From an uncultured Ignavibacteriota bacterium (GTDB lineage Bacteria > Bacteroidota > Ignavibacteria > UBA10030 > UBA8401): DNA of 64,000 nucleotides. The stretch spans positions 1-64,000 of the forward strand of contig CAIOTF010000031.1 of NCBI GenBank assembly GCA_903861125.1, written 5' to 3'. The notes beneath the pieces were generated by a model that saw only the letters and a list, made by a program, of their open reading frames with translations, was not told the DNA's origin and did not search any database. Below, in pieces: positions 1 to 64,000 of this stretch (position 1 is its first letter; each line of letters begins with the position of its first letter). Both the position numbers and the translations under genes were made by a program.

Positions 1-2842
1 CTACACATTTGCAGGATGGAACACCGCAGCGGACGGTTCAGGAACATCTTACACTGACGCTGTTTCATATTCATTTACATCAAGCGTGACACTCTACGCA
101 AAGTGGACGATCAACAGCTATGCGGTAACCTTTGATAAAAACACCGGCACTGGATCGATGAGCATCCAGAACTCGAACTATAATGTCGCAGCAAATCTTA
201 CGAGCAACACATTCACGAAGACTGGCTACACTTTTGCAGGATGGAACAGTGCAGCGGACGGTTCAGGAACATCTTACACTGACGCTGTTTCATATTCATT
301 TGCATCAAGCGTGACACTCTACGCAAAATGGACGATCAACACCTACGCCGTGACATTTGACAATAACACAGGCAGTGGTACGATGAGCGATCAGAGCGCT
401 AACTACAACATCTCGACAGCTCTGACAACAAACACATTCACGAAGACCGGATATACGTTCTCCGGGTGGAACAGTGCGGCGAATGGTTCAGGAACATCTT
501 ACGTAGACGGTGCAAATTATGACTTCACCGCGAACATGACACTCTACGCACAGTGGACAATCGTTCAACATACGGTCAGCTTTAATGCAAACACCGGCAG
601 CGGTTCGATGAGTAGCCAGACGGAGAACTACAATAGGCTCACGTCGCTCAAAATGAATGCGTTCACAAAAACGGGATATACATTCTCCGGATGGAACACC
701 GCAGCAAATGGTTCCGGAACATCTTACGTAAACGGAGCTAGTTATAACTTCACCGCAGACATGACACTCTACGCGCAGTGGACCAGCAACATCTACGTAG
801 TGACTTTTGATGCGAACACCGGCAGCGGTTCGATGAGCGATCAGAGCGCTAACTACAACATCTCGACAGCTCTGACATCAAACGCATTCACGAAGACTGG
901 TTACACGTTTGCAGGATGGAACACCGTCGCTGTAAGCGGAGGCGTTGACTACGCAAATGGTGCCTCGTATCCCTTCACGACGAGCGGTACTCTATACGCA
1001 CAGTGGACGATCAACAGCTACTCGGTAACCTTTGATAATAACACCGGCACTGGATCGATGAGCATTCAGAGTTCGAACTACAATGTTGCAGCCAATCTTA
1101 CAGGCAACACATTCACGAAAACCGGCTATACGTTTGCAGGTTGGAACACTTCCGCGGACGGATTAGGAACATCTTACGCTGACGCTGTTTCATATTCATT
1201 TACATCAAGCGTGACACTCTACGCAAAGTGGACGATCAACAGCTACGCGGTAACTTTTGATAAAAACACCGGCACTGGATCGATGAGCAGTCAGAACTCT
1301 AACTATAATGTCGCAGCAAATCTTACGAGCAACACATTCACAAAGACCGGGTATACGTTTGCAGGATGGAACACTTCCGTGGACGGATTAGGAACATCTT
1401 ACACTGACGCTTCTTCGTATCCCTTTACTGCAAGCGTGACACTCTACGCGAAGTGGACAATCAACAGCTACGCGGTAACCTTTGATAATAACACTGGCAC
1501 TGGATCGATGAGCATCCAGAGTTCGAACTACAATGTTGCAGCCAATCTTACAGCCAATACATTCACGAAAACCGGCTATACGTTTGCGGGATGGAACACT
1601 TCCGCGGACGGATTAGGAACATCTTACACTGACGCTGTTTCATATTCATTTGCATCAAGCGTGACACTCTACGCAAAATGGACGATCAACAGCTACGCGG
1701 TAACCTTTGATAAAAACACCGGCACTGGATCGATGAGCGTCCAGAACTCGAACTACAATGTTGCAGCCAATCTTACGAGCAACACATTCACGAAGACAGG
1801 GTATGCGTTTGCAGGATGGAACACCGTCGCTGTAGGCGGAGGCGTTGCCTACGCAAATGGTGCCTCGTATCCCTTCACGGCGAGCGGTAATCTCTACGCA
1901 CAGTGGACAATCAATTCATACACTTTAACATATAGCTCTGGGCCAAACGGAACCATTACCGGAACCTCTCTACAGAACGTCAATCACGGAGCAAGTGGAA
2001 CAGCGGTGACAGCAGTAGCGGCTTCGGGATATCATTTTGTCGACTGGAGCGATGCATCAACAAGTAATCCGAGAACCGATGAAAGCGTCACGGGAAATAT
2101 CTCCGTCACGGCAAATTTCACAATCAATCAAATACGCTTTGCAGTAAAAGTATTCTTGCAGGGTCCATATAACAGCGGAACAGGATTAATGAATACCACA
2201 CTCTGTAATGATGGTATTCTTGCTTCTCATTTTCCGACCGATGCACTACCATATCATGCAGTAGACAGCATTAACATTGAAATACGTGATTCATTGACGA
2301 CGGCTGGGTCATTGGTCAGAAAGTCAATACCAGCATGGCTAATGCCGGATGGTTCGATAAGAAGTTTTAGTGATACGGCTAATGGATATGTTACCATTGA
2401 CACAACGTCTGGAAGTTATTACGTGATCATTCACCATCGCAATCACATTGCAATCATGAGCTCAACATCAATTTCACTAACCGCTGATCTCACTACATAT
2501 GATTTTACAACTGCAATGGTTCAAGCATATGGTGTGGTGACCACCGCGTTGACAACGCCGATGGCTGAGTTAACCGGATCGGGACCATTTGGAATGTTTG
2601 CCGGTGATATTAATGGTAATGGACAAATAAAACTGAGTGGTGCATCAAATGACAGAGGTTTGATCTATGTAAGAATTGGCGGAGGCGCTGTCGGTGCGAC
2701 CGTTTCCGGTTATTTCCCGGAAGATACAAACATGGATGGAACTGTAAAATTCATTGGTTCAAAAAATGATGCTGGAATAATATATATGAATATTGGAAGC
2801 GGAGTTACCGGAGCGGTCCGTAACACACGGGTTCCTCAATAA
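1..2842 (+). CDS. InlB-type repeat surface protein, 5' end outside window
   Basis: The reading frame is open from base 2, so the gene starts upstream and only its last ~946 codons are seen. It consists of tandem 75-residue Listeria-Bacteroides (InlB B / Flg_new type) repeats, each with a core like TFTKTGYTFAGWN and a closing TLYAKWT. The last regular repeat ends near 1909. A divergent repeat of the kind with YSSGPNGTITG follows (about 1910-2130), then a module starting VKVFLQGPYN that I know from the C-terminal region of Bacteroidota surface proteins. The tail (about 2590-2840) holds two Asp/Asn-rich, dockerin-like Ca-binding repeats, GDINGNGQIKLSGASNDRG and a weaker copy around EDTNMDGTVKF. 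No T9SS sorting domain is visible at the C-terminus, unlike the next gene. Inferred role: an extracellular adhesin-like or structural protein. The fold call is strong; the function is not known. Confidence 0.85.
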   Translation, partial: YTFAGWNTAADGSGTSYTDAVSYSFTSSVTLYAKWTINSYAVTFDKNTGTGSMSIQNSNYNVAANLTSNTFTKTGYTFAGWNSAADGSGTSYTDAVSYSFASSVTLYAKWTINTYAVTFDNNTGSGTMSDQSANYNISTALTTNTFTKTGYTFSGWNSAANGSGTSYVDGANYDFTANMTLYAQWTIVQHTVSFNANTGSGSMSSQTENYNRLTSLKMNAFTKTGYTFSGWNTAANGSGTSYVNGASYNFTADMTLYAQWTSNIYVVTFDANTGSGSMSDQSANYNISTALTSNAFTKTGYTFAGWNTVAVSGGVDYANGASYPFTTSGTLYAQWTINSYSVTFDNNTGTGSMSIQSSNYNVAANLTGNTFTKTGYTFAGWNTSADGLGTSYADAVSYSFTSSVTLYAKWTINSYAVTFDKNTGTGSMSSQNSNYNVAANLTSNTFTKTGYTFAGWNTSVDGLGTSYTDASSYPFTASVTLYAKWTINSYAVTFDNNTGTGSMSIQSSNYNVAANLTANTFTKTGYTFAGWNTSADGLGTSYTDAVSYSFASSVTLYAKWTINSYAVTFDKNTGTGSMSVQNSNYNVAANLTSNTFTKTGYAFAGWNTVAVGGGVAYANGASYPFTASGNLYAQWTINSYTLTYSSGPNGTITGTSLQNVNHGASGTAVTAVAASGYHFVDWSDASTSNPRTDESVTGNISVTANFTINQIRFAVKVFLQGPYNSGTGLMNTTLCNDGILASHFPTDALPYHAVDSINIEIRDSLTTAGSLVRKSIPAWLMPDGSIRSFSDTANGYVTIDTTSGSYYVIIHHRNHIAIMSSTSISLTADLTTYDFTTAMVQAYGVVTTALTTPMAELTGSGPFGMFAGDINGNGQIKLSGASNDRGLIYVRIGGGAVGATVSGYFPEDTNMDGTVKFIGSKNDAGIIYMNIGSGVTGAVRNTRVPQ
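110..1909 (+). repeat. Tandem 225-bp coding repeats (InlB-type), eight full units
   Basis: Eight complete 225-bp units start at 110, 335, 560, 785, 1010, 1235, 1460 and 1685; a partial unit precedes them at the window start. Units at 1010 and 1460 share the variant FDNNTGTGSMSIQSSNYN, while those at 110, 1235 and 1685 share FDKNTGTG with QNSNYN, giving a two-unit (450 bp) higher-order period. The second half of the unit at 1685 matches the second half of the unit at 785 almost base for base (around 1801-1906 and 901-1006). Units at 335-785 are more divergent. The pattern fits duplication plus recombination between units. Confidence 0.9.
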
Positions 2843-2886
2843 AATAGGCAACAGTTCTAAACAGAACATTAATGAAAAGGTCTCTT

Positions 2887-4029
2887 ATGAAAAATCTCTT
2901 TGTATTGATAATATTTGTGCTCCTTGGCGTTGAAAGTGCGAAGGCTAACAACGGCGGCAAAGTTCAGGCAGGCATATTTGCCACCGGAAATGTTTTGACC
3001 ATAAAAGCGAAACCTGCTTCGGATTACAGTGAAACATCCGTAGATAATGTTGTCTTTGCTCTTCGATGGTCAAGTACGTATTCCGGAGTTACTGTAAGCG
3101 AAATCACCTCTTCATTCGGTCTGGCAAAGGAGGGTACGACTTGGACATCCGGCGGCTTTGTTTACCAGGATTATTCCTCTATAAGCCTGACGCCGATATC
3201 ATGGACAAGTAGTTCGGAATATGTATTAGGGACAATAACAGTAAGCGGAATTTCAGGTACAGGCACTTTTGAAATAGCACCGTATGGGACGGCACTAAAT
3301 CCAGTTATTGGCGACAATGATGACTGGTACATTTCAATCGGTGGTTTTGATAGAACTCCAACGACTGGAACGGGAACGGGTGGCGAACTAAGTGAGTTCT
3401 ACCAGGCGAACGTCTCCAATGTGGCACTTCCTGTTGAATTAACTTCATTCACTGCAATCTCAAAAGGCCGCAATGTTCAGCTTGTCTGGAACACCGCCAC
3501 CGAAACAAACAACTACGGTTTTGAAATACAGAAAACTAGTCACCCTGAGCAAGTTCGTCCCGATGTAATCGGGACGAACGCGTCGAAGGGCGAGTGGACC
3601 AAGATCGGTTTCGTAGAAGGGAACGGCACAACCAACGCACCAAAGTCGTATTCCTTCACCGACAAATCCGCTCCGGGCAAAACATCATACCGATTAAAAC
3701 AGATCGACCGCGACGGCAAGTTTGAATATTCGCAAACCGTTGAATTTACCGCGATCAGCACACCGAAAGAATTTGCACTCGAACAGAACTATCCCAATCC
3801 GTTCAATCCGTCGACAACGATCAACTATCAGCTGCCGGTAGCCAAACACGTAACGTTAAAGATCTATGACGCTATCGGACGAGAAGTATCGACACTGGTG
3901 AACGAAGTGAAAGATGCGGGATATTATTCTGCGCAGTTCGACGGCGCACGATTATCGACCGGAATTTATTTTGCAAGATTATCATCATCAGGGAAAACGC
4001 AAATGAGGAAATTGATTCTGATGAAATAA
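2887..4029 (+). CDS. T9SS-secreted protein with C-terminal sorting domain
   Basis: About 380 residues. An upstream in-frame ATG exists at 2872, but AAAAGG sits six bases before the ATG at 2887, so I prefer that start. It gives a signal peptide MKNLFVLIIFVLLGVESAKA. The middle has no domain I recognise. From about 3435 a segment typical of this group's T9SS cargo begins (LPVELTSFTA, then NNYGFEIQK, then IGFVEGNGTTNAPKSYSF). The C-terminus is a Por-type sorting domain: NYPNPFNPSTTINYQL, then GREVSTLVNE, then STGIYFARL and final basic residues RKLILMK. T9SS would export it and attach it to the surface or release it. Between FEIQK and WTKIGF lies an in-frame insertion of about 20 residues coming from a palindromic DNA element. 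It follows the InlB-repeat gene by only 44 bases and is probably co-transcribed. Confidence 0.88.
   Translation: MKNLFVLIIFVLLGVESAKANNGGKVQAGIFATGNVLTIKAKPASDYSETSVDNVVFALRWSSTYSGVTVSEITSSFGLAKEGTTWTSGGFVYQDYSSISLTPISWTSSSEYVLGTITVSGISGTGTFEIAPYGTALNPVIGDNDDWYISIGGFDRTPTTGTGTGGELSEFYQANVSNVALPVELTSFTAISKGRNVQLVWNTATETNNYGFEIQKTSHPEQVRPDVIGTNASKGEWTKIGFVEGNGTTNAPKSYSFTDKSAPGKTSYRLKQIDRDGKFEYSQTVEFTAISTPKEFALEQNYPNPFNPSTTINYQLPVAKHVTLKIYDAIGREVSTLVNEVKDAGYYSAQFDGARLSTGIYFARLSSSGKTQMRKLILMK
3539..3597. repeat. Palindromic REP-like element inserted in frame in a T9SS cargo gene
   Basis: The core at 3553-3579 is a perfect 12-bp inverted repeat (GTTCGTCCCGAT / ATCGGGACGAAC) around a 3-base loop. 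It is flanked by CACCCTGAGC (3541-3550) on the left and GTCGAAGGGCGAG (3582-3594) on the right, which pair imperfectly through CCCT/AGGG. The element is read through in frame as about 20 residues between two conserved parts of the T9SS C-terminal region. The shape recalls REP elements and the coding palindromes of Rickettsia; that comparison is by analogy only. I saw no second copy in the window. Confidence 0.7.
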
Positions 4030-4037
4030 TCGGTTTG

Positions 4038-4090
4038 AAACCTTGTCAAAGTACTGTTGCACTGTTGGTATTACCTTGACAAGGTTTTCT
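4038..4090 (+). terminator. Probable rho-independent terminator after the T9SS gene
   Basis: A perfect 12-bp inverted repeat AAACCTTGTCAA (4038-4049) / TTGACAAGGTTT (4076-4087) with a 26-base loop ends in a short T-rich stretch, nine bases after the stop codon. The loop is long for a canonical terminator, but position and symmetry fit. Confidence 0.6.
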
Positions 4091-4189
4091 TGGAAAGAAA
4101 CATAAGACATCAGCCTTTGCTTGTTCATAATCCCGATCTTTTCAATTTGCACTATCAATTGTCTGTTTTTTATTCCCTAATGGTAAATA

Positions 4190-4229
4190 CCCCACAGCTT
4201 GTTTGCAGGACCACTTGGTGGCTGTGGGG
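4190..4229. other. Strong hairpin in the 4.03-4.37 kb intergenic region
   Basis: CCCCACAGC (4190-4198) and GCTGTGGGG (4221-4229) form a perfect GC-rich 9-bp stem. The 22-base loop holds a smaller stem (ACC/GGT near 4210-4220). It lies about 145 bases upstream of the decayed lipoprotein gene. No T-run follows, so a terminator is unlikely; a leader RNA structure or a relic palindrome is possible. The rest of this ~340-bp gap, apart from the terminator at 4038-4090, holds nothing I can identify. Confidence 0.45.
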
Positions 4230-4373
4230 ATGATTTATTGTTACATAAAGATGTACAGTTATCCTGTATGCATCGTAAAACGGGTGAATTATGTATGAAA
4301 ATGATAACAGATCTTTTGGTATGATTGTTCACATTATAGAAAGATTTCATTCATCACCAGTCAATAAAATATT

Positions 4374-5616
4374 ATGAACAAACATATTCTTTTCTCCCTT
4401 CTTGTTGCTCTGCTCTTTGCCTCGTGCGAAAAAGATGACGTTGTAAAACCGCAGAATTACAAATTCGTTTTCCAGTTCATCACTGAAAATTATAAACCTT
4501 TGAATTATCAGGAAGGGACGGAGATCAAGGGGCTTGCACCCGATCTGCTGCGGGAAATTTGCACAGATCTCAATATTCCGTTCGACGTCTCCGTTCTGCC
4601 GTGGGAACAGGGTTACCAGGCCGCATTAAAAAACAGTAACGCAATGTTCTTCTCCACAATATTAAATTCAACAAGAAAGGATCTCTTTAAGTGGGCCGGA
4701 CCGATCGCATCGATTGATTGGGAATTTTATGCGGCTTCTCCGTCCAGCGCCACACTCACTTCGCTGGATCAGGCCCGGTAGGTTCGGAGGATCGGCGTGA
4801 TAAAGGATTACGCTATCGAGCAGTATCTTGTGCAGCAGGGATTTACCAATCTTGTCTATGTCGACAATACGGGCGATGCGTTCACCAAACTGCTCAGGGG
4901 CGATATTGATCTTTTTCCGTCAGACAGGATATCGGCGGAAGCTGCTTTGCAATCCAACGGAAAAACAATCTGGTCCGTTACACCGTTAATGACGATCATT
5001 ACCGATCTGGTGTACTTCGCATTCAACAAAAAGATCCCCGATGATGTCGTTGCAGATTTTCAGCGGGAGATAGACAAGATGAAGGCGAACGGAAAACTTT
5101 CTGCACTGTACCAGAAATACATGAACCAGCAGACTGATCCGGCGGCATTGCAGGTCTACACTGAACAGTACCCGCCCCTTACATACCGGAACAGTTTACG
5201 GTGAAATTACAGGATTCGGAACCGATCTTGTGAAGGAGATCATGAAAAGAAACGGCGTAATGTATCCCATCACAATCTCTCTCTGGAGTAACGCGTATAC
5301 AATGGCGCAGAACAACCCGAACTTCTGTCTTTTCACCATGGACCGTACCACGGCAAGGGATACGCTGTTCCAATGGGTAGGACCGCTTGGAAGTAACAAA
5401 ACATATTTCTATATAAAGGCAGGTTCCGGAATATCGATCGCGTCGATCGATGCGGCTAAGAAACTGACAGCGGTAGGAACCGTCAGCTCCTGGTTCTCCG
5501 ATCAGCATCTGAGGCAGTTGGGATTTACAAATCTTGTTTCCGATCCCGATCCCGTGGTCATGGCGGGAAAATTGATGCGCGGAGAGATCAGCGCGTTTGT
5601 TTGTTCGTCGGCGTGA
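4374..5616 (+). pseudogene. Decayed tandem solute-binding lipoprotein (SBP_bac_3-like)
   Basis: The N-terminus MNKHILFSLLVALLFASCEK is a lipoprotein signal with lipobox FASC. Two copies of an amino-acid-type periplasmic binding domain follow, about 4450-5150 and 5155-5616; GIVKDY-like VIKDYAIEQYLVQQGFTNLV in copy one matches SSWFSDQHLRQLGFTNLV in copy two. Three lesions are visible. An in-frame TAG at 4779-4781 falls inside the continuous alignment (SLDQAR-stop-VRRIGVIKDY; AAG to TAG would explain it). A one-base frameshift near 5185 separates PPLTY from TGTVYGEITGFGTDLV. Copy two stops after KLMRGEISAFVC, about 80 residues short of copy one. TAG is an ordinary stop in this genome (rimP, aroA and the ABC gene end with it), so recoding is unlikely. 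Sequencing error could explain one lesion but hardly all three. Confidence 0.85.
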
Positions 5617-5862
5617 GCACTTCTTTTGCGCCAACAAATATACATCCTGTTGATTCTATATTCATAACGGAGTACATTTGCCACACACAGAAACATTTTT
5701 CGTAGGCACTTGCTGTGAATTGGATACAGGGAACTTCGGTTTCATCATAATATCTTCCTTCTTTCCATCCACCGACACTGCAGGGAATAATAAATTCTGG
5801 TAAATCAAGACACAATCGTTTTGTTGAATTGTGTGGGTGCATATATTGTAGAGGAGTGCTGC
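5617..5862. other. Short intergenic stretch with a possible reverse-strand remnant
   Basis: On the minus strand an open frame runs through 5588-5935 and contains a Cys- and aromatic-rich stretch (for example GGWKEGRYYDETEVPC and YEKCFCVWQMY). It has no recognisable start, Shine-Dalgarno site or family, and it runs into both neighbours. It may be a relic of what truncated the lipoprotein gene, or chance. Confidence 0.2.
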
Positions 5863-7554
5863 ATGAGAATAGTATTGACGTTCGTATTGATAATGTTTTT
5901 GATTGACTGGAGTCTGTCACAGAATGTAGAATCATATGTGCGTTTCCGTGTTCGCGGAAATTCAGAATTACGAAAATTGTCGAACACAGTTTCCATCGCT
6001 GGTGTTGCAGGTGATACGGTCTTTACATTCGTGAGCGAGCTGGAGAAGTCCACATTGCAAGCGATGGGATATGTTCTTGAAGAACTTCCTTTGCCGGGAA
6101 GAATCGATCCGCACGTGATGGCGAAATCTCCAACGGAAATGACAGAATGGGACCGGTATCCAACATATCAAACGTATCTTGAGATGATGCGCAATCTGGC
6201 GATGCGGTATCCCGCATTGTGTCAATTGGACACGATCGGCTTGTCTGCGCAGGGCCGGTTGATCCTTGCATTGAAGCTCTCGAAGAATGTGGCGGTCCGC
6301 GAAGACGAACCGCAGTTACTCTACTCTTCATCCATGCACGGCAATGAGCTGACAGGGTATATTTTGCTTCTTCGTCTGGCTGAGTATCTTCTTTTTAACT
6401 ATGGAAGAGTAACCCCCGAAGCAATGCGTGCCACCGCGCTTTTGGATAACATGGAGATATTTCTCAATCCGCTCTTTAATCCGGACGGCGCATACAGACT
6501 GGGCGGGGACACAACCATCAGCAACGCAACGCGTGGCAATGTGAACGGGGTCGATCTGAACAGGAATTTTCCAGACCGTATCTCCAGTCCATCCAACGGC
6601 ACGCGTAACCGTCAGCCGGAAACCGCAGCTATGATGCGGTGGACATTCAAACATAATTTTTCCATCTCGGCAAATTTTCACGGCGGAGCCCTGGTAGCAT
6701 TGTATCCATGGAGCGCCGGCGTCCCAAGCGGGGAGTATGCCGCCTGTCCAGACGACAAGATTTTCATCTATCTTGCCAAAGTCTATGCAACTCAAAATCC
6801 AAACATCGTCCGGGGCGGTTTTAAGGATGGCATCTCCAACAGCTGCGATTGGTACGAAGTGCTGGGAGGACGGCAGGACTGGATGTATGTCTGGCAGGGA
6901 GGTCATGAATTAACAGTAGAAGTGTCCAACCAATACATTGTTCCTGATTCACTCCTTCCTTCTTTCTGGAACAATAACAAAGAATCGATGCTCGCCTATC
7001 TTGAGCAAGGATTTAAAGGAATCCGCGGACGTGTTACCATTGCCGGCGGTACACCGGTGAAAGCGTTCATCAATATTCTTGAAATTCCGGGCTCAACTGT
7101 CTACTCGGATGCCTCCGTCGGAACATTTCATCGTCCTCTGCTTCCAGGAACGTATACGTTTATCGCAAGTGCTTACGGGTATCAAAACGATACAGTACGG
7201 AATGTCGTCGTTACAGATTCCGGTGCTACCAGAGTGGATGTTGTTTTGCAGTTGGTCACTGATATCGGTAATGTGACTCCGAAATTTCCCGCGAGATATT
7301 CGCTGGAACATAATTTTCCAAATCCCTTCAATCCGTCCACAACAATTCGTTACTCTCTTCCGTCATCCGCAAAAGTAAAACTTGCCGTTTACGATCTGCT
7401 CGGGCGCGAAATTGCAACACTGGTGAACGAAGAACAGAGCGCCGGTTGGAAAGAAGTGCAGTGGAACGCTGCATCTTTGTCGAGCGGGATTTATTTTTAC
7501 GAACTGACTGCGGGCACTTATGTTGAAGTGAAGAAATTAGTGTTGTCGAAATAA
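5863..7554 (+). CDS. Secreted M14 zinc carboxypeptidase with T9SS sorting domain
   Basis: The frame is open from 5821, but the ATG at 5863 has GAGGAG seven bases upstream and gives a signal peptide (MRIVLTFVLIMFLIDWSLSQ), so I start there (563 residues). Zinc ligands are in HGNE (H159, E162) and FHGG (H273). The substrate motif GVDLNRNF (about 229-236) and the catalytic Glu in TVEVSN (E353) are intact, so it should be an active M14 metallocarboxypeptidase. A carboxypeptidase-regulatory-like beta domain follows (about 385-470, IRGRVTIAGG to VVLQL). The C-terminus is a T9SS sorting domain with NFPNPFNPSTTIRYSL and SSGIYFYEL. Predicted role: extracellular trimming of C-terminal residues from peptides, attached to the cell surface. 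It is monocistronic as far as can be seen. It is distinct from the second M14 protein at 49.1 kb, which lacks a signal. Confidence 0.93.
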   Translation: MRIVLTFVLIMFLIDWSLSQNVESYVRFRVRGNSELRKLSNTVSIAGVAGDTVFTFVSELEKSTLQAMGYVLEELPLPGRIDPHVMAKSPTEMTEWDRYPTYQTYLEMMRNLAMRYPALCQLDTIGLSAQGRLILALKLSKNVAVREDEPQLLYSSSMHGNELTGYILLLRLAEYLLFNYGRVTPEAMRATALLDNMEIFLNPLFNPDGAYRLGGDTTISNATRGNVNGVDLNRNFPDRISSPSNGTRNRQPETAAMMRWTFKHNFSISANFHGGALVALYPWSAGVPSGEYAACPDDKIFIYLAKVYATQNPNIVRGGFKDGISNSCDWYEVLGGRQDWMYVWQGGHELTVEVSNQYIVPDSLLPSFWNNNKESMLAYLEQGFKGIRGRVTIAGGTPVKAFINILEIPGSTVYSDASVGTFHRPLLPGTYTFIASAYGYQNDTVRNVVVTDSGATRVDVVLQLVTDIGNVTPKFPARYSLEHNFPNPFNPSTTIRYSLPSSAKVKLAVYDLLGREIATLVNEEQSAGWKEVQWNAASLSSGIYFYELTAGTYVEVKKLVLSK

Positions 7555-7571
7555 AATTCTATCTCTAATTT

Positions 7572-7602
7572 AAGCCTTCTCTAACTCGGCAGGCTTTGTT
7601 GT
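7572..7602 (+). terminator. Weak terminator candidate after the M14 gene
   Basis: AAGCCT (7572-7577) pairs with AGGCTT (7591-7596), and TGTTGTTT follows. The stem is short and the loop has 13 bases, so this is tentative. Confidence 0.4.
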
Positions 7603-7872
7603 TTCAAGCTACCGTTCATTCTAAATTTGATGAGCCTCAAAATTGACAGGTTTTGGGTGTTCAATCCCTCCCGATACTTACTATCCGCCAGGTTTATTTT
7701 GTTGTGTGTTGGCCTATGTTCTGGAACAGTGCATCAACATACGATGATCGTTGTGTGTATTAATATTTTAAAATTCAATTAAAATATTGAATATACTTGC
7801 AACGAAAGAGAAACTTCAATACATTTAATTGTTCCAAATAGTAACATCGGTTTTTTACCAATAGTTTTCAAT
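7603..7872. other. Intergenic region upstream of tRNA-Leu
   Basis: No open frame with a start and ribosome site is visible. The second half is AT-rich. A weak sigma70-like pair, TTGCAA (7797-7802) and TACATT (7820-7825) with 17-base spacing, could drive the tRNA, but it lies 48 bases upstream of the mature 5' end. Nothing else stands out. Confidence 0.3.
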
Positions 7873-7957
7873 GCCGGGATGGCGGAATTGGTAGACGCGC
7901 TGGACTCAAAATCCAGTTCCCTTTAAAGGAGTGCCGGTTCAAGTCCGGCTCTCGGTA
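7873..7957 (+). tRNA. tRNA-Leu (anticodon CAA)
   Basis: A complete class II tRNA of 85 bases. The acceptor GCCGGGA pairs with TCTCGGT with two G-U pairs. The D-loop region is GGCGGAATTGGTAGACGC. The anticodon arm CTGGA-CTCAAAA-TCCAG gives anticodon CAA (reads UUG). The long variable arm TCCCTTTAAAGGA is typical of Leu, and the T arm is GCCGG-TTCAAGT-CCGGC. The discriminator is A, and CCA is not encoded. Confidence 0.97.
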
Positions 7958-7965
7958 CAAACTAT

Positions 7966-7997
7966 AAAGTCATTCGTTGCACGAATGACTTTTTTAT
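7966..7997 (+). terminator. Intrinsic terminator of tRNA-Leu
   Basis: A perfect 12-bp stem AAAGTCATTCGT / ACGAATGACTTT with a TGC loop is followed by a T-run, starting nine bases after the tRNA. Confidence 0.9.
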
Positions 7998-8050
7998 TTT
8001 CAATTGACGGAGGTTTAGCGTAACTTTTTACTATTGAATCAATTATCCCA

Positions 8051-11000
8051 ATGAAATTCTCAATAGTAATGTGGTTATCGCTTTTGCCGTTTGTGTCTGC
8101 CGTTGCGCAGACTTCTTCCGCATATCAGGTTGATACTTATCCCGTTCCGAAAGACAGTCAAGTAGTTACAATTCATCTCTCAAAAAATTTTATTATCCCG
8201 GGAACCATCGCCGTTAAATGTGATTCAATATCTCTTTATGCATTCACTTATCACAAAGAATCTAGTTCTATTGTTATAACGCTTGATTCGACAATCAATC
8301 ATCCGTCTGCGATCTATGTTTCCTATTCATATTTTCCTTTCAATCTTAAATCGTCGTACAACCTCCGTACGCTCGTTTTTAAAAACGATACTGCCAATAC
8401 AAAAATAAATCGTGCCGTTGTCGTGCAGTCGGAAGGGATCTTCAATAATATGTTCGGTCCGGAATTATCAAAAAGCGGTTCGATCAGTCGCGGATTTCTT
8501 GTCGGATCAAATCGTGATCTTACATTAAGTTCCGGATTCCGTCTGCAGATGGCAGGAAAAATATCCAGTGATATAAATATTCTTGCCGCACTGACAGATG
8601 AAAATACTCCTATCCAACCGCAAGGGAATACGCAAACATTGCAGGAGATCGACAATGTTTTTGTAGAAATAAAAAGTCCGGTGTATACTGCTACGTTGGG
8701 TGATTTTCAGTTCAGCTCAAAATCAGGGGAGTTCGTTAACATCAATCGGAAATTGCAAGGGGCAAAAATATTGGCGGAATATCAAACGATCACTCCGCAA
8801 TTACAGCTGCAAGCGACCGGTGCAACAAGCAGAGGAAAATTTAACACGAATGCATTTCAGGGGATCGAAGGTGTACAGGGTCCGTATCGCTTGACCGGAA
8901 AAAACAATGAACGTTCAATCATAATTATTGCCGGGAGTGAAAAGGTTTATGTAGATGGGGAAGTTATGGTGCGGGGTGACAACAATGATTATTCAATCGA
9001 GTATGGTTCTGCGGAAATAACATTTTCCGCTAAAAAACTAATCACCGGAGCGTCACGGATCGTAATAGATTTTGAGTATTCGGACAGGCAATACACGCGC
9101 AATTTTGCAGGCGTAGATGCTTCCGGCAAAATATCAGATAATTTTATTTTCCGAACAAATTATTTTCGGGAAGGAGACAATCCGGATGCTCCGATCGACA
9201 TTTCATTGAGTGATGCTGATAAGGCGATTCTACGTAAGGCTGGAAATTCTACGGCATCAAAATCAGGTGTTTTATTCGTCGGAACTGATTCACTCGGTAT
9301 CGGAAAAGGTAATTATACTGCTCGCGACACTATAATTTACTTTGATACGTTACGCATATATCAATTTTTGCAGAATACACCGGCATCACAATATAATGTG
9401 GTATTCACTACAGTAGGCCAGGGAAATGGCGACTATGTTCGCGAAGGTATAGGAAGGTACAAGTTTGCAGGAATAAAAGCGGGGCAGTACGCACCTGTTA
9501 TTATTCTGCCGGGAGCTCAGTTGCATCAAATGTTTTCCGTTGGGACATCTGCGACACCTGTTGCCGGTCTTACTATTGATGCTGAATTTGCTGCAAGTAA
9601 ATTTGATCAAAATAGATTTTCTTCAATCGGCGATAATGATAATAGCGGAAAGGCAATAAAGTTTTCTGCTCACTACAATCCGAAAAAGATAAAAATTGGT
9701 AATGCTGAGATTGGCAGTATCGATCTTGCATTCTTCGAACGTTACAAAGAGAATAAATTTTTACAGATTGACAGAACTGATGCAGTTGAATTCGGTCGGA
9801 AATGGAGTACCGACAGTCTGTTGTCTGGCACTTCAGCGGACGAAGAGATCAGAGAAGGAAAAATATCTTATTTCCCGACAGATATGATCACACTTTCAAC
9901 CGGGGTTGGTACTCTGGAAAGAAAGGATCAATTTTCATCCCTCCGGTATGACGGACTGTTTGAAATCAAGAAAAAAGATTATCCATCCTTTTCGTATTAT
10001 ATCGAAAACATTGCCGGAAAGGAACGGATTCTGCGGATATCAAATGACTGGCTGCGGCAAAAAGGTTCAACGGAATATTCATACAGCAACATTACCCCAT
10101 CGTTCCGTTATGAAAATGAACAGCGCGAAGTTAAGGACGATCTGACCGATTCTCTGGGTTTGTCCAGTTACGCATTTAGCGCATACGTCCCCAAATTGTC
10201 TATCACTGGTTTGTACGGCGTAGATGGGTCCTCAGAATTTGAATGGCGTAACGATGATGCACCTGTAAAAGGAATTCTGAATCCTCAGTCGAACTCTTTT
10301 ACGCAGAATTATTCGGTATCGATCCGTGAAGTACACAATTTTTCCGCATCAACAATTCTTACGTTTCGCGAGAAACTGTTCTCGAAAGATTTTCAGGCAA
10401 ACAATATCAATCAGCAGACAACATTGATCAAAGTACAATCGCGCTATAGACCGTTTTCGCAAGGATTGGATGTAGACCTTTTCTATGATGCTGCAACGCA
10501 ACGTACGGCTAAGTTGGAACGCGTGTTCTACAAAGTTCGCAAAGGGGAAGGACAATACGTATGGAACGATGCGAACGGAGACGGCATAGTTGATTTGAAC
10601 GACGAACGCGAATTCAGTCCGGACCGGTATGATGGTGAGTATATTGCAATAACGCTGAACAGTGATGCACTGATCCCGATTATCAATCTGAAAGTATCGT
10701 CAAGAATCAGAATAAATCCCGGTCGCTTTATGCAGTCACCGAATTCTGTGTTTGAAAAAACATTGTCGATTATTTCAACTGAAACATATTTTCGTTTGGA
10801 AGAGAGGAGCACTGAACCTGATACAAAAAAGATATATTGGCTTAATATGAAATCCTTTCTCAATGCAGCCACAACACAAGTGGGATATCAATTTATTCAA
10901 CAGGACTTGTTCCTGTTTGAATACAATCCGGATTATTCCTTCCGGTTCAGGTTCAATCAACGGAACGGGTTGAGTCAATTTGCATCAGGAATGGAAATGA

Positions 11001-11533
11001 ATTATTCACGAGAGCGTTCAATTCGTTCTCGATTCCAGATTGCTGACGAAATCTCAAATGAAACGATTGTGATTCTAAAAAATGATAATGCTGTTTCGTC
11101 GTCAATGATAAACAGGTCAAGACAGATAGCAAATATTCTTCTGTCAACCGATCTGTCGTACCGACCTGAAACAAATATTGAAGTCGGTTTCAAGATAGAA
11201 ACAAGTCAGGCGGAAGATCGGGAAAGTAAGGAACCGGTTCTTGCAGATTATAATGGACAAACAATCAGGGTTGTTTATGGATTTTTAGGAAACGGACAAA
11301 TCCGTTCAGAAATATCTCGCGAAGAAGTACTGATCGGCAATCAACCAGGAGGGTATATCTTGCCGTATGAATTGACATCTGGCAGAGACTTTGGAAAAAA
11401 TTTTCTATGGAGTTTATCATCGGAATATCGAATGGGTGGTAATGTCCAATTTTCTCTGCAATATTCCGGAAGAACAACGTCCCGATCGTACGTGGTTCAT
11501 ACCGGTAAAATGGAGGTTAGGGCATTTTTTTGA
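8051..11533 (+). CDS. Large uncharacterised outer-membrane beta-barrel-like protein
   Basis: 1,160 residues with a signal peptide ending near FVSAVAQ. No catalytic domain is recognised. The N-terminal part contains the stretch SISRGFLVGSNRDLTLSSGF, then LQMAGKISSDINILAALTDEN and TPIQPQGNTQTLQEIDNVFV. I know these from a conserved but uncharacterised family of long Bacteroidota proteins. An EF-hand-like DANGDGIVDLNDERE occurs near residue 845. The last ~300 residues alternate polar and aromatic residues like transmembrane beta-strands (for example FRFRFNQRNGL and NVQFSLQYSGRTTSR). Predicted location is the outer membrane; function unknown. The ATG at 8051 has no good Shine-Dalgarno site: GGAGG lies about 36 bases upstream and no other in-frame start fits it. 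Alternatives would be a surface beta-solenoid or a large porin-like assembly protein. Confidence 0.75.
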   Translation: MKFSIVMWLSLLPFVSAVAQTSSAYQVDTYPVPKDSQVVTIHLSKNFIIPGTIAVKCDSISLYAFTYHKESSSIVITLDSTINHPSAIYVSYSYFPFNLKSSYNLRTLVFKNDTANTKINRAVVVQSEGIFNNMFGPELSKSGSISRGFLVGSNRDLTLSSGFRLQMAGKISSDINILAALTDENTPIQPQGNTQTLQEIDNVFVEIKSPVYTATLGDFQFSSKSGEFVNINRKLQGAKILAEYQTITPQLQLQATGATSRGKFNTNAFQGIEGVQGPYRLTGKNNERSIIIIAGSEKVYVDGEVMVRGDNNDYSIEYGSAEITFSAKKLITGASRIVIDFEYSDRQYTRNFAGVDASGKISDNFIFRTNYFREGDNPDAPIDISLSDADKAILRKAGNSTASKSGVLFVGTDSLGIGKGNYTARDTIIYFDTLRIYQFLQNTPASQYNVVFTTVGQGNGDYVREGIGRYKFAGIKAGQYAPVIILPGAQLHQMFSVGTSATPVAGLTIDAEFAASKFDQNRFSSIGDNDNSGKAIKFSAHYNPKKIKIGNAEIGSIDLAFFERYKENKFLQIDRTDAVEFGRKWSTDSLLSGTSADEEIREGKISYFPTDMITLSTGVGTLERKDQFSSLRYDGLFEIKKKDYPSFSYYIENIAGKERILRISNDWLRQKGSTEYSYSNITPSFRYENEQREVKDDLTDSLGLSSYAFSAYVPKLSITGLYGVDGSSEFEWRNDDAPVKGILNPQSNSFTQNYSVSIREVHNFSASTILTFREKLFSKDFQANNINQQTTLIKVQSRYRPFSQGLDVDLFYDAATQRTAKLERVFYKVRKGEGQYVWNDANGDGIVDLNDEREFSPDRYDGEYIAITLNSDALIPIINLKVSSRIRINPGRFMQSPNSVFEKTLSIISTETYFRLEERSTEPDTKKIYWLNMKSFLNAATTQVGYQFIQQDLFLFEYNPDYSFRFRFNQRNGLSQFASGMEMNYSRERSIRSRFQIADEISNETIVILKNDNAVSSSMINRSRQIANILLSTDLSYRPETNIEVGFKIETSQAEDRESKEPVLADYNGQTIRVVYGFLGNGQIRSEISREEVLIGNQPGGYILPYELTSGRDFGKNFLWSLSSEYRMGGNVQFSLQYSGRTTSRSYVVHTGKMEVRAFF

Positions 11534-11658
11534 CAATTGTATATGCGAATTTATGATGATAAATTGTTGCCTGTAAATTTGGTATTAATGCAGTACGAAT
11601 GTTTTTTCGGGACTATTTAGGAAATAGTAATTGTGTTACCGGTTTCGTAAAATTTCCT

Positions 11659-11686
11659 TGCGATTAATACCTAAGAATGCTATATT
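11659..11686 (+). promoter_or_regulatory. Probable sigma70-type promoter of the rimP-nusA-infB operon
   Basis: TTGCGA (11659-11664) and TATATT (11681-11686) are spaced by 16 bases, 54 bases before the rimP ATG. The predicted start of transcription (about 11692-11694) falls right at the base of the hairpin at 11696. Confidence 0.5.
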
Positions 11687-11695
11687 AGTGCAGTG

Positions 11696-11727
11696 AAAGT
11701 CCCGCCTGAATTGCGGGACTTTTTTTT
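11696..11727 (+). terminator. Intrinsic-terminator-like hairpin in the rimP leader
   Basis: A 10-bp stem AAAGTCCCGC / GCGGGACTTT with a 7-base loop is followed by a T-run. It is a textbook terminator, 162 bases after the preceding gene and 14 bases before the rimP ATG. It may end upstream transcripts. It would also sit at the very 5' end of an mRNA started at the promoter just upstream. Confidence 0.8.
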
Positions 11728-11740
11728 GATACACACTTTT

Positions 11741-12193
11741 ATGTCCACAATTCCAGAAAAAATACGGGAATTTCTTCAGCCAATCACACAACAATTCGAT
11801 GCATATACGGTCGATGTTGTGGTGCGGGGCGAACATACCAGCAAGGTCATTGAGATCTATGTAGATACCGATCGCGGTATTACGCTTGATGAATGTTCTC
11901 AGATCAGTCGTTCACTTTCGGAAAAATTAGATGAAACGGATCTGATCACCGGCCGGTACAGACTTGAAGTATCATCGCCCGGCGTGGAAAGTCCGCTAAA
12001 ACTGAAAAGACAGTATTTAAAGAATGTCGGACGGATGTGTAAAGTAAAATATGTTGTGAATGGTAAGAAATTGATCCAGGAAGGGCGCCTGGAGGATGTA
12101 ACGGAAGAAAAGATTACGATCAGTAATAGCGGAAAGCGGAATGAGATTCTCTTTGCCGATATCAATGAATCGTATATTATACCTCAAATATAG
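11741..12193 (+). CDS. rimP: Ribosome maturation factor RimP
   Basis: 150 residues, the usual RimP size. It helps mature the 30S subunit in the cytoplasm. The N-terminal alpha/beta domain includes DVVVRGEHTSKVIEIYVDTDRGITLDECSQISR in scattered matches to the family; the signature YRLEVSSPGVESPLK is clear near residues 66-85. The C-terminal SH3-like domain covers about 95-150. The frame also opens at a GTG at 11693, but that codon lies before the terminator hairpin; the ATG at 11741 gives the normal RimP N-terminus MSTIPEKIREFL. It is first in the operon, 28 bases upstream of nusA, the standard order in bacteria. Confidence 0.95.
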   Translation: MSTIPEKIREFLQPITQQFDAYTVDVVVRGEHTSKVIEIYVDTDRGITLDECSQISRSLSEKLDETDLITGRYRLEVSSPGVESPLKLKRQYLKNVGRMCKVKYVVNGKKLIQEGRLEDVTEEKITISNSGKRNEILFADINESYIIPQI

Positions 12194-12221
12194 TCAGAAG
12201 TAAACCTTTGGGAGAAGTACA

Positions 12222-13508
12222 ATGAATCACGAAATAGTCGAATCGTTTTCCGGATTAGTGCGGGATAAAAGCATAGACAAGGATATTCTTGCCGGTATTG
12301 TCGAAGATATCTTTGGAATGATGGTGAGAAAAAAATACGGTCTCGACGCAAAATTTGACGTAGTCGTAAATATGGATAAGGGAGATATTGAAATTTATCT
12401 TGAACGGCAGATCGTTGAAACTGTAGAAAACCCTGCGATACAGATCGATGTTGAAACGGCACGGAAACTTTCCGGCGAGCAATTGGAAGTCGGTGAAGAA
12501 TATGTTGAAATTATACCTCTGGCGCAGTTCGGCCGCCGCCTTGTTACCACCGCAAAGCAGAATTTCACTCAACGCATCAAGGAGATAGAGAAAGAGCTCA
12601 TCTTCAGCGAATATTCCAATTCGGTAGGGGAGATTGTTGTCGGCGAAGTTTATCAAATCCGCAACAACGATCTGTTGATCATGCATAATAAGAATGAATT
12701 GCTGCTTCCCCGCGGAGAACAGATTCCGAAGGAACGGTTTAAAAAAGGTGATACGGTTCGAGGAGTGGTAAAGGAAGTTCGAAAGAACGCCAGTAACCCA
12801 GTTGTAGTTGTTTCGCGTACAGATGCACGGTTCCTTGAACGGCTGTTCGAACTGGAAATACCCGAAGTGTACGACGGGATCATTGAAATCAAGAGCATTG
12901 CCCGGGAGCCGGGTGATCGTGCGAAGGTGGCTGTTGAATCGTCCGACGATAGAATTGATGCTGTGGGAGCTTGTGTCGGCATGAAAGGTGTGCGGATCCA
13001 TGCAATCGTTCGCGAATTAAATAATGAAAACATTGACGTTATAAACTTCAGTGACGATAAAGCAACATTTATTACGCGTGCTCTGGCACCGGCAAAATTG
13101 AAGCACCTTGAATTGGATAAAGAGAACAATAAAGCAGTTGTTACGGTTGAAGATTCACAGGTTTCCATGGCTATCGGCAAAGGTGGTCAGAACATCCGTC
13201 TTGCAAGTAAATTGACCGGTTTTGATATACAGTTGGTAAAAGAAGGCAGTGAATACGACATCGATCTTGCCGAATTCAAAGATGATTTGGGTGAGGATCT
13301 ATACAACAAGTTCCTTGAAGCCGGATATGAGACCGCTAAAGAAGTAATCGATGCCGATATCGACGATCTTATTGAAGAACTCAATGTCGACGGTGAGAAA
13401 TTGAACGAAGTAGTAGCATTGATAAAAAAGGAATACGAAGAAGCAGAAGTTGATGACGAAGTTGAAGAAGCCACCGATAACAAGGGAAATGAAAAATCTG
13501 CATCTTAA
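12222..13508 (+). CDS. nusA: Transcription termination/antitermination factor NusA
   Basis: 428 residues. NusA binds RNA polymerase and nascent RNA, and modulates pausing, termination and antitermination. Visible domains are the N-terminal RNAP-binding domain (1-125), an S1 domain (about 135-200, GEIVVGEVYQI to PVVVVSRT), KH1 (about 230-280, with VGACVGMKGVRI) and KH2 (about 300-345, with AIGKGGQNIRLA). A helical stretch with DADIDDLIEELN and a very acidic tail follow. The two long acidic repeats of the E. coli protein are absent, as in most non-proteobacteria. The ATG is preceded by GGGAGAAG at good distance. It lies between rimP and infB. Confidence 0.97.
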   Translation: MNHEIVESFSGLVRDKSIDKDILAGIVEDIFGMMVRKKYGLDAKFDVVVNMDKGDIEIYLERQIVETVENPAIQIDVETARKLSGEQLEVGEEYVEIIPLAQFGRRLVTTAKQNFTQRIKEIEKELIFSEYSNSVGEIVVGEVYQIRNNDLLIMHNKNELLLPRGEQIPKERFKKGDTVRGVVKEVRKNASNPVVVVSRTDARFLERLFELEIPEVYDGIIEIKSIAREPGDRAKVAVESSDDRIDAVGACVGMKGVRIHAIVRELNNENIDVINFSDDKATFITRALAPAKLKHLELDKENNKAVVTVEDSQVSMAIGKGGQNIRLASKLTGFDIQLVKEGSEYDIDLAEFKDDLGEDLYNKFLEAGYETAKEVIDADIDDLIEELNVDGEKLNEVVALIKKEYEEAEVDDEVEEATDNKGNEKSAS

Positions 13509-13532
13509 TGTTGCTCTATCTAAAGGAAACTA

Positions 13533-16160
13533 ATGTCCGAAGCAGTAAAAAAAGTTAAAGTAAAAGACGTAGCAAAAGATCTCAATATCAGCTTTACCGA
13601 TGTTGTTGCCTTTTTGAATAAAAAAGGTTACAAGCAGGTCAAGAATCTGATGTCGTCCGTTGAAGAAGATATGATGCGGGATATCAATGCGCATTTTAAG
13701 AAGGAAAAAGATACCGCAGAACGGCACCAGAGGAAGATCGCCGAATTGAAGGAAACCCGTCGGCGAACTACTGAAACAAAAGTAAAGGACGATGAGACAG
13801 AAGAAGTTGCTCCCGTTGAGGCGGAACAGGTTATAACGGAACAGCCGGTTATTGTTCCTGAAGAAAAGAAAACCGAAGAATTCGTTGTAGTCAAAACGCT
13901 CCAGTCTCAGGCACAACAGCTTGATGATGCAAAAACCGTTGAAGATGAGAAGGTTAATTCCCCGTTGGAAACACTTCGAGCCAATCGTGGTGTGCAAATG
14001 AAAGGTTTAACGGTAAAAGGCAAAATGGAGCTAGTCAAACCGAAGCCGTTACGCGCTCCGGAACGGCCGGCGAAACCTGGTGGACCGGCAAAGCTTTCTA
14101 CTGCAGCAGAGACCGAAGAACAGAAAAAGAAAAAGAAGAAGAAGAAGAAAGTTGCCGGCGGTGCGGAACCGAAAGTGCCGGAAGTTGAAAGCGAAAGTGA
14201 TTCGAAATTAAAGAAAAAGAAAAAAGGGAAACTTCGTCCGTACGAGATCGATCAAGGTCAGGTTGATGAGACGATCAAACGTACTCTTGCTGAGTTAGAC
14301 GATGCGGAAACGGTCATCAGCAGCCGTGCTGCACACCGAAAGAAGCGAAAACGGGAACGTGAAGAAGAACAGGCGATGCAGGATGAAGCAAAAGCTCTTG
14401 AGGCCAATAAGATTCGTGTAACGGAATTTGTTTCCGTCGGTGAGATGGCGAATTTAATGAAGGTGAGCGCATCCGACGTCATTGCAAAGTGTATCGGTCT
14501 TGGTATCATGGTATCCATCAATCAGCGTTTGGATAAGGATACCATTACCCTGTTGGCAGACGAATATGATAAACTGGTAGAATTTGAATCGGAATTTACC
14601 ATTGATGTTCTGGAAGATAAACCGGATAAGATTGAAGCTCTCAAACCTCGTCCGCCTGTGGTTACGATCATGGGTCACGTTGATCATGGTAAGACATCTA
14701 TGTTGGATTATATCCGCAACGCAAATGTTGTTGCAGGTGAATCTGGCGGAATCACTCAGCACATTGGTGCATACGAAGTGGAATTACCGAACGGTAAGCA
14801 TATTGCATTTCTCGATACACCGGGTCATGAAGCGTTCACTGCTATGCGCGCACGCGGGGCGCAGGTAACCGATATCGTGGTGCTTGTTGTTGCAGCGGAA
14901 GACAATGTTATGCCGCAAACGATTGAAGCAATTAATCATGCGAAAGCAGCGAATGTGCCGATTATTATCGCGATCAATAAAGTTGATAAGCCTGAAGCAA
15001 ATCCTGACCGTATACGGCAGCAACTTTCAGACAGGGGAGTGCTTGTAGAGGAATGGGGCGGTAAATATCAGTCGGTTGAAGTTTCGGCGAAATCCGGAAA
15101 GAATATGGACCTTTTACTTGAAAAGATTCTTCTGGAAGCTGAAGTGCTTGATTTAAAAGCAAACCCGGACCGTATGGCCCGCGGCGCAGTAGTTGAATCG
15201 CAGGTCGACAAAGGTAAGGGTACGATCGGAACTGTGTTGGTCCAAAAAGGTACGTTGCGTATCGGAGATCCTTTTATTTCCGGCATCTACAGCGGAAAAG
15301 TAAAGGCGATGTACGATGAGCGCGGGAAAAAAGTTGAAATTGCACCTCCATCTACACCCGTTCAAATTCTCGGATTTGATGGTATCCCGGCGGCCGGTGA
15401 CCAATTTATCGTTGTTGAATCAGACCGTATCTCCCGCGAGATCAGTTTGAAGCGTCAGCAATTGAAACGGGAACAGGATTTCCGTCAGGTTCATATGGTC
15501 ACGCTCGATGATATCTCACAGCAGATTCAAGCCGGTCACCAGGTTCGTGAATTATCCATCGTTGTGAAAGGCGATGTGGATGGCTCGGTTGAAGCGCTTG
15601 CAGATTCACTGATGAAATTATCGACGGATGAAGTGAAGATCAGAGTTATTCATAAAGGCGTCGGAGCAATTTCAGAATCTGATATCGTGCTTGCGGCAGC
15701 GTCTCGCGCAGTCATTGTCGGTTTCCATGTCCGTCCGAATTTGAATGCGCGTCGGTTGGCTGAAACCGAAAAGGTTGATATTCGTCTTTACAGCATTATT
15801 TACGATGCGATCAATGAAATCAAAAATGCGCTTGAAGGATTGCTGGCGCCAACGGTTACTGAAGAAATTGTTGCGACCGTTGAAGTACGCGATACATTTA
15901 AGGTCCCGAAGATTGGGCTTGTCGCCGGATGCTTTGTTCTTGATGGAAAGATAACGAGAAATAGCAAAGTGCGCTTGGTGAGAGACGGCGTTTCCGTCTT
16001 CACGGGCGGACTTGCATCGTTGAAACGATTCAAAGATGATGTTAAAGAAGTCGAAAAAGGATTTGAATGCGGATTGGGTCTGGAAAATTTCAACGACGTA
16101 AAAGTGGGCGATGTTCTTGAAGCATTCAAATTGGTCGAAACGAAACGGAAGCTGATCTAA
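13533..16160 (+). CDS. infB: Translation initiation factor IF-2
   Basis: 875 residues. This GTPase places initiator fMet-tRNA on the 30S subunit and promotes subunit joining. An N-terminal IF2_N-type helical domain (about 5-50) is followed by a long charged linker with a Lys run near residues 197-207 and another IF2_N-type segment (about 292-345). The G domain carries G1 GHVDHGKTS (near 383), G3 DTPGHEAF and G4 NKVD. Domains II, III and the fMet-tRNA-binding C2 domain complete the length. It ends with TAATG, sharing one base with rbfA, so the two are translationally coupled. Confidence 0.98.
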
Positions 16161-16519
16161 TGTCAATACGGACCGAACGCGTTGCATCACTCATCAGAGA
16201 AGAACTTGGCACGATGTTGAGTCGGGCATTCAGCGGCAGTTTGGAATACGGTTTTACGACTGTAACGGAAGCCAGGGTTACTTCAGATCTCCGTACTGCC
16301 AGAGTATTTGTCAGTATCATGGGATCGAAAGAAAAGCAGGAAAAGACGATGGCGAAGATAGAAAAACAGAAAGGCCATTATCGTTCCGAACTTGGTGCAA
16401 AAATAAATCTGAAATTTGTTCCCATTATTGAATTTCACCATGATAAATCCCTCGATAATGCAATGCACATTGAAGAGTTGATCAAACAGATCCACAAGGA
16501 TGATAAGAAGGTAGAATGA
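16160..16519 (+). CDS. rbfA: Ribosome-binding factor A
   Basis: 119 residues. RbfA binds helix 1 of 16S rRNA during late 30S assembly and cold adaptation. The single KH-like domain shows RTERVASLIREEL at the N-terminus, VTSDLRTARVFVSIMGS in the centre and LKFVPIIEFHHDKSLDNAMHIEELI near the end, in the family order. The start overlaps the infB stop by one base and the end overlaps truB (ATGATG region), so it belongs to the same transcript. Confidence 0.96.
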   Translation: MSIRTERVASLIREELGTMLSRAFSGSLEYGFTTVTEARVTSDLRTARVFVSIMGSKEKQEKTMAKIEKQKGHYRSELGAKINLKFVPIIEFHHDKSLDNAMHIEELIKQIHKDDKKVE

Positions 16520-17235
16520 TGTGGGAACACGCAGGGATGAAAAATTCGCTGAATCTTGAGGCTGGAGAGATCATTCTTGTCAACAAACCGATAGATTGGA
16601 CTTCGTTTGATGTAGTGGCAAGAGTGAGAGCGATGTTCGCGATAAAGAAGATAGGGCATGCGGGCACATTAGATCCAAAAGCTACCGGCCTGCTAGTGCT
16701 ATGCACCGGAAAAATGACCAAACAAATTGATCAGTTTATCGGATTGGAAAAAGAATATACAGGGATAATTGAATTGGGCGGCACTACAAAAAGCTTTGAT
16801 TCTGAAATGGAAGTCATTGATAAAAAAGAGTTTAGCAATATCACCGAAAATGAAATAGATCTCGTATTAAAATCATTTTTAGGGAAGCAACAGCAACTTC
16901 CGCCGATGTTTTCTGCCATAAAGAAAAACGGAAGACGTTTATACAAAGATGCACGTAAAGGTATTGAGGTTGAACGGGCGACACGGGAGATTTTAATCAA
17001 AGAATTTGAAATGACTTCGTATGATCTTCCGTATATAGGTTTTCGTGTTATTTGTTCAAAAGGAACATATATTCGGTCGCTTGCGAATGATATTGGCGTC
17101 AAATTAGGGTGCGGTGGATATCTAAAACAGCTGCATCGTACTAAGGTAGGACCATTTAGTGTTGAAGATGCCTATTCAGTTGAGCAATTACATCTGTTAG
17201 GACAAAAAATCCAAGCGAAAGTTTCAATTGTATGA
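16516..17235 (+). CDS. truB: tRNA pseudouridine(55) synthase TruB
   Basis: 239 residues. It makes pseudouridine 55 in the T-loop of tRNAs. The catalytic Asp is D53 in GHAGTLDPKATGLL. Other family motifs are VNKPIDWTSFDVV (22-34), QLPPMFSAIKKNGRRLY (near 130) and CSKGTYIRSLANDIG (near 180). The C-terminal PUA-like extension of the E. coli enzyme is short or missing, as in many TruB proteins of this length. Two adjacent ATG codons (16516, 16519) could start it. It overlaps rbfA by 4 bases and ribF by 4 bases. Confidence 0.96.
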   Translation: MMWEHAGMKNSLNLEAGEIILVNKPIDWTSFDVVARVRAMFAIKKIGHAGTLDPKATGLLVLCTGKMTKQIDQFIGLEKEYTGIIELGGTTKSFDSEMEVIDKKEFSNITENEIDLVLKSFLGKQQQLPPMFSAIKKNGRRLYKDARKGIEVERATREILIKEFEMTSYDLPYIGFRVICSKGTYIRSLANDIGVKLGCGGYLKQLHRTKVGPFSVEDAYSVEQLHLLGQKIQAKVSIV

Positions 17236-18182
17236 TCATTGTTCGATCGCTTGATGATGTTCTGTATGATAAAAATTCTGTAGTGACAATAGGAATGTTT
17301 GATGGCGTTCATCGCGCCCATCAATCCATCATCCATAAGGCAGTTGAGAAAGCAAAACGGATAAGCGGAAGAAGTGTCGTGGTGATGTTTGAACCTCACC
17401 CGAAAGAAGTAGTCGCCAAAGGGATAAAAAATATTGAGCTACTTTCAACGTTGGACGAAAAGCTTCAACTGATTGAAAAATATGGTGTTGATGTAACCTT
17501 TGTCATACCTTTTACATTTGAGTTTTCACGGTTATCATTTCAAGAATTTTATTCTACGTATATTGTGAACGGAGTCGGTGTTACAGAGGTGATTGAAGGA
17601 TTCAATCATCAGTTTGGACGTGACCGTGAAGGCGGAATGAATCAGATAGTAGAATTGGGGAATCAGCATAATTTTTCTGTTGAAGCTCTTGCTATGATAA
17701 AAGAAGAAAGTATTGTCATTAGCAGTTCTTCAGTTCGCGATGCGTTGCTCACGGGAAATATATCGTTGGCAAATAGAATGCTCGGGTATGAGTACACATT
17801 TAGCGGAACGGTAGTACGCGGATTTGGCAGAGGAAAACGTCTTGGATATCCTACGGCAAATATCAAACTAGACAATCCTAAAAAATTGGCTCCGCAAATT
17901 GGTATCTATGCAGTATGTATAGACGTGGAAGGTATGCAATACAATGGAATGATGAGCATCGGACATAACCCGACGTTTGGCGATGCTCAGGAGCGGACGA
18001 TAGAAGTAAATATCTTTGATTTTGACAAGGATATCTATGACGAGACAGTTACAGTACGGTGCATCGAACGAACTCGCAATGAAAAAAAATTCGATTCAGT
18101 TGATGCTTTGATCAAAGAGCTCGGGAATGATAAAATAACGATAACAAGAATTTTAGAACAATATAAACACATCTCTTCATAA
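17232..18182 (+). CDS. ribF: Bifunctional riboflavin kinase/FAD synthetase RibF
   Basis: 316 residues. It phosphorylates riboflavin to FMN and adenylates FMN to FAD. The N-terminal nucleotidyltransferase domain shows VTIGMFDGVHRAHQSII (about 16-32) and SSSVRDALLTGNI (about 163-175). The C-terminal flavokinase domain has GTVVRGFGRGKRLGYPTANI (about 194-213) and the N in GHNPTFG. The start overlaps truB by 4 bases (ATGA), and rpsO follows after 9 bases. The truB-ribF-rpsO order is common in bacteria. Confidence 0.97.
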   Translation: MIIVRSLDDVLYDKNSVVTIGMFDGVHRAHQSIIHKAVEKAKRISGRSVVVMFEPHPKEVVAKGIKNIELLSTLDEKLQLIEKYGVDVTFVIPFTFEFSRLSFQEFYSTYIVNGVGVTEVIEGFNHQFGRDREGGMNQIVELGNQHNFSVEALAMIKEESIVISSSSVRDALLTGNISLANRMLGYEYTFSGTVVRGFGRGKRLGYPTANIKLDNPKKLAPQIGIYAVCIDVEGMQYNGMMSIGHNPTFGDAQERTIEVNIFDFDKDIYDETVTVRCIERTRNEKKFDSVDALIKELGNDKITITRILEQYKHISS

Positions 18183-18191
18183 GGAGTTACA

Positions 18192-18458
18192 ATGATAACA
18201 AAAGAACAAAAGAACGAATTCGTACAAAAATACGGAAAAGGTGCAAACGACACCGGGCTGCCAGAAGTGCAGATTGCAATTCTCACGGCTAACATCAATT
18301 CGCTTTCTGAACATTTCGCAAAATTCAAGAAGGACAATCACTCGCGTGTCGGTCTTCTTAGAATGGTCGGCAAACGCCGACGGCTGCTTGATTATCTGGT
18401 GAAAAAGGATATCGCACGTTACAGAAAGATCATCGGCGAATTGAATATTCGTAAATAA
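18192..18458 (+). CDS. rpsO: 30S ribosomal protein S15
   Basis: 88 residues, the normal S15 length. It is a primary 16S rRNA-binding protein of the small subunit platform. The motifs [20 protein letters not shown] and [20 protein letters not shown] are the S15 signature. AAGGAG lies seven bases upstream of the ATG. It lies between ribF and pnp, as in many genomes. Confidence 0.98.
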
Positions 18459-18502
18459 GCTGTATTCACAGCATCACAGTACATAGAAAAGAAGAAAATT
18501 AT

Positions 18503-20620
18503 ATGATAGTAAAAAAGAGCGTCCAGATAGGCAATTATTTGCTGGAATTTGAAACAGGTCGTTTTGCAAAACAGGCAGATGGTGCAGTAATGATCCGATA
18601 CGCTGATACGATGGTCCTTGCGACTGTTGTTGCGGCAAAAGAACCCAAAGTTGGAGCGGACTATTTTCCGCTGCAGGTTGAATTCCGTGAAAAGATGTCG
18701 GCAGCTGGAAAGATTCCCGGCGGATATTTGAAACGGGAAGGAAGACCGTCGGATAAAGAGATTCTCTCTGCACGATTAATCGATCGTCCCATTCGTCCGA
18801 TGTTCCCCGGAAACTACAGTTGCGAAACGCAATTGCTGGTGACGGTGTATTCATCAGACCAACAGAATGATGCCGATGTGCTCGGTGCGTGTGCTGCTTC
18901 GGCCGCATTAATGATTTCTGATTCCCCGTTTGACGGACCGATCGCTGAAGTGCGAGTTGCTCGCGTGAATGGCGAGTTTCTCATTAACCCCACATTCGCT
19001 GAACTCGAAAAGAGCGATATGGATGTCACCGTAGCAGGTACCGCAACATCGATTCTTATGGTTGAAGGCGATTCGAAAGAGATATCTGAAAAAGATATGC
19101 TTTCTGCGTTGGCATTCGGTCATGATGCGATTAAAAAGATCTGTCAGTTGCAGACCGAATTTGCCGCTGAAGTGAAGGTTGCAAAACGGAAAATAGAACC
19201 AAAAACCTATGACTCAGCTCTGTTAAAAGAAGTTGAAACGCTTGCAACTGATAACCTCCGAACTGCTGCAAATACCGTTTCTGCAAAAGAGGAACGTGCA
19301 GCAAAACGTAATGAGATTGTTACAGGAGTTCTTGAAGCACTGAAAGAAAAGTTCCCTGAGCAGGAAAGTGTCATCAAAGAGATCATTCACGACATTGAAA
19401 AGCATGAAATGCGTGAGATGATCCTTGGTAAGAAGAAACGTCTCGATGGACGCGGTTTGGCAGATATTCGTCAAATCACTATCGAAACTGCTGTTCTTCC
19501 GCGCGCACACGGATCTGCATTGTTTACACGGGGTGAGACACAATCTCTTACAACTGTTACGCTCGGAACAAAAGATGATGAACAAAAAACCGATGGCTTG
19601 ATTGAATTCCAGCCGCGTCGTTTCATGCTTCATTATAACTTCCCGCCATTTAGTGTCGGTGAAGTAGGACGTTTGGGTACCGGACGCCGCGAAATCGGTC
19701 ATGGTAATCTTGCCGAACGTTCTCTGAAAAATCTTCTTGCCGACGAAAAAGAATTTCCGTATACGCTTCGTATCGTTTCCGATATTCTCGAATCGAACGG
19801 TTCATCCTCCATGGCAACGGTGTGCGCTGGTTCGCTGGCATTGTTCGATGCAGGCGTTCCGTTGAAAAAAGCGTGCGCAGGTATTGCGATGGGTCTGGTA
19901 AAAGAAGGAGACCGCGTAGCGATTCTCAGCGATATTCTTGGAGATGAAGACCATCTCGGCGATATGGATTTCAAGGTAGCCGGTACCGTTGACGGTATCA
20001 CCGCATTCCAAATGGACATAAAGATCCAAGGAATCACACTTGAAATCATGGCAACTGCATTGGAGCAGGCAAAAGCGGGTCGTCTGCATAAGCTGGAAAA
20101 AATGAACGCCGTGATCGATAAACCGAAACCGGCTCTGAGTTCCTATGCACCACGATTCACTACGATAAAGATCCCGACAGATCTTATCGGTTCGGTGATC
20201 GGACCGGGTGGAAAAATGATCCGCAGCATTGTTGCAGACTCAGGTGCTTCTTCGATCAATATCGAAGATGACGGTACGATCCAGATCGCAGCAACGTCGC
20301 AGGAAGCAAGCGATAAAGCATTGGCACTTATCAATGCAATTACCGCTGTTCCGGAACCAGGCACGATCTATAAAGCAACCGTAAAGCGCATCATGGATTT
20401 TGGAGCCTTTGCCGAGATACTTCCCGGAAAAGAAGGTCTGATCCATATTTCGCAACTCGATATAAAACGTGTTGCAAAGGTATCCGATGTTGTTAAGGTA
20501 GGCGATACGTTCGATGTAAAACTTCTTGAAATTGATGAAAAGGGAAGGATGAACTTGAGCCGTAAAGCATTAATGACGCCGGAGAAAAAGGATCCAGCTC
20601 CGGAATCTACACCGAATTAA
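18503..20620 (+). CDS. pnp: Polyribonucleotide nucleotidyltransferase (PNPase)
   Basis: 705 residues. This phosphorolytic 3'-5' exoribonuclease degrades mRNA and can add tails. Two RNase PH-like domains (about 10-225 and 300-535, the second with GRREIGHGNLAER and the acidic patch GDEDHLGDMDFKVAGT) flank an alpha-helical linker. The KH domain has GSVIGPGGKMI (near 565) and the S1 domain follows (about 620-690). A small hairpin GCTGT-ATTC-ACAGC (18459-18472) lies in the 44-base gap after rpsO. Whether it is an RNase III-type control site is unknown. It is the last gene of the operon. Confidence 0.98.
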   Translation: MIVKKSVQIGNYLLEFETGRFAKQADGAVMIRYADTMVLATVVAAKEPKVGADYFPLQVEFREKMSAAGKIPGGYLKREGRPSDKEILSARLIDRPIRPMFPGNYSCETQLLVTVYSSDQQNDADVLGACAASAALMISDSPFDGPIAEVRVARVNGEFLINPTFAELEKSDMDVTVAGTATSILMVEGDSKEISEKDMLSALAFGHDAIKKICQLQTEFAAEVKVAKRKIEPKTYDSALLKEVETLATDNLRTAANTVSAKEERAAKRNEIVTGVLEALKEKFPEQESVIKEIIHDIEKHEMREMILGKKKRLDGRGLADIRQITIETAVLPRAHGSALFTRGETQSLTTVTLGTKDDEQKTDGLIEFQPRRFMLHYNFPPFSVGEVGRLGTGRREIGHGNLAERSLKNLLADEKEFPYTLRIVSDILESNGSSSMATVCAGSLALFDAGVPLKKACAGIAMGLVKEGDRVAILSDILGDEDHLGDMDFKVAGTVDGITAFQMDIKIQGITLEIMATALEQAKAGRLHKLEKMNAVIDKPKPALSSYAPRFTTIKIPTDLIGSVIGPGGKMIRSIVADSGASSINIEDDGTIQIAATSQEASDKALALINAITAVPEPGTIYKATVKRIMDFGAFAEILPGKEGLIHISQLDIKRVAKVSDVVKVGDTFDVKLLEIDEKGRMNLSRKALMTPEKKDPAPESTPN

Positions 20621-20639
20621 TTTCTCACGAAAGCATTTC

Positions 20640-20669
20640 ATCCCCGGCAAATGTCGGGGATTTTTTTTT
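20640..20669 (+). terminator. Intrinsic terminator of the rimP-pnp operon
   Basis: The stem ATCCCCG / CGGGGAT with an 8-base loop is followed by nine T residues, 20 bases after the pnp stop. Confidence 0.92.
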
Positions 20670-20746
20670 ACTAATGAATCCAACATTATTATATTGCCGT
20701 TTACTGATAGATTGTGTCGGCATAATTCTGAAAAGGTTCTTGATGT

Positions 20747-22030
20747 ATGAATAGAACAGTACCACACGCACATTCGCTGCACGGAGAGATAACTGTTCCC
20801 GGAGACAAATCGATCTCGCATCGGGCAGTTATGATTGGTGCGATTTCCGAAGGAGTGAGTGAGATTACCGGGTTTCTTGCGGCTGCCGATCCTTTAAGTA
20901 CAATTGCATGTTTCAATTCACTGGGGATCGCACACAAGTTCGAACACGAGAAACTGTTTATCATGGGAAATGGACTGAATGGACTTCAACAGCCATCGGC
21001 AATGCTTGATGCTGGGAATTCCGGGACAACAATTCGTCTGATCTCCGGAATCCTTGCCGGACAAAATTTTCCCACGCAAATATCAGGTGACCAATATTTA
21101 GTCAAGCGTCCAATGAAGCGGATACTGGATCCTTTGATGCAAATGGGGGCTGATATATCAGCTACGGAAAAATTTACCGCACCCCTTTCCATTAAACCCG
21201 TGCAAAAGTTGAAAGCGGTTGAATATAAACTTCCCATTGCAAGTGCACAGGTAAAATCCGCAGTACTTTTTGCAGGTCTCTTTGCAGAGGGTACGACGCA
21301 AGTAATTGAAAATGAACCGTCTCGCGATCATACAGAGAGGATGTTGAATTTACCATCCGAATCGAAGAATGGCACGACGGTCATTTCTGTAATGGGTGGT
21401 ACTTCACTAAAAGCAAGACCATTTACAGTTCCTGGAGATCCGTCATCGGCAGCGTTCTTTATCGTTGCCGGTTTGATCGTTCCGCAATCATCAATTAAAA
21501 TTATGAATGTCGGATTGAATCCAACTCGGACAGGATTCATCAAGATTCTTAAAAAAATGGGTGCCGATATTTCGGTGGAGAATGAACGGATCATCGGTGG
21601 CGAACCTCTCGGTGATCTTGTCGTCCGGTCTTCTGATTTGGAAACAAATTTCATCCTTAACGGCAGCATCATACCGAATGTGATCGACGAAATCCCAATC
21701 CTTTCAATAGCTGCTGCGTTTGCTTCCGGAACATTTGAAGTAAGGGATGCACGTGATCTTCGGAATAAAGAAACTGACAGAATTGCCGCAATTTGCACCA
21801 ATCTGCGCAGAATGGGTGTAACGGTCGATGAGTATCCGGACGGGTTTGCATTTGAATCAAAAAAGGATGTACTTTCATCCGAATTCGACAGTTTTGATGA
21901 TCATAGAATTGCGATGTCGTTTGGTATCGCCGGGCTTGGATTGGCAGGAGAATCGACTATCATCAATTCAGAGTGTGTTTCCATTTCATTCCCGACATTT
22001 TGGGAAACAGTTCATTTACTTCAACGATAG
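20747..22030 (+). CDS. aroA: 3-phosphoshikimate 1-carboxyvinyltransferase (EPSP synthase)
   Basis: 427 residues. It joins shikimate-3-phosphate and phosphoenolpyruvate in the sixth step of the chorismate pathway, feeding the trpE/trpG products seen later in the window. Conserved motifs are the N-terminal VPGDKSISHRAVMIGA (18-33), LDAGNSGTTIRLISG (near 86-100), SAQVKSAVLFAGLFA (near 167), DEIPILSIAAAFA (near 318) and RNKETDRI (near 340). AAAAGG lies 11 bases upstream of the ATG. It stands after a terminator, so it has its own promoter, and is followed after 8 bases by the ABC ATPase. Confidence 0.97.
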   Translation: MNRTVPHAHSLHGEITVPGDKSISHRAVMIGAISEGVSEITGFLAAADPLSTIACFNSLGIAHKFEHEKLFIMGNGLNGLQQPSAMLDAGNSGTTIRLISGILAGQNFPTQISGDQYLVKRPMKRILDPLMQMGADISATEKFTAPLSIKPVQKLKAVEYKLPIASAQVKSAVLFAGLFAEGTTQVIENEPSRDHTERMLNLPSESKNGTTVISVMGGTSLKARPFTVPGDPSSAAFFIVAGLIVPQSSIKIMNVGLNPTRTGFIKILKKMGADISVENERIIGGEPLGDLVVRSSDLETNFILNGSIIPNVIDEIPILSIAAAFASGTFEVRDARDLRNKETDRIAAICTNLRRMGVTVDEYPDGFAFESKKDVLSSEFDSFDDHRIAMSFGIAGLGLAGESTIINSECVSISFPTFWETVHLLQR

Positions 22031-22038
22031 GAGTTTAG

Positions 22039-23127
22039 GTGGCAAACGTTAAACTGGATACAATTAAGAAGGAGTATGAGGGGGGCGTCGTAGCGGTGAA
22101 AGGTGTTTCAATTGAAATTCAAGACAAGGAATTTGTAGTCCTTGTCGGACCTTCCGGTTGCGGGAAATCAACGACACTTAGGATGATTGCCGGACTGGAG
22201 GATATTTCAAGCGGAACGTTAACGATCGATGGAAAAATAATGAATGATGTTCCACCAAAAGACAGAGATATTGCAATGGTGTTCCAAAACTATGCACTCT
22301 ACCCGCATATGAGTGTGTATGAGAATATGGCATTTGGTCTTAAACTTAGAAAATTTCCGAAAGATGAGATCGATAAAAGAGTTCGAGATGCCGCAAAGAT
22401 CTTAAGCATTGAAGAATACCTGGAACGCAAACCTAAAGCACTTTCCGGTGGACAGCGTCAGCGTGTTGCTGTAGGTCGTGCCATAGTCCGTAAACCCAAA
22501 GTATTTTTATTCGACGAGCCTCTTTCTAATCTTGACGCCAAGATGCGCGTTCAAATGCGCACAGAGATCTCAAAACTGCATCAACGACTTGATGCTACAA
22601 TGATCTATGTGACCCATGACCAAACGGAAGCTATGACCATGGGCGATAGGATCGTCGTGATGAAGGATGGCAATGTTATGCAGATTGATACGCCGTTAAA
22701 TCTGTATAATAACCCGACAAATAAATTTGTAGCCGGATTCATTGGAAGTCCATCGATGAATTTCATCGACGGAACGATTTTTAAGGAAAGCGGAATGAAA
22801 TTTATCGAGAAGGGAACACAACTTTCTGTTGATATTCCCAAGGATAAACAAAAATTACTTGAATCATATATTGGTAAAGAAATTTGGCTTGGTATTCGTC
22901 CGGAGCACATTTTTGCCGAAAAATCCAAATCATCAAGGATCAGTGCGTATGTTGAAGTTGTTGAGCCGATGGGGAATGAAATATTTGCCTATGTAACATG
23001 CGGCGTAGCTCAACTGGTGGCAAGAATGTCACCCATGGATATTCATACAGGACAAAAAACAGATTTCACTTTTGATATGAGCAAAGCACATTTCTTTGAT
23101 AAGACAACGGAGAATGTTATACGATAG
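22039..23127 (+). CDS. CUT1-type ABC transporter ATP-binding protein (UgpC/MsmX-like)
   Basis: 362 residues with a GTG start supported by TAGGAG upstream. Walker [10 protein letters not shown] is at 37-45, the Q-loop is in [22 protein letters not shown], the signature is [14 protein letters not shown] (near 135-148), Walker B is [15 protein letters not shown], and the switch His is in [12 protein letters not shown]. The C-terminal third is the MalK/UgpC-type regulatory OB-fold (GIRPEHI, then VEPMGNE). Such ATPases energise uptake of sugars, sugar alcohols or glycerol-3-phosphate. No permease or binding protein lies nearby, so it may serve several systems encoded elsewhere, as MsmX/MsmK do. 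The substrate is not readable. Confidence 0.92.
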
Positions 23128-23144
23128 TTTTTTGCAAGGAAACA

Positions 23145-23183
23145 AAAAAAAGCCGTTTTGATGTTCTCAAAACGGCTTTTTCA
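23145..23183. terminator. Bidirectional terminator between the ABC gene and bshC
   Basis: The stem AAAAAGCCGTTTTGA / TCAAAACGGCTTTTT (23147-23161 and 23167-23181) has a 5-base loop, with A-run and T-run on the two sides. It lies between two convergent genes and should work in both directions. Confidence 0.93.
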
Positions 23184-23200
23184 TTTTCGGGAGCCTAAAA

Positions 23201-24841
23201 TCATATTGTAATTACTTGATGCTGGAACGCATCTATAGAAATCTCATTCGCGATCCATTTCACAAAATCCGGTCCGTATTTGTTTAGATATTGAATCACG
23301 CCGAACTCCCGCTCCTGAAAATTTCCGTTGGGGAATATATTCAATGCCGCTTTCTTTATCTGCTTTAGCGAAATTTCCTCTTTCTGCTGTTGCGCTTTCT
23401 GCGTTTTTTGCTTCAATACTTCCAATTGCTGCTGAAACTTTGCGATGGTTGCATCGATTGTTCCATTAAGCGTCGGATCGATCTGCTGTATCCCGAATCT
23501 CGCTTCGTTAAGAGCTTCTTTAACCCTGCTTTCCATTTCTTCAAATAATGTATCCACTTTTACTTCGGACACCTGTTCGGATACTTTTGCGAGGATTGAT
23601 TCAACATCTCCAAATAACTCTTCAAGATCCAACGAATATTTTTCCATTACTTTTTGGATCTTCTCTTCCATCAGCGTAACGCTTGCACGCGGATATATGA
23701 TTGGCATAGTAACATTGAAATATTCATATACCGGTTTCAATTGTGCGAAATATGATATCTCACCCGGACCGCCAATGTATGCAACAGTCGGCAGCAACGT
23801 ATCCTGACACAAAGGCCTCATAACAACGTTTGGCGAGAGTTGTTCCGGCGTGGTTGAGGCGATTGACAGCAGTTCATCTTTTGTATACCGCTGACGGATA
23901 TTCTTTAGATAATAATCGCCGCTGTCTGAAGGTTCTATCAAATGCCTGCCGCCTTTATGGAACATAAAGAGATTCAATGCCTTAGCCTTAATTTGCGCGT
24001 GATAATGTTCTTCCAACTCAACGCTTTTTTGAATGACGAGCTTCGACGGTTCGGAATTGGAATTTATCTCTTTAACAAAGATAGGTGAAAGCACTTTTTT
24101 AAATTCAGGGTGATTCGGATTGATAAAAATCAATCCTGAATCTTCGTACACATGGTTGAAAAATCCCGTGAATGCTTTCAGGAATGAATTCCCTTGTTTG
24201 TAATAACCGCGCAACAATTCAAGTAACGCTGCAGAATAATCGGACCGAACAATTGTTGAATCAATAGTTGAAAAGAAATTATTTATATGTTCGTCAAAAA
24301 CAATATTTCCGGTCGCTCCGATATTCTTTTCCAGCGGTTTCCCACCGAATAAATATTCGGCTACAGCAAATTCATTTGAGGAATTGATGTATTTAATCTT
24401 ATTAATTTCATCAAAATCATGATCTTCACCTTCCAACCAAAAAACCGGAACAAAATTATAATCAGGGAAGTCTAGGGAAAGTTTTTTAGCTAATTTAACA
24501 GTCGTGACTGCTTTATAGATGGTATACAAAGGTCCAGTAAAAATTCCTAATTGTTGACCCGTTACAACAGCTAAGGTATTTTCATTTCCGAGAAGATCTA
24601 TGTTTGCCAGGGTTTTAATACCACTCTGATATTCACGGTTTTGATCGTTCAATACCCTGTGCAGAATTTGCCTTTCATATCTGTTCTTTTGTATTGTAAG
24701 GATCTTCTTTTCCCATGCATCTTTCTGGTGATAATTTCCGGAGTAATACTTAGCTACTTTATCAAAATTTGAATGATAATCCGAACATAGGTCCGTAACT
24801 GCGTCCCGGTCGGCAAGTTGGCGATAATTGATCAATTCCAT
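23201..24841 (-). CDS. bshC: Bacillithiol biosynthesis cysteine-adding enzyme BshC
   Basis: 546 residues, normal BshC length. It adds cysteine to GlcN-malate, the last step of bacillithiol synthesis; the biochemical role is less firmly shown than for BshA and BshB. The hallmark region is VVTGQQLGIFTGPLYTIYKA (about 93-112), followed by VPVFWLEGEDHDFDEI. Downstream come RHLIEPSDSGDYYL and TVAYIGGPGEISYFAQL. The C-terminal third has long coiled-coil helices (about 395-500). bshA and bshB are not in the window. It is monocistronic, converges on the ABC gene and is divergent from yqeY. Confidence 0.95.
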   Translation of the reverse strand: MELINYRQLADRDAVTDLCSDYHSNFDKVAKYYSGNYHQKDAWEKKILTIQKNRYERQILHRVLNDQNREYQSGIKTLANIDLLGNENTLAVVTGQQLGIFTGPLYTIYKAVTTVKLAKKLSLDFPDYNFVPVFWLEGEDHDFDEINKIKYINSSNEFAVAEYLFGGKPLEKNIGATGNIVFDEHINNFFSTIDSTIVRSDYSAALLELLRGYYKQGNSFLKAFTGFFNHVYEDSGLIFINPNHPEFKKVLSPIFVKEINSNSEPSKLVIQKSVELEEHYHAQIKAKALNLFMFHKGGRHLIEPSDSGDYYLKNIRQRYTKDELLSIASTTPEQLSPNVVMRPLCQDTLLPTVAYIGGPGEISYFAQLKPVYEYFNVTMPIIYPRASVTLMEEKIQKVMEKYSLDLEELFGDVESILAKVSEQVSEVKVDTLFEEMESRVKEALNEARFGIQQIDPTLNGTIDATIAKFQQQLEVLKQKTQKAQQQKEEISLKQIKKAALNIFPNGNFQEREFGVIQYLNKYGPDFVKWIANEISIDAFQHQVITI

Positions 24842-24871
24842 AAAAACCTAATTTGTTTACAATTTATACAG

Positions 24872-24900
24872 AATATACGCTCTATTATTTCTATAATCAA
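24872..24900 (-). promoter_or_regulatory. Probable promoter of bshC
   Basis: Read on the minus strand, TTGATT (24895-24900) and TATATT (24872-24877) are spaced by exactly 17 bases, 31 bases before the bshC ATG. The rest of the 276-bp divergent region (24842-25117) is AT- and purine-rich; I found no convincing plus-strand promoter in it. Confidence 0.5.
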
Positions 24901-25117
24901 TGAAGGAGCGTAATGATTGTGATCATTGATTTTAGACGAATGTTGTAATATATTGCTGTAAGAAAATGGTGAAACACTCAGAGAACGATGAAGGAGAGAG
25001 AAAAGGAGAGTGTTATCTTCAATGAAATCTCATAGCGCCGATCGGTTTTATGGCATGCAAGGTTTCAATTTTTTGTTAGATTGAAAATGATCATCAATTC
25101 AAAGGTATGGTGTAATT

Positions 25118-25555
25118 ATGGGTTTAAAAGAGACAATAACACAAGATCTGACCAATTCCATGAAATCCGGCGACAAGTTGAAAACGGAAACATTGCGAAT
25201 GCTCCGTGCACAAATACTTGAGTTTGAAAAAAGTGGAGCAGGACGTGAAATGAATGCCGATGATGACATGAAGATTCTACTTTCTTCCGTTAAGAAGAGA
25301 AAAGATTCAATTGAAATGTATGAAAAAGCAAATAGAAATGACCTTGCCGAGAAAGAAATGAAAGAAATCGAGATTGTGCAGGCATATTTACCGAAACAAA
25401 TGAGCAGGGAAGAAGCTGAAGCCGTTATTTCAAAGATCATTGCTGATGCCGGGACGAAAGAACTGAGTAAAGTAATGCCTCTGGTTATGAAAGAACTGAA
25501 AGGAAAACTGGAAGGCAAAGTGATAAACGAAATTGTTAAAACCAAAATAGCATAA
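25118..25555 (+). CDS. GatB/YqeY domain protein
   Basis: 145 residues. It is a stand-alone YqeY protein, related to the tail domain of the GatB amidotransferase subunit. The N-terminal helical half contains LKTETLRMLRAQILEFEK (about 21-38) and the second half QAYLPKQMSREEAEAVIS (about 87-104) and KELSKVMPLVMKELKGKLEGKVINEIV. A tRNA-related role is often proposed from the GatB similarity but is not established. AAAGG lies upstream of the ATG. Two bases separate it from the cvpA-like gene. An equally long antisense frame exists here but is a shadow. Confidence 0.92.
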   Translation: MGLKETITQDLTNSMKSGDKLKTETLRMLRAQILEFEKSGAGREMNADDDMKILLSSVKKRKDSIEMYEKANRNDLAEKEMKEIEIVQAYLPKQMSREEAEAVISKIIADAGTKELSKVMPLVMKELKGKLEGKVINEIVKTKIA

Positions 25556-25557
25556 CT

Positions 25558-26097
25558 ATGACATTTATCGACATTGTAATCGGAATGCTACTGATCGGGT
25601 TTATGATCGCCGGATATAAAAGTGGTTTTGTAAAAAAAATCATCGGTATTATGTGTCTTGTTGGAGCTTTAATCATTGCAACAAAATATTCTGCTGATCT
25701 CCATCAAATGATATTTGAAGACATGGGCATTTCAGGGCGCATTGGATTTATAATTTCGTTCATCATTATTGTTGTCGTCATCACGCTCACGCAATCGTTA
25801 ATTTATAAAATATTTTTCAAAAAGATGTTTGATGCACTTTGGAATAAAATTCTTGGACTATTCTTGGGATTATTGGAAGGCACACTCGTTTTAAGTATAA
25901 TGCTTATCGTCATAAGCATTTATTTGAATTTGCCCTCCCAGGAGACCAAAGGAAGTTCCCAATTATATAAACCGGTTAAAAATTTTGCACCCCTGGTTTT
26001 CGATCAGGTAAATACATTTTTACCTGAATCAGAGGATTTTTATTTTCAAATAATGAATTATGCATCAGATCAGATGAAAAAATTGGAGAAGAAATAA
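25558..26097 (+). CDS. CvpA family membrane protein
   Basis: 179 residues with four hydrophobic segments (about 1-22, 28-45, 58-82 and 100-123). The N-terminal MTFIDIVIGMLLIGFMIAGYKSGFVKKI is typical of CvpA (colicin V production) proteins, which act in the inner membrane. The family is linked to envelope stress and colicin export, but the molecular activity is unknown. It lies directly before mutS2, a pairing seen in many Firmicutes and Bacteroidota. Confidence 0.88.
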   Translation: MTFIDIVIGMLLIGFMIAGYKSGFVKKIIGIMCLVGALIIATKYSADLHQMIFEDMGISGRIGFIISFIIIVVVITLTQSLIYKIFFKKMFDALWNKILGLFLGLLEGTLVLSIMLIVISIYLNLPSQETKGSSQLYKPVKNFAPLVFDQVNTFLPESEDFYFQIMNYASDQMKKLEKK

Positions 26098-26103
26098 CGA
26101 TAT

Positions 26104-28473
26104 ATGAGTCAGTTTGACGCAGCAGCTGATAAACTAGATCTACATACAATACTACACCGAATACAGTTTTACGCCTCTTCCGAACTCGGCAAAGAAGCCG
26201 CAGAATCCATTGAAACCCTTTCCGATCTTGAATCGATATCTCGTGAACACAACAGAGTAACTGAAATGAAGCGTGTTCTAGAAGGAGAGGGATCGTTTCC
26301 GATCGACGGAATGAAAGATATTCGAAATTCTCTTCAGCAATCGACGATTGAAAATAACATTCTCGCTTCAAAAGAGTTGTTAAACATTGGCTCTACGCTT
26401 CAGTCATCCCGTATCATTAAATCCTTCATCGAAAAAAGAAGGGACTATTTAACAGAACTTCATCTTCTTACCTCCGTAATTTCTATCTACAAGGAGATAG
26501 AATTCAATATTCAACAGGCTATTGATGAGAATGGCGACGTAAAGGATTCCGCTAGCAAGGAATTGCGAGCGATTCGTCAGTCCATTGCCGATAAGCAAAG
26601 TGCTATACGCCGCACTCTTGAAAAGATACTACGGGCAACAGCCGAACAGGGAATGGTGAGGGATGAGATTGTTACGACGCGTGATGGCCGCATGGTGATT
26701 CCGATTAAAGCTGAATTAAAAAATAAGTTTCCCGGCTTCATCCATAGTGCTTCTGCTTCCGGACAAACCGTATTTATCGAACCATCCGAAACGCTGACAT
26801 TTAATAACGAGATCACCGAATTATTTTTTAAGGAAAAACGGGAAGTAGAACGCATTTTACGCGATCTGACAAGACAAATATTCCTCGCAGCAGATGGGAT
26901 ACGATCGAATGTAGACATCCTTTCACATGTAGATTTATGTTATGCAAAAGCACGCTATTCTATTGAAATCAAAGGGAATAAGCCGCTGTTAAAAGAAAAT
27001 GGATCGCTCGTTATTCGCCAAGGATATCACCCAATTTTACTTCTTCGACATCGAAGAGATACGATCATACCGCTGAATATTGAGATAGGGAGATCTTTTA
27101 GCACATTACTGATTACGGGACCCAATGCCGGCGGAAAAACAGTTGCTTTGAAAGCAGTTGGAATATTAACCTTAATGGTCCAGTCCGGTATACATGTTCC
27201 AAGTTCGCCAGATTCAGAGTTCCCTATCTTTAAGAAGATTTTTGTGCTGATGGGCGATAACCAATCCATTGAAAATGATCTCAGTACCTACAGTTCCCAG
27301 GTATTGCAAATTAAGAAGATCACAGAGCAGGCTGATGCAGACTCACTGGTGCTTATTGACGAAATCGGTTCAAACACCGACCCAACAGAAGGGGGCGCTA
27401 TCGCAGCCGCAGTTATTGAACATTTGACTTTCAAGAAAGCATTGATCGTAGCCACTTCGCACCAGGCTTCATTGAAAGCGTTTGTTCATAATTCTGATGG
27501 GATGGAAAATGGTGCCATGGAATTCGATCAGGAAACGCTTATACCGACGTATCGGTTTAAATTAGGATTGCCCGGGAGTAGCTATGCTCTTGAAATAGCA
27601 CAGCGCTTAGGGATTGATGAAACAATTATTTCAAATGCCAGAGGTATGCTCGGCGAACAAAAAGCAAAGCTTGAACAATTGATTTTAGAATTAGAGAGCC
27701 GCACACAATTACTGGAACAAAAACTATTAAATGCGGACTCTGAAAGCTTAAAACACAAAGAGTTATCCAAGTTGTTTGAAAGCAAATTACTGGAACTAAA
27801 CAATGAAGTTCGCGAAGTAAAACGGAAAGCGATTGAAGAAGCAAAATCCATAATTGAACGAGCCTCGGCGACTATTGAAAATACCGTCCGTGAAATTAAG
27901 TCCAAACAGGCCGACCGTGATGCGGTTCGACAGGGAAAGAGTCAAATTGCACAACTGGAAAAAAATATAGCTGAATTAGAAAAGGATATTGCCGGTACAA
28001 TTGCTGCGGATAGTGACAGGCAACTTGATATCCAACTGAATGATATTGTAGTCCTGCGCTCCGGCGGTCAGAGCGGCACAGTATTGACATTGCCCGATAA
28101 GAATGGTAATCTTCAAGTAGCCTTTAATTCGATAAAAGCCAAAGTTCATCTTTCCAATATCAAAGCTATATCTGCAAAAGAAGCAAAGAGAATAGATATA
28201 ACATCTTCTTTTACAAGCGATAAAGTATACTTAACTGAAGTGGATATTAGGGGATTGTATGGAGACGAAGCGGTAGAGGTAGTTGATAAGTTCATCGATG
28301 ATGCAGTACTTGCTGGCCTTCATCGTATCGATATCATTCATGGACACGGTACCGGGGTTTTACGTAAAAGAATACATGAATTTTTAGCGAACGATGCAAG
28401 GGTAAAAAGTCAGCGGCTTGGAGAACGATTTGAAGGCGGAGCTGGTGTAACAGTAGTAGAAATTGCCCAATAA
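26104..28473 (+). CDS. mutS2: Endonuclease MutS2
   Basis: 789 residues. It has MutS core and ATPase domains without the MutS mismatch-recognition N-domain. Walker A is GPNAGGKT (near 338-345), the Walker B region is LVLIDEIGSNTDPTEGGAI (near 415-433), and the switch His is in ATSHQ. A long coiled coil (about 515-640) is followed by a C-terminal Smr nuclease domain with VDIRGLYGDEAVEVVDKFI and IDIIHGHGTGVLRKRIHEFL (about 715-770). MutS2 suppresses recombination and/or rescues collided ribosomes, depending on species. It starts six bases after the CvpA gene. A MutL lies at 57 kb; no mismatch-type MutS is in the window. Confidence 0.96.
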   Translation: MSQFDAAADKLDLHTILHRIQFYASSELGKEAAESIETLSDLESISREHNRVTEMKRVLEGEGSFPIDGMKDIRNSLQQSTIENNILASKELLNIGSTLQSSRIIKSFIEKRRDYLTELHLLTSVISIYKEIEFNIQQAIDENGDVKDSASKELRAIRQSIADKQSAIRRTLEKILRATAEQGMVRDEIVTTRDGRMVIPIKAELKNKFPGFIHSASASGQTVFIEPSETLTFNNEITELFFKEKREVERILRDLTRQIFLAADGIRSNVDILSHVDLCYAKARYSIEIKGNKPLLKENGSLVIRQGYHPILLLRHRRDTIIPLNIEIGRSFSTLLITGPNAGGKTVALKAVGILTLMVQSGIHVPSSPDSEFPIFKKIFVLMGDNQSIENDLSTYSSQVLQIKKITEQADADSLVLIDEIGSNTDPTEGGAIAAAVIEHLTFKKALIVATSHQASLKAFVHNSDGMENGAMEFDQETLIPTYRFKLGLPGSSYALEIAQRLGIDETIISNARGMLGEQKAKLEQLILELESRTQLLEQKLLNADSESLKHKELSKLFESKLLELNNEVREVKRKAIEEAKSIIERASATIENTVREIKSKQADRDAVRQGKSQIAQLEKNIAELEKDIAGTIAADSDRQLDIQLNDIVVLRSGGQSGTVLTLPDKNGNLQVAFNSIKAKVHLSNIKAISAKEAKRIDITSSFTSDKVYLTEVDIRGLYGDEAVEVVDKFIDDAVLAGLHRIDIIHGHGTGVLRKRIHEFLANDARVKSQRLGERFEGGAGVTVVEIAQ

Positions 28474-28477
28474 GACA

Positions 28478-29968
28478 ATGGCACACATAAAAAAAATATT
28501 GATTGCAAACCGCGGCGAAATCGCTGTAAGAATTCATCGTTCTGCGAAAGAAATGGGGATTAGTACGGTAGCCGTTTTTTCCGATCCGGACAGAACAGCA
28601 CCGCATGTTCTTTTGTGCGACGAAGCGTACCCGCTTCATGGAATTACCTCGACTGAGACGTATTTGCGTATTGATAAGTTATTAGAAATAGCAAAAAATG
28701 CTAATGTTGATGCAATACACCCAGGCTATGGATTCCTCTCTGAAAAAGAGTCGTTTGCACGGTCTGTTACTGAAGCTGGTTTTATTTTCATAGGTCCTCG
28801 TGCAGAAACTATTGAACTACTCGGAAGTAAAACGTCTGCCCGTGAATTATTATCGGGGAAAAACATTCCGATAGTACCCGGATCAGTTAAGCCTATCAAT
28901 AACTTAGATGAAGCAATTGAAGTTGCTTCATCTATTGGTTTTCCGGTGTTGATCAAAGCGTCCGGCGGTGGCGGCGGCAAAGGTATGCGTCTTGTTTATT
29001 CTGCAGGAGAACTTGAGAATTCGATTGAACGTGCTCAGAACGAAGCAGAAAAAGCATTTTCCGATAACCGCGTATATATAGAAAAATATATAGTCAATCC
29101 AAAACACATTGAAATTCAGATTCTTGCAGACAATCATGGGAATGTTATTCATCTGGGGGAGCGTGAATGTTCCGTTCAGCGGAGACATCAGAAGGTGGTA
29201 GAAGAATGCCCCAGTACTGCTGTAACCCCCGAATTACGCTCTGCAATGGGTCTGGCAGCTGTTGAAATTGCAAAAGCAGCCGGATACGTAAATGCCGGTA
29301 CTATGGAGTTTTTAGTTGATGCTGATAAAAATTTTTATTTTTTGGAAGTGAACACCAGAGTTCAGGTGGAGCACCCGATTACAGAGATGGTGTATGGCAT
29401 CGATATCATTAAGGAGCAAATTCGTATTGCTGAAGGTGAAAATCTCTCCCTATCACAGGAAGATGTTAAGATTAATGGACATGCGATTGAGGCAAGAATT
29501 TACGCTGAGGAATATGATAACAATTTTCTTCCTTCCACAGGCACAATTACTCATTATCAGCCAAGCGAAGGTCTCGGCGTTCGCAATGATTCAGGAATCA
29601 GGACCGGTTCTGAAATAACTATGCATTATGATCCGATGATAGCAAAATTGGTCGCCCACGGAAGGAACCGCACTGAAGCAATTGAAAAAATGAAACGTGC
29701 CCTTCGAGAATACAAGATCAATGGGGTAAAAACAACAATTCCTTTTTGTGAAATCGTTTTATCGCATCCCGAATTCATTAATGGGTCATATGATATTAAT
29801 TTCGTTGCAAAACACTTTTTAGTGTCAGATCCATTGCTTGAAAAAGAAGAAAGTATTGCAATTGCTGCATCATTCGTCACTTCAAGTGCCGATGTCAGAA
29901 AAATTTCTTTGAATAATAAAATTGTTGTGAGTCAAACACAATGGAAGAATCAATTGCGTAATGAATAA
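28478..29968 (+). CDS. accC: Acyl-CoA carboxylase, biotin carboxylase subunit
   Basis: 496 residues from the ATG at 28478; the longer frame from a TTG at 28463 would overlap mutS2 and is less likely. It carboxylates biotin on its carrier with ATP and bicarbonate. The family start KILIANRGEIAVRIHRSAKEMG, the ATP-grasp glycine loop KASGGGGGKGMRLV (near 163-176), ERECSVQRRHQKVVEE (near 228) and EVNTRVQVEHPITE (near 288) are all intact. It is about 50 residues longer than E. coli AccC, like the subunits of propionyl- or methylcrotonyl-CoA carboxylases. With the separate biotin carrier directly after it and a methylmalonyl-CoA mutase at 55 kb, propionyl-CoA carboxylase is my best guess. The carboxyltransferase subunit is not here. 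Confidence 0.92.
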   Translation: MAHIKKILIANRGEIAVRIHRSAKEMGISTVAVFSDPDRTAPHVLLCDEAYPLHGITSTETYLRIDKLLEIAKNANVDAIHPGYGFLSEKESFARSVTEAGFIFIGPRAETIELLGSKTSARELLSGKNIPIVPGSVKPINNLDEAIEVASSIGFPVLIKASGGGGGKGMRLVYSAGELENSIERAQNEAEKAFSDNRVYIEKYIVNPKHIEIQILADNHGNVIHLGERECSVQRRHQKVVEECPSTAVTPELRSAMGLAAVEIAKAAGYVNAGTMEFLVDADKNFYFLEVNTRVQVEHPITEMVYGIDIIKEQIRIAEGENLSLSQEDVKINGHAIEARIYAEEYDNNFLPSTGTITHYQPSEGLGVRNDSGIRTGSEITMHYDPMIAKLVAHGRNRTEAIEKMKRALREYKINGVKTTIPFCEIVLSHPEFINGSYDINFVAKHFLVSDPLLEKEESIAIAASFVTSSADVRKISLNNKIVVSQTQWKNQLRNE

Positions 29969-30458
29969 AACAACGATTACTATCGGAAAATATTCATATT
30001 CTTTCGACGAGACACGCGGAATTTTGACCGATGCAAAAGGAAAGGTGATCAAGGCCGACGTAAAGAAAATTTCTGACGACGAGTTCAGCGTTATAGTGGA
30101 CGGAAGATCGATACATCTTTTCCTCACTCGGTCGAAGGATATTCTGACCGCGACTGTGAATAATGCTCTTTTCGAGATTCAACGCGAGACAATGCGAGAT
30201 AAACTTGCAAAGCAGCTGCAGAAGGAATCCGGGACAAAAACAAATACAGTTACAGTTCGTGCGCCGATGCCCGGCCTTATTACAAAGATGTTGAAACAGG
30301 AAGGGACTCTAATCAGTGCAGGTGATGGAATAATTGTTGTCGAAGCAATGAAAATGGAAAATGAGATCAAATCCCCTAAATCAGGAACTTTAAAAAAACT
30401 TTTCGTTAAAGAAAAACAAACCGTAGAAAAGAATGATCATCTCTTCACAATTGAATAA
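29961..30458 (+). CDS. Biotin carboxyl carrier protein of acyl-CoA carboxylase
   Basis: 165 residues. The C-terminal biotinyl domain (about 96-165) has the biotinylation motif EAMKMENEI, with Lys131 as the modified residue, and a preceding VRAPMPGLI. The N-terminal half (1-80) is a small beta-rich domain that probably contacts the carboxylase subunits. This layout resembles the tail of propionyl-CoA carboxylase alpha chains cut off as a separate protein, rather than fatty-acid AccB. It overlaps the biotin carboxylase gene by 8 bases, so production is coupled. Confidence 0.93.
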
Positions 30459-30459
30459 T

Positions 30460-32697
30460 ATGAAACCTTTTGAAGAACCGGAAATTACAAAACAACTCGC
30501 AACTCAGCACGGATTAACGGAGGAAGAATACCAAAAGGTATTATCCATTCTCGGACGAACTCCTACATACACTGAACTTGGAATCTATTCGGTAATGTGG
30601 AGTGAACATTGCAGTTACAAGAATTCCATTGCGCAACTTAAAACCCTACCTCGTACAGGAAAACGTTTACTCGTCGGTGCAGGTGAAGAGAATGCCGGCT
30701 TAGTTGATATCGGTGGCGGAATTGCCGTCGCATTTAAGATTGAAAGTCATAATCATCCGTCAGCGGTGGAGCCGTATCAAGGTGCTGCAACAGGTGTTGG
30801 TGGTATCATGCGCGATATATTTACAATGGGCGCACGTCCAATTGCCGCATTGAATTCACTTCGTTTTGGCAATATTGACGATACACACACACGTCATTTG
30901 CTGAAAGGCGTTGTGAAAGGTATCGGTGATTATGGCAACAGTTTTGGTGTGCCGACTGTTGCCGGCGAGGTCTTTTTTGATCCTTGTTACCAAACTAATC
31001 CGCTTGTCAATGCAATGTCGGTCGGAATTGTTGAGCATGAAAACGTAGCATCAGCAATTGCACAAGGTAAAGGCAATATAGTGATGATTGTCGGGTCTGC
31101 TACCGGTCGGGACGGTATTCATGGCGCCACATTTGCATCGGAAGAAATTTCGGAAGCATCGGAGGCAAAACGTCCGTCTGTTCAGGTTGGAGATCCTTTT
31201 ACTGAAAAACTGCTCTTAGAAGCAACGCTTGAAGTGATCCATGCAGGACTTGTTGTCGGGATACAGGACATGGGCGCAGCCGGTTTGACCTGTTCATCAA
31301 TGGAGATGAGCGCAAAAGGAAACAGCGGAATGGAGATCAATCTGGATCTGGTTCCGACACGCGAAACAAAGATGACATCGTACGAAATAATGCTTTCCGA
31401 ATCGCAGGAGCGTATGCTGATCGTTGCTACACCGGAGAACGAAAAAGCCATCATACGTATCTTTGAAAAATGGGATCTCCATTGTATCACAATCGGCAAG
31501 GTAACAGATGATGGTATAGTAAAAATTTTCCATCAAGGAAAACTTAAGGCTGAGATTCCGGCAGAAACATGCGTGCTAGGTGGCGGTGCGCCGGTGTATA
31601 TTCGTGAGACAAAAGAGCCGGAATATCTTGGGCAGACCCGCTCATTTGATCTTAATACGATTTCTGTCCCCAAAAGTATTTCAGATTCTGTCTATAGACT
31701 TTTACAATCGCCGAATATTGCAAGCAAACGCTGGGTCTATGAGCAATACGATTCGATGGTCCGCACGAATACCGTGGTCCTGCCGGGATCAGATGCTGCT
31801 GTGATACGAATAAAAAAATCTGATAAACTTCTCGCAACTAAAACGGATTGCAACAGCCGTTATGTTTACCTGAATCCACGCAAAGGAGCGGCAATAGCCG
31901 TCGCCGAATCGGGACGCAACGTTGTCTGTTCGGGCGGCAAACCAATCGCTATTACAAATTGTTTGAATTTTGGAAATCCATACAAGCCGGAAGTGTACTG
32001 GCAGTTCAAAGAAGCAATAGCCGGAATCAGCGAGGCATGCTTGGCACTGGAGACTCCGGTCACCGGAGGTAATGTTAGTTTTTATAATGAAAGTCCGCAA
32101 ACTGCAGTGTTTCCGACGCCGGTTATTGGTATGCTGGGAATTGTTGAGAATGAATCTCATGTGACAACGTCATTCTTCAAACAAGCAGGTGATACGATCT
32201 ATCTGCTCGGTACAAACCGCGGCGACATTAGCGGCAGCGAGTTTCTTGTGCAGGAATACGGAGTGACTGCCGGTGATGCACCATATTTTGATCTGGCATT
32301 CGAAGTGAAACTTCAGGAATGCGCTTTAGAACTCATTCAGAAAGGATTCGTCCATTCGGCGCACGATGTTTCGGACGGGGGATTGATTATTGCACTCATC
32401 GAAAGTGCTGTCGCCGGAAATCAGGTATTCGGATTTGATGTGAATTTGCCGTTGAATGGAATTCCATTTTACAGAATTCTTTTTGGAGAAGATCAATCAC
32501 GTATCATTATTTCGGGCAAAAAGGAACATAAAGACGCAATAAATGCAATTTGTACTAAATATAAAATTCCTTTTTCCAATATTGGCACTGTTATCGGTAA
32601 TACCGAGGCGAAGTTAAACGGAGAAATTGTTCTTGATATGAGCAAAGCAGCCGATCTGTATTTCAATTCTCTTCAAAACAAAGTATACCAGAAATAA
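30460..32697 (+). CDS. purL: Phosphoribosylformylglycinamidine synthase subunit PurL
   Basis: 745 residues from the ATG at 30460; another in-frame ATG at 30433 lies inside the carrier gene. This is the small-type PurL, which works with PurQ and PurS in the fourth step of purine synthesis. Motifs are [14 protein letters not shown] (near 48-61), [34 protein letters not shown] in scattered family matches (about 84-117), [18 protein letters not shown] (near 271) and [16 protein letters not shown] (near 635). PurQ and PurS are not in the window. It starts two bases after the biotin carrier stop; the functional link between the two is unclear. Confidence 0.95.
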
Positions 32698-32700
32698 ATA

Positions 32701-33567
32701 ATGACCGGAACCATGTGGCGTAATGATGTACCGAGTCCTCGCACCATTTTACGGTTTCCCTTTGGACTGATCAGGATGACGGGAAATGAATCGGTCGATT
32801 TTTTACATCGGATCACATCAAATGATTTTACAGCTTTCACCTCGGGGAATATTCAAAAAACTTTATTGATCACCGATAAAGGACGGATTCTGGATGCTGT
32901 GTGGGTAATCCATCGCGGTGATCACATTCTGATGTTGACGAGCAATGGTATGACATCGGATGTCATGCAGTGGTTGAACAAATACATTGTCATGGAAGAA
33001 ATAGAATTGCATGATGCAGGTGTCGAATATTCAGTTGACATTTTCTTCAATCAACAATATGAATTTTATCAATCAGATTATTTCGGATTCCCGGCTTCAT
33101 TTCGGATCGCAGTACCTTCCGAGTTTATTTCAGATGAACTGCCTGCAACGGTGATGGAGGAATTTGAACTTTGGAGAATATGGAACGGTATCCCCAAAGC
33201 AAAGAAGGAATTGGTCAACGAATTTAATCCGCTTGAACTGAACTTGTGGGATTGGATCAACTTTTCAAAAGGTTGCTATATCGGTCAGGAAGTTATCGCA
33301 CGTCTTGATGCATACAACAAAATTCAACGATGTTTGTGCAGAATATCTTCTGAAGCAAAGATCGATGCAGAGGAAATATTGATAGACGATGTCGGAGCTG
33401 TCATAGGCAGAATCACTAGTGTAGTGCAAAAAGAAAACGAATATATCGGTCTTGCGGTTATTCGTTTGCAATGGTCAAAAGAGCTTCATCAAGTCAGGTC
33501 AAAAGATAACAGTGCGGTTGTTACACTCGAAAAAATATTTGCAAAAAGAGCATATGGAAATACTTAA
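32701..33567 (+). CDS. ygfZ: Folate-binding protein YgfZ (GcvT family)
   Basis: 288 residues. It is related to the T-protein of glycine cleavage and supports repair or assembly of some iron-sulfur proteins through folate. The YgfZ signature KGCYIGQEV is at 190-198, with the conserved Cys192. The N-terminal half shows RITSNDFTAF and TDKGRILDAVWV. It starts three bases after purL and overlaps the next gene by 14 bases. It could be called GcvT-like, but the KGCYIGQE motif separates YgfZ from true GcvT. Confidence 0.92.
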   Translation: MTGTMWRNDVPSPRTILRFPFGLIRMTGNESVDFLHRITSNDFTAFTSGNIQKTLLITDKGRILDAVWVIHRGDHILMLTSNGMTSDVMQWLNKYIVMEEIELHDAGVEYSVDIFFNQQYEFYQSDYFGFPASFRIAVPSEFISDELPATVMEEFELWRIWNGIPKAKKELVNEFNPLELNLWDWINFSKGCYIGQEVIARLDAYNKIQRCLCRISSEAKIDAEEILIDDVGAVIGRITSVVQKENEYIGLAVIRLQWSKELHQVRSKDNSAVVTLEKIFAKRAYGNT

Positions 33568-34048
33568 ACATACTGCGGGAACAAAAGAAGAACAATACGA
33601 GCAATTACTGCCGCAAATATTTTCCATTATCGAGGATGAAGCGAGTCCGATAGCAAATATGGCCAATGTCGTTGCTGCATTGAAACAGACATTTTCTTTC
33701 TATTCGTGGGTCGGTTTTTATCTCTATGACAAAATTGCTAATGAACTTGTTTTGGGACCGTTTCAGGGAAAGATCGCATGCACCAGAATTGCTGTTGGCA
33801 AAGGGGTGTGCGGATCGTCGTACCAAAAGAAGGAAACGGTCATAGTGCCTGACGTCAACAATTTCCCCGGACACATTTTCTGCGATGGAAGTTCTAAATC
33901 GGAAATAGTCGTTCCTATTTTCCATAAGGATGAGATCATTGGTGTGCTGGACGTTGACAGCTATGACTTTGACAGTTTTAATGATACAGACAAAAAATAT
34001 CTGGAACTCTTGCTTCATCACATAACGCCAAAAATTATTCTCACATGA
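33554..34048 (+). CDS. msrC: Free methionine-(R)-sulfoxide reductase (GAF type)
   Basis: 164 residues from the ATG at 33554, preceded by AAGAG; the frame is open further upstream but that part lies in ygfZ. A single GAF domain. The three family cysteines are present as C76 (GKIACTRI), C86 (GKGVCGSS) and C110 (GHIFCDGS), with the same 10 and 24 spacing as the three redox Cys of the E. coli enzyme (84, 94, 118). The following SEIVVPIF is also conserved. It should reduce free Met-R-sulfoxide, consistent with BshC in the same window. It overlaps the next gene by 4 bases. Confidence 0.93.
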   Translation: MEILKHTAGTKEEQYEQLLPQIFSIIEDEASPIANMANVVAALKQTFSFYSWVGFYLYDKIANELVLGPFQGKIACTRIAVGKGVCGSSYQKKETVIVPDVNNFPGHIFCDGSSKSEIVVPIFHKDEIIGVLDVDSYDFDSFNDTDKKYLELLLHHITPKIILT

Positions 34049-34881
34049 AAAAACAAAAGCTGCTAAAAGCACCAAAAGCATACAAGAATCCCGGATTTCT
34101 TGCAAGCAGGGATGCCCGTCCTCTGCGAATCCTCTCTGAATTTTTAGAACCATTAAGCCGGTTCAATTATTACAATGTAAAAGATACGATCGTATTTTTC
34201 GGTTCGGCACGAATCAAACCGAGAAGTGAAACGATGAAACATCTTAGGGAGCTTGCTAAGAACAAAAGCAAAAAAAATATCCACTCAAAAGAATATCATG
34301 AACAACTGCTGCAGGCTGAAGTTGCCGTAGAGATGTCCCGGTATTATGAAGATGCAAAGGAACTTTCAAGGCTAATAACTACATGGTCCAAAAAATTAAA
34401 AACGAAAAACCGTTTGCTTGTCTGTTCGGGAGGCGGACCAGGCATCATGGAAGCGGCAAACAAAGGAGCGATGCTAGCAAAAGGAGAGTCGATAGGGTTA
34501 AATATCAGTCTTCCTTTCGAGCAGTATCCGAATGAATACATAACACCGAAGTTCAATATGGAATTCCATTATTTCTTTATGAGAAAATTCTGGTTCATGT
34601 TCCTGGGTAAAGCGCTTGTAGCATTTCCGGGTGGCTTTGGAACTTTGGACGAGTTTTTTGAGTTATTAACATTATTACAGACCAAAAAGGTCGGGAAAAA
34701 AATGACGGTAATCATGTATGGAAAAAATTTCTGGAACAAGATCATCGACTTCAGAGCTTTGGTGAAGTACGGTATGATCAGTTCAGAAGATATGGATCTG
34801 TTTTCATTTGCTGATTCTCCCAAGGAGGCATTTGATATCCTTAAAAAGGATCTTTTAAAAAACTATTCCGAATTTCGATGA
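34045..34881 (+). CDS. LOG family protein (Rossmann-fold nucleotide-binding, TIGR00730-like)
   Basis: 278 residues. The core Rossmann-like fold carries CSGGGPGIMEAANKGA (127-142) and PGGFGTLDE (195-203). These are the two motifs of LONELY GUY cytokinin-type phosphoribohydrolases and of proteins once called lysine decarboxylases. A likely activity is hydrolysis of nucleoside 5'-monophosphates to base and ribose phosphate. An N-terminal helical extension of about 45 residues and the insert SKKNIHSKEYHEQLLQAEVA (75-94) make it longer than plant LOG. It overlaps msrC and the next gene by 4 bases each. Confidence 0.88.
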   Translation: MKKQKLLKAPKAYKNPGFLASRDARPLRILSEFLEPLSRFNYYNVKDTIVFFGSARIKPRSETMKHLRELAKNKSKKNIHSKEYHEQLLQAEVAVEMSRYYEDAKELSRLITTWSKKLKTKNRLLVCSGGGPGIMEAANKGAMLAKGESIGLNISLPFEQYPNEYITPKFNMEFHYFFMRKFWFMFLGKALVAFPGGFGTLDEFFELLTLLQTKKVGKKMTVIMYGKNFWNKIIDFRALVKYGMISSEDMDLFSFADSPKEAFDILKKDLLKNYSEFR

Positions 34882-35735
34882 ATGTATTGACAGAAAAGGA
34901 AGTGAACGAAATCAAGTCGCTCATTGCACTGCTCGATGATGAGGACGAGACTATCTATACCACAGTACGGGAACGACTATTAAGCTATAACGAAATGGCG
35001 TTGAACTTTCTGCCATTCATCGAAGAGAAAGTGACGATTGCTGAAAAACGATTGAGTGAAGTGAGAGAATTACTGATCCGTGCTTCATGCAAGGAGCAGC
35101 TTCGCCACTTAAAACGGAACAAAGAGGGTGATGTTGATTTGGAAGAAGGCGTTTTTCTTTTTGCGCGACAGCGGTATTATGATCTTGATGTTTCTCCATA
35201 TATCGAACAACTGAATTTGTATGCATCGGCTCTGAAGGAAAAATTAACCACGGTTAACGATGAAACGGATATCCTTCGGCATGTAATAACTTTTTTTACC
35301 GAAGAAAAACAATTTACCGGGAACAGGGAAGACTACTACAGCGAAGAGAATCACTATATCAACCGGGTAATTGATACAAAAATTGGAATACCGATAACCT
35401 TAAGTGTAATCTACCTGCTTGTCGGACAACGTATCAATTTGCCGATACGAGGGATTGGACTACCGGGACATTTTATCCTACGTTTCTCCTACGGAAGTTC
35501 GCATGTTTATTTTGATCCATTCAATGCCGGCAAGATACTCACATTGAGCGATTGTGAATCGATCGTTAAAAATTTAGGCTTCAATTTTACCGCAGAATAT
35601 CTTCAGCCTGTTTCCAATAGGCAGATTTTGGAGAGAATGCTCAGAAATATCATCCTTACGCTTGAAAAGAAACAGGATAAAGAACGTATAGAAACAATCA
35701 GACAATTCATTGATACTCTCAATTCAGATTTGTAA
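34878..35735 (+). CDS. Transglutaminase-like (SirB1 family) protein
   Basis: 285 residues. The region NRVIDTKIGIPITLSVIYLLVG (about 157-178) and GIGLPGHFILRF (about 187-198) is characteristic of the SirB1/Transglut_core2 family, followed by YFDPFNAGKIL. The nucleophilic Cys of true transglutaminases is not obvious, so it may be a binding rather than catalytic protein. The N-terminal 100 residues are helical and charged. The start overlaps the LOG gene by 4 bases; the 3' end carries the probable ssrA promoter. Function unknown. Confidence 0.82.
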   Translation: MNVLTEKEVNEIKSLIALLDDEDETIYTTVRERLLSYNEMALNFLPFIEEKVTIAEKRLSEVRELLIRASCKEQLRHLKRNKEGDVDLEEGVFLFARQRYYDLDVSPYIEQLNLYASALKEKLTTVNDETDILRHVITFFTEEKQFTGNREDYYSEENHYINRVIDTKIGIPITLSVIYLLVGQRINLPIRGIGLPGHFILRFSYGSSHVYFDPFNAGKILTLSDCESIVKNLGFNFTAEYLQPVSNRQILERMLRNIILTLEKKQDKERIETIRQFIDTLNSDL

Positions 35736-35738
35736 CTT
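35710..35738 (+). promoter_or_regulatory. Possible ssrA promoter inside the 3' end of the preceding gene
   Basis: TTGATA (35710-35715) and TAACTT (35733-35738) are spaced by 17 bases. The -10 match is weak. RNase P would trim the primary transcript to the mature 5' end at 35752. Confidence 0.35.
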
Positions 35739-35751
35739 GTAGGTGTCCAAT

Positions 35752-36110
35752 GGGGGTGTTTTGGCTTCGACGGGGTCGGGAATGGATGGATTTGCATACC
35801 GTGCACGCCTTTACGCACGTTAATCTCAGGGCAAAACAATAAATGCAGATAACTACGGTTACGCACTCGCCGCTTAATTAGCCACGAGCGCCAATACAGA
35901 ACTCTCCTGATGGAACTGTAACGGCGTCGACTTAGTCAGGATAGTTGGTGTTCGGTTAAGGTAGCACCAATGAGCTTTCAAACCCTTGACTGCGGTCCGG
36001 ATGTTTTGCGCTCAACCAAGAGTCCGGAATTAAGATAAAACGATGAGCTATGTATGTAGACGATCTATTGGTTTTCACTTCGGACCGGGGTTCGAATCCC
36101 CGCACCTCCA
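35752..36110 (+). ncRNA. ssrA: tmRNA (SsrA RNA)
   Basis: About 359 bases. It frees stalled ribosomes and tags the unfinished protein for proteolysis. The 5' end GGGGGTG pairs with CACCTCC at the 3' end (36103-36109, one G-U pair), with discriminator A at 36110 and CCA not encoded. GGCTTCGACGGGG near the 5' end and GGGGTTCGAATCCCC near the 3' end are the conserved tRNA-like parts. The tag frame at 35846-35878 reads ADNYGYALAA followed by TAA. The resume codon is most likely GCA at 35846. The ALAA end is the usual ClpXP degron. It is a standard one-piece tmRNA, not permuted. Confidence 0.96.
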
Positions 36111-36136
36111 CAAAGCAATAATTAAATGATATAACA

Positions 36137-36171
36137 TGCCAAGTCATAATGACTTGGCAAGTTTATTTTAA
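36137..36171 (+). terminator. Intrinsic terminator of ssrA
   Basis: A perfect 10-bp stem TGCCAAGTCA / TGACTTGGCA with a TAA loop is followed by a T-rich stretch (GTTTATTTTA). Confidence 0.85.
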
Positions 36172-36180
36172 GAGTAATCT

Positions 36181-37008
36181 ATGAAAATACCATTCACAAA
36201 AATGAGCGGCGCCGGAAATGACTTTGTTGTTGTCGATAACCGTAACGCCATCATCAGTAAACCATCTGAATTCTCGCAGGCAGTATGTAACCGCAGACTT
36301 GGGATAGGAGCCGACGGCATTTTACTCATAGAAAAAAGCGATATTTCTGATTTTACCATGAAATATTATAATGCTGATGGTTCAAATGCCGGTATGTGTG
36401 GAAATGGAGGCCGTTGTATTGCGAAATATGCATTTGATAACAAAATTGTTACTCATGAAAAGTTCAGTTTTGAGGGATTTGGACACATTTATAATGTTTC
36501 AAGGATTGATCCGACAACGTATGCTTTATCAATGAAAGATCCTATTTGTCTTATACTCAATCAAAACATTGAATTTGAGGGAAAGATTTTAAAAGGTAAT
36601 TATCTTAATACTGGAACGGATCATTCGATTATTTTCCTGGATGATAACCCTGAATTTGGCTCGCTGGAATCAGTAGATGTATTTGCACTCGGAAGATCAA
36701 TTCGATATCATCCTGTATATTCGCCTAAAGGAACCAATGTAAATTTTGTTTCATGCGAAGGCTCTAATGTGATTAAAATAAGAACTTATGAGCGAGGAGT
36801 TGAAGATGAAACTTTAGCTTGTGGGACAGGATCGGTGGCAAGTGCGCTGTTGAGTTCGCTGAAATATACCATGGTTAGTCCAGTATCTGTGATAGTTCAA
36901 AGTGGAGAAACTCTTGAAATATCGTTTGAAAGAAGCGAAACTCAGTTTAGGAATGTGATATTAAAAGGAAGCGCAACGATTACGTTTACTGGCGAAATTG
37001 ATGTGTGA
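36181..37008 (+). CDS. dapF: Diaminopimelate epimerase
   Basis: 275 residues. It converts LL- to meso-diaminopimelate for lysine and peptidoglycan synthesis. The N-terminal KMSGAGNDFVVVDNR (7-21) is typical. The two catalytic Cys are C73 in NADGSNAGMCGNGGRC and about C213 in ETLACGTGSVA. Length is normal. It stands alone after the ssrA terminator and converges on the polX end. No promoter is obvious in the short gap upstream. Confidence 0.97.
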   Translation: MKIPFTKMSGAGNDFVVVDNRNAIISKPSEFSQAVCNRRLGIGADGILLIEKSDISDFTMKYYNADGSNAGMCGNGGRCIAKYAFDNKIVTHEKFSFEGFGHIYNVSRIDPTTYALSMKDPICLILNQNIEFEGKILKGNYLNTGTDHSIIFLDDNPEFGSLESVDVFALGRSIRYHPVYSPKGTNVNFVSCEGSNVIKIRTYERGVEDETLACGTGSVASALLSSLKYTMVSPVSVIVQSGETLEISFERSETQFRNVILKGSATITFTGEIDV

Positions 37009-37155
37009 TTTTTATTGGACAATGAACGATTAGAATATTTTGATAAACTAAATGTAACAGATGCATAGAAATCCAATTCATAACAAGCATAATAATTCAT
37101 TGGATATGTGTTTGAAGCAGCCTAAGTTTATGTGGTAAATATGAAATATCAATGC

Positions 37156-37173
37156 ACATAATATATATTATGT
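37156..37173. other. Perfect 18-bp AT palindrome between dapF and polX
   Basis: ACATAATATATATTATGT is its own reverse complement. It lies in the 193-bp gap between two convergent genes (37009-37201). It could be an AT-rich operator-like site or a simple cruciform. It has too little GC to be a good terminator. No other feature is visible in the gap. Confidence 0.35.
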
Positions 37174-37201
37174 TAAGTAGACGATGCCGAATTAAATAAT
37201 G

Positions 37202-38944
37202 TTATTTATTCAAGTAATTCAATATTTTTTTCAACGATTTAGTATTTAGTACATCGTTCTTTTTGCACCACCCTTTCCGTGCAATTCCAACGCCATATCG
37301 GACATCGTTAAGTCCTGCTACAACATGTGCGTCTGGGTTAATAACAATCATGACTCCCTTGCTGACAGCATATTTCACCATTCTCCAATCTAAATCCAAT
37401 CGCATTGGGTGTGCGTTAATCTCTATCGCTTTTCCAAGGTCAGCTGCTGCGTTAATGATTTCTATCTGATTTACGGCATACCCGTCCCGGTCTAACAGTA
37501 ACCGTCCTGTAAGATGTCCTAACATTGTTACATGCTTGTTCTTTAGTGCCTTCAAAATTCTCTTCGTCATATCAACTTCACTCAATTTGAAATTGCTGTG
37601 TATTGAAGCAACTACGTAATCAAATGAAGCTAACTGCTTGTTCTGAAAGTCTAAATCCCCATTTGTAAGAATATCTACTTCGGTCCCTTTGAAGAGGATA
37701 AAATTTTTGAATTTGGCATTAAGTGCATCTATCTCTTTAATCTGTTTCCTTACGCGATCTTCTGAAAGCCCGTTTGCATACGCTGCAGCCTTGCTGTGAT
37801 CAGCTATACCAAGATAGTCCCAACCTAGCTTTTGAGCCCCCTCAGCCATCTGTAACAGAGTATTTTGTCCGTCACTATAATTTGTATGACAATGAAACGT
37901 ACCTTTAATATCCGCATATGTGATTAAATTTGGTATTTTACCCGTTTTAGCAAATTCAATTTCTCCCAAATCTTCGCGAAGTTCAGGTTCAACATACTGA
38001 AGGCCTAATGCTTTGTAAATATCCGGTTCATTAGAACATTTGATAGGTTTTTTCCCTTTTGACCTCTTTTCAGCAGTATCTAAAATATTAAATCCATATT
38101 CATTTAAGGTCCAGCCATGTTCACGAGCCAAAGAGCGCATTCGTACATTATGTTCTTTACTTCCGGTAAAATAATTGAGAGCAAAAGGAAATTCAGCATC
38201 ATCCACGACGCGCAGATCGCAATTTATTCCGGAGATCAACACAACACTTGATTTTGTTTCTCCGTGACCTGTTATTCGTTCCACAGAAGCATGCGAAGTA
38301 AAAAGGTCCATGATAAGTTTGACATAGTTCTTTTTTGCACTGACTACAATATCTATGTCTCCAATGGTCTCTTTATGCCGGCGAAGACTTCCTGCAATTT
38401 CTGCACGGATTACTCCGCGAAGGGATTTGACGTCATCAAAAATTGTTTGTGCCGCTTTCTCTGCTGCGTTAATAAGAAATCGAGAAGAATGTTTACGGAA
38501 CTGATCAATACTCTGAAGAATATTTTCCTCGGTTTTCTTGCCGAAACCTTCCTGTGTTCCTAATGTGCCGGCTTTAGCAGCTTTCTCCAACGCATCAATA
38601 GATGATATGTTCATCTTCTTATAAAGGAATGCCACTTTCTTCGGTCCCATTCCCTGCAGTTTCAGCATATCAAATATGCCGGACGGAAATTCTTTTTTCA
38701 GGCTTTCATGGTCCGGAGATTTCCCTGTTTTGACAAGATCAGAGATCACCTTTGCCGTACTTTCTCCGATTCCTTTGATCTTTCGGATATCTCCGCCATC
38801 GACAAGTGTCGACATGTCATCGGTAACACCGGCAAGCACTCGTGCCGCATTGTGAAATGCTCTGCTCTTAAAGGGATTCTCCCCTTTAAGTTCGAGAAGT
38901 GTTCCAACTTCGTCCAATATGTCGCAAATAGTAGACTTATCCAT
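37202..38944 (-). CDS. polX: DNA polymerase/3'-5' exonuclease PolX
   Basis: 580 residues from the ATG at 38944. A TTG seven codons upstream overlaps trpG and I reject it; MDKSTICDILDEVGTLLELKGENPF fits the usual PolX start in its second half. Domains in order are an N-terminal helix-hairpin-helix part with KIKGIGESTAKVI and LQGMGPKKVAFLY, a pol beta-type palm with GSLRRHKETIGDIDIVV (catalytic Asps, about 187-203), and a C-terminal PHP exonuclease with FHCHTNYSDG (about 348), GIADHSKAA and EINAHPMRLDLDW. It fills short gaps in base-excision repair. It starts four bases after trpG and ends the long minus-strand run. Confidence 0.95.
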   Translation of the reverse strand: MDKSTICDILDEVGTLLELKGENPFKSRAFHNAARVLAGVTDDMSTLVDGGDIRKIKGIGESTAKVISDLVKTGKSPDHESLKKEFPSGIFDMLKLQGMGPKKVAFLYKKMNISSIDALEKAAKAGTLGTQEGFGKKTEENILQSIDQFRKHSSRFLINAAEKAAQTIFDDVKSLRGVIRAEIAGSLRRHKETIGDIDIVVSAKKNYVKLIMDLFTSHASVERITGHGETKSSVVLISGINCDLRVVDDAEFPFALNYFTGSKEHNVRMRSLAREHGWTLNEYGFNILDTAEKRSKGKKPIKCSNEPDIYKALGLQYVEPELREDLGEIEFAKTGKIPNLITYADIKGTFHCHTNYSDGQNTLLQMAEGAQKLGWDYLGIADHSKAAAYANGLSEDRVRKQIKEIDALNAKFKNFILFKGTEVDILTNGDLDFQNKQLASFDYVVASIHSNFKLSEVDMTKRILKALKNKHVTMLGHLTGRLLLDRDGYAVNQIEIINAAADLGKAIEINAHPMRLDLDWRMVKYAVSKGVMIVINPDAHVVAGLNDVRYGVGIARKGWCKKNDVLNTKSLKKILNYLNK

Positions 38945-38948
38945 TGCT

Positions 38949-39518
38949 TCAATATCGCTTTTCAATAAAATTTCTTAATAATACTTTCCCGTGCTGTGTG
39001 GCAATTGACTCGGGGTGAAATTGAACTCCGAAAACCGGATATTGCTTATGCTGAACTCCCATTACTACACCATCAATGGTTGTTGCCGTCACTTCTAGAA
39101 CTTCCGGCATGGTTTCCGGGGCTATAACAAGTGAATGATAGCGCGCCGCAAGGAAACGATTTGGAATTGATTTGAAGATACCTTTTCCAGTGTGTATCAC
39201 TTCAGAAGTTTTTCCATGAACAACCGTTGGAGCTTTCACAACATCGCCACCAAACGCATCGCCGATCGATTGATGTCCGAGACAAACTCCGAGAATCGGA
39301 ATCTCTTTATAAAATTCTTTAATGAGAGGAACAGAGACACCTGCTTCTTTCGGTGTACATGGCCCGGGAGAAATAACAATAGCGTGCGGTTTGAGTGAAC
39401 GGATCTCTTCGATCGATATTTTATCATTACGGACTACATTCATGACAACATCCATCTCACCGAGATATTGAACGAGATTGTACGTGAATGAATCGTAATT
39501 ATCTATAATTAAAATCAT
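38949..39518 (-). CDS. trpG: Anthranilate synthase component II (glutamine amidotransferase)
   Basis: 189 residues. It releases ammonia from glutamine for TrpE. Motifs are the N-terminal IIDNYDSFTYNLVQYLGE (4-21), SPGPCTPKEAG (50-60), the nucleophile C79 in LGVCLGHQSIGDAFGG, and the His/Glu pair in GVQFHPESIAT near the C-terminus. The same subunit type may also serve aminodeoxychorismate synthase (PabA), so it may be shared with folate synthesis. It follows trpE after 50 bases. The rest of the trp genes are not in the window. Confidence 0.95.
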   Translation of the reverse strand: MILIIDNYDSFTYNLVQYLGEMDVVMNVVRNDKISIEEIRSLKPHAIVISPGPCTPKEAGVSVPLIKEFYKEIPILGVCLGHQSIGDAFGGDVVKAPTVVHGKTSEVIHTGKGIFKSIPNRFLAARYHSLVIAPETMPEVLEVTATTIDGVVMGVQHKQYPVFGVQFHPESIATQHGKVLLRNFIEKRY

Positions 39519-39568
39519 AAATGTAATTTACCTTTGGCTATATGTGTTTACCATGGCAAATGTTTTGA

Positions 39569-41062
39569 TTATAAAATTGTTGTTGCATCAACGGCGCGTA
39601 TGACGGCATCCATTTTCATAAGCGTTTCCAGATATTCTTTTTCGGGAACCGAGTCGTAGACTATCCCTGCGCCTGCCTGGAAATAGGCATAACCGTCCTT
39701 GATGATTGTTGTGCGAATGGCTATGCACGAATCGAGGTTACCGGAAAAATCCAGATAACCGATCGCACCGCCATATATGCCACGTTTCACCGGTTCAAGT
39801 TCTGCAATAATCTCCATAGCACGTATCTTCGGAGCACCAGAAAGCGTTCCGGCCGGGAAACAGGAAAAGAATGCATCAATGGCTGAGAGTCCTTTTTTTA
39901 GTCTCCCCTTAACGTTCGAAACAATGTGCATCACATGCGAATATTTTTCGATTACCATATATTCCGTTACATCCACATTGCCGAATTCGCTGATTCTCCC
40001 AATATCATTCCGGCCAAGATCAATCAGCATTAAATGTTCAGCTAGTTCTTTGGGATCGCTAAGTAAATCCTTCGCCAGCGCAATATCTTCCTCTTCGTTT
40101 TTTCCGCGCCGCCTCGTTCCTGCCAATGGACGCGTTTCAACAATACCATTCTCCACGCGTACAAGTAATTCTGGAGAAGATCCTGCAATACATAATCCGT
40201 TCAGTGAAAAATAGTACATGTATGGAGATGGATTGATCACACGCAGCATGCGGTATACAGCAAACGGATCTCCGTCATATTTCCGTTTCATCCTGTGCGA
40301 AGGAAGCACTTGGAAGATATCTCCTTCAACAATATAGGCGATGGATTTCTCTACCATCTTCTCATACTCAAACTTGCTTACTGCTTGCTCCATTGTGCCT
40401 ACCACAGAACGCTGCATTTCGGCCGATACTATTTTCCGAAGAATCTGTTTCATCTTTTGGATCTCTGAAACGGCCTTTTCATACTCGGTTTTCAATTCCG
40501 ATTCTGATGCATGCGCAGGAACATATGCATTTGAAACGATGAGAAGTTTTCGCTTTACATTATCAAATACAAATAAGGTATCCAGAAACATCAGCAGTGA
40601 ATCGTCAAGTTTCAACTCGTCCAGTTTTGCAGAAGGAATGTTCTCGATTAATTGAACCGTCTCATAACCGAAATATCCTATTGCACCGCTTGCCAGTCTC
40701 GGTAAGCCCTCAACAACCGCTGTCTTGTAATGCGAAAATATTTTCTTAAGCGCTTCAACCGGCTCGGTAATACCTTCGACCAATTTCGGCAGGACGGTAA
40801 CATCGGGATGGCGGGACTGTATCTGAAACTGTGAACCGCGAATAATAAAATTACTGAATGGATTGAAACCAATGAAAGAATATCGTCCAATCTTCTCCCC
40901 CCCCTCGATACTTTCCAAAAGGAAGGAATATGGACTTTCATCACGCACCTTGAGATACACAGACACCGGAGTTTCTGTATCTGCAAGGATTTCATCAAAC
41001 AACGGAATGACATTTCCCTGCGATGTTAATTCTTTGAATTCTTCAAAAGAGATCATAGGCAT
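39569..41062 (-). CDS. trpE: Anthranilate synthase component I
   Basis: 497 residues from the ATG at 41062; a GTG at 41065 and an ATG at 41056 are also possible. It converts chorismate and ammonia to anthranilate, the first step of tryptophan synthesis. The N-terminal domain has the feedback-site pattern SPYSFLLESIEGGEKIGRYSF; LLES is the Trp-binding signature. The C-terminal chorismate-binding domain shows VLPSHRMKRKYDGDPF, PSPYMYYF, ETRPLAGTRRRGKNEEED, LIDLGRNDIGRI and FPAGTLSGAPKIRAMEII. The LLES motif favours TrpE over PabB. It is upstream of trpG. Confidence 0.95.
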   Translation of the reverse strand: MPMISFEEFKELTSQGNVIPLFDEILADTETPVSVYLKVRDESPYSFLLESIEGGEKIGRYSFIGFNPFSNFIIRGSQFQIQSRHPDVTVLPKLVEGITEPVEALKKIFSHYKTAVVEGLPRLASGAIGYFGYETVQLIENIPSAKLDELKLDDSLLMFLDTLFVFDNVKRKLLIVSNAYVPAHASESELKTEYEKAVSEIQKMKQILRKIVSAEMQRSVVGTMEQAVSKFEYEKMVEKSIAYIVEGDIFQVLPSHRMKRKYDGDPFAVYRMLRVINPSPYMYYFSLNGLCIAGSSPELLVRVENGIVETRPLAGTRRRGKNEEEDIALAKDLLSDPKELAEHLMLIDLGRNDIGRISEFGNVDVTEYMVIEKYSHVMHIVSNVKGRLKKGLSAIDAFFSCFPAGTLSGAPKIRAMEIIAELEPVKRGIYGGAIGYLDFSGNLDSCIAIRTTIIKDGYAYFQAGAGIVYDSVPEKEYLETLMKMDAVIRAVDATTIL

Positions 41063-41107
41063 CACGATACGACAAATGAGCGTTCCCGCCCGGACTGCAT
41101 AATATTA

Positions 41108-41569
41108 TTAAACAATAATCTTGGGCCAATGGATTATTGCTTTGCCCGCTTCATAAGAATCAACCAGTTTGCGTACTTCATCGGGAACAGCGGAAGATTT
41201 TCCTGTCTTTGGATCGGTCCATACCATAATTGCAACATTCTTTGCCACCGGTAATTGTGTGTTTGTATTGATCATCACCGCTTCGCAGACAATACTCGAA
41301 TTCTTTATCGACGAAACACGGGTATAAATCTTCAATTGGTCATCATATGTAGCAGAGTTCAAATAGTCGATTTCATTCCTTACGATAACTATCCTTATCG
41401 TACCTTTTATAGAACGTTCATCAACCTTCACACCAATCGCCTTAAAATATTCAACCCGTGCAATTTCAAAATAGAGTAAATAATTGCCGTTATGGACAAT
41501 GCCCTGCCAATCGATCTCGTAATTACGAACTGTTACGGAATGAGTATGTTTAAATGTTGAAAGGTCCAC
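41108..41569 (-). CDS. Acyl-CoA thioesterase, 4HBT hotdog family
   Basis: 153 residues. A single hotdog fold of the YbgC/FadM type, with VRNYEIDWQGIVHNGNYLLYFEIARVEYF in family order (catalytic Asp in EIDWQGIVHN, near residue 20) and IVRNEIDYLNSATYDDQL after it. It would hydrolyse acyl-CoA esters in the cytoplasm; the chain-length range cannot be inferred. It lies 11 bases after the threonine aldolase. Confidence 0.88.
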   Translation of the reverse strand: MDLSTFKHTHSVTVRNYEIDWQGIVHNGNYLLYFEIARVEYFKAIGVKVDERSIKGTIRIVIVRNEIDYLNSATYDDQLKIYTRVSSIKNSSIVCEAVMINTNTQLPVAKNVAIMVWTDPKTGKSSAVPDEVRKLVDSYEAGKAIIHWPKIIV

Positions 41570-41580
41570 AACCTGAATCC

Positions 41581-42618
41581 TTACTGAAAGATTTGTTTAA
41601 ATTTATCGACAGCATACTTCACTTGGTCCATCGAAACATCTAGATGCATCAATGCACGAAATTTAGTGAACGTTCCGACGGAGATAAGCACATTTTGTTT
41701 GTTTAATAGCGCTATCACCTCCTGCGGAGTTTTTCCCGTCTTAAGAACGTCGACAAGAACAATATTTGTTTGTACGCTTTCCAAATCAATATCAAACTCT
41801 TTGATGGAGGAAAGTTCTTTTGCAAAGAATTTTGCTTTTTCGTGATCCTCTTTCATCCTCGCAATATTGTGTTGAACGGCATACAGAGCACCAGCGGCTA
41901 GTATCCCTGATTGTCTCATCCCACCGCCAAATACTTTCCGCCACTTATGCGCTTTCGTCACGAATTCTTTTGTTCCGCAGATCGCGGAACCGACCGGAGC
42001 GCCAAGCCCCTTTGAGAAGCAGACCGAAACCGAATCGAAATGTTGCGCCCATTCTTTCATTGGAATTTCAGTTGCCACGGATGCATTCCACAACCGTGCA
42101 CCATCAAGATGGAAAAGAATTTCTCGCTCTTTACAAAATGCGGAAAGCTTTTTAATCTCTTCCAGCGGAAAAACAGCTCCGCCAGCCCGATTATGTGTAT
42201 TTTCAACACAAATAACACGCGTACGGGGCATATAATATATTGCCGGACGGATATGAGGCGGCAAGTCATCGGCACGGAACACACCGCGAATGCCCGGCAC
42301 AGTTTTGACCTGCACGGCGGACATAACAGCCGGTGCTGCAGTTTCATAGTTAAACATATGAGCATCCTGCTCCATAATCACTTCATCCCCCATCTCGGTA
42401 TGTGCTTTCAACGCTAGCTGGTTGCTCATACAACCGCTAGGGACAAAAAGAGCTTTTTCCTTCCCCAATAAGCTTGCCACGGTCTCCTGCAGCATATTCA
42501 CAGTTGGATCTTCTCCAAATACATCATCCCCTACCTCAGCGTTTGCCATCGCTTCACGCATTGCTTTTGATGGTTTGGTAACAGTATCACTACGCAGGTC
42601 AATAAATTGCTGGCTCAT
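41581..42618 (-). CDS. ltaE: Low-specificity L-threonine aldolase
   Basis: 345 residues. This PLP enzyme splits L-threonine and L-allo-threonine into glycine and acetaldehyde. The N-terminal [18 protein letters not shown] (7-24) is diagnostic. [13 protein letters not shown] (58-70), [20 protein letters not shown] (170-180) and the PLP Lys203 in [12 protein letters not shown] complete the set. It lies two bases after lnt. Its place between lipoprotein processing and trp genes looks like genome packing rather than a pathway. Confidence 0.94.
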
Positions 42619-42620
42619 AA

Positions 42621-44240
42621 TTACTTTCTAAAAAATCCATAACCGATTGAAATTAATAAAATAAAGATAGTTATACTCGCACAAATTCTTGCAATCCAAT
42701 CTCCGTGAATCGAATAAAATGTTTTGTTTTTTAGAGGTTCAATCTGATGGCTGATGTATGCTTCTGTGTACATTTGCGTCTGATCGAACATCCCTCCCAT
42801 CGGGTCGACAAATGACGATATTCCTCCATTAGCACACCGTACGACCCAACGGCGGTTCTCTATGGCTCTTAAAACAGCATACTGATTATGCTGCCGCGCT
42901 CCCGATGTATTTCCCCACCAGCTATCGTTCGTGATAAAAACAAGAAATTCTGCGCCATTATTTACAAAATGCGAGATAAACTCAGGGAAAATTGATTCAT
43001 AACAAACCATCGATATGAATTTCGAGCCGAAATTTTTGCTTTCAAATATAGTGCTGTCATTGGCAAGTCCCCAATTACTGATTCCTACACCCCATCTCAA
43101 TGGTTCAATAAGGAACGGAACCTTGTTGGCATAAGGAATTCGTTCTGCAAAAGGAACAAGACGCATTTTACTGTAAGACTGCACATCTTTCGAATTTGGT
43201 TCAACAAACATGATCGAATTGAATGAATCGTAGCGAATATTTGATCCCTTGATTGCACTGCTGGTCGGCGGAGCATTTTCCGGTTCATAATATTGAACAC
43301 GGACATACCCTGAAATCACCGACACATTCAAGCTATCGATTACGGTTTTGAATTCCTGCATCTGCTCATAATGTGCAGGCAAGTTCAACAATATAGCAGA
43401 CTCAGGAAGAACAACAAGGTCAATATCTTTATTTATATGTTTACCGATAAGATCAAGATAATGCTTGCTTTGCATCCATCGACCTAAAAAGGTATTTGCA
43501 TTTTCCCATTTGTTCCAGGGATCGACATTCGGTTGAACTATGCCGACATTTATTTTTTTCCCTTCATGATTTTGAAAGGAGTGCTCATCAACCCTGTAAA
43601 AATTTGGCAGCAAATACACCATGAGAATAACAGCTGCAAGATAGTATCTATTCTTTGGGAGAATCCCCGACTGAACATCCTTCACTAAAAAATAAGTAAG
43701 AACATTAAGAACTAAAACCCAAAATGATATTCCATACACCCCAGTGATATCAGCAAATTGGATCTTTTCAAGATTATAGGTCTGTGTATTTCCGAGTGTC
43801 AACCATGGGAATGCCAATTCGCCAAGCGCATACAACCATTCCATCGTAATCCAGATAAACGGAAACGCCAGAACGGAATATTTACTTTTCAGACTCTTCC
43901 TAACAAAAAAATACACCATCGCGGGTATAGACAGGACCAATGGTTCCCATAAATACAAAGCAACCCCTGCAATCATCAAATACGGGTCCTTGCCATGTGT
44001 GAATCCACCTACCCAGTACAATGCTAACATGGAAAAGACGAAGAAGGTAAAATATGCATACCGAAAGAATCTTCCATATGATTCTATAGAGTCTGCCAAT
44101 ATGAGGAACGGAACAAAAGCCACACAGGCTATAACACCAAATTGAAAAGGAGGAAAAGAAATCCCTAAAAGTATTGCGGAAGAGAGAGAAAGTATTATGA
44201 AAAACCGCTTTGAAGAATCGATGTTAAGTATTGATTTCAC
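42621..44240 (-). CDS. lnt: Apolipoprotein N-acyltransferase
   Basis: 539 residues. It adds the third acyl chain to lipoproteins at the outer face of the inner membrane. The N-terminal half has about seven hydrophobic segments (1-210). The C-terminal nitrilase domain has the catalytic triad E280 (VVLPESA), K358 ([14 protein letters not shown]) and C413 (MVCYES), all intact. Presence of Lnt implies a Gram-negative envelope with triacylated lipoproteins, consistent with the lipobox of the decayed gene at 4.4 kb. It overlaps the PAP2 gene by 4 bases. Confidence 0.95.
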
Positions 44241-44824
44241 AAGTTATTAACTTTCATTGATAAATGTCTTTTCTCCAACTTATTATTTATCATTTCCCAA
44301 AGTGCTGTCATACCCATGCCAATTCCGATACCTATTAAAGCGCCAGCCACAATGTCCGATGGATAATGAACTCCAACATATGTGCGAGAGAGAGCTACCA
44401 ATGAGGCAAATGAAAACCAATATAGTTTTTGGCGACGATAAAAGTGAGATATAACTGCAGCTGCTGCAAAATTATTCACTGCATGCGATGACGGGAAAGA
44501 CAATCCTCCGCCGCAATCGACCAGCATCCGAACTCCCTGAAGCACCCGACATGGACGAATTCTGCCAAACAAACCTTTAAGGACAGAACTATTTAACTGA
44601 TCGCTTACTATGACGGTAATCAGTAATATCGCAACTGTTATTCTGCCTGTTTTACCCCCTTTCCACAGAACAAATAACACCCAAAGCACAATAATCGCAG
44701 TAACAGCTTTGTTTTTGTTCAAATCTGTGATAAAAGGTAGTAGCAAGTCAAAGAGAGGATTTGCAATCGTATGGTTAATAAAGAAGAAAACTGCAACATC
44801 AATAGAATAAAAAAAATCAATCAT
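44237..44824 (-). CDS. PAP2 family phosphatase (membrane)
   Basis: 195 residues with five or six hydrophobic segments. The three PAP2 motifs are present: KGLFGRIRP, FPSSHAVNNF and SRTYVGVHYPSDIVAGALIG. Its substrates are probably undecaprenyl-pyrophosphate or phosphatidic acid-type lipids on the outer side of the inner membrane. It is encoded between DedA and Lnt, overlapping both, which suggests a shared role in envelope lipid handling. Specificity is not readable. Confidence 0.9.
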   Translation of the reverse strand: MIDFFYSIDVAVFFFINHTIANPLFDLLLPFITDLNKNKAVTAIIVLWVLFVLWKGGKTGRITVAILLITVIVSDQLNSSVLKGLFGRIRPCRVLQGVRMLVDCGGGLSFPSSHAVNNFAAAAVISHFYRRQKLYWFSFASLVALSRTYVGVHYPSDIVAGALIGIGIGMGMTALWEMINNKLEKRHLSMKVNNL

Positions 44825-45425
44825 TCTTTTTCCTTCGGCGGTAATACCAAAAGAATATACCTGCTAAAATACCCGTAATGATGAGTACCGTAACAATTTG
44901 ACTATAAGTAGCTAAATAAAATCCTATCGATTTCCAATTTGCTCCAAGTAATGTTCCGGCATAAACAAGAATAAAATTCCATGCCAGGGCACTAATTAAG
45001 CAAAGGACTGCAGTCGGCAAAAATTTAATTTCTGACATACCGGCAAAAAAGCCAACCACCGCTCGTGTACCGGAAAGGAATCTGTTTACAATGATGAGCC
45101 AATAACCATACTTTCGAAACCATGACTCAACTTTGTGCACAGAGTCCAAAGGGATGAATTTTAATTTTCCTTTTTCTATTATTTTTATCCCGAACCAGTC
45201 CCCGATCTGATACATCGTCATGAATCCGGTTGTGCTGCCAATTGTTGCCACTACTAATGTCAAAAAGAAATCAATCTGACCAATCCCTACTAAATACCCG
45301 CCTGCTACAATCATAACGTCGCTTGGGGACGGCGGAAAGATGTTCTCAATGTAAGCAATGAAAAAAATGGCAGTATAGATCCAAAGAGGACTGAACTGCT
45401 GCAGAAATGTTATTATTGTTTCCAC
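44817..45425 (-). CDS. DedA family membrane protein
   Basis: 202 residues if started at the GTG at 45425. The longer open frame to 45491 overlaps ispF, and the extra residues do not look like a DedA N-terminus. The family signature YIENIFPPSPSDVMIVAGGYL and the later FLSGTRAVVGFFAGMSEI are present, with about five membrane segments. DedA proteins are lipid flippases or scramblases; some recycle undecaprenyl-phosphate or move phosphatidylethanolamine. Its position next to PAP2 and Lnt supports an envelope lipid role. The end overlaps PAP2 by 8 bases. Confidence 0.9.
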   Translation of the reverse strand: METIITFLQQFSPLWIYTAIFFIAYIENIFPPSPSDVMIVAGGYLVGIGQIDFFLTLVVATIGSTTGFMTMYQIGDWFGIKIIEKGKLKFIPLDSVHKVESWFRKYGYWLIIVNRFLSGTRAVVGFFAGMSEIKFLPTAVLCLISALAWNFILVYAGTLLGANWKSIGFYLATYSQIVTVLIITGILAGIFFWYYRRRKKND

Positions 45426-45432
45426 TATATTA

Positions 45433-45912
45433 TTATTTTTGTGAGACAATGGTTGCAACTGCATATGCAACAGCGCCTTCGCCAACGCCAATGAATCCTA
45501 ATCCTTCGTTAGTTGTAGCTTTAACAGAAACTTGATCTTCCAATATCCCCAAAGTAATTGATATGTTTTTTCTCATTTGATCTGCATACGGAGCAATCTT
45601 AGGTTTTTCCAATACAAGTGTTGTGTCAATATTTCCGATATGGAAATTATGCATAGTTAATAACGACCCTACTTGCTTTAATAATTCAAGACTCGAAATG
45701 CCTTTGAATCGTGAATCGGTATCGGGAAAATGCTTCCCAATATCTCCTAAAGCAGCTGCGCCTAAAAGTGCATCCGATACTGCATGTAGTAACACGTCGG
45801 CATCAGAATGTCCGAGCAATCCTTTTTCAAAAGGGATTTCGACTCCGCCAAGGATCAATTTCCTGCCGGAAACAAGTTTGTGAACATCAAATCCGAATCC
45901 AATTCGAGTCAT
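45433..45912 (-). CDS. ispF: 2-C-methyl-D-erythritol 2,4-cyclodiphosphate synthase
   Basis: 159 residues. It is the fifth enzyme of the MEP isoprenoid pathway. The zinc ligands are in GFDVHKL (D9, H11) and the conserved [25 protein letters not shown] region (about 35-59) is intact, as is [13 protein letters not shown]. Near the C-terminus [21 protein letters not shown] is typical. The start shares one base with the acyP stop. No other MEP genes are nearby. Confidence 0.97.
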
Positions 45913-46187
45913 TATGCCTTTATCTTGAAATTAATAAATAAATTATGTGGATTGTTCCATTCAACAATGACATCTTCAACAACTGAAAATTTTGGACCGG
46001 TGCGTAGATCAATCAGCAGATTGTCGATGCTCTGCTTGCTTCCCTCCACTTCCAAATATACAGACCCCTCGGGCAGATTTTCTACAAAACCTTTAAGATT
46101 GTGTGTCCTGGCTGCCCTGTCGGCAAACCAGCGGTAACCGACTCCCTGCACAATTCCTTTTACCGTGATCTTTGCATTCGAATCCAT
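45912..46187 (-). CDS. acyP: Acylphosphatase
   Basis: 91 residues, the usual size. It hydrolyses the carboxyl-phosphate bond of acylphosphates. The active-site loop [16 protein letters not shown] (Arg in YRWF) and the Asn in [17 protein letters not shown] are both conserved. It shares one base with the EamA gene upstream and one with ispF downstream, so it is translationally coupled. Confidence 0.95.
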
Positions 46188-47077
46188 TATTCTTCTGCCG
46201 TCTGTAATTTGTTGCCGACTTTGTCGATGATAATATCAAGAAATTCTGAAATTAAAATTCCGGATACGATAACCACGGCACCTATGATTCCTGTCATACC
46301 GAGAATTTCGCCAAGCGCAAAATATGCCAATACCGCTGCAATCACCGGTTCGATGGTAAATATAATCACGGCGCGTGTCGGTGTCGTGTCCTTTTGAAAC
46401 CGCGTTTGAACATAAGTAGAAAATACAGTTGCACAAATTCCCATATAGATTAATGAAAGCAGTAATAATGTTGTTGGTACAAATACTATCTGTTCGAACG
46501 TCACTGCACATGCTGCAATGATTGTTGTTACAGCCACTTGAATAAATGCAAGATGAAGAACATGTTCATTCTTGGAATATATATCTAGATACACGATATA
46601 GACTCCAAAAATAAACGCCGATATCAATACTAAAATGTCGCCATAATTAATCTCTGAACCTGAGGGTGATGTTAATAAATACAAACCATACGTCACGATA
46701 ATTATACCAATAATATTTCCCAGTTTTGGCGGTCTCCGTTCCAGAATTAACTGCGCTATGGGAGTGAATATCACCATGAGTCCTGTGATAAATGCCGATT
46801 TAGAAGCTGTCGTTTGGTATATCCCAAAATTTTGGATAAGAATGCCAACTCCGAGCATGATCCCGAGAATTAGTCCTTTTTTTACTGTCTGATACTGAAT
46901 GTGCTTAAGTTGTTTGAACATGAGCAGTCCAAAAATCAGCGCTCCAATGCCAAACCGCAACGCGATGAACAATGATGGAGATATATTTAAAGAACCGGCT
47001 TTAACGACAACGAACGTACTCCCCCATATGAAGGTTGTTGAAAATAATGCAAGTTCTGCTCTGCTTCTTGTTGTCAT
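46187..47077 (-). CDS. EamA-family (DMT superfamily) transporter
   Basis: 296 residues with ten predicted membrane helices in two EamA repeats (about 1-135 and 145-285). The first begins ALFSTTFIWGSTFVVVKAG; the second repeat includes GVYIVYLDIYSKN and TTPTRAVIIFTIEPVIAAVLAYFALGE, a family hallmark. It would export or exchange small metabolites at the inner membrane; no substrate can be assigned. It overlaps the SDR gene upstream by 4 bases. Confidence 0.92.
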   Translation of the reverse strand: MTTRSRAELALFSTTFIWGSTFVVVKAGSLNISPSLFIALRFGIGALIFGLLMFKQLKHIQYQTVKKGLILGIMLGVGILIQNFGIYQTTASKSAFITGLMVIFTPIAQLILERRPPKLGNIIGIIIVTYGLYLLTSPSGSEINYGDILVLISAFIFGVYIVYLDIYSKNEHVLHLAFIQVAVTTIIAACAVTFEQIVFVPTTLLLLSLIYMGICATVFSTYVQTRFQKDTTPTRAVIIFTIEPVIAAVLAYFALGEILGMTGIIGAVVIVSGILISEFLDIIIDKVGNKLQTAEE

Positions 47078-47814
47078 TTGAAATTCAATTTTTTTACTAT
47101 CGACTCAGGGATCATTGTAAAGATGAGCATTATGTATCTCCAGAACCATCTTGAATATATGAAATCTTTTCCAGATTGTTGTGCAGTGAAAATATCATGA
47201 GCTACTTCATCCGGTTTTGCTGTAATGAAAGAGGATGTTTTCCTTCCTTCGATCATCTTCGTCCTGATATATCCCGGGTGAACAGTCAGAACCTGCACAT
47301 TGAATGGGTACAATCTATTGCGTAACCCTGATAGGAAAGCGGAAAAACCTGCTTTTGCACTTGCATAGATATAATTGCTTTTCCTTCCCCTTTCTCCGGC
47401 GACAGAACTGACACCGACAATAAAACCTTCTTTTCTTTTTTCTAAGTCTAATGCAGCTATATGCACAATTGAAACAAGTCCTGTATAGTTGGCATCTATC
47501 ACATCTTTAGCTTCAAGAAAATACTGTTCGGACCGTTCTTGCACTCCCAAAGCACCGGCAAGGCAAATGATGCCGATCGGTTTCTCCGGCAACGAGTCAT
47601 AGAACTGCTGGTGTGTTTTGGTCTCACTTACATCGAAACGGAATGCGATCGCATCACTATTGGACCGATGCTTTAGTTCAATGACATCACTTTCCAGTTT
47701 TTCAATATTGCGGCTTGCAAGATATAAACCGTAACCGGCTTTTGCATAGAGATGTTCAAGCGGTAAGGCAATATCGGAACCTGCACCTATGACTAAGATA
47801 AACTTCATCGTCAA
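47074..47814 (-). CDS. Short-chain dehydrogenase/reductase (classical SDR)
   Basis: 246 residues. The NAD(P)-binding motif is GAGSDIALPL (10-19), a variant of TGxxxGIG; residues ILVIGAGSD fit the DprE2-like and similar SDRs. LAGALG replaces NNAG, the catalytic Ser is in VGVSSVAGERG and the YxxxK is YIYASAKAG. The C-terminal hydrophobic stretch (about 225-246, YIMLIFTMIPESIVKKL) may touch the membrane. The end overlaps EamA and the start overlaps the ATP-grasp gene, both by 4 bases. The substrate is unknown. The setting in a glycan-type cluster makes a sugar or polyprenyl-sugar reductase plausible. Confidence 0.88.
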   Translation of the reverse strand: MTMKFILVIGAGSDIALPLEHLYAKAGYGLYLASRNIEKLESDVIELKHRSNSDAIAFRFDVSETKTHQQFYDSLPEKPIGIICLAGALGVQERSEQYFLEAKDVIDANYTGLVSIVHIAALDLEKRKEGFIVGVSSVAGERGRKSNYIYASAKAGFSAFLSGLRNRLYPFNVQVLTVHPGYIRTKMIEGRKTSSFITAKPDEVAHDIFTAQQSGKDFIYSRWFWRYIMLIFTMIPESIVKKLNFK

Positions 47815-49013
47815 TATGATGGTCTTTCTTTTGGCGGTGATGATGTGAAAAAGTCACTGTAGAAACGATCGGTATAATTATTGAGCAATTTCTCGATCCG
47901 CTCATACTTCGGCGATGTCACGACCAGTCCAGCATGGAATTCTTTTTTAATCTTCCAGAAAATTTCAGCATCATTGTATGAAGACATATCCGGCCATTGC
48001 TGCTTTGCCAAAGAGACCATCAATCCCGCATAATGTTCTCTTGATGGATGCGGCGAATATTGAGTTACATTGTCTGCAGTTTCTAGTTTAGCCCATTCTG
48101 CCCAAAGATTCATTCCTGTTGCACCTTCTATCAGTTCAATGATATGCGCGCCTCCGACACGGGCAGATGTTTCGAGAAAATATATTTTTCCATCATCATG
48201 TGCTTTAATGTATTCCGTGTGAGAAACACCTTGAAGTAAACCTAACAGAGGTAGGACTGATCGATTCAATTTTTGCAGAGCAGATTCATCTTCGCTCCCG
48301 CGCTGGATCGTCCGAGTCATGAACACTCTACCTTCATGTGAGACTTCCATCGGCGGTAACCCGTATTGACTGACAATCGAGAACAGCACCTGTTTGTTCG
48401 CCAAAATACTGTCCACATGAAAAATATCCCCGGGAATAAATTTTTCCAGAAGAAAGAATGACTGCCGGTCTCCCAATTCATCAATTTTCCTCCATAATTC
48501 TTCCGCAGTATGAATCTTGATAATGCCTATTGCACCGGCAGAAAGACGCGGCTTGAGAACATACGGAGGAGGAACGACAGCAAGAAATTCTCTGATGCGG
48601 TCATAATTCAATATTCCGACAAAATCCGGCACTTTGATATTCGTATCTCTGGCTTTCATCCTCATGGCCAGTTTATCACGGAAATACCTCGCAGTTGTTT
48701 CACCCATGCCGCCAATACGGAGATGTTCCCGAAGAGTAGCAGCTTTTTCAACATCAAAATCGTCCAACGCAACAATCCGGTCGATCTGTTCTGTGCGTGC
48801 AAGATAACTAACGCCGTTTATGACATCGGGCATATGCCATTCTTTGTTAATGTCAGGAATATAATAAACGGTATCAATATGATCTCTCGGCCAGTCAGCA
48901 TATTCCAGACTTTTAGATGTCAGCAATAGTACTTTCCAACCTTCCCGTTTTGCCTGTCGAAGAAATTCCTGACCTTTTTCGTAACTTGAAATACATAAAA
49001 TAGTTTTAGCCAT
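47811..49013 (-). CDS. ATP-grasp ligase of unknown specificity
   Basis: 400 residues from the ATG at 49013, which has AAGAGA upstream; a further ATG at 49040 lacks one. The N-terminal Rossmann-like preATP-grasp domain (about 1-110) is followed by the ATP-grasp fold: YVLKPRLSAGAIGIIKI (near 165-181), FFLLEKFIPGDIFHVDSIL (near 195-215) and the metal-binding end IYFLETSARVGGAHIIELIEG (near 290-310). The fold resembles carnosine synthase/BtrJ-type enzymes that join a carboxylate to an amine. No partner defines the acid or the amine. It sits between an SDR and an M14 peptidase in one transcript. Confidence 0.88.
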   Translation of the reverse strand: MAKTILCISSYEKGQEFLRQAKREGWKVLLLTSKSLEYADWPRDHIDTVYYIPDINKEWHMPDVINGVSYLARTEQIDRIVALDDFDVEKAATLREHLRIGGMGETTARYFRDKLAMRMKARDTNIKVPDFVGILNYDRIREFLAVVPPPYVLKPRLSAGAIGIIKIHTAEELWRKIDELGDRQSFFLLEKFIPGDIFHVDSILANKQVLFSIVSQYGLPPMEVSHEGRVFMTRTIQRGSEDESALQKLNRSVLPLLGLLQGVSHTEYIKAHDDGKIYFLETSARVGGAHIIELIEGATGMNLWAEWAKLETADNVTQYSPHPSREHYAGLMVSLAKQQWPDMSSYNDAEIFWKIKKEFHAGLVVTSPKYERIEKLLNNYTDRFYSDFFTSSPPKERPSY

Positions 49014-49085
49014 GCGATCTCTTAATGATATTATCGACATTAATAAAATAGTGCGAATCTATTTACAGCTATTATGTTATAGTAA

Positions 49086-50756
49086 TCAGATCATACGGAA
49101 TATTGGATATTTTTTTTCGTAGTTATCAAAATACTGTGACCTTTGGTAAAAAAAATCCAACCGTGATTCAGGGTCGTTCCGGAAAGCTTCATTCTGCAAT
49201 TGATCAAAAAACATTCTTCTTAAATGTTTATCCGAAGCTAGCATCTGCTGTGCAACCGGATCCATAATGTATGGTTCTGCATATTCTTTACGTTCAAAGA
49301 ATGCATTGAAAAAACCCCAACTAACGAATGAATCAGGTGCTTCTGGTTCAAGAAGATTCATTATAACACGAAGTGTTCGTTGGTGGGCCGGGACAATAAA
49401 TGTACCTTTAGGGAACGTACATGTAGTTCTAATAGATCGGCATTTCACCTCTACACAATATCTTCCTTCATACGGCTTTTTTGCGAACGTTGACTCGTCA
49501 AATTGGTATTGTTCCACTGAAAGTCTTTTTTGAGTTGTTATTTGTTTGATTTTTATACCGTGGAGTTTCAGTATGTCGGCAATATACCCAAACTCCTTCG
49601 GTAGGACATACGCTTTGGGCACCTTCAAAGACTTAGTCGTCCGGACAATGTCGAATAATGGAATTTCAAATTCGCATGGTTTCGCGGTATAACGAACAAC
49701 ACTATCGCCAGTGATAGAACTATGCTCGTAAAATGAATTAAACCCTTTGAATTTAACCAACTTAGACTTCCCTGTTAACTCAAAACTTATCGGCAATGAT
49801 TTTAATTTTTTAGCCTCTGCATCCGCTATCCGGTTCAATTTTTTCAATACCTGAAAATGAATATTTAAAAATTCAAGCGCCGCAACATTCATGGCCAATG
49901 TTGATCGGACGCGGTTTTCATACGGTTTCAAAGAATGAGTCTCGACCAGTAAACCAAGTCTGTTTTGAACCGAAGTGTATCCGGTGGAAAGTCTCGGCAG
50001 CATTGGGGTATCTACAATTCCGTTTTCAAGGTTTCTCGCCTTCATTTCAATATATTGCGCAGTTAAAAATCCACATTTTTCGACAGCATTCAAAACGAAC
50101 GGTATGAATTTGTTCTTTCCCCATTTTCCTAATTTTGCATCAATATTGTTAAATCTTTCCAGTGCATATGTGATATGATACTGATAATCCGCACCGTTTG
50201 TAGTGTGATTGTCAATAAAGAAATCGGGCAGCCATGCATTGAAAAGTTTCAGGAAAGCCTTGATTTCAGGTGAATCTGCTTTCATGTAATCACGATTTAG
50301 ATTCAGGTTCCTGCTGTTCGTCCTCCACCCCATCTCCACAGGACCATTTTGATTGGGACGATTGTATTGACTAATACGTTCATGACCATCCACACTAAGA
50401 ATCGGGATAACAAGAAGGATCACATGGTCAAGAAGATGTTCCTTTTCCCTGGTGACAAGGATATCGCGCAGCAAGATCATACATGCATCTTTTCCTTCGA
50501 TCTCACCGGCGTGAATGCCGTTTTGTATGAGTACGACAGCTTTTCCACTCGCTTTGGCTTTTTCGGGAGTGAATTCTTCCCCTTTTGAAATAACAATGCA
50601 TTCAATTGATCGACCTTGCGGTGATGAACCGATTGAAAACATTTTTGCATACTTCGAATGGACGGTCATTTTTTTGAAATATGCCATAGATTCATTGTAA
50701 CGCGGGGAACTGACGAATCCCGACTTCTCAAAATGTGTGATCCAAGTAGATTTCAT
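49086..50756 (-). CDS. M14-family zinc carboxypeptidase-like protein without signal peptide
   Basis: 556 residues. Zinc ligands are H82 and E85 in IHAGEIEG and H184 in DNHTTNG; the catalytic Glu is E272 in LLVETHSLKPYENRV. Substrate-binding motifs RTNSRNLNLNRDYMKADSPE are present. The C-terminal 260 residues are an extra region without a known domain. No signal peptide or sorting domain is visible, so the protein is probably cytoplasmic, unlike the secreted M14 enzyme at 5.9 kb. The end is 72 bases upstream of the ATP-grasp start, and the start overlaps the double-SDR gene by 4 bases. A role in removing amino acids from a peptide-like product is possible, but unproven. Confidence 0.9.
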   Translation of the reverse strand: MKSTWITHFEKSGFVSSPRYNESMAYFKKMTVHSKYAKMFSIGSSPQGRSIECIVISKGEEFTPEKAKASGKAVVLIQNGIHAGEIEGKDACMILLRDILVTREKEHLLDHVILLVIPILSVDGHERISQYNRPNQNGPVEMGWRTNSRNLNLNRDYMKADSPEIKAFLKLFNAWLPDFFIDNHTTNGADYQYHITYALERFNNIDAKLGKWGKNKFIPFVLNAVEKCGFLTAQYIEMKARNLENGIVDTPMLPRLSTGYTSVQNRLGLLVETHSLKPYENRVRSTLAMNVAALEFLNIHFQVLKKLNRIADAEAKKLKSLPISFELTGKSKLVKFKGFNSFYEHSSITGDSVVRYTAKPCEFEIPLFDIVRTTKSLKVPKAYVLPKEFGYIADILKLHGIKIKQITTQKRLSVEQYQFDESTFAKKPYEGRYCVEVKCRSIRTTCTFPKGTFIVPAHQRTLRVIMNLLEPEAPDSFVSWGFFNAFFERKEYAEPYIMDPVAQQMLASDKHLRRMFFDQLQNEAFRNDPESRLDFFYQRSQYFDNYEKKYPIFRMI

Positions 50757-52792
50757 CGTATTGGAAAAAAAGGTTCAATATCTTTTTGAAAATAGGTGAA
50801 TGTATCGATCGGATCATATCCAAAATCACGTATGGCAGCGCTATGTTCTCCGGCAATATCCTTATTGAACTTACCTGCTGCGTGAACCGTTGCATTAAGT
50901 AGTCCAAACTTTCCAAGTAGGATGTCAGCGAGCGAAAAGATCGAACTGACAATATTCGGAACATAGAACGGCCGATAATGTTCCCCTATTTGCTTTGCCA
51001 TAGACTGAAAGATTTCATCGACTGTTGTAGCATAATTCTTATCGGAGATCCAGTACCATTTCCCGACAGTTGCAGCACTCTTTTCACATTTAATAAATGA
51101 CTGTATCACGTTGTCAATATGTGTAAGACTACGATAATTTCTACCATTACCAAAAATGATCTGACGTTTCCACTTCATCATCTCGATCAGACTTCGATTT
51201 CTTTCCGGCATGTGAGGACCAAAGAACCAAAATCCTCTTAAAGATGTCCCTTCAATGAAACCTTCACGGGTCTTATCGAGGATGTATTGTTCTGCCAAAT
51301 ATTTGCTCATTCCATAATTCTTATACGGACGTGGAACAGAGTTCTCATCAAATATTCTTTTCTCCCGTCCAAACCCGCAGATACTGTCGGTTCCCATGTA
51401 AAGAATTCGTTTCACTCCATGTTCAATGCAGGAATCAACAAGATTTTTCGTTCCTTGCCAATTTACGTCGTACAATGTTTTTATTCTTGAAGGATAAATA
51501 ACGCCGGCACAGTGGTAAACAACTTTAACGTCTTTCAATACGTCGGATAATGTCTCCTTATGCTGAAGATCGCCATAGACTATTTCGAAATTCTTAGGAA
51601 GATCAAAACGCAGACCGCTAAATGCCGGTAACACAAGCAACCGCACTTTCCTGTCTACAGCATAATTGCCGCTGTGATCACCGTTCATGCACACATCGAC
51701 CATTCTATTCGCAAGCCATCCTGGAAATCCTGTAATTAAGAGCAGATCCTCATCGGCATATTCTTCCCTCACTGTTGGTTTGTTGTCAGGTTGCCACAGG
51801 ATATCACAAAGTCCCGATAGATTATAGCGTACTTCTTTTACACCTTCGGTCAAACTCACGTGAAGCGAAGGAATGGAATACCCGAGTTCTTGTATTGCTT
51901 TTGATGAATCATACCAGCTATATTTTCCAATGATTGATCTTACATACTTTGGATCAATCGGAGACTTTTTACCCAACACCATTTTCAAGAGTACTGCTCC
52001 GGCAACCATAACCCATTTCGGTATTTTAATTTTCGGCACTGTCCGTTTGTTGATCACAGCCAAGTGTGAATACAGATCAAAAAATGTTGTATTGACACCT
52101 CCGAGAAGATATTGTCCCTGCGGCTTTCCTTTCATCCACGCGTTCACATGACCTTTGGCAACTTCACGCACATCGGCAATTGATATGCCTCCGTCGAAAT
52201 GGAACAGCTGTCCTTTTGTAATTGCATTTCGAATGATCACGTGTGGCGGCGTAAATTTTACATTGTGAGAACCAACGACCCATGAAGGATATATTCTACG
52301 AATATCATATCCCTGATCAATGACGGATTTACAATATTCTTCCGCGAGGATCTTTCCTTTTACGTACGGACTTTCAGGGGAAAGATTTTTATTCTGTTCA
52401 GTGATAAGAATCTTTGGATCAGATGAACGTCCTAGTACAACAACAGAACTAGTATAGATTATCGTTTTAATACCGGACTCTCGTGCCGTGTTGACAACTT
52501 TCTGCGTCAACGAAAGAGTGTTTTGGATGACCCTTGTTTCATCGGAAGTATCGGTTGTATTCTCCGCCGCGAGATGGAACAAAGCCGACGCATGATCAAG
52601 AACTGTCCGGTATGATTCCGGTTTGAATAGGTCCGCTTCGTGTGCAACGGCGCCTTGTAATCTGAGGATCTCTATATTCGAGTTCCTCTTCCGGATCAAT
52701 AAATGAACATCAAATCCAAGATCGCATAGATGTTTAGCGACATGAAAACCGATATGGCCCGAGGCTCCGGTAACAATGACTTTTTCTTTCAT
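50753..52792 (-). CDS. Fusion of two extended-SDR (NAD-dependent epimerase/dehydratase) domains
   Basis: 679 residues made of two extended SDR domains. Domain one (1-330) has the nucleotide motif VTGASGHIGFHVA (6-18) and the catalytic YVKGK (YxxxK). Domain two (about 345-679) has the altered motif ITGFPGWLANRM, in which the last Gly of GxxGxxG is Ala, and catalytic YGMSK. CGxIYPSRIK-type residues (CAGVIYPSRIKTLYDVN) resemble sugar-nucleotide epimerases or 3-beta-HSD-like enzymes. Both domains keep Tyr and Lys, so two successive redox or epimerisation steps are possible. A weakened second cofactor site is also possible. The gene is directly after the DPM1-like transferase. Confidence 0.9.
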   Translation of the reverse strand: MKEKVIVTGASGHIGFHVAKHLCDLGFDVHLLIRKRNSNIEILRLQGAVAHEADLFKPESYRTVLDHASALFHLAAENTTDTSDETRVIQNTLSLTQKVVNTARESGIKTIIYTSSVVVLGRSSDPKILITEQNKNLSPESPYVKGKILAEEYCKSVIDQGYDIRRIYPSWVVGSHNVKFTPPHVIIRNAITKGQLFHFDGGISIADVREVAKGHVNAWMKGKPQGQYLLGGVNTTFFDLYSHLAVINKRTVPKIKIPKWVMVAGAVLLKMVLGKKSPIDPKYVRSIIGKYSWYDSSKAIQELGYSIPSLHVSLTEGVKEVRYNLSGLCDILWQPDNKPTVREEYADEDLLLITGFPGWLANRMVDVCMNGDHSGNYAVDRKVRLLVLPAFSGLRFDLPKNFEIVYGDLQHKETLSDVLKDVKVVYHCAGVIYPSRIKTLYDVNWQGTKNLVDSCIEHGVKRILYMGTDSICGFGREKRIFDENSVPRPYKNYGMSKYLAEQYILDKTREGFIEGTSLRGFWFFGPHMPERNRSLIEMMKWKRQIIFGNGRNYRSLTHIDNVIQSFIKCEKSAATVGKWYWISDKNYATTVDEIFQSMAKQIGEHYRPFYVPNIVSSIFSLADILLGKFGLLNATVHAAGKFNKDIAGEHSAAIRDFGYDPIDTFTYFQKDIEPFFPIR

Positions 52793-52795
52793 GAA

Positions 52796-53527
52796 TTAGA
52801 GTTCAATTGAACGGAATCTGATCCTGCGTAGAAAGTAATACAGCAACGTTGATATTGAATTCCTGATTGAATTCGACGATACCCTTGGTGACGGTGCGAC
52901 ATAATGGATAGGTATCTCAGTGATCCTTCTTTTTCTCAATAAATAGCGAAGTTCGGTCTGATAGAAATGTGCTTTTGAACGGAATGGATAATTGATGAAA
53001 TTGCCGACGACATCCCTATGAAATCCCTGAAAACCGGATGTCATATCCTTCAATTTTGTCCCTAATAAAATGTTCGCAAGGAATGTACCGGCTTTAGAAA
53101 GGAACCAACGGTTGAACGGTGAACCGGTAATTGAACCGCCGTTAATGAACCGACTGCCGAATGCACACTCATTCCCCTCGTTTAATACACGAAGAAACAT
53201 AGGAATAGCACGCGGATCGTGCGATAGACCAGCATCCATTTCGATGATAATATCGTACCCCGCTTCGTACGCTACTCGCAACCCATTGATGTATGCATCG
53301 ACAACATTCTTATTTTGAGGACACCAGACCGTTTCGTAGCGGTGATTAATCTTCTGAAGGTTTTGACAAAGCTCGTATGTTTTATCTGTCGAAACTGAAT
53401 CAACAATAAAATAGACCTTTCCCGGATTCAATGTGTCCAAAACGAAGTTCATCCGTTCGATGAACGGCAGAAAATCATGTTCCTCGTTCGCCATAGGGAT
53501 GACAATCGCCCAATTTTTGTAATACAT
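52796..53527 (-). CDS. Family 2 glycosyltransferase (DPM1/polyprenyl-phosphate type)
   Basis: 243 residues. The N-terminal VIPMANEEHDFLPFIERM, FIVDSVSTDKTYEL, the DxD-like EMDAGLSHDPRAIPMFL and FGSRFINGGSITG are typical of dolichyl- or polyprenyl-phosphate mannosyltransferase-like GT2 enzymes. It has no strong C-terminal membrane pair. It probably transfers a sugar to a polyprenyl phosphate or to an acceptor glycan. A strong AGGAGG lies 17 bases before the ATG at 53527, too far for ideal spacing; an in-frame ATT would have ideal spacing of five bases. It is the first gene of the minus-strand run. Confidence 0.88.
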   Translation of the reverse strand: MYYKNWAIVIPMANEEHDFLPFIERMNFVLDTLNPGKVYFIVDSVSTDKTYELCQNLQKINHRYETVWCPQNKNVVDAYINGLRVAYEAGYDIIIEMDAGLSHDPRAIPMFLRVLNEGNECAFGSRFINGGSITGSPFNRWFLSKAGTFLANILLGTKLKDMTSGFQGFHRDVVGNFINYPFRSKAHFYQTELRYLLRKRRITEIPIHYVAPSPRVSSNSIRNSISTLLYYFLRRIRFRSIEL

Positions 53528-53616
53528 GCCGGTTAAAATAGATGCCTCCTAATGTTTTGTTCTTACGGTAAATTTAATTATTTTTTTCATTAATTACTGT
53601 AAAACATTGAAATATT

Positions 53617-54645
53617 ATGACCTTAGCCAAAACATCTCTGATCATTACCACAATTGGTTCTCTGAACAAAGCACTGAAAGAATTTGGGATGCTATGTTCA
53701 AAGAACGATGCTGAATTCATCGTCATCGGGGATAAAAAGACAACACCGGAACTAAGCGGACTGTTCTCTCGCTATCAGAAAGAACAGCAGTTCAAGGGAG
53801 GTTATTATACAGCCGAACAACAGCAGTTAATGCCATTTAAGATCGTCTCCGTTCTCCCCTACAACCATTATACCCGAAAAAATATCGGATACTTACTTGC
53901 GGTCAGGAATGGCGCCGAGATCATACTCGAAACAGATGACGATAATTATCCTCAGGGAAATTTTAATTTTCAATATTCAGAAATGGTTAATGGAAATACA
54001 GTATCGCACATAGGTTGGGTGAATGTCTATCGGTATTTCACTTCAGAACATATTTGGCCGCGCGGTTTTCCTCTCGACCTTATTACAACGGAGAACCCAA
54101 AACTTGGGGAATTGAAATCAGTTTATAGTCCTATCCAGCAATATCTCGCTAATAAAAATCCGGATGTGGATGCCGTCTACCGTCTTGTAATCAATAAAGA
54201 ATTGACATTCAATGATCTCGACCATAGTGTTGTGCTGAATCCGTATTCATGGTGTCCATTCAATTCACAAAACACGGTTTGGTTCAAGGAGGTTTTTCCG
54301 CTTCTCTATCTTCCGTCCACATGTTCGTTCCGCATGACCGATATTATTAGAAGCTATATTGCACAGAGAATACTCTGGACAATGGATGCACAGGTTAGTT
54401 TTGGTAATGCAACAGTGTATCAGGAGAGAAACGAACACAGTCTGATAAAAGATTTTCAGGATGAGGTGAGCGGATATCTGAATGACAAAAAAATAATTCA
54501 GATATTAACGAATGAAGAATTGAAAACCGGGAATGAGCATATACGGGAGAATCTGCTGCGCTGTTACAGGATACTGGTTGAAAAGAATATCCTGCAAAAA
54601 GAAGAACTTCCTATCGTAAATGCATGGATAGAAGATTTGTTGTAA
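53617..54645 (+). CDS. STELLO/DUF288-like glycosyltransferase
   Basis: 342 residues. The sequence FIVIGDKKT (about 34-42), YYTAEQQQ, LPYNHYTRKNIGYLLAVRNGA and ILETDDDNYP (about 108-117) match, from memory, the STELLO family of probable glycosyltransferases known from plants and nematodes and also found in bacteria. The acidic DDDN is the likely metal/sugar-nucleotide site. No signal or membrane segment is clear, so it should act in the cytoplasm. It is divergent from the DPM1-like gene with 89 bases between them. It has no obvious Shine-Dalgarno site. Confidence 0.8.
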   Translation: MTLAKTSLIITTIGSLNKALKEFGMLCSKNDAEFIVIGDKKTTPELSGLFSRYQKEQQFKGGYYTAEQQQLMPFKIVSVLPYNHYTRKNIGYLLAVRNGAEIILETDDDNYPQGNFNFQYSEMVNGNTVSHIGWVNVYRYFTSEHIWPRGFPLDLITTENPKLGELKSVYSPIQQYLANKNPDVDAVYRLVINKELTFNDLDHSVVLNPYSWCPFNSQNTVWFKEVFPLLYLPSTCSFRMTDIIRSYIAQRILWTMDAQVSFGNATVYQERNEHSLIKDFQDEVSGYLNDKKIIQILTNEELKTGNEHIRENLLRCYRILVEKNILQKEELPIVNAWIEDLL

Positions 54646-54654
54646 AGATTCGGT

Positions 54655-55035
54655 TCATTTTTTTCTCTTTACGGTACGCTTCCTTGTTTTCACTGTTGTC
54701 TTTTGTTGTTTGCTCACCGTCTCTCCCGACGTTCCTTCCTGTGCGATACTGCCAAGTTCTAAAACAACAGCGGCGAGTAATTTATGCCTTTCGTCAAGTT
54801 TTCTCTTAAACGATAACCAGATTGAATACGCTGCCGTTGGTGCGGCCATGACAGCAAGCATCAGTATATTTCGTTTTAGGTCCGAACCATAGGCAAAGAA
54901 TGCCACAACAAAATATGCCATGATGATACCCCACTTGTGGATGCTTTTTATCCTCGACGGAGGGTTCTTCTGTTCAAATAACCGTATTTCTTCAAGGGAA
55001 CGGATCAATTTAATGCGTGATTCTGGATTCACCAT
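54655..55035 (-). CDS. Small membrane protein, unknown function
   Basis: 126 residues. Two hydrophobic segments (about 37-51 and 57-75) lie after a charged N-terminus (RIKLIRSLEEIRLFEQKN). The C-terminal 25 residues are very basic (KTRKRTVKRKK at the end). I do not recognise a family. It converges on the STELLO-like gene, leaving nine bases, and is 31 bases downstream of the mutase. A basic tail next to membrane helices could interact with nucleic acid or lipid; this is speculation. Confidence 0.6.
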   Translation of the reverse strand: MVNPESRIKLIRSLEEIRLFEQKNPPSRIKSIHKWGIIMAYFVVAFFAYGSDLKRNILMLAVMAAPTAAYSIWLSFKRKLDERHKLLAAVVLELGSIAQEGTSGETVSKQQKTTVKTRKRTVKRKK

Positions 55036-55066
55036 TCATCCTCATTTTTGCTGAAATTTGCTTAAT

Positions 55067-56734
55067 TTAGAACACTGCTTGTTCTTCGTAGATTCCGAAA
55101 TGTTCAATCAGTGAATTGCACATCTCACCGAGCGTAACATAATTTCTGGTAGCATTCAGAAGATGCGGCATCAGATTAGATCCGTCCGCAGCAGATTGCT
55201 TAAGCTCTGCAAGAGATTTTACAACCGCCTCCTGGTTTCTACTTTGATGAAGATCTGCAAGTCGTTTCCTTTGAAGTACTTCTACCTCCGGCGAGATAGA
55301 AAGGATAGGTATATCGATCTTCTCTCCCTCTTCAACATATTGATTCATACCTACAATCACCTTTTCTTTTTTGTCCAACTCGCGTTGGTAGCGATATGCT
55401 GCTTCAGCGATCTCGCGCTGGAAGAACCCTTGTTCGATCGCCGGAATGACACCGCCAAGCATTTCAATTTTTTCGAAGTATTGTTCAGCTTCCATTTCCA
55501 TTTTCGAAGTCAACGATTCTACGAAATAACTGCCACCTAATGGATCGACAATGTTCGCTACGCCTGTTTCATCAGCGATGATCTGTTGCGTTCTGAGAGC
55601 AATCTTGACCGCCTTATCCGAAGGAAGCGCAAGGGTTTCATCCATTGAGTTCGTATGGAGTGACTGCGTGCCGCCTAAAACGCCAGCCAGAGCCTGTATG
55701 GCAGTCCGAACGATATTGTTTTCAGGCTGCTGTGCAGTAAGAGTGCATCCGGCTGTTTGAGTATGAAATCGGAGGGTCCACGATTTTGGATTCTTTGCAC
55801 CATACTTGTTCCTCATCCGTTTTGCGTAAATCCTTCGCGCAGCTCTGAACTTAGCTATCTCTTCAAAAAAATCAAGATGAGAATTAAAAAAATATGACAT
55901 GCGAGGTGCAAAATCATCTACATCCATGCCTGCAGCAATTCCTGCTTCGATATAGGCAAAACCATCTGCTAAAGTGAATGCAAGCTCCTGTACTGCGGTT
56001 GAACCTGCTTCCCGTATGTGATAACCTGACACAGAGATAGGATTAAATTGCGGAAGTTCTTTCGTGCAATATTTAAACATGTCCGTAATGATCCTCATTG
56101 AGGGCTTCGGAGGATAGATCCACTCTTTTTGCGCTATATATTCTTTTAGTATATCATTCTGAATAGTTCCCTGCAATGCAGTCGATTTAAGTCCTTGTTT
56201 TTCACCAACAGCTATGTAAAATGCCAGAATCATTGCAGCTGGAGCATTGATCGTCATCGAAGTAGTAACCTTGTCGAGAGGGATTCCCTTAAAAAGAATT
56301 TCCATATCCGCCAACGAACTGACAGCCACTCCGCAGATACCTACTTCTCCTTCCGATAATGGGTCGTCAGCATCCCGACCCATCAAAGTTGGCAGATCGA
56401 AAGCAGTCGAAAGACCGGTCTGACCATGCTCTAAAAGGTATTTAAACCGCTGATTTGTATCCTCCGGTGTTCCGAATCCGGCAAACTGGCGCATTGTCCA
56501 CAACTTTCCTCTGTAACCGGAATTATGAATTCCACGCGTGTAAGGAAACTCACCAGGGAAACCGATATCGGACAGATAATTTATATCCGAAACATCTTCA
56601 GGTGTATATAATAATTCAACTGGTTTACCACTCACGGTTGTGAATTTTACATCCCTGACTTTGGCGGTTGCGGCCTTTGATTTATGTTTTTCAGCCGAGT
56701 CTTTGATTGCTTGCGGATCGTTGATTGTTCCCAT
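55067..56734 (-). CDS. Methylmalonyl-CoA mutase, large (catalytic) subunit without B12 domain
   Basis: 555 residues from the ATG at 56734, preceded by GGGGAG; the open frame continues 20 codons further up but that part is not needed. It isomerises methylmalonyl-CoA and succinyl-CoA. The TIM-barrel domain is complete, with [57 protein letters not shown] and [18 protein letters not shown]. The [17 protein letters not shown] motif and [16 protein letters not shown] are also present. The cobalamin-binding domain is missing, so a separate small subunit must exist elsewhere. It probably works with the carboxylase genes at 28-30 kb in propionate metabolism. Confidence 0.96.
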
Positions 56735-56801
56735 TGTAGCTCTCCCCGATAAGTTATATCGATTTTTAGAAATATTCGAATTGTCATCGAACATTCCTTA
56801 C

Positions 56802-57086
56802 TTACTCCACAGTATGCACTGTTACTTTTGCTTCTCCAACAATGAGGTGTTTATATTTCGGTTGAAATTCTAAGAAATGCTTTGTTGCATTATGCAGGTC
56901 AATGGAATCCTGGTCTTTCCACTCTTCATAGAAGAGAAACGTATTTTCCTGATGCAAATCCTGATAAAAACTGTAATGGATGCATCCCTGTTCTGCCAGC
57001 GACGGTTCTATCATGCTCTTACAGAGTGCTATGAGTTCGTTCTGACTGCCGGGTTTTGCGGTACAGTATACGGTAATTGTCTTCAT
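56802..57086 (-). CDS. Antibiotic biosynthesis monooxygenase (ABM) domain protein
   Basis: 94 residues, one ferredoxin-like ABM domain with ITVYCTAKPGSQNELIALCKSMIEPSLAEQGCIHYSFYQD in family order and FLFYEEWKDQDSIDLHNATKHFLEF after it. Related proteins include YgiN-type quinol monooxygenases and dimeric stress proteins; the true substrate is rarely known. It lies four bases after mutL and 67 bases before the mutase start. Confidence 0.88.
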   Translation of the reverse strand: MKTITVYCTAKPGSQNELIALCKSMIEPSLAEQGCIHYSFYQDLHQENTFLFYEEWKDQDSIDLHNATKHFLEFQPKYKHLIVGEAKVTVHTVE

Positions 57087-57090
57087 TCGT

Positions 57091-58920
57091 TTATGTCCTG
57101 AAAAATCGCCTGTCCAATTCAGCCAGGGATAATTTTATCAATACCGGTCTTCCATGCGGGCACACATACGGCATTGATGTTGCAAAAAGCTGATCAATCA
57201 GCGAACGCATTTCAGTTTCGCCAAGCTTCTCGCCTGCCTTGATGGCTGCTTTGCACGAAAAGGATTTTGCGATATTGTCCCGTGCATCCAGTTTCACGCG
57301 TAGTTGATTGTTCTTGAATTCATCAAGTATATTTTGAACGATATTCGCTTCAGTTCCTGCCTTCACTTCAGGCGGTACTCCTTCAAGAACAAAAGTATTT
57401 TTGCCAAATGGTTTAGTTTCAAAACCGATTGAATTGAGGAATGGAAGCAAGTCATTCGTCAGCGTATAATCCCCTGGTGTCAATTGGATGGTTTGCGGGA
57501 AGAGCAGTTGCTGCGACGATGGAACGGCGTTGTTCATTCGCGTCAACGCGCGTTCATATAAGATACGTTCGTGTGCGACATGTTGGTCAATGATCATAAG
57601 GCCGGAACGTATCTGCGTAAGAATATATTTGTTATGGAGCTGCCAGATCGCTTTCCCTTCCTGTGCTACACTATCGCGGGTTCCGTGCTGAAAATGCGTC
57701 TGTGTATCGTCGGGAGTGATCGTTTCAGTACCTGGAGACTGTGCGAATATCTGGTCAAGTTTAGATGTCAGGTCGAACGGGATTTCTTCATTTCCATAGG
57801 ACGATCCTTTAGAAGCGCTAAAACCCGACGTTTGTCCGGAAGAGTCCGGATAGAACCGCGGTATTGCTGAATGCCGCAATGAAGAAAAATCATTGGACTG
57901 GCGGTTGAATTCAACAGTCGGTGTTATATCATTCCCTCCCAGAGCCTTGCGGACAACGGATATGATTATACGGTAGATGCTCTGCTCGTCAGCAAATTTC
58001 ACTTCCATTTTTGATGGATGAACGTTCACATCCACTTTGTGCGGATCAAGTTCAATGAACAAAAGAAAAAAAGGAAAATTTCCCTTCTCAACAAGATGCT
58101 CATATCCTGAAAAGACTGCGTGATTAATCGATCGGCTGACAATGTACCGGTCGTTAAGAAATATGAACTGATCAACCTTCGATTTGCGCGCAAAATCCGG
58201 TTTGCCAATGAAACCGGACACAGACAACAATTCTGTATTCTCTTGTACAGGGATCAATGTTGCAAAATGCCTATCGCCAAAAAGATTTTTTAATCTTTCA
58301 TCTAAATGTTGTGACGGAAGCGCCAGGATCGTATCATCATCACTCACAAATTCTAGCGCAATCTCCGGTTTTGACAATGCAAGACGCTGAACGGTATCGT
58401 AGATATGTTTAAATTCGGTATTATTCGATTTTAGAAATTGCCGCCGGGCTGGTGTGTTATAAAAAAGATTTTTGACACTTATCGTGGTCCCTTGCTGATG
58501 TGCGCACTTCGACTGTTCTTTGATCTCACTTCCTTCGATCCTCAAAAAGGTTCCTGCTGTATCTTCCTCGCGGCGGGATTTTAATTCAACCTGAGCAACA
58601 GCAGCGACAGACGCCAATGCTTCACCCCGAAATCCCAAAGTGCGGATATTTTCGAGATCTTCATAAGAAGCGATTTTACTCGTGGCATGGCGATAGAAGG
58701 ACTTCACAGCATCCTCTTCACTCATCCCTTTACCGTTGTCGATCAATTGTATAAGAGATTTTCCAGCATTCTTGATCGTAATGGAAATGGATGTTGCCCC
58801 GGCATCAATTGAATTTTCAAGCAGCTCCTTCACCACTGATTCCGGTCGCTGTACTACTTCACCGGCTGCAATTTTATTCGCAAGATGATCGGGCAATATG
58901 TTGATGATACTTGTGCTCAT
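57091..58920 (-). CDS. mutL: DNA mismatch repair protein MutL
   Basis: 609 residues. The GHKL ATPase N-terminus shows IAAGEVVQRPESVVKELLENSIDAGA in family order, DNGKGM and TLGFRGEALASVAAVA. The C-terminal dimerisation domain carries the endonuclease motif as DQHVAHERILYE, close to the DQHA(x2)E(x4)E consensus with Ala replaced by Val, and a final CPHGRP. So it is an endonuclease-type MutL as expected in bacteria without MutH. It overlaps the dipeptide epimerase by 4 bases. The MutS partner is not in the window; MutS2 at 26 kb is not its usual partner. Confidence 0.97.
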   Translation of the reverse strand: MSTSIINILPDHLANKIAAGEVVQRPESVVKELLENSIDAGATSISITIKNAGKSLIQLIDNGKGMSEEDAVKSFYRHATSKIASYEDLENIRTLGFRGEALASVAAVAQVELKSRREEDTAGTFLRIEGSEIKEQSKCAHQQGTTISVKNLFYNTPARRQFLKSNNTEFKHIYDTVQRLALSKPEIALEFVSDDDTILALPSQHLDERLKNLFGDRHFATLIPVQENTELLSVSGFIGKPDFARKSKVDQFIFLNDRYIVSRSINHAVFSGYEHLVEKGNFPFFLLFIELDPHKVDVNVHPSKMEVKFADEQSIYRIIISVVRKALGGNDITPTVEFNRQSNDFSSLRHSAIPRFYPDSSGQTSGFSASKGSSYGNEEIPFDLTSKLDQIFAQSPGTETITPDDTQTHFQHGTRDSVAQEGKAIWQLHNKYILTQIRSGLMIIDQHVAHERILYERALTRMNNAVPSSQQLLFPQTIQLTPGDYTLTNDLLPFLNSIGFETKPFGKNTFVLEGVPPEVKAGTEANIVQNILDEFKNNQLRVKLDARDNIAKSFSCKAAIKAGEKLGETEMRSLIDQLFATSMPYVCPHGRPVLIKLSLAELDRRFFRT

Positions 58921-59933
58921 CGTTTCAATGAAACTCCAAGTCCCGGATTATTGTTCAATTTCAATTCACCCCGGATATTCCGGACACCATCGAATGGATC
59001 ATTTGAGATCAGAACATTACCGTCGAGATCCGCATAATCGAGCAACGGACTCACATGAGCACCGGCAGCGATACCGACGGCCGTTTCGATCATACAACCC
59101 ATCATCACCTTCATCTTCAATGCGCGTGCAGTGCTGATCATCCGCATTGCTTCACGTATTCCAGTACACTTCATCAGTTTGATGTTGATCCCGTCAAACG
59201 CTTCAGCAAGACGCGGCACTTCGCTCAACCGCAGAACACTTTCATCGGCAATCAACGGCAGGTCAGACCGTTCTCGAAGCCATTTGAGATCATCAAATTG
59301 ATCGGCAGGCATCGGCTGCTCTACAAATTCAACATTCTGATCTTTCAGCCATTTGATCCGTTCCAACGCAAGATGTTTGTCTTTCCACCCTTCGTTTGCA
59401 TCAACGTACAGAACCTTGTCGGTGATCTTTCGGATCGTATTGATCATCTCTTCATCATTATCCAATCCCACTTTCACTTTTAAGATGGGATACTCTTCAG
59501 CTTCACGCACCTTTTGTTCAACCACTTCCTTTGAATCAATGGCGATCGTAAAAGAACACTTTGCTGTTTTGTTTGGATTCAATCCCCACAACTGATAGAG
59601 AGGTACGCCGAGTTTTTTCCCTACCCAATCGTGCAGTGCAAGATCGACTGCACATTTTGCTGACGTGTTGCCCGGCTCGATCGATTCAACATAGTTTAGA
59701 ATATCCTCCAGAAGTAACGGCGATTCGAACCGGTCGAATTTTATTTTTTGAAAGAATGCAGCGATTGTTTCCAGACTTTCTCCGTACCGTTTTGCAGGAG
59801 ATGCCTCACCGTAACTGACGATACCATCATGTTCGAATTCAAGAATGATCACCGATGCTACATCCCGTGCACCGCGCGAGATTCGGAATGTGTGTTTCAG
59901 CTGAAGATCATATTGTTTCCAGGATATTTTCAT
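58917..59933 (-). CDS. Dipeptide epimerase (L-Ala-D/L-Glu epimerase type)
   Basis: 338 residues of the enolase superfamily. The catalytic Lys pair is in ILKVKVGLD (KxK), metal ligands are in YVDANEGW, EFVEQPMPA and LIADES, and the second catalytic Lys is in INIKLMKCTG. HTFRISRGARDVASVII at the N-terminus and GCMIETAVGIAAGAHVSP near the end fit muropeptide-recycling dipeptide epimerases. Other dipeptide specificities are common in this family, so the substrate is inferred only. It shares one base with ftsY upstream and 4 bases with mutL. Confidence 0.9.
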   Translation of the reverse strand: MKISWKQYDLQLKHTFRISRGARDVASVIILEFEHDGIVSYGEASPAKRYGESLETIAAFFQKIKFDRFESPLLLEDILNYVESIEPGNTSAKCAVDLALHDWVGKKLGVPLYQLWGLNPNKTAKCSFTIAIDSKEVVEQKVREAEEYPILKVKVGLDNDEEMINTIRKITDKVLYVDANEGWKDKHLALERIKWLKDQNVEFVEQPMPADQFDDLKWLRERSDLPLIADESVLRLSEVPRLAEAFDGINIKLMKCTGIREAMRMISTARALKMKVMMGCMIETAVGIAAGAHVSPLLDYADLDGNVLISNDPFDGVRNIRGELKLNNNPGLGVSLKR

Positions 59934-60883
59934 TATTGTTCCTTTTCAAACAGTGCTTCGACAAATTTTTCCGGATCGAATGGCTGCAGGTCATCGATCT
60001 TTTCCCCAACACCAATGAAACGGACAGGCAATTTCATCGTATTGCTGATTGCAAATACCACGCCCCCCTTGGCGGTGCCATCCAATTTTGTGATGACCAA
60101 TCCTGTCAATTCAACTGCTTCGTTGAACAGTTTCGCCTGCTGTATTGCATTTTGTCCTGTTGTGGCATCAAGGACAAGCAGAACTTCATGCGGTGCTTCC
60201 ATGCTTACTTTAGTGATCACGCGCTTGATTTTCTTTAATTCTTCCATTAGGTTCGTCTTCGTGTGAAGTCGTCCGGCCGTATCTATGATGACAACATCCG
60301 CACCGCGGGATTGTGCTGCTTTTACCGTATCGAATGCGACTGAGGCTGGATCTGAGCCATGAAGTTGCTGAATAATCTCTACACCTGCTCGTTTTCCCCA
60401 CACTTCCAATTGTTCATTTGCTGCCGCACGAAATGTATCCGCAGCGCCGATCAACACATTCTTACCCGCTGATTTATAATTATGAGCAAGTTTTCCAATC
60501 GTCGTCGTTTTTCCCACACCGTTCACGCCGACAACCATAATAACGTATGGTTTTGTGTGAGGCGGAAATTCAAAAGGATCCCTACCGCTCGTTGAGGTCA
60601 TCACCAGTGCATTGGTGATCTCTGAACGGACAAGGTTATTCAATTCTTCCTGCGATTCGTATTTATGTTCCTTTGTTTTTTTCTTTATTCCTTCAATAAT
60701 ACGGTGTGACGTATCCACGCCGACATCGCTAGTGATCAGGATCTCGTCGAGTTGAGTTAAGAACTCATCATCAATTTTTCCCTTAGCAAAGATTAAACGA
60801 TTGACCTTCGCAACAAGTGTATCGCGGGTTTTTGTTAAACCTTCTTTTAAACGTGAAAATTTTAGCGAATCGAAAAAGCCCAA
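59933..60883 (-). CDS. ftsY: Signal recognition particle receptor FtsY
   Basis: 316 residues, a short FtsY with the N and G domains but without a long acidic A domain. G1 is GVNGVGKTTTIGKLA (about 118-132), followed by DTFRAAANEQLEVW, G3 DTAGRLHTKTNLMEELKK, LVLDATTGQNAIQQA and G4 ITKLDGTAKGG. The closing GVGEKIDDLQPF is typical. It docks the SRP-ribosome complex at the inner membrane. It is separated by 42 bases from the pgsA-like gene, with an imperfect CCGGC/GCCGG hairpin in the gap. Confidence 0.97.
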   Translation of the reverse strand: MGFFDSLKFSRLKEGLTKTRDTLVAKVNRLIFAKGKIDDEFLTQLDEILITSDVGVDTSHRIIEGIKKKTKEHKYESQEELNNLVRSEITNALVMTSTSGRDPFEFPPHTKPYVIMVVGVNGVGKTTTIGKLAHNYKSAGKNVLIGAADTFRAAANEQLEVWGKRAGVEIIQQLHGSDPASVAFDTVKAAQSRGADVVIIDTAGRLHTKTNLMEELKKIKRVITKVSMEAPHEVLLVLDATTGQNAIQQAKLFNEAVELTGLVITKLDGTAKGGVVFAISNTMKLPVRFIGVGEKIDDLQPFDPEKFVEALFEKEQ

Positions 60884-60925
60884 AGTATTCTTTCCCGGAA
60901 ATCCGGCATTAAAGCCGGTCCGATA

Positions 60926-61477
60926 TTATCGTGTGTAATTTTGTATCGTTTCGAAAAAACGTTTTGCGTAGACAGAAAATGAAAATCCCAAAAGAACAAG
61001 TGAAATCCCCTGGAAAATCTCATAGAGCCAATCGAGCGATGGATAATTCAGTACGGGAAAGACCAAAGTTAACGCGAGAATTGATACAGCAACTTTTCCC
61101 GACATCATCGAAGGAAGGATCACCCCGGTTTTTGAACGAACATATAGACCAGCAAAAAAGATGATCAGATCGCGCAAAAGCACCAACGCCGTAAACCATA
61201 TTGGAATATCGCCAAAAAGCGTCAGCAATACAACCACGATGCCGATGCTGATCTTATCGGCAAGCGGATCGATAATTTTACCAAAATCAGAAATTTCATT
61301 ACGCAGACGCGCGACATATCCGTCCAATGCATCGGTGACGACAGCAACAAGTATAATGAGCAGTGCAATCTCTCGATGAAATCGTATATCGGCAGTTAGG
61401 AAATACGCCGCAGGAATCATCAGAGCGATCCTGCTGAGCGAAAGCATGTTCGATATGGTGAATATTTTCCCCTGCAT
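60926..61477 (-). CDS. pgsA: CDP-alcohol phosphatidyltransferase (PgsA-like)
   Basis: 183 residues with about five membrane segments. The catalytic signature D(x2)DG(x2)AR(x8)G(x3)D(x3)D is complete in DALDGYVARLRNEISDFGKIIDPLADK. N-terminal FTISNMLSLSRIALMIPAAYFL fits CDP-diacylglycerol-glycerol-3-phosphate phosphatidyltransferase. It makes phosphatidylglycerophosphate, the precursor of PG. Assignment to pgsA over other CDP-alcohol transferases rests on size and the N-terminal motif. Its ATG overlaps the stop of the upstream T9SS gene (TAATG). Confidence 0.88.
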   Translation of the reverse strand: MQGKIFTISNMLSLSRIALMIPAAYFLTADIRFHREIALLIILVAVVTDALDGYVARLRNEISDFGKIIDPLADKISIGIVVVLLTLFGDIPIWFTALVLLRDLIIFFAGLYVRSKTGVILPSMMSGKVAVSILALTLVFPVLNYPSLDWLYEIFQGISLVLLGFSFSVYAKRFFETIQNYTR

Positions 61478-64000
61478 TAGCGTATCACAGCAAATTTTCC
61501 CAGTTTGGTGTTCATGACCTCGTTAGCATCACTCAATTGTTCGACACGGTACAAATAGATTCCCGTAGAAACAAGAATTCCCTGTTCATTTCTTAAATTC
61601 CAGGATATCCCTTCACTCGTTGTCTTTTCGTCGAATACTTTTATTTTTTCTCCATTCGAAGAATAAATTGTAATCTTACAGTTCGCCGGTATATTGACGA
61701 ATGAAACCTGACGTGAATTTTTTACGGGATTCGGATAGACGGCAATCCGATCGATACTTTGAGTTTCTTGTGCAATTGAAATGACCTGTCCTTTGCCAGC
61801 ATTCAATTTCACACCGTTGGAAGACATGATATTCTCGCCTGCCATGATTTCAATTCGCAACGCGAGATCGTTGAGTATTGTTCCCGGCAACAGGTTCAGC
61901 ACCACAATCTGCGGTTGAAGAGAATCAATTGATGAAATAGAATATGCGCGTGCAATTGTTCGAAGAGAGTAATTTACCGGATTCCTTGCCGTTACCAAGT
62001 CCGCTTGTTCGCTGAATTCAATTTGAATTTTATTGTTTGAAGATAATTTGGCTGATCGGACAAAAAACGGTTTCTCCTGAACTCCGGTAGTAACAAAAGT
62101 AAATATTTTGGCGGTGTCCCCTTTCATTCCGCTCGCATCGGTCAATTGCCGTATCTTTATGGCATGATTTCCGATTGACAATACTACAGGAAATGTGACC
62201 AGTAACTTCTTCGGAGTTTCCCAAACTACGGATGATGATGCAAAAGTATTATCAAGAAGAAAAACCGTTCTTAAAATTTCTTGCGAAACGACCTCATAGG
62301 AAATACCAACAGTCAGTTGAGAGAGAGACGACTGAGAGATAGATTTTATCACCGGGGCTGCATGCGGTACTGCTGATACAATATCCGAACGAGAACTCTC
62401 GGTTATATTAACAGCAGAGACTGCATAAAAATATTTTATACCGGCAGAAAGGGATGTATCGGTCCAGGTATTACCTTTAACAGACGCGATATATGACAGA
62501 GTATTTTCATTTATTCCTCTGAAAATATTATGATCGCTGGCAGAAGAAATCCATCGGATATTTAGTTTTGATGAGTCAATTGGTATTGCCGTTACTCCGT
62601 ACGGAGTCTGAACTATAGAAGAACCTTCCAATTCCCAGAACTCCGTTCTACCATTTGTGTGGAATCCAATCTCATTATAAGAATCGCCGTCAAGATCGTA
62701 CACAACCACGCTGTTGCTTTGTGACGGATGGATCCATTTTGATTCGAAGGTATTTTTGATTGTATTCCATTCAAATACATACAGATCCGGGTTCAGCGAA
62801 ATGAACAATGCATCTTTCGTATCATTCGTTTTCAATTTTCCGTTCATTAATCCATTATCATATCCGGAACCTCCCTTCACACCCACAAAATATTGCTCCC
62901 ATATTTTAGAAAGTTTTCCTGAGGCATCGGACGAAGTATGCGAATATACTTTTACCGTCCAGACCGGAACATCGTATTCCCTGTCCTGATTCCAGTCTAT
63001 GTTCGTGTGCCCGGCTACCGCAAAATCTGTAATTCCATCGCCGTTGAAATCACCGGCTGTGATATAATCGCTCATTTCATATAGGTCCGATGAATCAATC
63101 TCGGCTAAATCAAAGTTCAAACTTCCTGTAGCAGTTTGTCTATACCGGATAATATCGCCGTCATAATCCGCAAAGAGGATCTCTTTACGTCCGGTCTGTG
63201 TGAACTCCCCGACAATAGATCTTGGCGGACCGAATTGGTTACGCGCTTCTCCGATGAGCGGATTACTCGGATTTGGAAGATGCGTAGTGAGAGAAAATTT
63301 GTTATTGCCAAGATTCCTGTATATTAAAAATTCCGTGCTGCTTCGAGCCAGAATTTCCGGCAATCCGTCTCCATCAATATCGTTCAGTTGACTAGCCCAT
63401 ACATCCGATGAATCCCCCCAGACTGGTTTATTAAAGAATTTACCATTGCTTGTATCAATTTGAAGCAACTGGGATATTCCCCTGTCCTGGACCAATAAAG
63501 CCGGCATTCCAGATGACGCGTTAGAAAGAAATGAGCGAGGTACCCAAGAATGAACTGATGAATCTAATAATCTGAAATTGCTGCCAGCATATTCATATGC
63601 TTTTAATTTCCCAAAATCATTATTGCCGGTATATTCGTTCAACACTATGTTCGGTTTGCGGTCGATTCGCAGAATTTGATTGATCAGAAATCCTTTAGGA
63701 AGTGAATATGATTTTTTTACAAAACCTGTTGTTGCTATTGTTTGCGAAGCAATTGTTGCTCGAAAATGGTCAAATCCTGTCAAAGCTATTGTCGGGAAAC
63801 GTGCGGTTCGTTTTGATGAAGAATTTTCTGTGAAAAGACAATAAAACTCATAGTCTGTAAGGGGTAAAAAATCTTTTGTGCTTAAAACGAACGAATGATT
63901 TAATTGTAAGCCAAGAGATTGTATAGTTTTATATGCGGACTCACCAATCTTACGGTAATATAGGGTACCGGTTGAATTTCGGTCAACACGTGCATCAACA
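61477..64000 (-). CDS. FG-GAP/VCBS-repeat T9SS surface protein, 5' end outside window
   Basis: The minus-strand frame is open to the last bases of the window, so the gene is truncated; at least 840 codons are seen. The first visible part is a fibronectin type III-like domain (LYYRKIGESAYKTI, then LTDYEFYCLFTEN). FG-GAP/VCBS Ca-binding repeats follow: DIDGDGLPEILAR, ADYDGDIIRY, GDFNGDGITDFAVAG and YDLDGDSYNEIGF. Then come a fibronectin-like stretch (FYAVSAVNITESSRSDIVSAV) and two Ig-like domains. The C-terminus is a T9SS sorting domain with IAVYPNPVKNSRQVSF, SSNGEKIKVF, STGIYLYRVEQL and FAVIR. It is a surface or secreted beta-propeller-type protein. Its stop overlaps the pgsA-like start by one base. 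Confidence 0.92.
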   Translation of the reverse strand, partial: VDARVDRNSTGTLYYRKIGESAYKTIQSLGLQLNHSFVLSTKDFLPLTDYEFYCLFTENSSSKRTARFPTIALTGFDHFRATIASQTIATTGFVKKSYSLPKGFLINQILRIDRKPNIVLNEYTGNNDFGKLKAYEYAGSNFRLLDSSVHSWVPRSFLSNASSGMPALLVQDRGISQLLQIDTSNGKFFNKPVWGDSSDVWASQLNDIDGDGLPEILARSSTEFLIYRNLGNNKFSLTTHLPNPSNPLIGEARNQFGPPRSIVGEFTQTGRKEILFADYDGDIIRYRQTATGSLNFDLAEIDSSDLYEMSDYITAGDFNGDGITDFAVAGHTNIDWNQDREYDVPVWTVKVYSHTSSDASGKLSKIWEQYFVGVKGGSGYDNGLMNGKLKTNDTKDALFISLNPDLYVFEWNTIKNTFESKWIHPSQSNSVVVYDLDGDSYNEIGFHTNGRTEFWELEGSSIVQTPYGVTAIPIDSSKLNIRWISSASDHNIFRGINENTLSYIASVKGNTWTDTSLSAGIKYFYAVSAVNITESSRSDIVSAVPHAAPVIKSISQSSLSQLTVGISYEVVSQEILRTVFLLDNTFASSSVVWETPKKLLVTFPVVLSIGNHAIKIRQLTDASGMKGDTAKIFTFVTTGVQEKPFFVRSAKLSSNNKIQIEFSEQADLVTARNPVNYSLRTIARAYSISSIDSLQPQIVVLNLLPGTILNDLALRIEIMAGENIMSSNGVKLNAGKGQVISIAQETQSIDRIAVYPNPVKNSRQVSFVNIPANCKITIYSSNGEKIKVFDEKTTSEGISWNLRNEQGILVSTGIYLYRVEQLSDANEVMNTKLGKFAVIR

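Follow-up and report, generated by a model that had tools for sequence, protein, structure and literature searches.

A Locus in the Place of a DprE-Type Operon in Ignavibacteriota: Probable Replacement of the Front End of a Polyprenyl-Phosphate-Furanose Pathway

To which pathway does a compact block of glycosyltransferase, SDR, ATP-grasp, and M14 metallopeptidase genes from an uncultured Ignavibacteriota bacterium belong? We examined this block within a 64,000-nucleotide stretch of DNA (the window; genome G000) and in related genomes. Probably, the locus is a DprE-type operon, for a polyprenyl-phosphate-furanose, whose front end has been replaced; in the best reading, an NDP-sugar–dependent front end feeds a pathway that normally starts from PRPP. 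Polyprenyl-phosphate-pentofuranoses supply mycobacterial arabinan and the decoration of pilin and O-antigen, and DprE1 is a flavin oxidase and tuberculosis drug target. In the genus studied here, enzymes of other classes seem to have taken the place of the entry enzyme and DprE1, with the last reductase kept.

Results

The six genes that the original prediction had placed in less than 8 kb were all recovered, with Pfam matching every name, and the EamA transporter gene lies at their downstream side, as it had said (Table 1). The minus-strand genes had been described as a single overlapping run; the run is indeed tight, but only three junctions overlap, by 4 bp each, and gaps of 45 bp and 3 bp separate ATP-grasp from M14 and the double SDR from GT2, respectively. 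The TTG start of the classical SDR is doubtful because an ATG (near 47808) stands immediately past the ATP-grasp stop and family orthologues align from that Met-Lys/Arg, which makes this ATG the more likely start. Promoter and terminator sites were no commoner in the window than in shuffles. The whole block recurs in identical order in one same-genus genome (G495, locus L118: STELLO-GT2-double SDR-M14-ATP-grasp-SDR-EamA-ACYP-IspF-DedA), with 70–93% protein identity to the window and a frameshifted M14. In G494, GT2 (cut), the double SDR, and M14 share one contig, and STELLO and the methylmalonyl-CoA-mutase-type (MMCM) gene share another. All three carriers (G000, G494, and G495) belong to one genus. 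Among the open-access PMC papers listed, no title or abstract described the arrangement.

Table 1. Genes of the locus and its conserved flank
Feature	Coordinates	Strand	Basis
EamA transporter	46187..47077	-	Pfam EamA
Classical SDR, DprE2 position	47074..47814	-	PRK07102 model, synteny
ATP-grasp ligase, L-amino-acid-ligase-like	47811..49040	-	Pfam ATP-grasp_4, PDB 4wd3
M14 metallopeptidase-like protein	49086..50756	-	Pfam M14
Double SDR (HpnA-like N half; 3-beta-HSD/epimerase-like C half)	50753..52792	-	Family models
GT2, dolichol-phosphate-mannose-synthase/ArnC type	52796..53527	-	Pfam GT2, PDB matches
STELLO-like, GT75-related protein	53617..54645	+	Pfam STELLO, phmmer to GT75 MtdL structures
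MMCM-type gene, named from sequence	55067..56794	-	Conserved flank of slot

What occupies the same place in related genomes? The slot is bounded by the MMCM gene on one side and by EamA-ACYP-IspF on the other. In sister genomes, it contains a UbiA-type polyprenyl-phosphoribose synthase (polyprenyl-phosphate phosphoribosyltransferase; PPPRS), in some cases M14 and ATP-grasp, and then DprE1, DprE2, and EamA. The operon reads UbiA-M14-ATP-grasp-DprE1-SDR-EamA in G488 (L198) and MMCM-UbiA-DprE1-SDR-EamA in G480 (L185) and likewise in G487 (L186), and it is present in pieces in G492 (L189/L190) and G491 (L199). All 22 family genomes have an MMCM match, some through a paralogue only; the PPPRS gene directly adjoins MMCM in nine genomes, and the h126 gene alone intervenes in two. 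Four sister UbiA proteins passed the phosphoribosyltransferase model (268–283 bits; cutoff, 234). Because three sister DprE1 proteins (412–453 bits; cutoff, 500) and the window SDR (162.9 bits on the DprE2 equivalog model; cutoff, 250) score under their model cutoffs, the ancestral product is known from homology and synteny only; these identify the predicted content of the sister slot as a polyprenyl-phosphate-arabinofuranose (DprE-type) operon. The claim that no part of the block fits a nameable system therefore fails. The envelope glycan once proposed for it is supported in part: the sister operon speaks for a lipid-linked sugar with an envelope role, though not for the peptide or amide part.

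Do the carriers keep PPPRS and DprE1 elsewhere? A joined UbiA+DprE1 query, run on 58 genomes, found PPPRS in 49 (E ≤ 1e-20) and a DprE1-like stretch in 16 (both hand counts). In this search, G000, G495, and G494 (called completeness 100, 100, and 82%, respectively) gave no PPPRS match, and no DprE1 orthologue was among their matches; the best DprE1 match in G000 spanned about 130 residues at 26% identity (E = 1.2e-6), and there was none in G494 or G495. The remaining five genomes of the genus have PPPRS, DprE1, or both. GT2 orthologues occur in exactly three of the eight genus genomes—those without PPPRS and DprE1—and, among the 22 family genomes, only in G494 and G495 besides the window genome (92–94% identity; all others ≤33%). 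PPPRS has been swapped in place for the STELLO-like, GT2, and double-SDR genes and DprE1 is gone; the genes were exchanged within the slot, and neither of the lost enzymes was found elsewhere in the genome.

What remains of the ancestral operon? Judged from its position and relatives, the classical SDR (PRK07102 model, 282.3 bits; cutoff, 267) is retained from it as the predicted DprE2 counterpart. The gene adjoins DprE1 in 20 of 29 class loci and also in the sister genomes; the other nine loci have no DprE1 within the 1.5 kb that was read, some of them with full flanks and other genes. EamA (Pfam, 127 bits), which at E ≤ 1e-60 has a match in 20 of the 22 genomes of the family, comes after the SDR wherever the latter was read in these genomes and persists where the SDR is missing, for example beside a DUF362 gene in G053. 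It too is retained, and is a candidate flippase for the lipid-linked sugar.

Could the new genes serve as a front end? The closest solved structures to GT2 (Pfam, 57.5 bits) by sequence are a dolichol-phosphate mannose (DPM) synthase (PDB 5mlz; E = 2.3e-19) and ArnC (E = 1e-5), and we propose that it is a polyprenyl-phosphate sugar synthase that has taken over from PPPRS; its plasmid search returned a single 29% match, in a stretch without listed features. The double SDR, with a YxxxK motif in each half (Y143/K147 and Y493/K497), may likewise stand in for DprE1. Its C half, a candidate epimerase for the lipid-linked pentofuranose, shares 29–30% identity with rhizobial SDR1 (E about 1e-44), and its nine plasmid relatives at E ≤ 1e-15 are all rhizobial. 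Six of these nine loci were examined: UbiA lies upstream in five, and the sixth has SMR and a second SDR without UbiA. The whole protein matches 21 plasmid records, 12 of them outside those nine. We did not file it as HpnA, the hopanoid-associated epimerase, because its N half scored 241.7 bits, under the NCBIfam cutoff of 367.65.

The STELLO-like protein scored 51.2 bits on Pfam STELLO (PF03385; cutoff, 27.8), covering profile positions 1–102 of 387, and matched the GT75 MtdL structures 7yua/7xpr over residues 6–303 (phmmer, E = 2.6e-25). It retains D107–D109, R149, D183, S217–Q218, R239, D242, R271, and H274, and has Gln269 at the site of the metal-binding His287 of MtdL. Gln occupies this site in five of six aligned homologues (G495, G494, Sphingomonas, Azospirillum, and G031; His in G146), and the inactive plant protein AtRGP5 is without the metal-binding His and Arg257 (PMC9937993). 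We propose that the window protein is an NDP-pyranose mutase (or a glycosyltransferase) making an NDP-furanose. Structure prediction was too poor for use, both for this protein alone (mean pLDDT, 32.8) and for the double SDR with one relative (pLDDT, 40.3).

Does the cassette still make the ancestral sugar? It may instead make a different lipid-linked one (e.g., a polyprenyl-phosphate-hexose or hexofuranose), having taken over the slot, with the DprE2-like SDR re-purposed and arabinose no longer made. The missing PPPRS and DprE1 favor this alternative, as do the substrates of the two characterised bacterial GT75 members, GDP-L-galactose and GDP-L-fucose (PMC9937993), and the placement of STELLO-like relatives inside polysaccharide clusters of Azospirillum (with gmd) and Sphingomonas. 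The window SDR also evolves slightly faster than those of the sisters, and five of its sites, R17L among them, are altered in both G000 and G495. However, it retains both its YxxxK motif and its position, and the C half of the double SDR is akin to SDRs of PPPRS-type clusters; we consider a changed product rather unlikely.

Where did the cassette come from? At the thresholds used, the only genome with GT2 (E ≤ 1e-30) or the double SDR (E ≤ 1e-60) among 149 class genomes was G000, as it was for the double SDR among 395 phylum genomes (E ≤ 1e-50), with seven (class) or three (phylum) double-SDR candidates scored per genome listed. Such rarity could reflect a decay of the DprE pathway in this clade and the chance arrival of unrelated genes. 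This is improbable, since the new genes occupy the PPPRS position beside MMCM or M14 in three of three carriers, are well conserved to G495 (GT2, 93%; double SDR, 77%), and are of types that suit polyprenyl-phosphate-sugar chemistry. The MMCM tree calls for two changes, and one change is allowed in 1% of bootstrap trees; cassette-less G493 lies beside G000 and G495, and no well-supported branch excludes a single change. In the EamA and SDR trees, which do not include G494, G000 groups with G495, apart from G493. Composition gave no signal of horizontal transfer, the GC/GC3 of the new genes being like that of their neighbors (GT2, 0.419/0.459; double SDR, 0.415/0.384; STELLO, 0.399/0.420).

Are ATP-grasp and M14 part of the pathway? 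ATP-grasp (Pfam ATP-grasp_4, 36.7 bits) resembles the L-amino acid ligase 4wd3 (E = 3.8e-21), scores far under the cutoff of the alanine-anticapsin ligase model (24.8 vs. 850 bits), and, at E ≤ 1e-10, is matched in 26 of the 149 genomes of the class. In M14 (Pfam, 66.8 bits), H82, E85, H184, and E272—presumably the zinc/catalytic residues—are invariant across 16 aligned sequences. The homologues of this pair are scattered, since M14 lies near only 3 of 22 class loci of other ATP-grasp genes (adjoining in G096, 716 bp off in G146, and one gene off in G119) and UbiA, DprE1, and SDR were found in none of these 22 stretches, some of which end at contig ends. For ATP-grasp and M14, this is the outcome that the original prediction had named as refuting it; GT2 and the double SDR were detected in no genomes other than the three cassette carriers. 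The pair is a separate, earlier accretion (a passenger module), missing from some sister operons. That ATP-grasp ligates and M14 trims a peptide- or amino-acid–modified envelope glycan, as originally predicted, is highly improbable: the ligase-like sequence, the invariant residues, and the fact that the operon includes both genes in the window, G495, and G488 and one of the two in G491 and G492 speak for it, but DprE operons without either gene occur in G480, G485, and G487, the 22 stretches lack the pathway genes, and G096 and G146 carry the pair without DprE1 and with PPPRS on a different contig.

Discussion

How might the replaced front end work? The GT75-like protein would provide an NDP-furanose, whose sugar GT2 would move onto polyprenyl phosphate; the double SDR would then oxidise (or epimerise) this sugar on its lipid, leaving a ketone for the retained DprE2-like SDR to reduce, and the product would be flipped by EamA or a different carrier toward an envelope glycosyltransferase. 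Against this reading stand the Gln at the GT75 metal site, the only slight acceleration of the SDR, the nine class loci without DprE1, the restriction of the cassette to one genus, and a Pfam scan of 28 window proteins that named no GT-C glycosyltransferase. We infer all substrates, the reaction order, the redox direction, and the flippase role. Such a nucleotide-sugar route would run from the GT75-like protein (NDP-pyranose to NDP-furanose) through the DPM1-like GT2 to the double SDR and DprE2, which would epimerise the lipid-bound sugar with NAD(P). That this route operates and displaced PRPP, PPPRS, and DprE1 in place is a possibility that we advance tentatively. Should the product be unchanged, the locus solves the same chemistry in a second way; should it differ, the locus shows a lipid-sugar operon changing its product through a front-end swap.

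How does the locus compare with known systems? Among solved structures, DPM synthase and ArnC are nearest to its GT2 by sequence, yet this GT2 occupies the place of PPPRS in a DprE-type operon. With the GT75 NDP-pyranose mutase MtdL (PMC9937993), the STELLO-like protein shares homology over residues 6–303, the DDD motif, the nucleophile Arg, the base Asp, and the phosphate-binding Arg/His, but it is without the metal His287 (Gln), differs at S86/D87, and has a C-terminal stretch that matches STELLO (PF03385). The mycobacterial DPA pathway (Rv3806c, DprE1, and DprE2) has a predicted counterpart of its DprE2 in the SDR of the locus and resembles the sister operons in the full PPPRS-DprE1-DprE2 set, whereas in the window genome, with no PPPRS or DprE1 detected, a DPM1-like GT2, a GT75-like protein, and a double SDR stand instead. 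The three-component pentofuranose systems of Kelly et al. 2024 (PMC11127046) combine a polyprenyl-phosphate–linked donor with SDR epimerases; the C half of the double SDR is related to SDRs beside PPPRS-type UbiA on rhizobial plasmids, and Citrobacter ORF13 is a precedent for an SDR epimerase setting the pentofuranose on the lipid. That study postulates PRPP/PPPRS as the common entry of the surveyed systems and reports no similarity of its PPPRS to GtrB-type enzymes. The entry enzyme here is instead of the DPM1/ArnC type, and the nucleotide-sugar route, if true, would break that postulate for such bacterial pentofuranose donors.

Gene order in the window and in its genus

To what kind of pathway do the six genes at 47074-54645 belong? 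The original prediction was an undescribed peptide- or amino-acid-modified glycoconjugate system. The positions of all six open reading frames and of EamA were confirmed, and their Pfam domains match the names they had been given. The minus-strand run (Table) overlaps at three junctions, by 4 bp each, and is gapped at two, by 3 and 45 bp. GT2 and the STELLO-like gene do diverge and lie 89 bp apart. The window genome (4.19 Mb, 54 contigs) is called 100% complete. A contig from a same-genus genome, G495 (uncultured Ignavibacteriae, CAJBTU010000258.1; identified by match positions as contig C258 of G495), has an identical order from STELLO to DedA, with best-segment protein identities of 81% (STELLO), 93% (GT2), 77% (double SDR), 90% (ATP-grasp), 79% (SDR), and 84% (EamA). 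Its M14 is 70-72% identical to the window's, spread over two frames; the split may be a metagenome assembly error or mark a pseudogene.

Table. Gene contents and coordinates of the loci discussed
Locus	Coordinates	Content
Window	47074-54645 (six genes)	STELLO-like; minus strand: GT2, double SDR, M14, ATP-grasp, SDR, then EamA
Window	86-2842	ORF near the edge; eight Listeria-Bacteroides repeats (Flg_new), one InlB-B-like repeat
Window	5821-7554	Second M14 peptidase with regulatory-like domain and Por secretion tail; architecture unlike the operon M14
Window	8051-11533	1160-aa ORF; no Pfam match at E<=1e-5
G495 contig (L118)	3801-5466	M14 gene in two pieces owing to a frameshift near codon 73
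G053 (L188)	7761-10774	PPPRS and DUF362 gene filling the MMCM-EamA slot
G480 slot		MMCM, UbiA, 474-aa gene, SDR, EamA, ACYP, IspF
G488 slot		UbiA, M14, ATP-grasp, 438-aa gene, SDR, EamA
G491 slot		MMCM, h126, UbiA, M14 (cut)
G492 slot, first of two contigs		MMCM, h126, UbiA (cut)
G492 slot, second of two contigs		ATP-grasp (cut), 437-aa gene, SDR, EamA

Replacement at the operon's front end

What do sister genomes carry in the same slot, between the methylmalonyl-CoA-mutase-type gene (MMCM) and EamA-ACYP-IspF? At set E-values, EamA was matched in 20 of the 22 family genomes and MMCM in all 22, in some via a paralogue only, and we examined 20 stretches around these matches. The slot holds a DprE-type operon. 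A UbiA-type polyprenyl-phosphate phosphoribose synthase (PPPRS) gene adjoins MMCM in nine family genomes, and h126 alone intervenes in two more. Four sister UbiA proteins match the NCBIfam decaprenyl-phosphate phosphoribosyltransferase model at 268-283 bits (cutoff 234), and three sister proteins of 437-474 aa match that of DprE1, decaprenylphosphoryl-ribose oxidase, at 412-453 bits, under the cutoff of 500. The window SDR passed PRK07102 and scores 162.9 bits with the DprE2 model, below its cutoff of 250. The class sample holds 35 such SDR genes outside the window genome; among the 29 read as loci (flanks <=1.5 kb, some cut by contig ends), DprE1 neighbors the SDR in 20 and was not seen in nine, some of which have full flanks with other genes. 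The ancestral operon was likely PPPRS-(M14-ATP-grasp)-DprE1-DprE2-EamA. G480, G485, and G487 lack M14 and ATP-grasp, and in them DprE1 adjoins PPPRS; one or both of the two genes lie within PPPRS/DprE1-bearing operons in G488, G491, and G492, and therefore joined before the replacement. The slot of G053 (Table) is another variant of the same locus. In three stretches (L201-L203), EamA is adjoined by a gene resembling the G053 DUF362 gene by size alone; neither SDR nor DprE1 was seen in these or in the G053 stretch.

In the window and G495, STELLO-GT2-double SDR occupy the PPPRS position, and ATP-grasp runs straight into the SDR with DprE1 absent between them. In a third genome of the genus, G494, STELLO adjoins MMCM, and a separate contig bears GT2 (cut)-double SDR-M14; the junction of ATP-grasp with the SDR was seen on neither. 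The slot's genes have been exchanged, and the old ones were not found elsewhere in these genomes either: a joined UbiA+DprE1 query on 58 selected genomes (22 from the family, 17 from the rest of the order, and 19 class ATP-grasp carriers) found neither in six, namely the three cassette carriers, G148, and two of genus g5. By hand count, 49 of the 58 have PPPRS (E<=1e-20). DprE1-like stretches occur in 16, of which two are truncated at contig ends and two reach only 33% identity; PPPRS without DprE1 is therefore common. The two g5 genomes, small members of the family (G486 and G109; 1.7 Mb), yielded no GT2 orthologue either. Among the genus's eight genomes, the three carriers of the GT2 orthologue are the same three that have neither PPPRS nor DprE1, and the remaining five have one or both. 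These absences are called at 100% completeness for the window genome and G495 and only 82% for G494. The three carriers are not independent cases. The window genome groups with G495 in the EamA and SDR trees, G494 being in neither; on the MMCM tree, which places the cassette-less G493 with both, the three carriers require two changes. A single change fits just 1% of bootstrap trees, although no well-supported branch excludes a single origin.

Distribution of the parts

How widespread are the components? Across 149 class genomes, the window's included, we found M14 in 56 (1e-20), the classical SDR in 36 (1e-30), ATP-grasp in 26 (E<=1e-10; 23 with at least 47% identity), STELLO-like in three (1e-10), and GT2 (1e-30) and the double SDR (1e-60) in one each; in a phylum sample of 395 genomes, the window genome alone has the double SDR (1e-50). 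Two parts are therefore confined to the window's genus in the samples searched, and two are widespread. Conservation of all six genes as a unit across the class was not borne out: UbiA, DprE1, and SDR were near ATP-grasp in none of 22 other class stretches (L028-L049; some cut by contig ends), and M14 was near it in three (adjoining in G096, 716 bp away in G146, and separated by one 584-aa gene in G119). G096 and G146 pair ATP-grasp with M14 without DprE1, their PPPRS lying on a different contig. A gene of ~390 aa, from one sequence cluster, adjoins ATP-grasp in eight class genomes (L042-L049), in M14's place relative to the window operon.

Predicted functions

The STELLO-like protein matches Pfam STELLO and, over residues 6-303, the GT75 NDP-pyranose mutase MtdL (7yua, 7xpr; E 2.6e-25); plant STELLO contains a GT75-like region, according to PMC4906169. 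Mapping residue numbers from PMC9937993 by hand onto the alignment (MtdL=window), we found T13=T11, D109-D111=D107-D109, N112=N110, R159=R149, D195=D183, S228-Q229=S217-Q218, R257=R239, D260=D242, R289=R271, and H292=H274 kept, and S86 and D87 changed to H84 and Y85. The metal ligand H287 becomes Q269, a position that is also Gln in G495, G494, Sphingomonas, Azospirillum, and G031 and is His in G146. Mutase activity is plausible from sequence. STELLO/GT75-like proteins with 29-35% identity to the window's are also encoded by phages, in records from Synechococcus phages and from an uncultured phage of 735 kb (PV340853, PV340852, MH412654, NC_048049, LR756501, LR756503).

The closest solved structure to GT2 is dolichol-monophosphate mannose synthase, followed by ArnC. 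The double SDR's N half is nearest 3wj7 and HpnA-like, below cutoff; its C half is nearest NSDHL, MoeE5, and UDP-sugar 4-epimerases. Searching 72,556 plasmids with the C half gave nine matches (E<=1e-15), every one rhizobial; the rhizobial SDR1 is 29-30% identical (E about 1e-44). UbiA lies upstream in five of the six neighborhoods read—in R. gallicum beyond a small ORF—so such relatives work, by context, with PPPRS-type enzymes. For Mesorhizobium AR07, UbiA is not listed; an SMR gene and second SDR are nearby, with an IS21 element beside. The S. garamanticum UbiA combines HAD and UbiA domains and passed PRK08238 at 610 bits; the SMR protein of the same cluster resembles ArnE, scoring below cutoff. 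These clusters (NGR234 and others; L234, L235, L237-L240) comprise UbiA (PPPRS-type where tested), two SDRs, an SMR transporter, and a GMC oxidoreductase, most adding a ~658-aa hypothetical protein (no Pfam match in L234), and are likely pentofuranose-donor systems.

ATP-grasp is L-amino-acid-ligase-like (4wd3, E 3.8e-21), and M14 residues H82, E85, H184, and E272 are invariant in all 16 aligned sequences; we assign neither protein to the sugar pathway.

Proposed pathway and comparison with known systems

We infer the following route. The STELLO-like protein would convert an NDP-pyranose to an NDP-furanose, GT2 would transfer the sugar onto polyprenyl phosphate, the double SDR would oxidize or epimerize it, the DprE2-like SDR would reduce it, and export would follow, perhaps with EamA as carrier. 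The main rival is that the cassette operon yields another final sugar. SDR distances to four outgroups are 0.348 (window genome) and 0.338 (G495), against 0.288-0.307 for the four sisters in the genus whose SDR could be read; a similar excess was not seen for EamA and IspF. The longer SDR distance hints weakly at a changed partner or substrate.

The finding is real and more specific than originally predicted: the locus belongs to a pathway type already known, and its front end has been replaced. In published pentofuranose systems, as described in PMC11127046, PPPRS converts PRPP to polyprenyl-P-ribose, DprE1/E2 or a single SDR (ORF13) alters the sugar, and a flippase and GT-C enzyme complete the route; common entry via PPPRS, noted there as unlike GtrB, is that paper's postulate. 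The window genome differs in its proposed entry enzyme, which is of the DPM1/ArnC class, whereas those systems use PPPRS.
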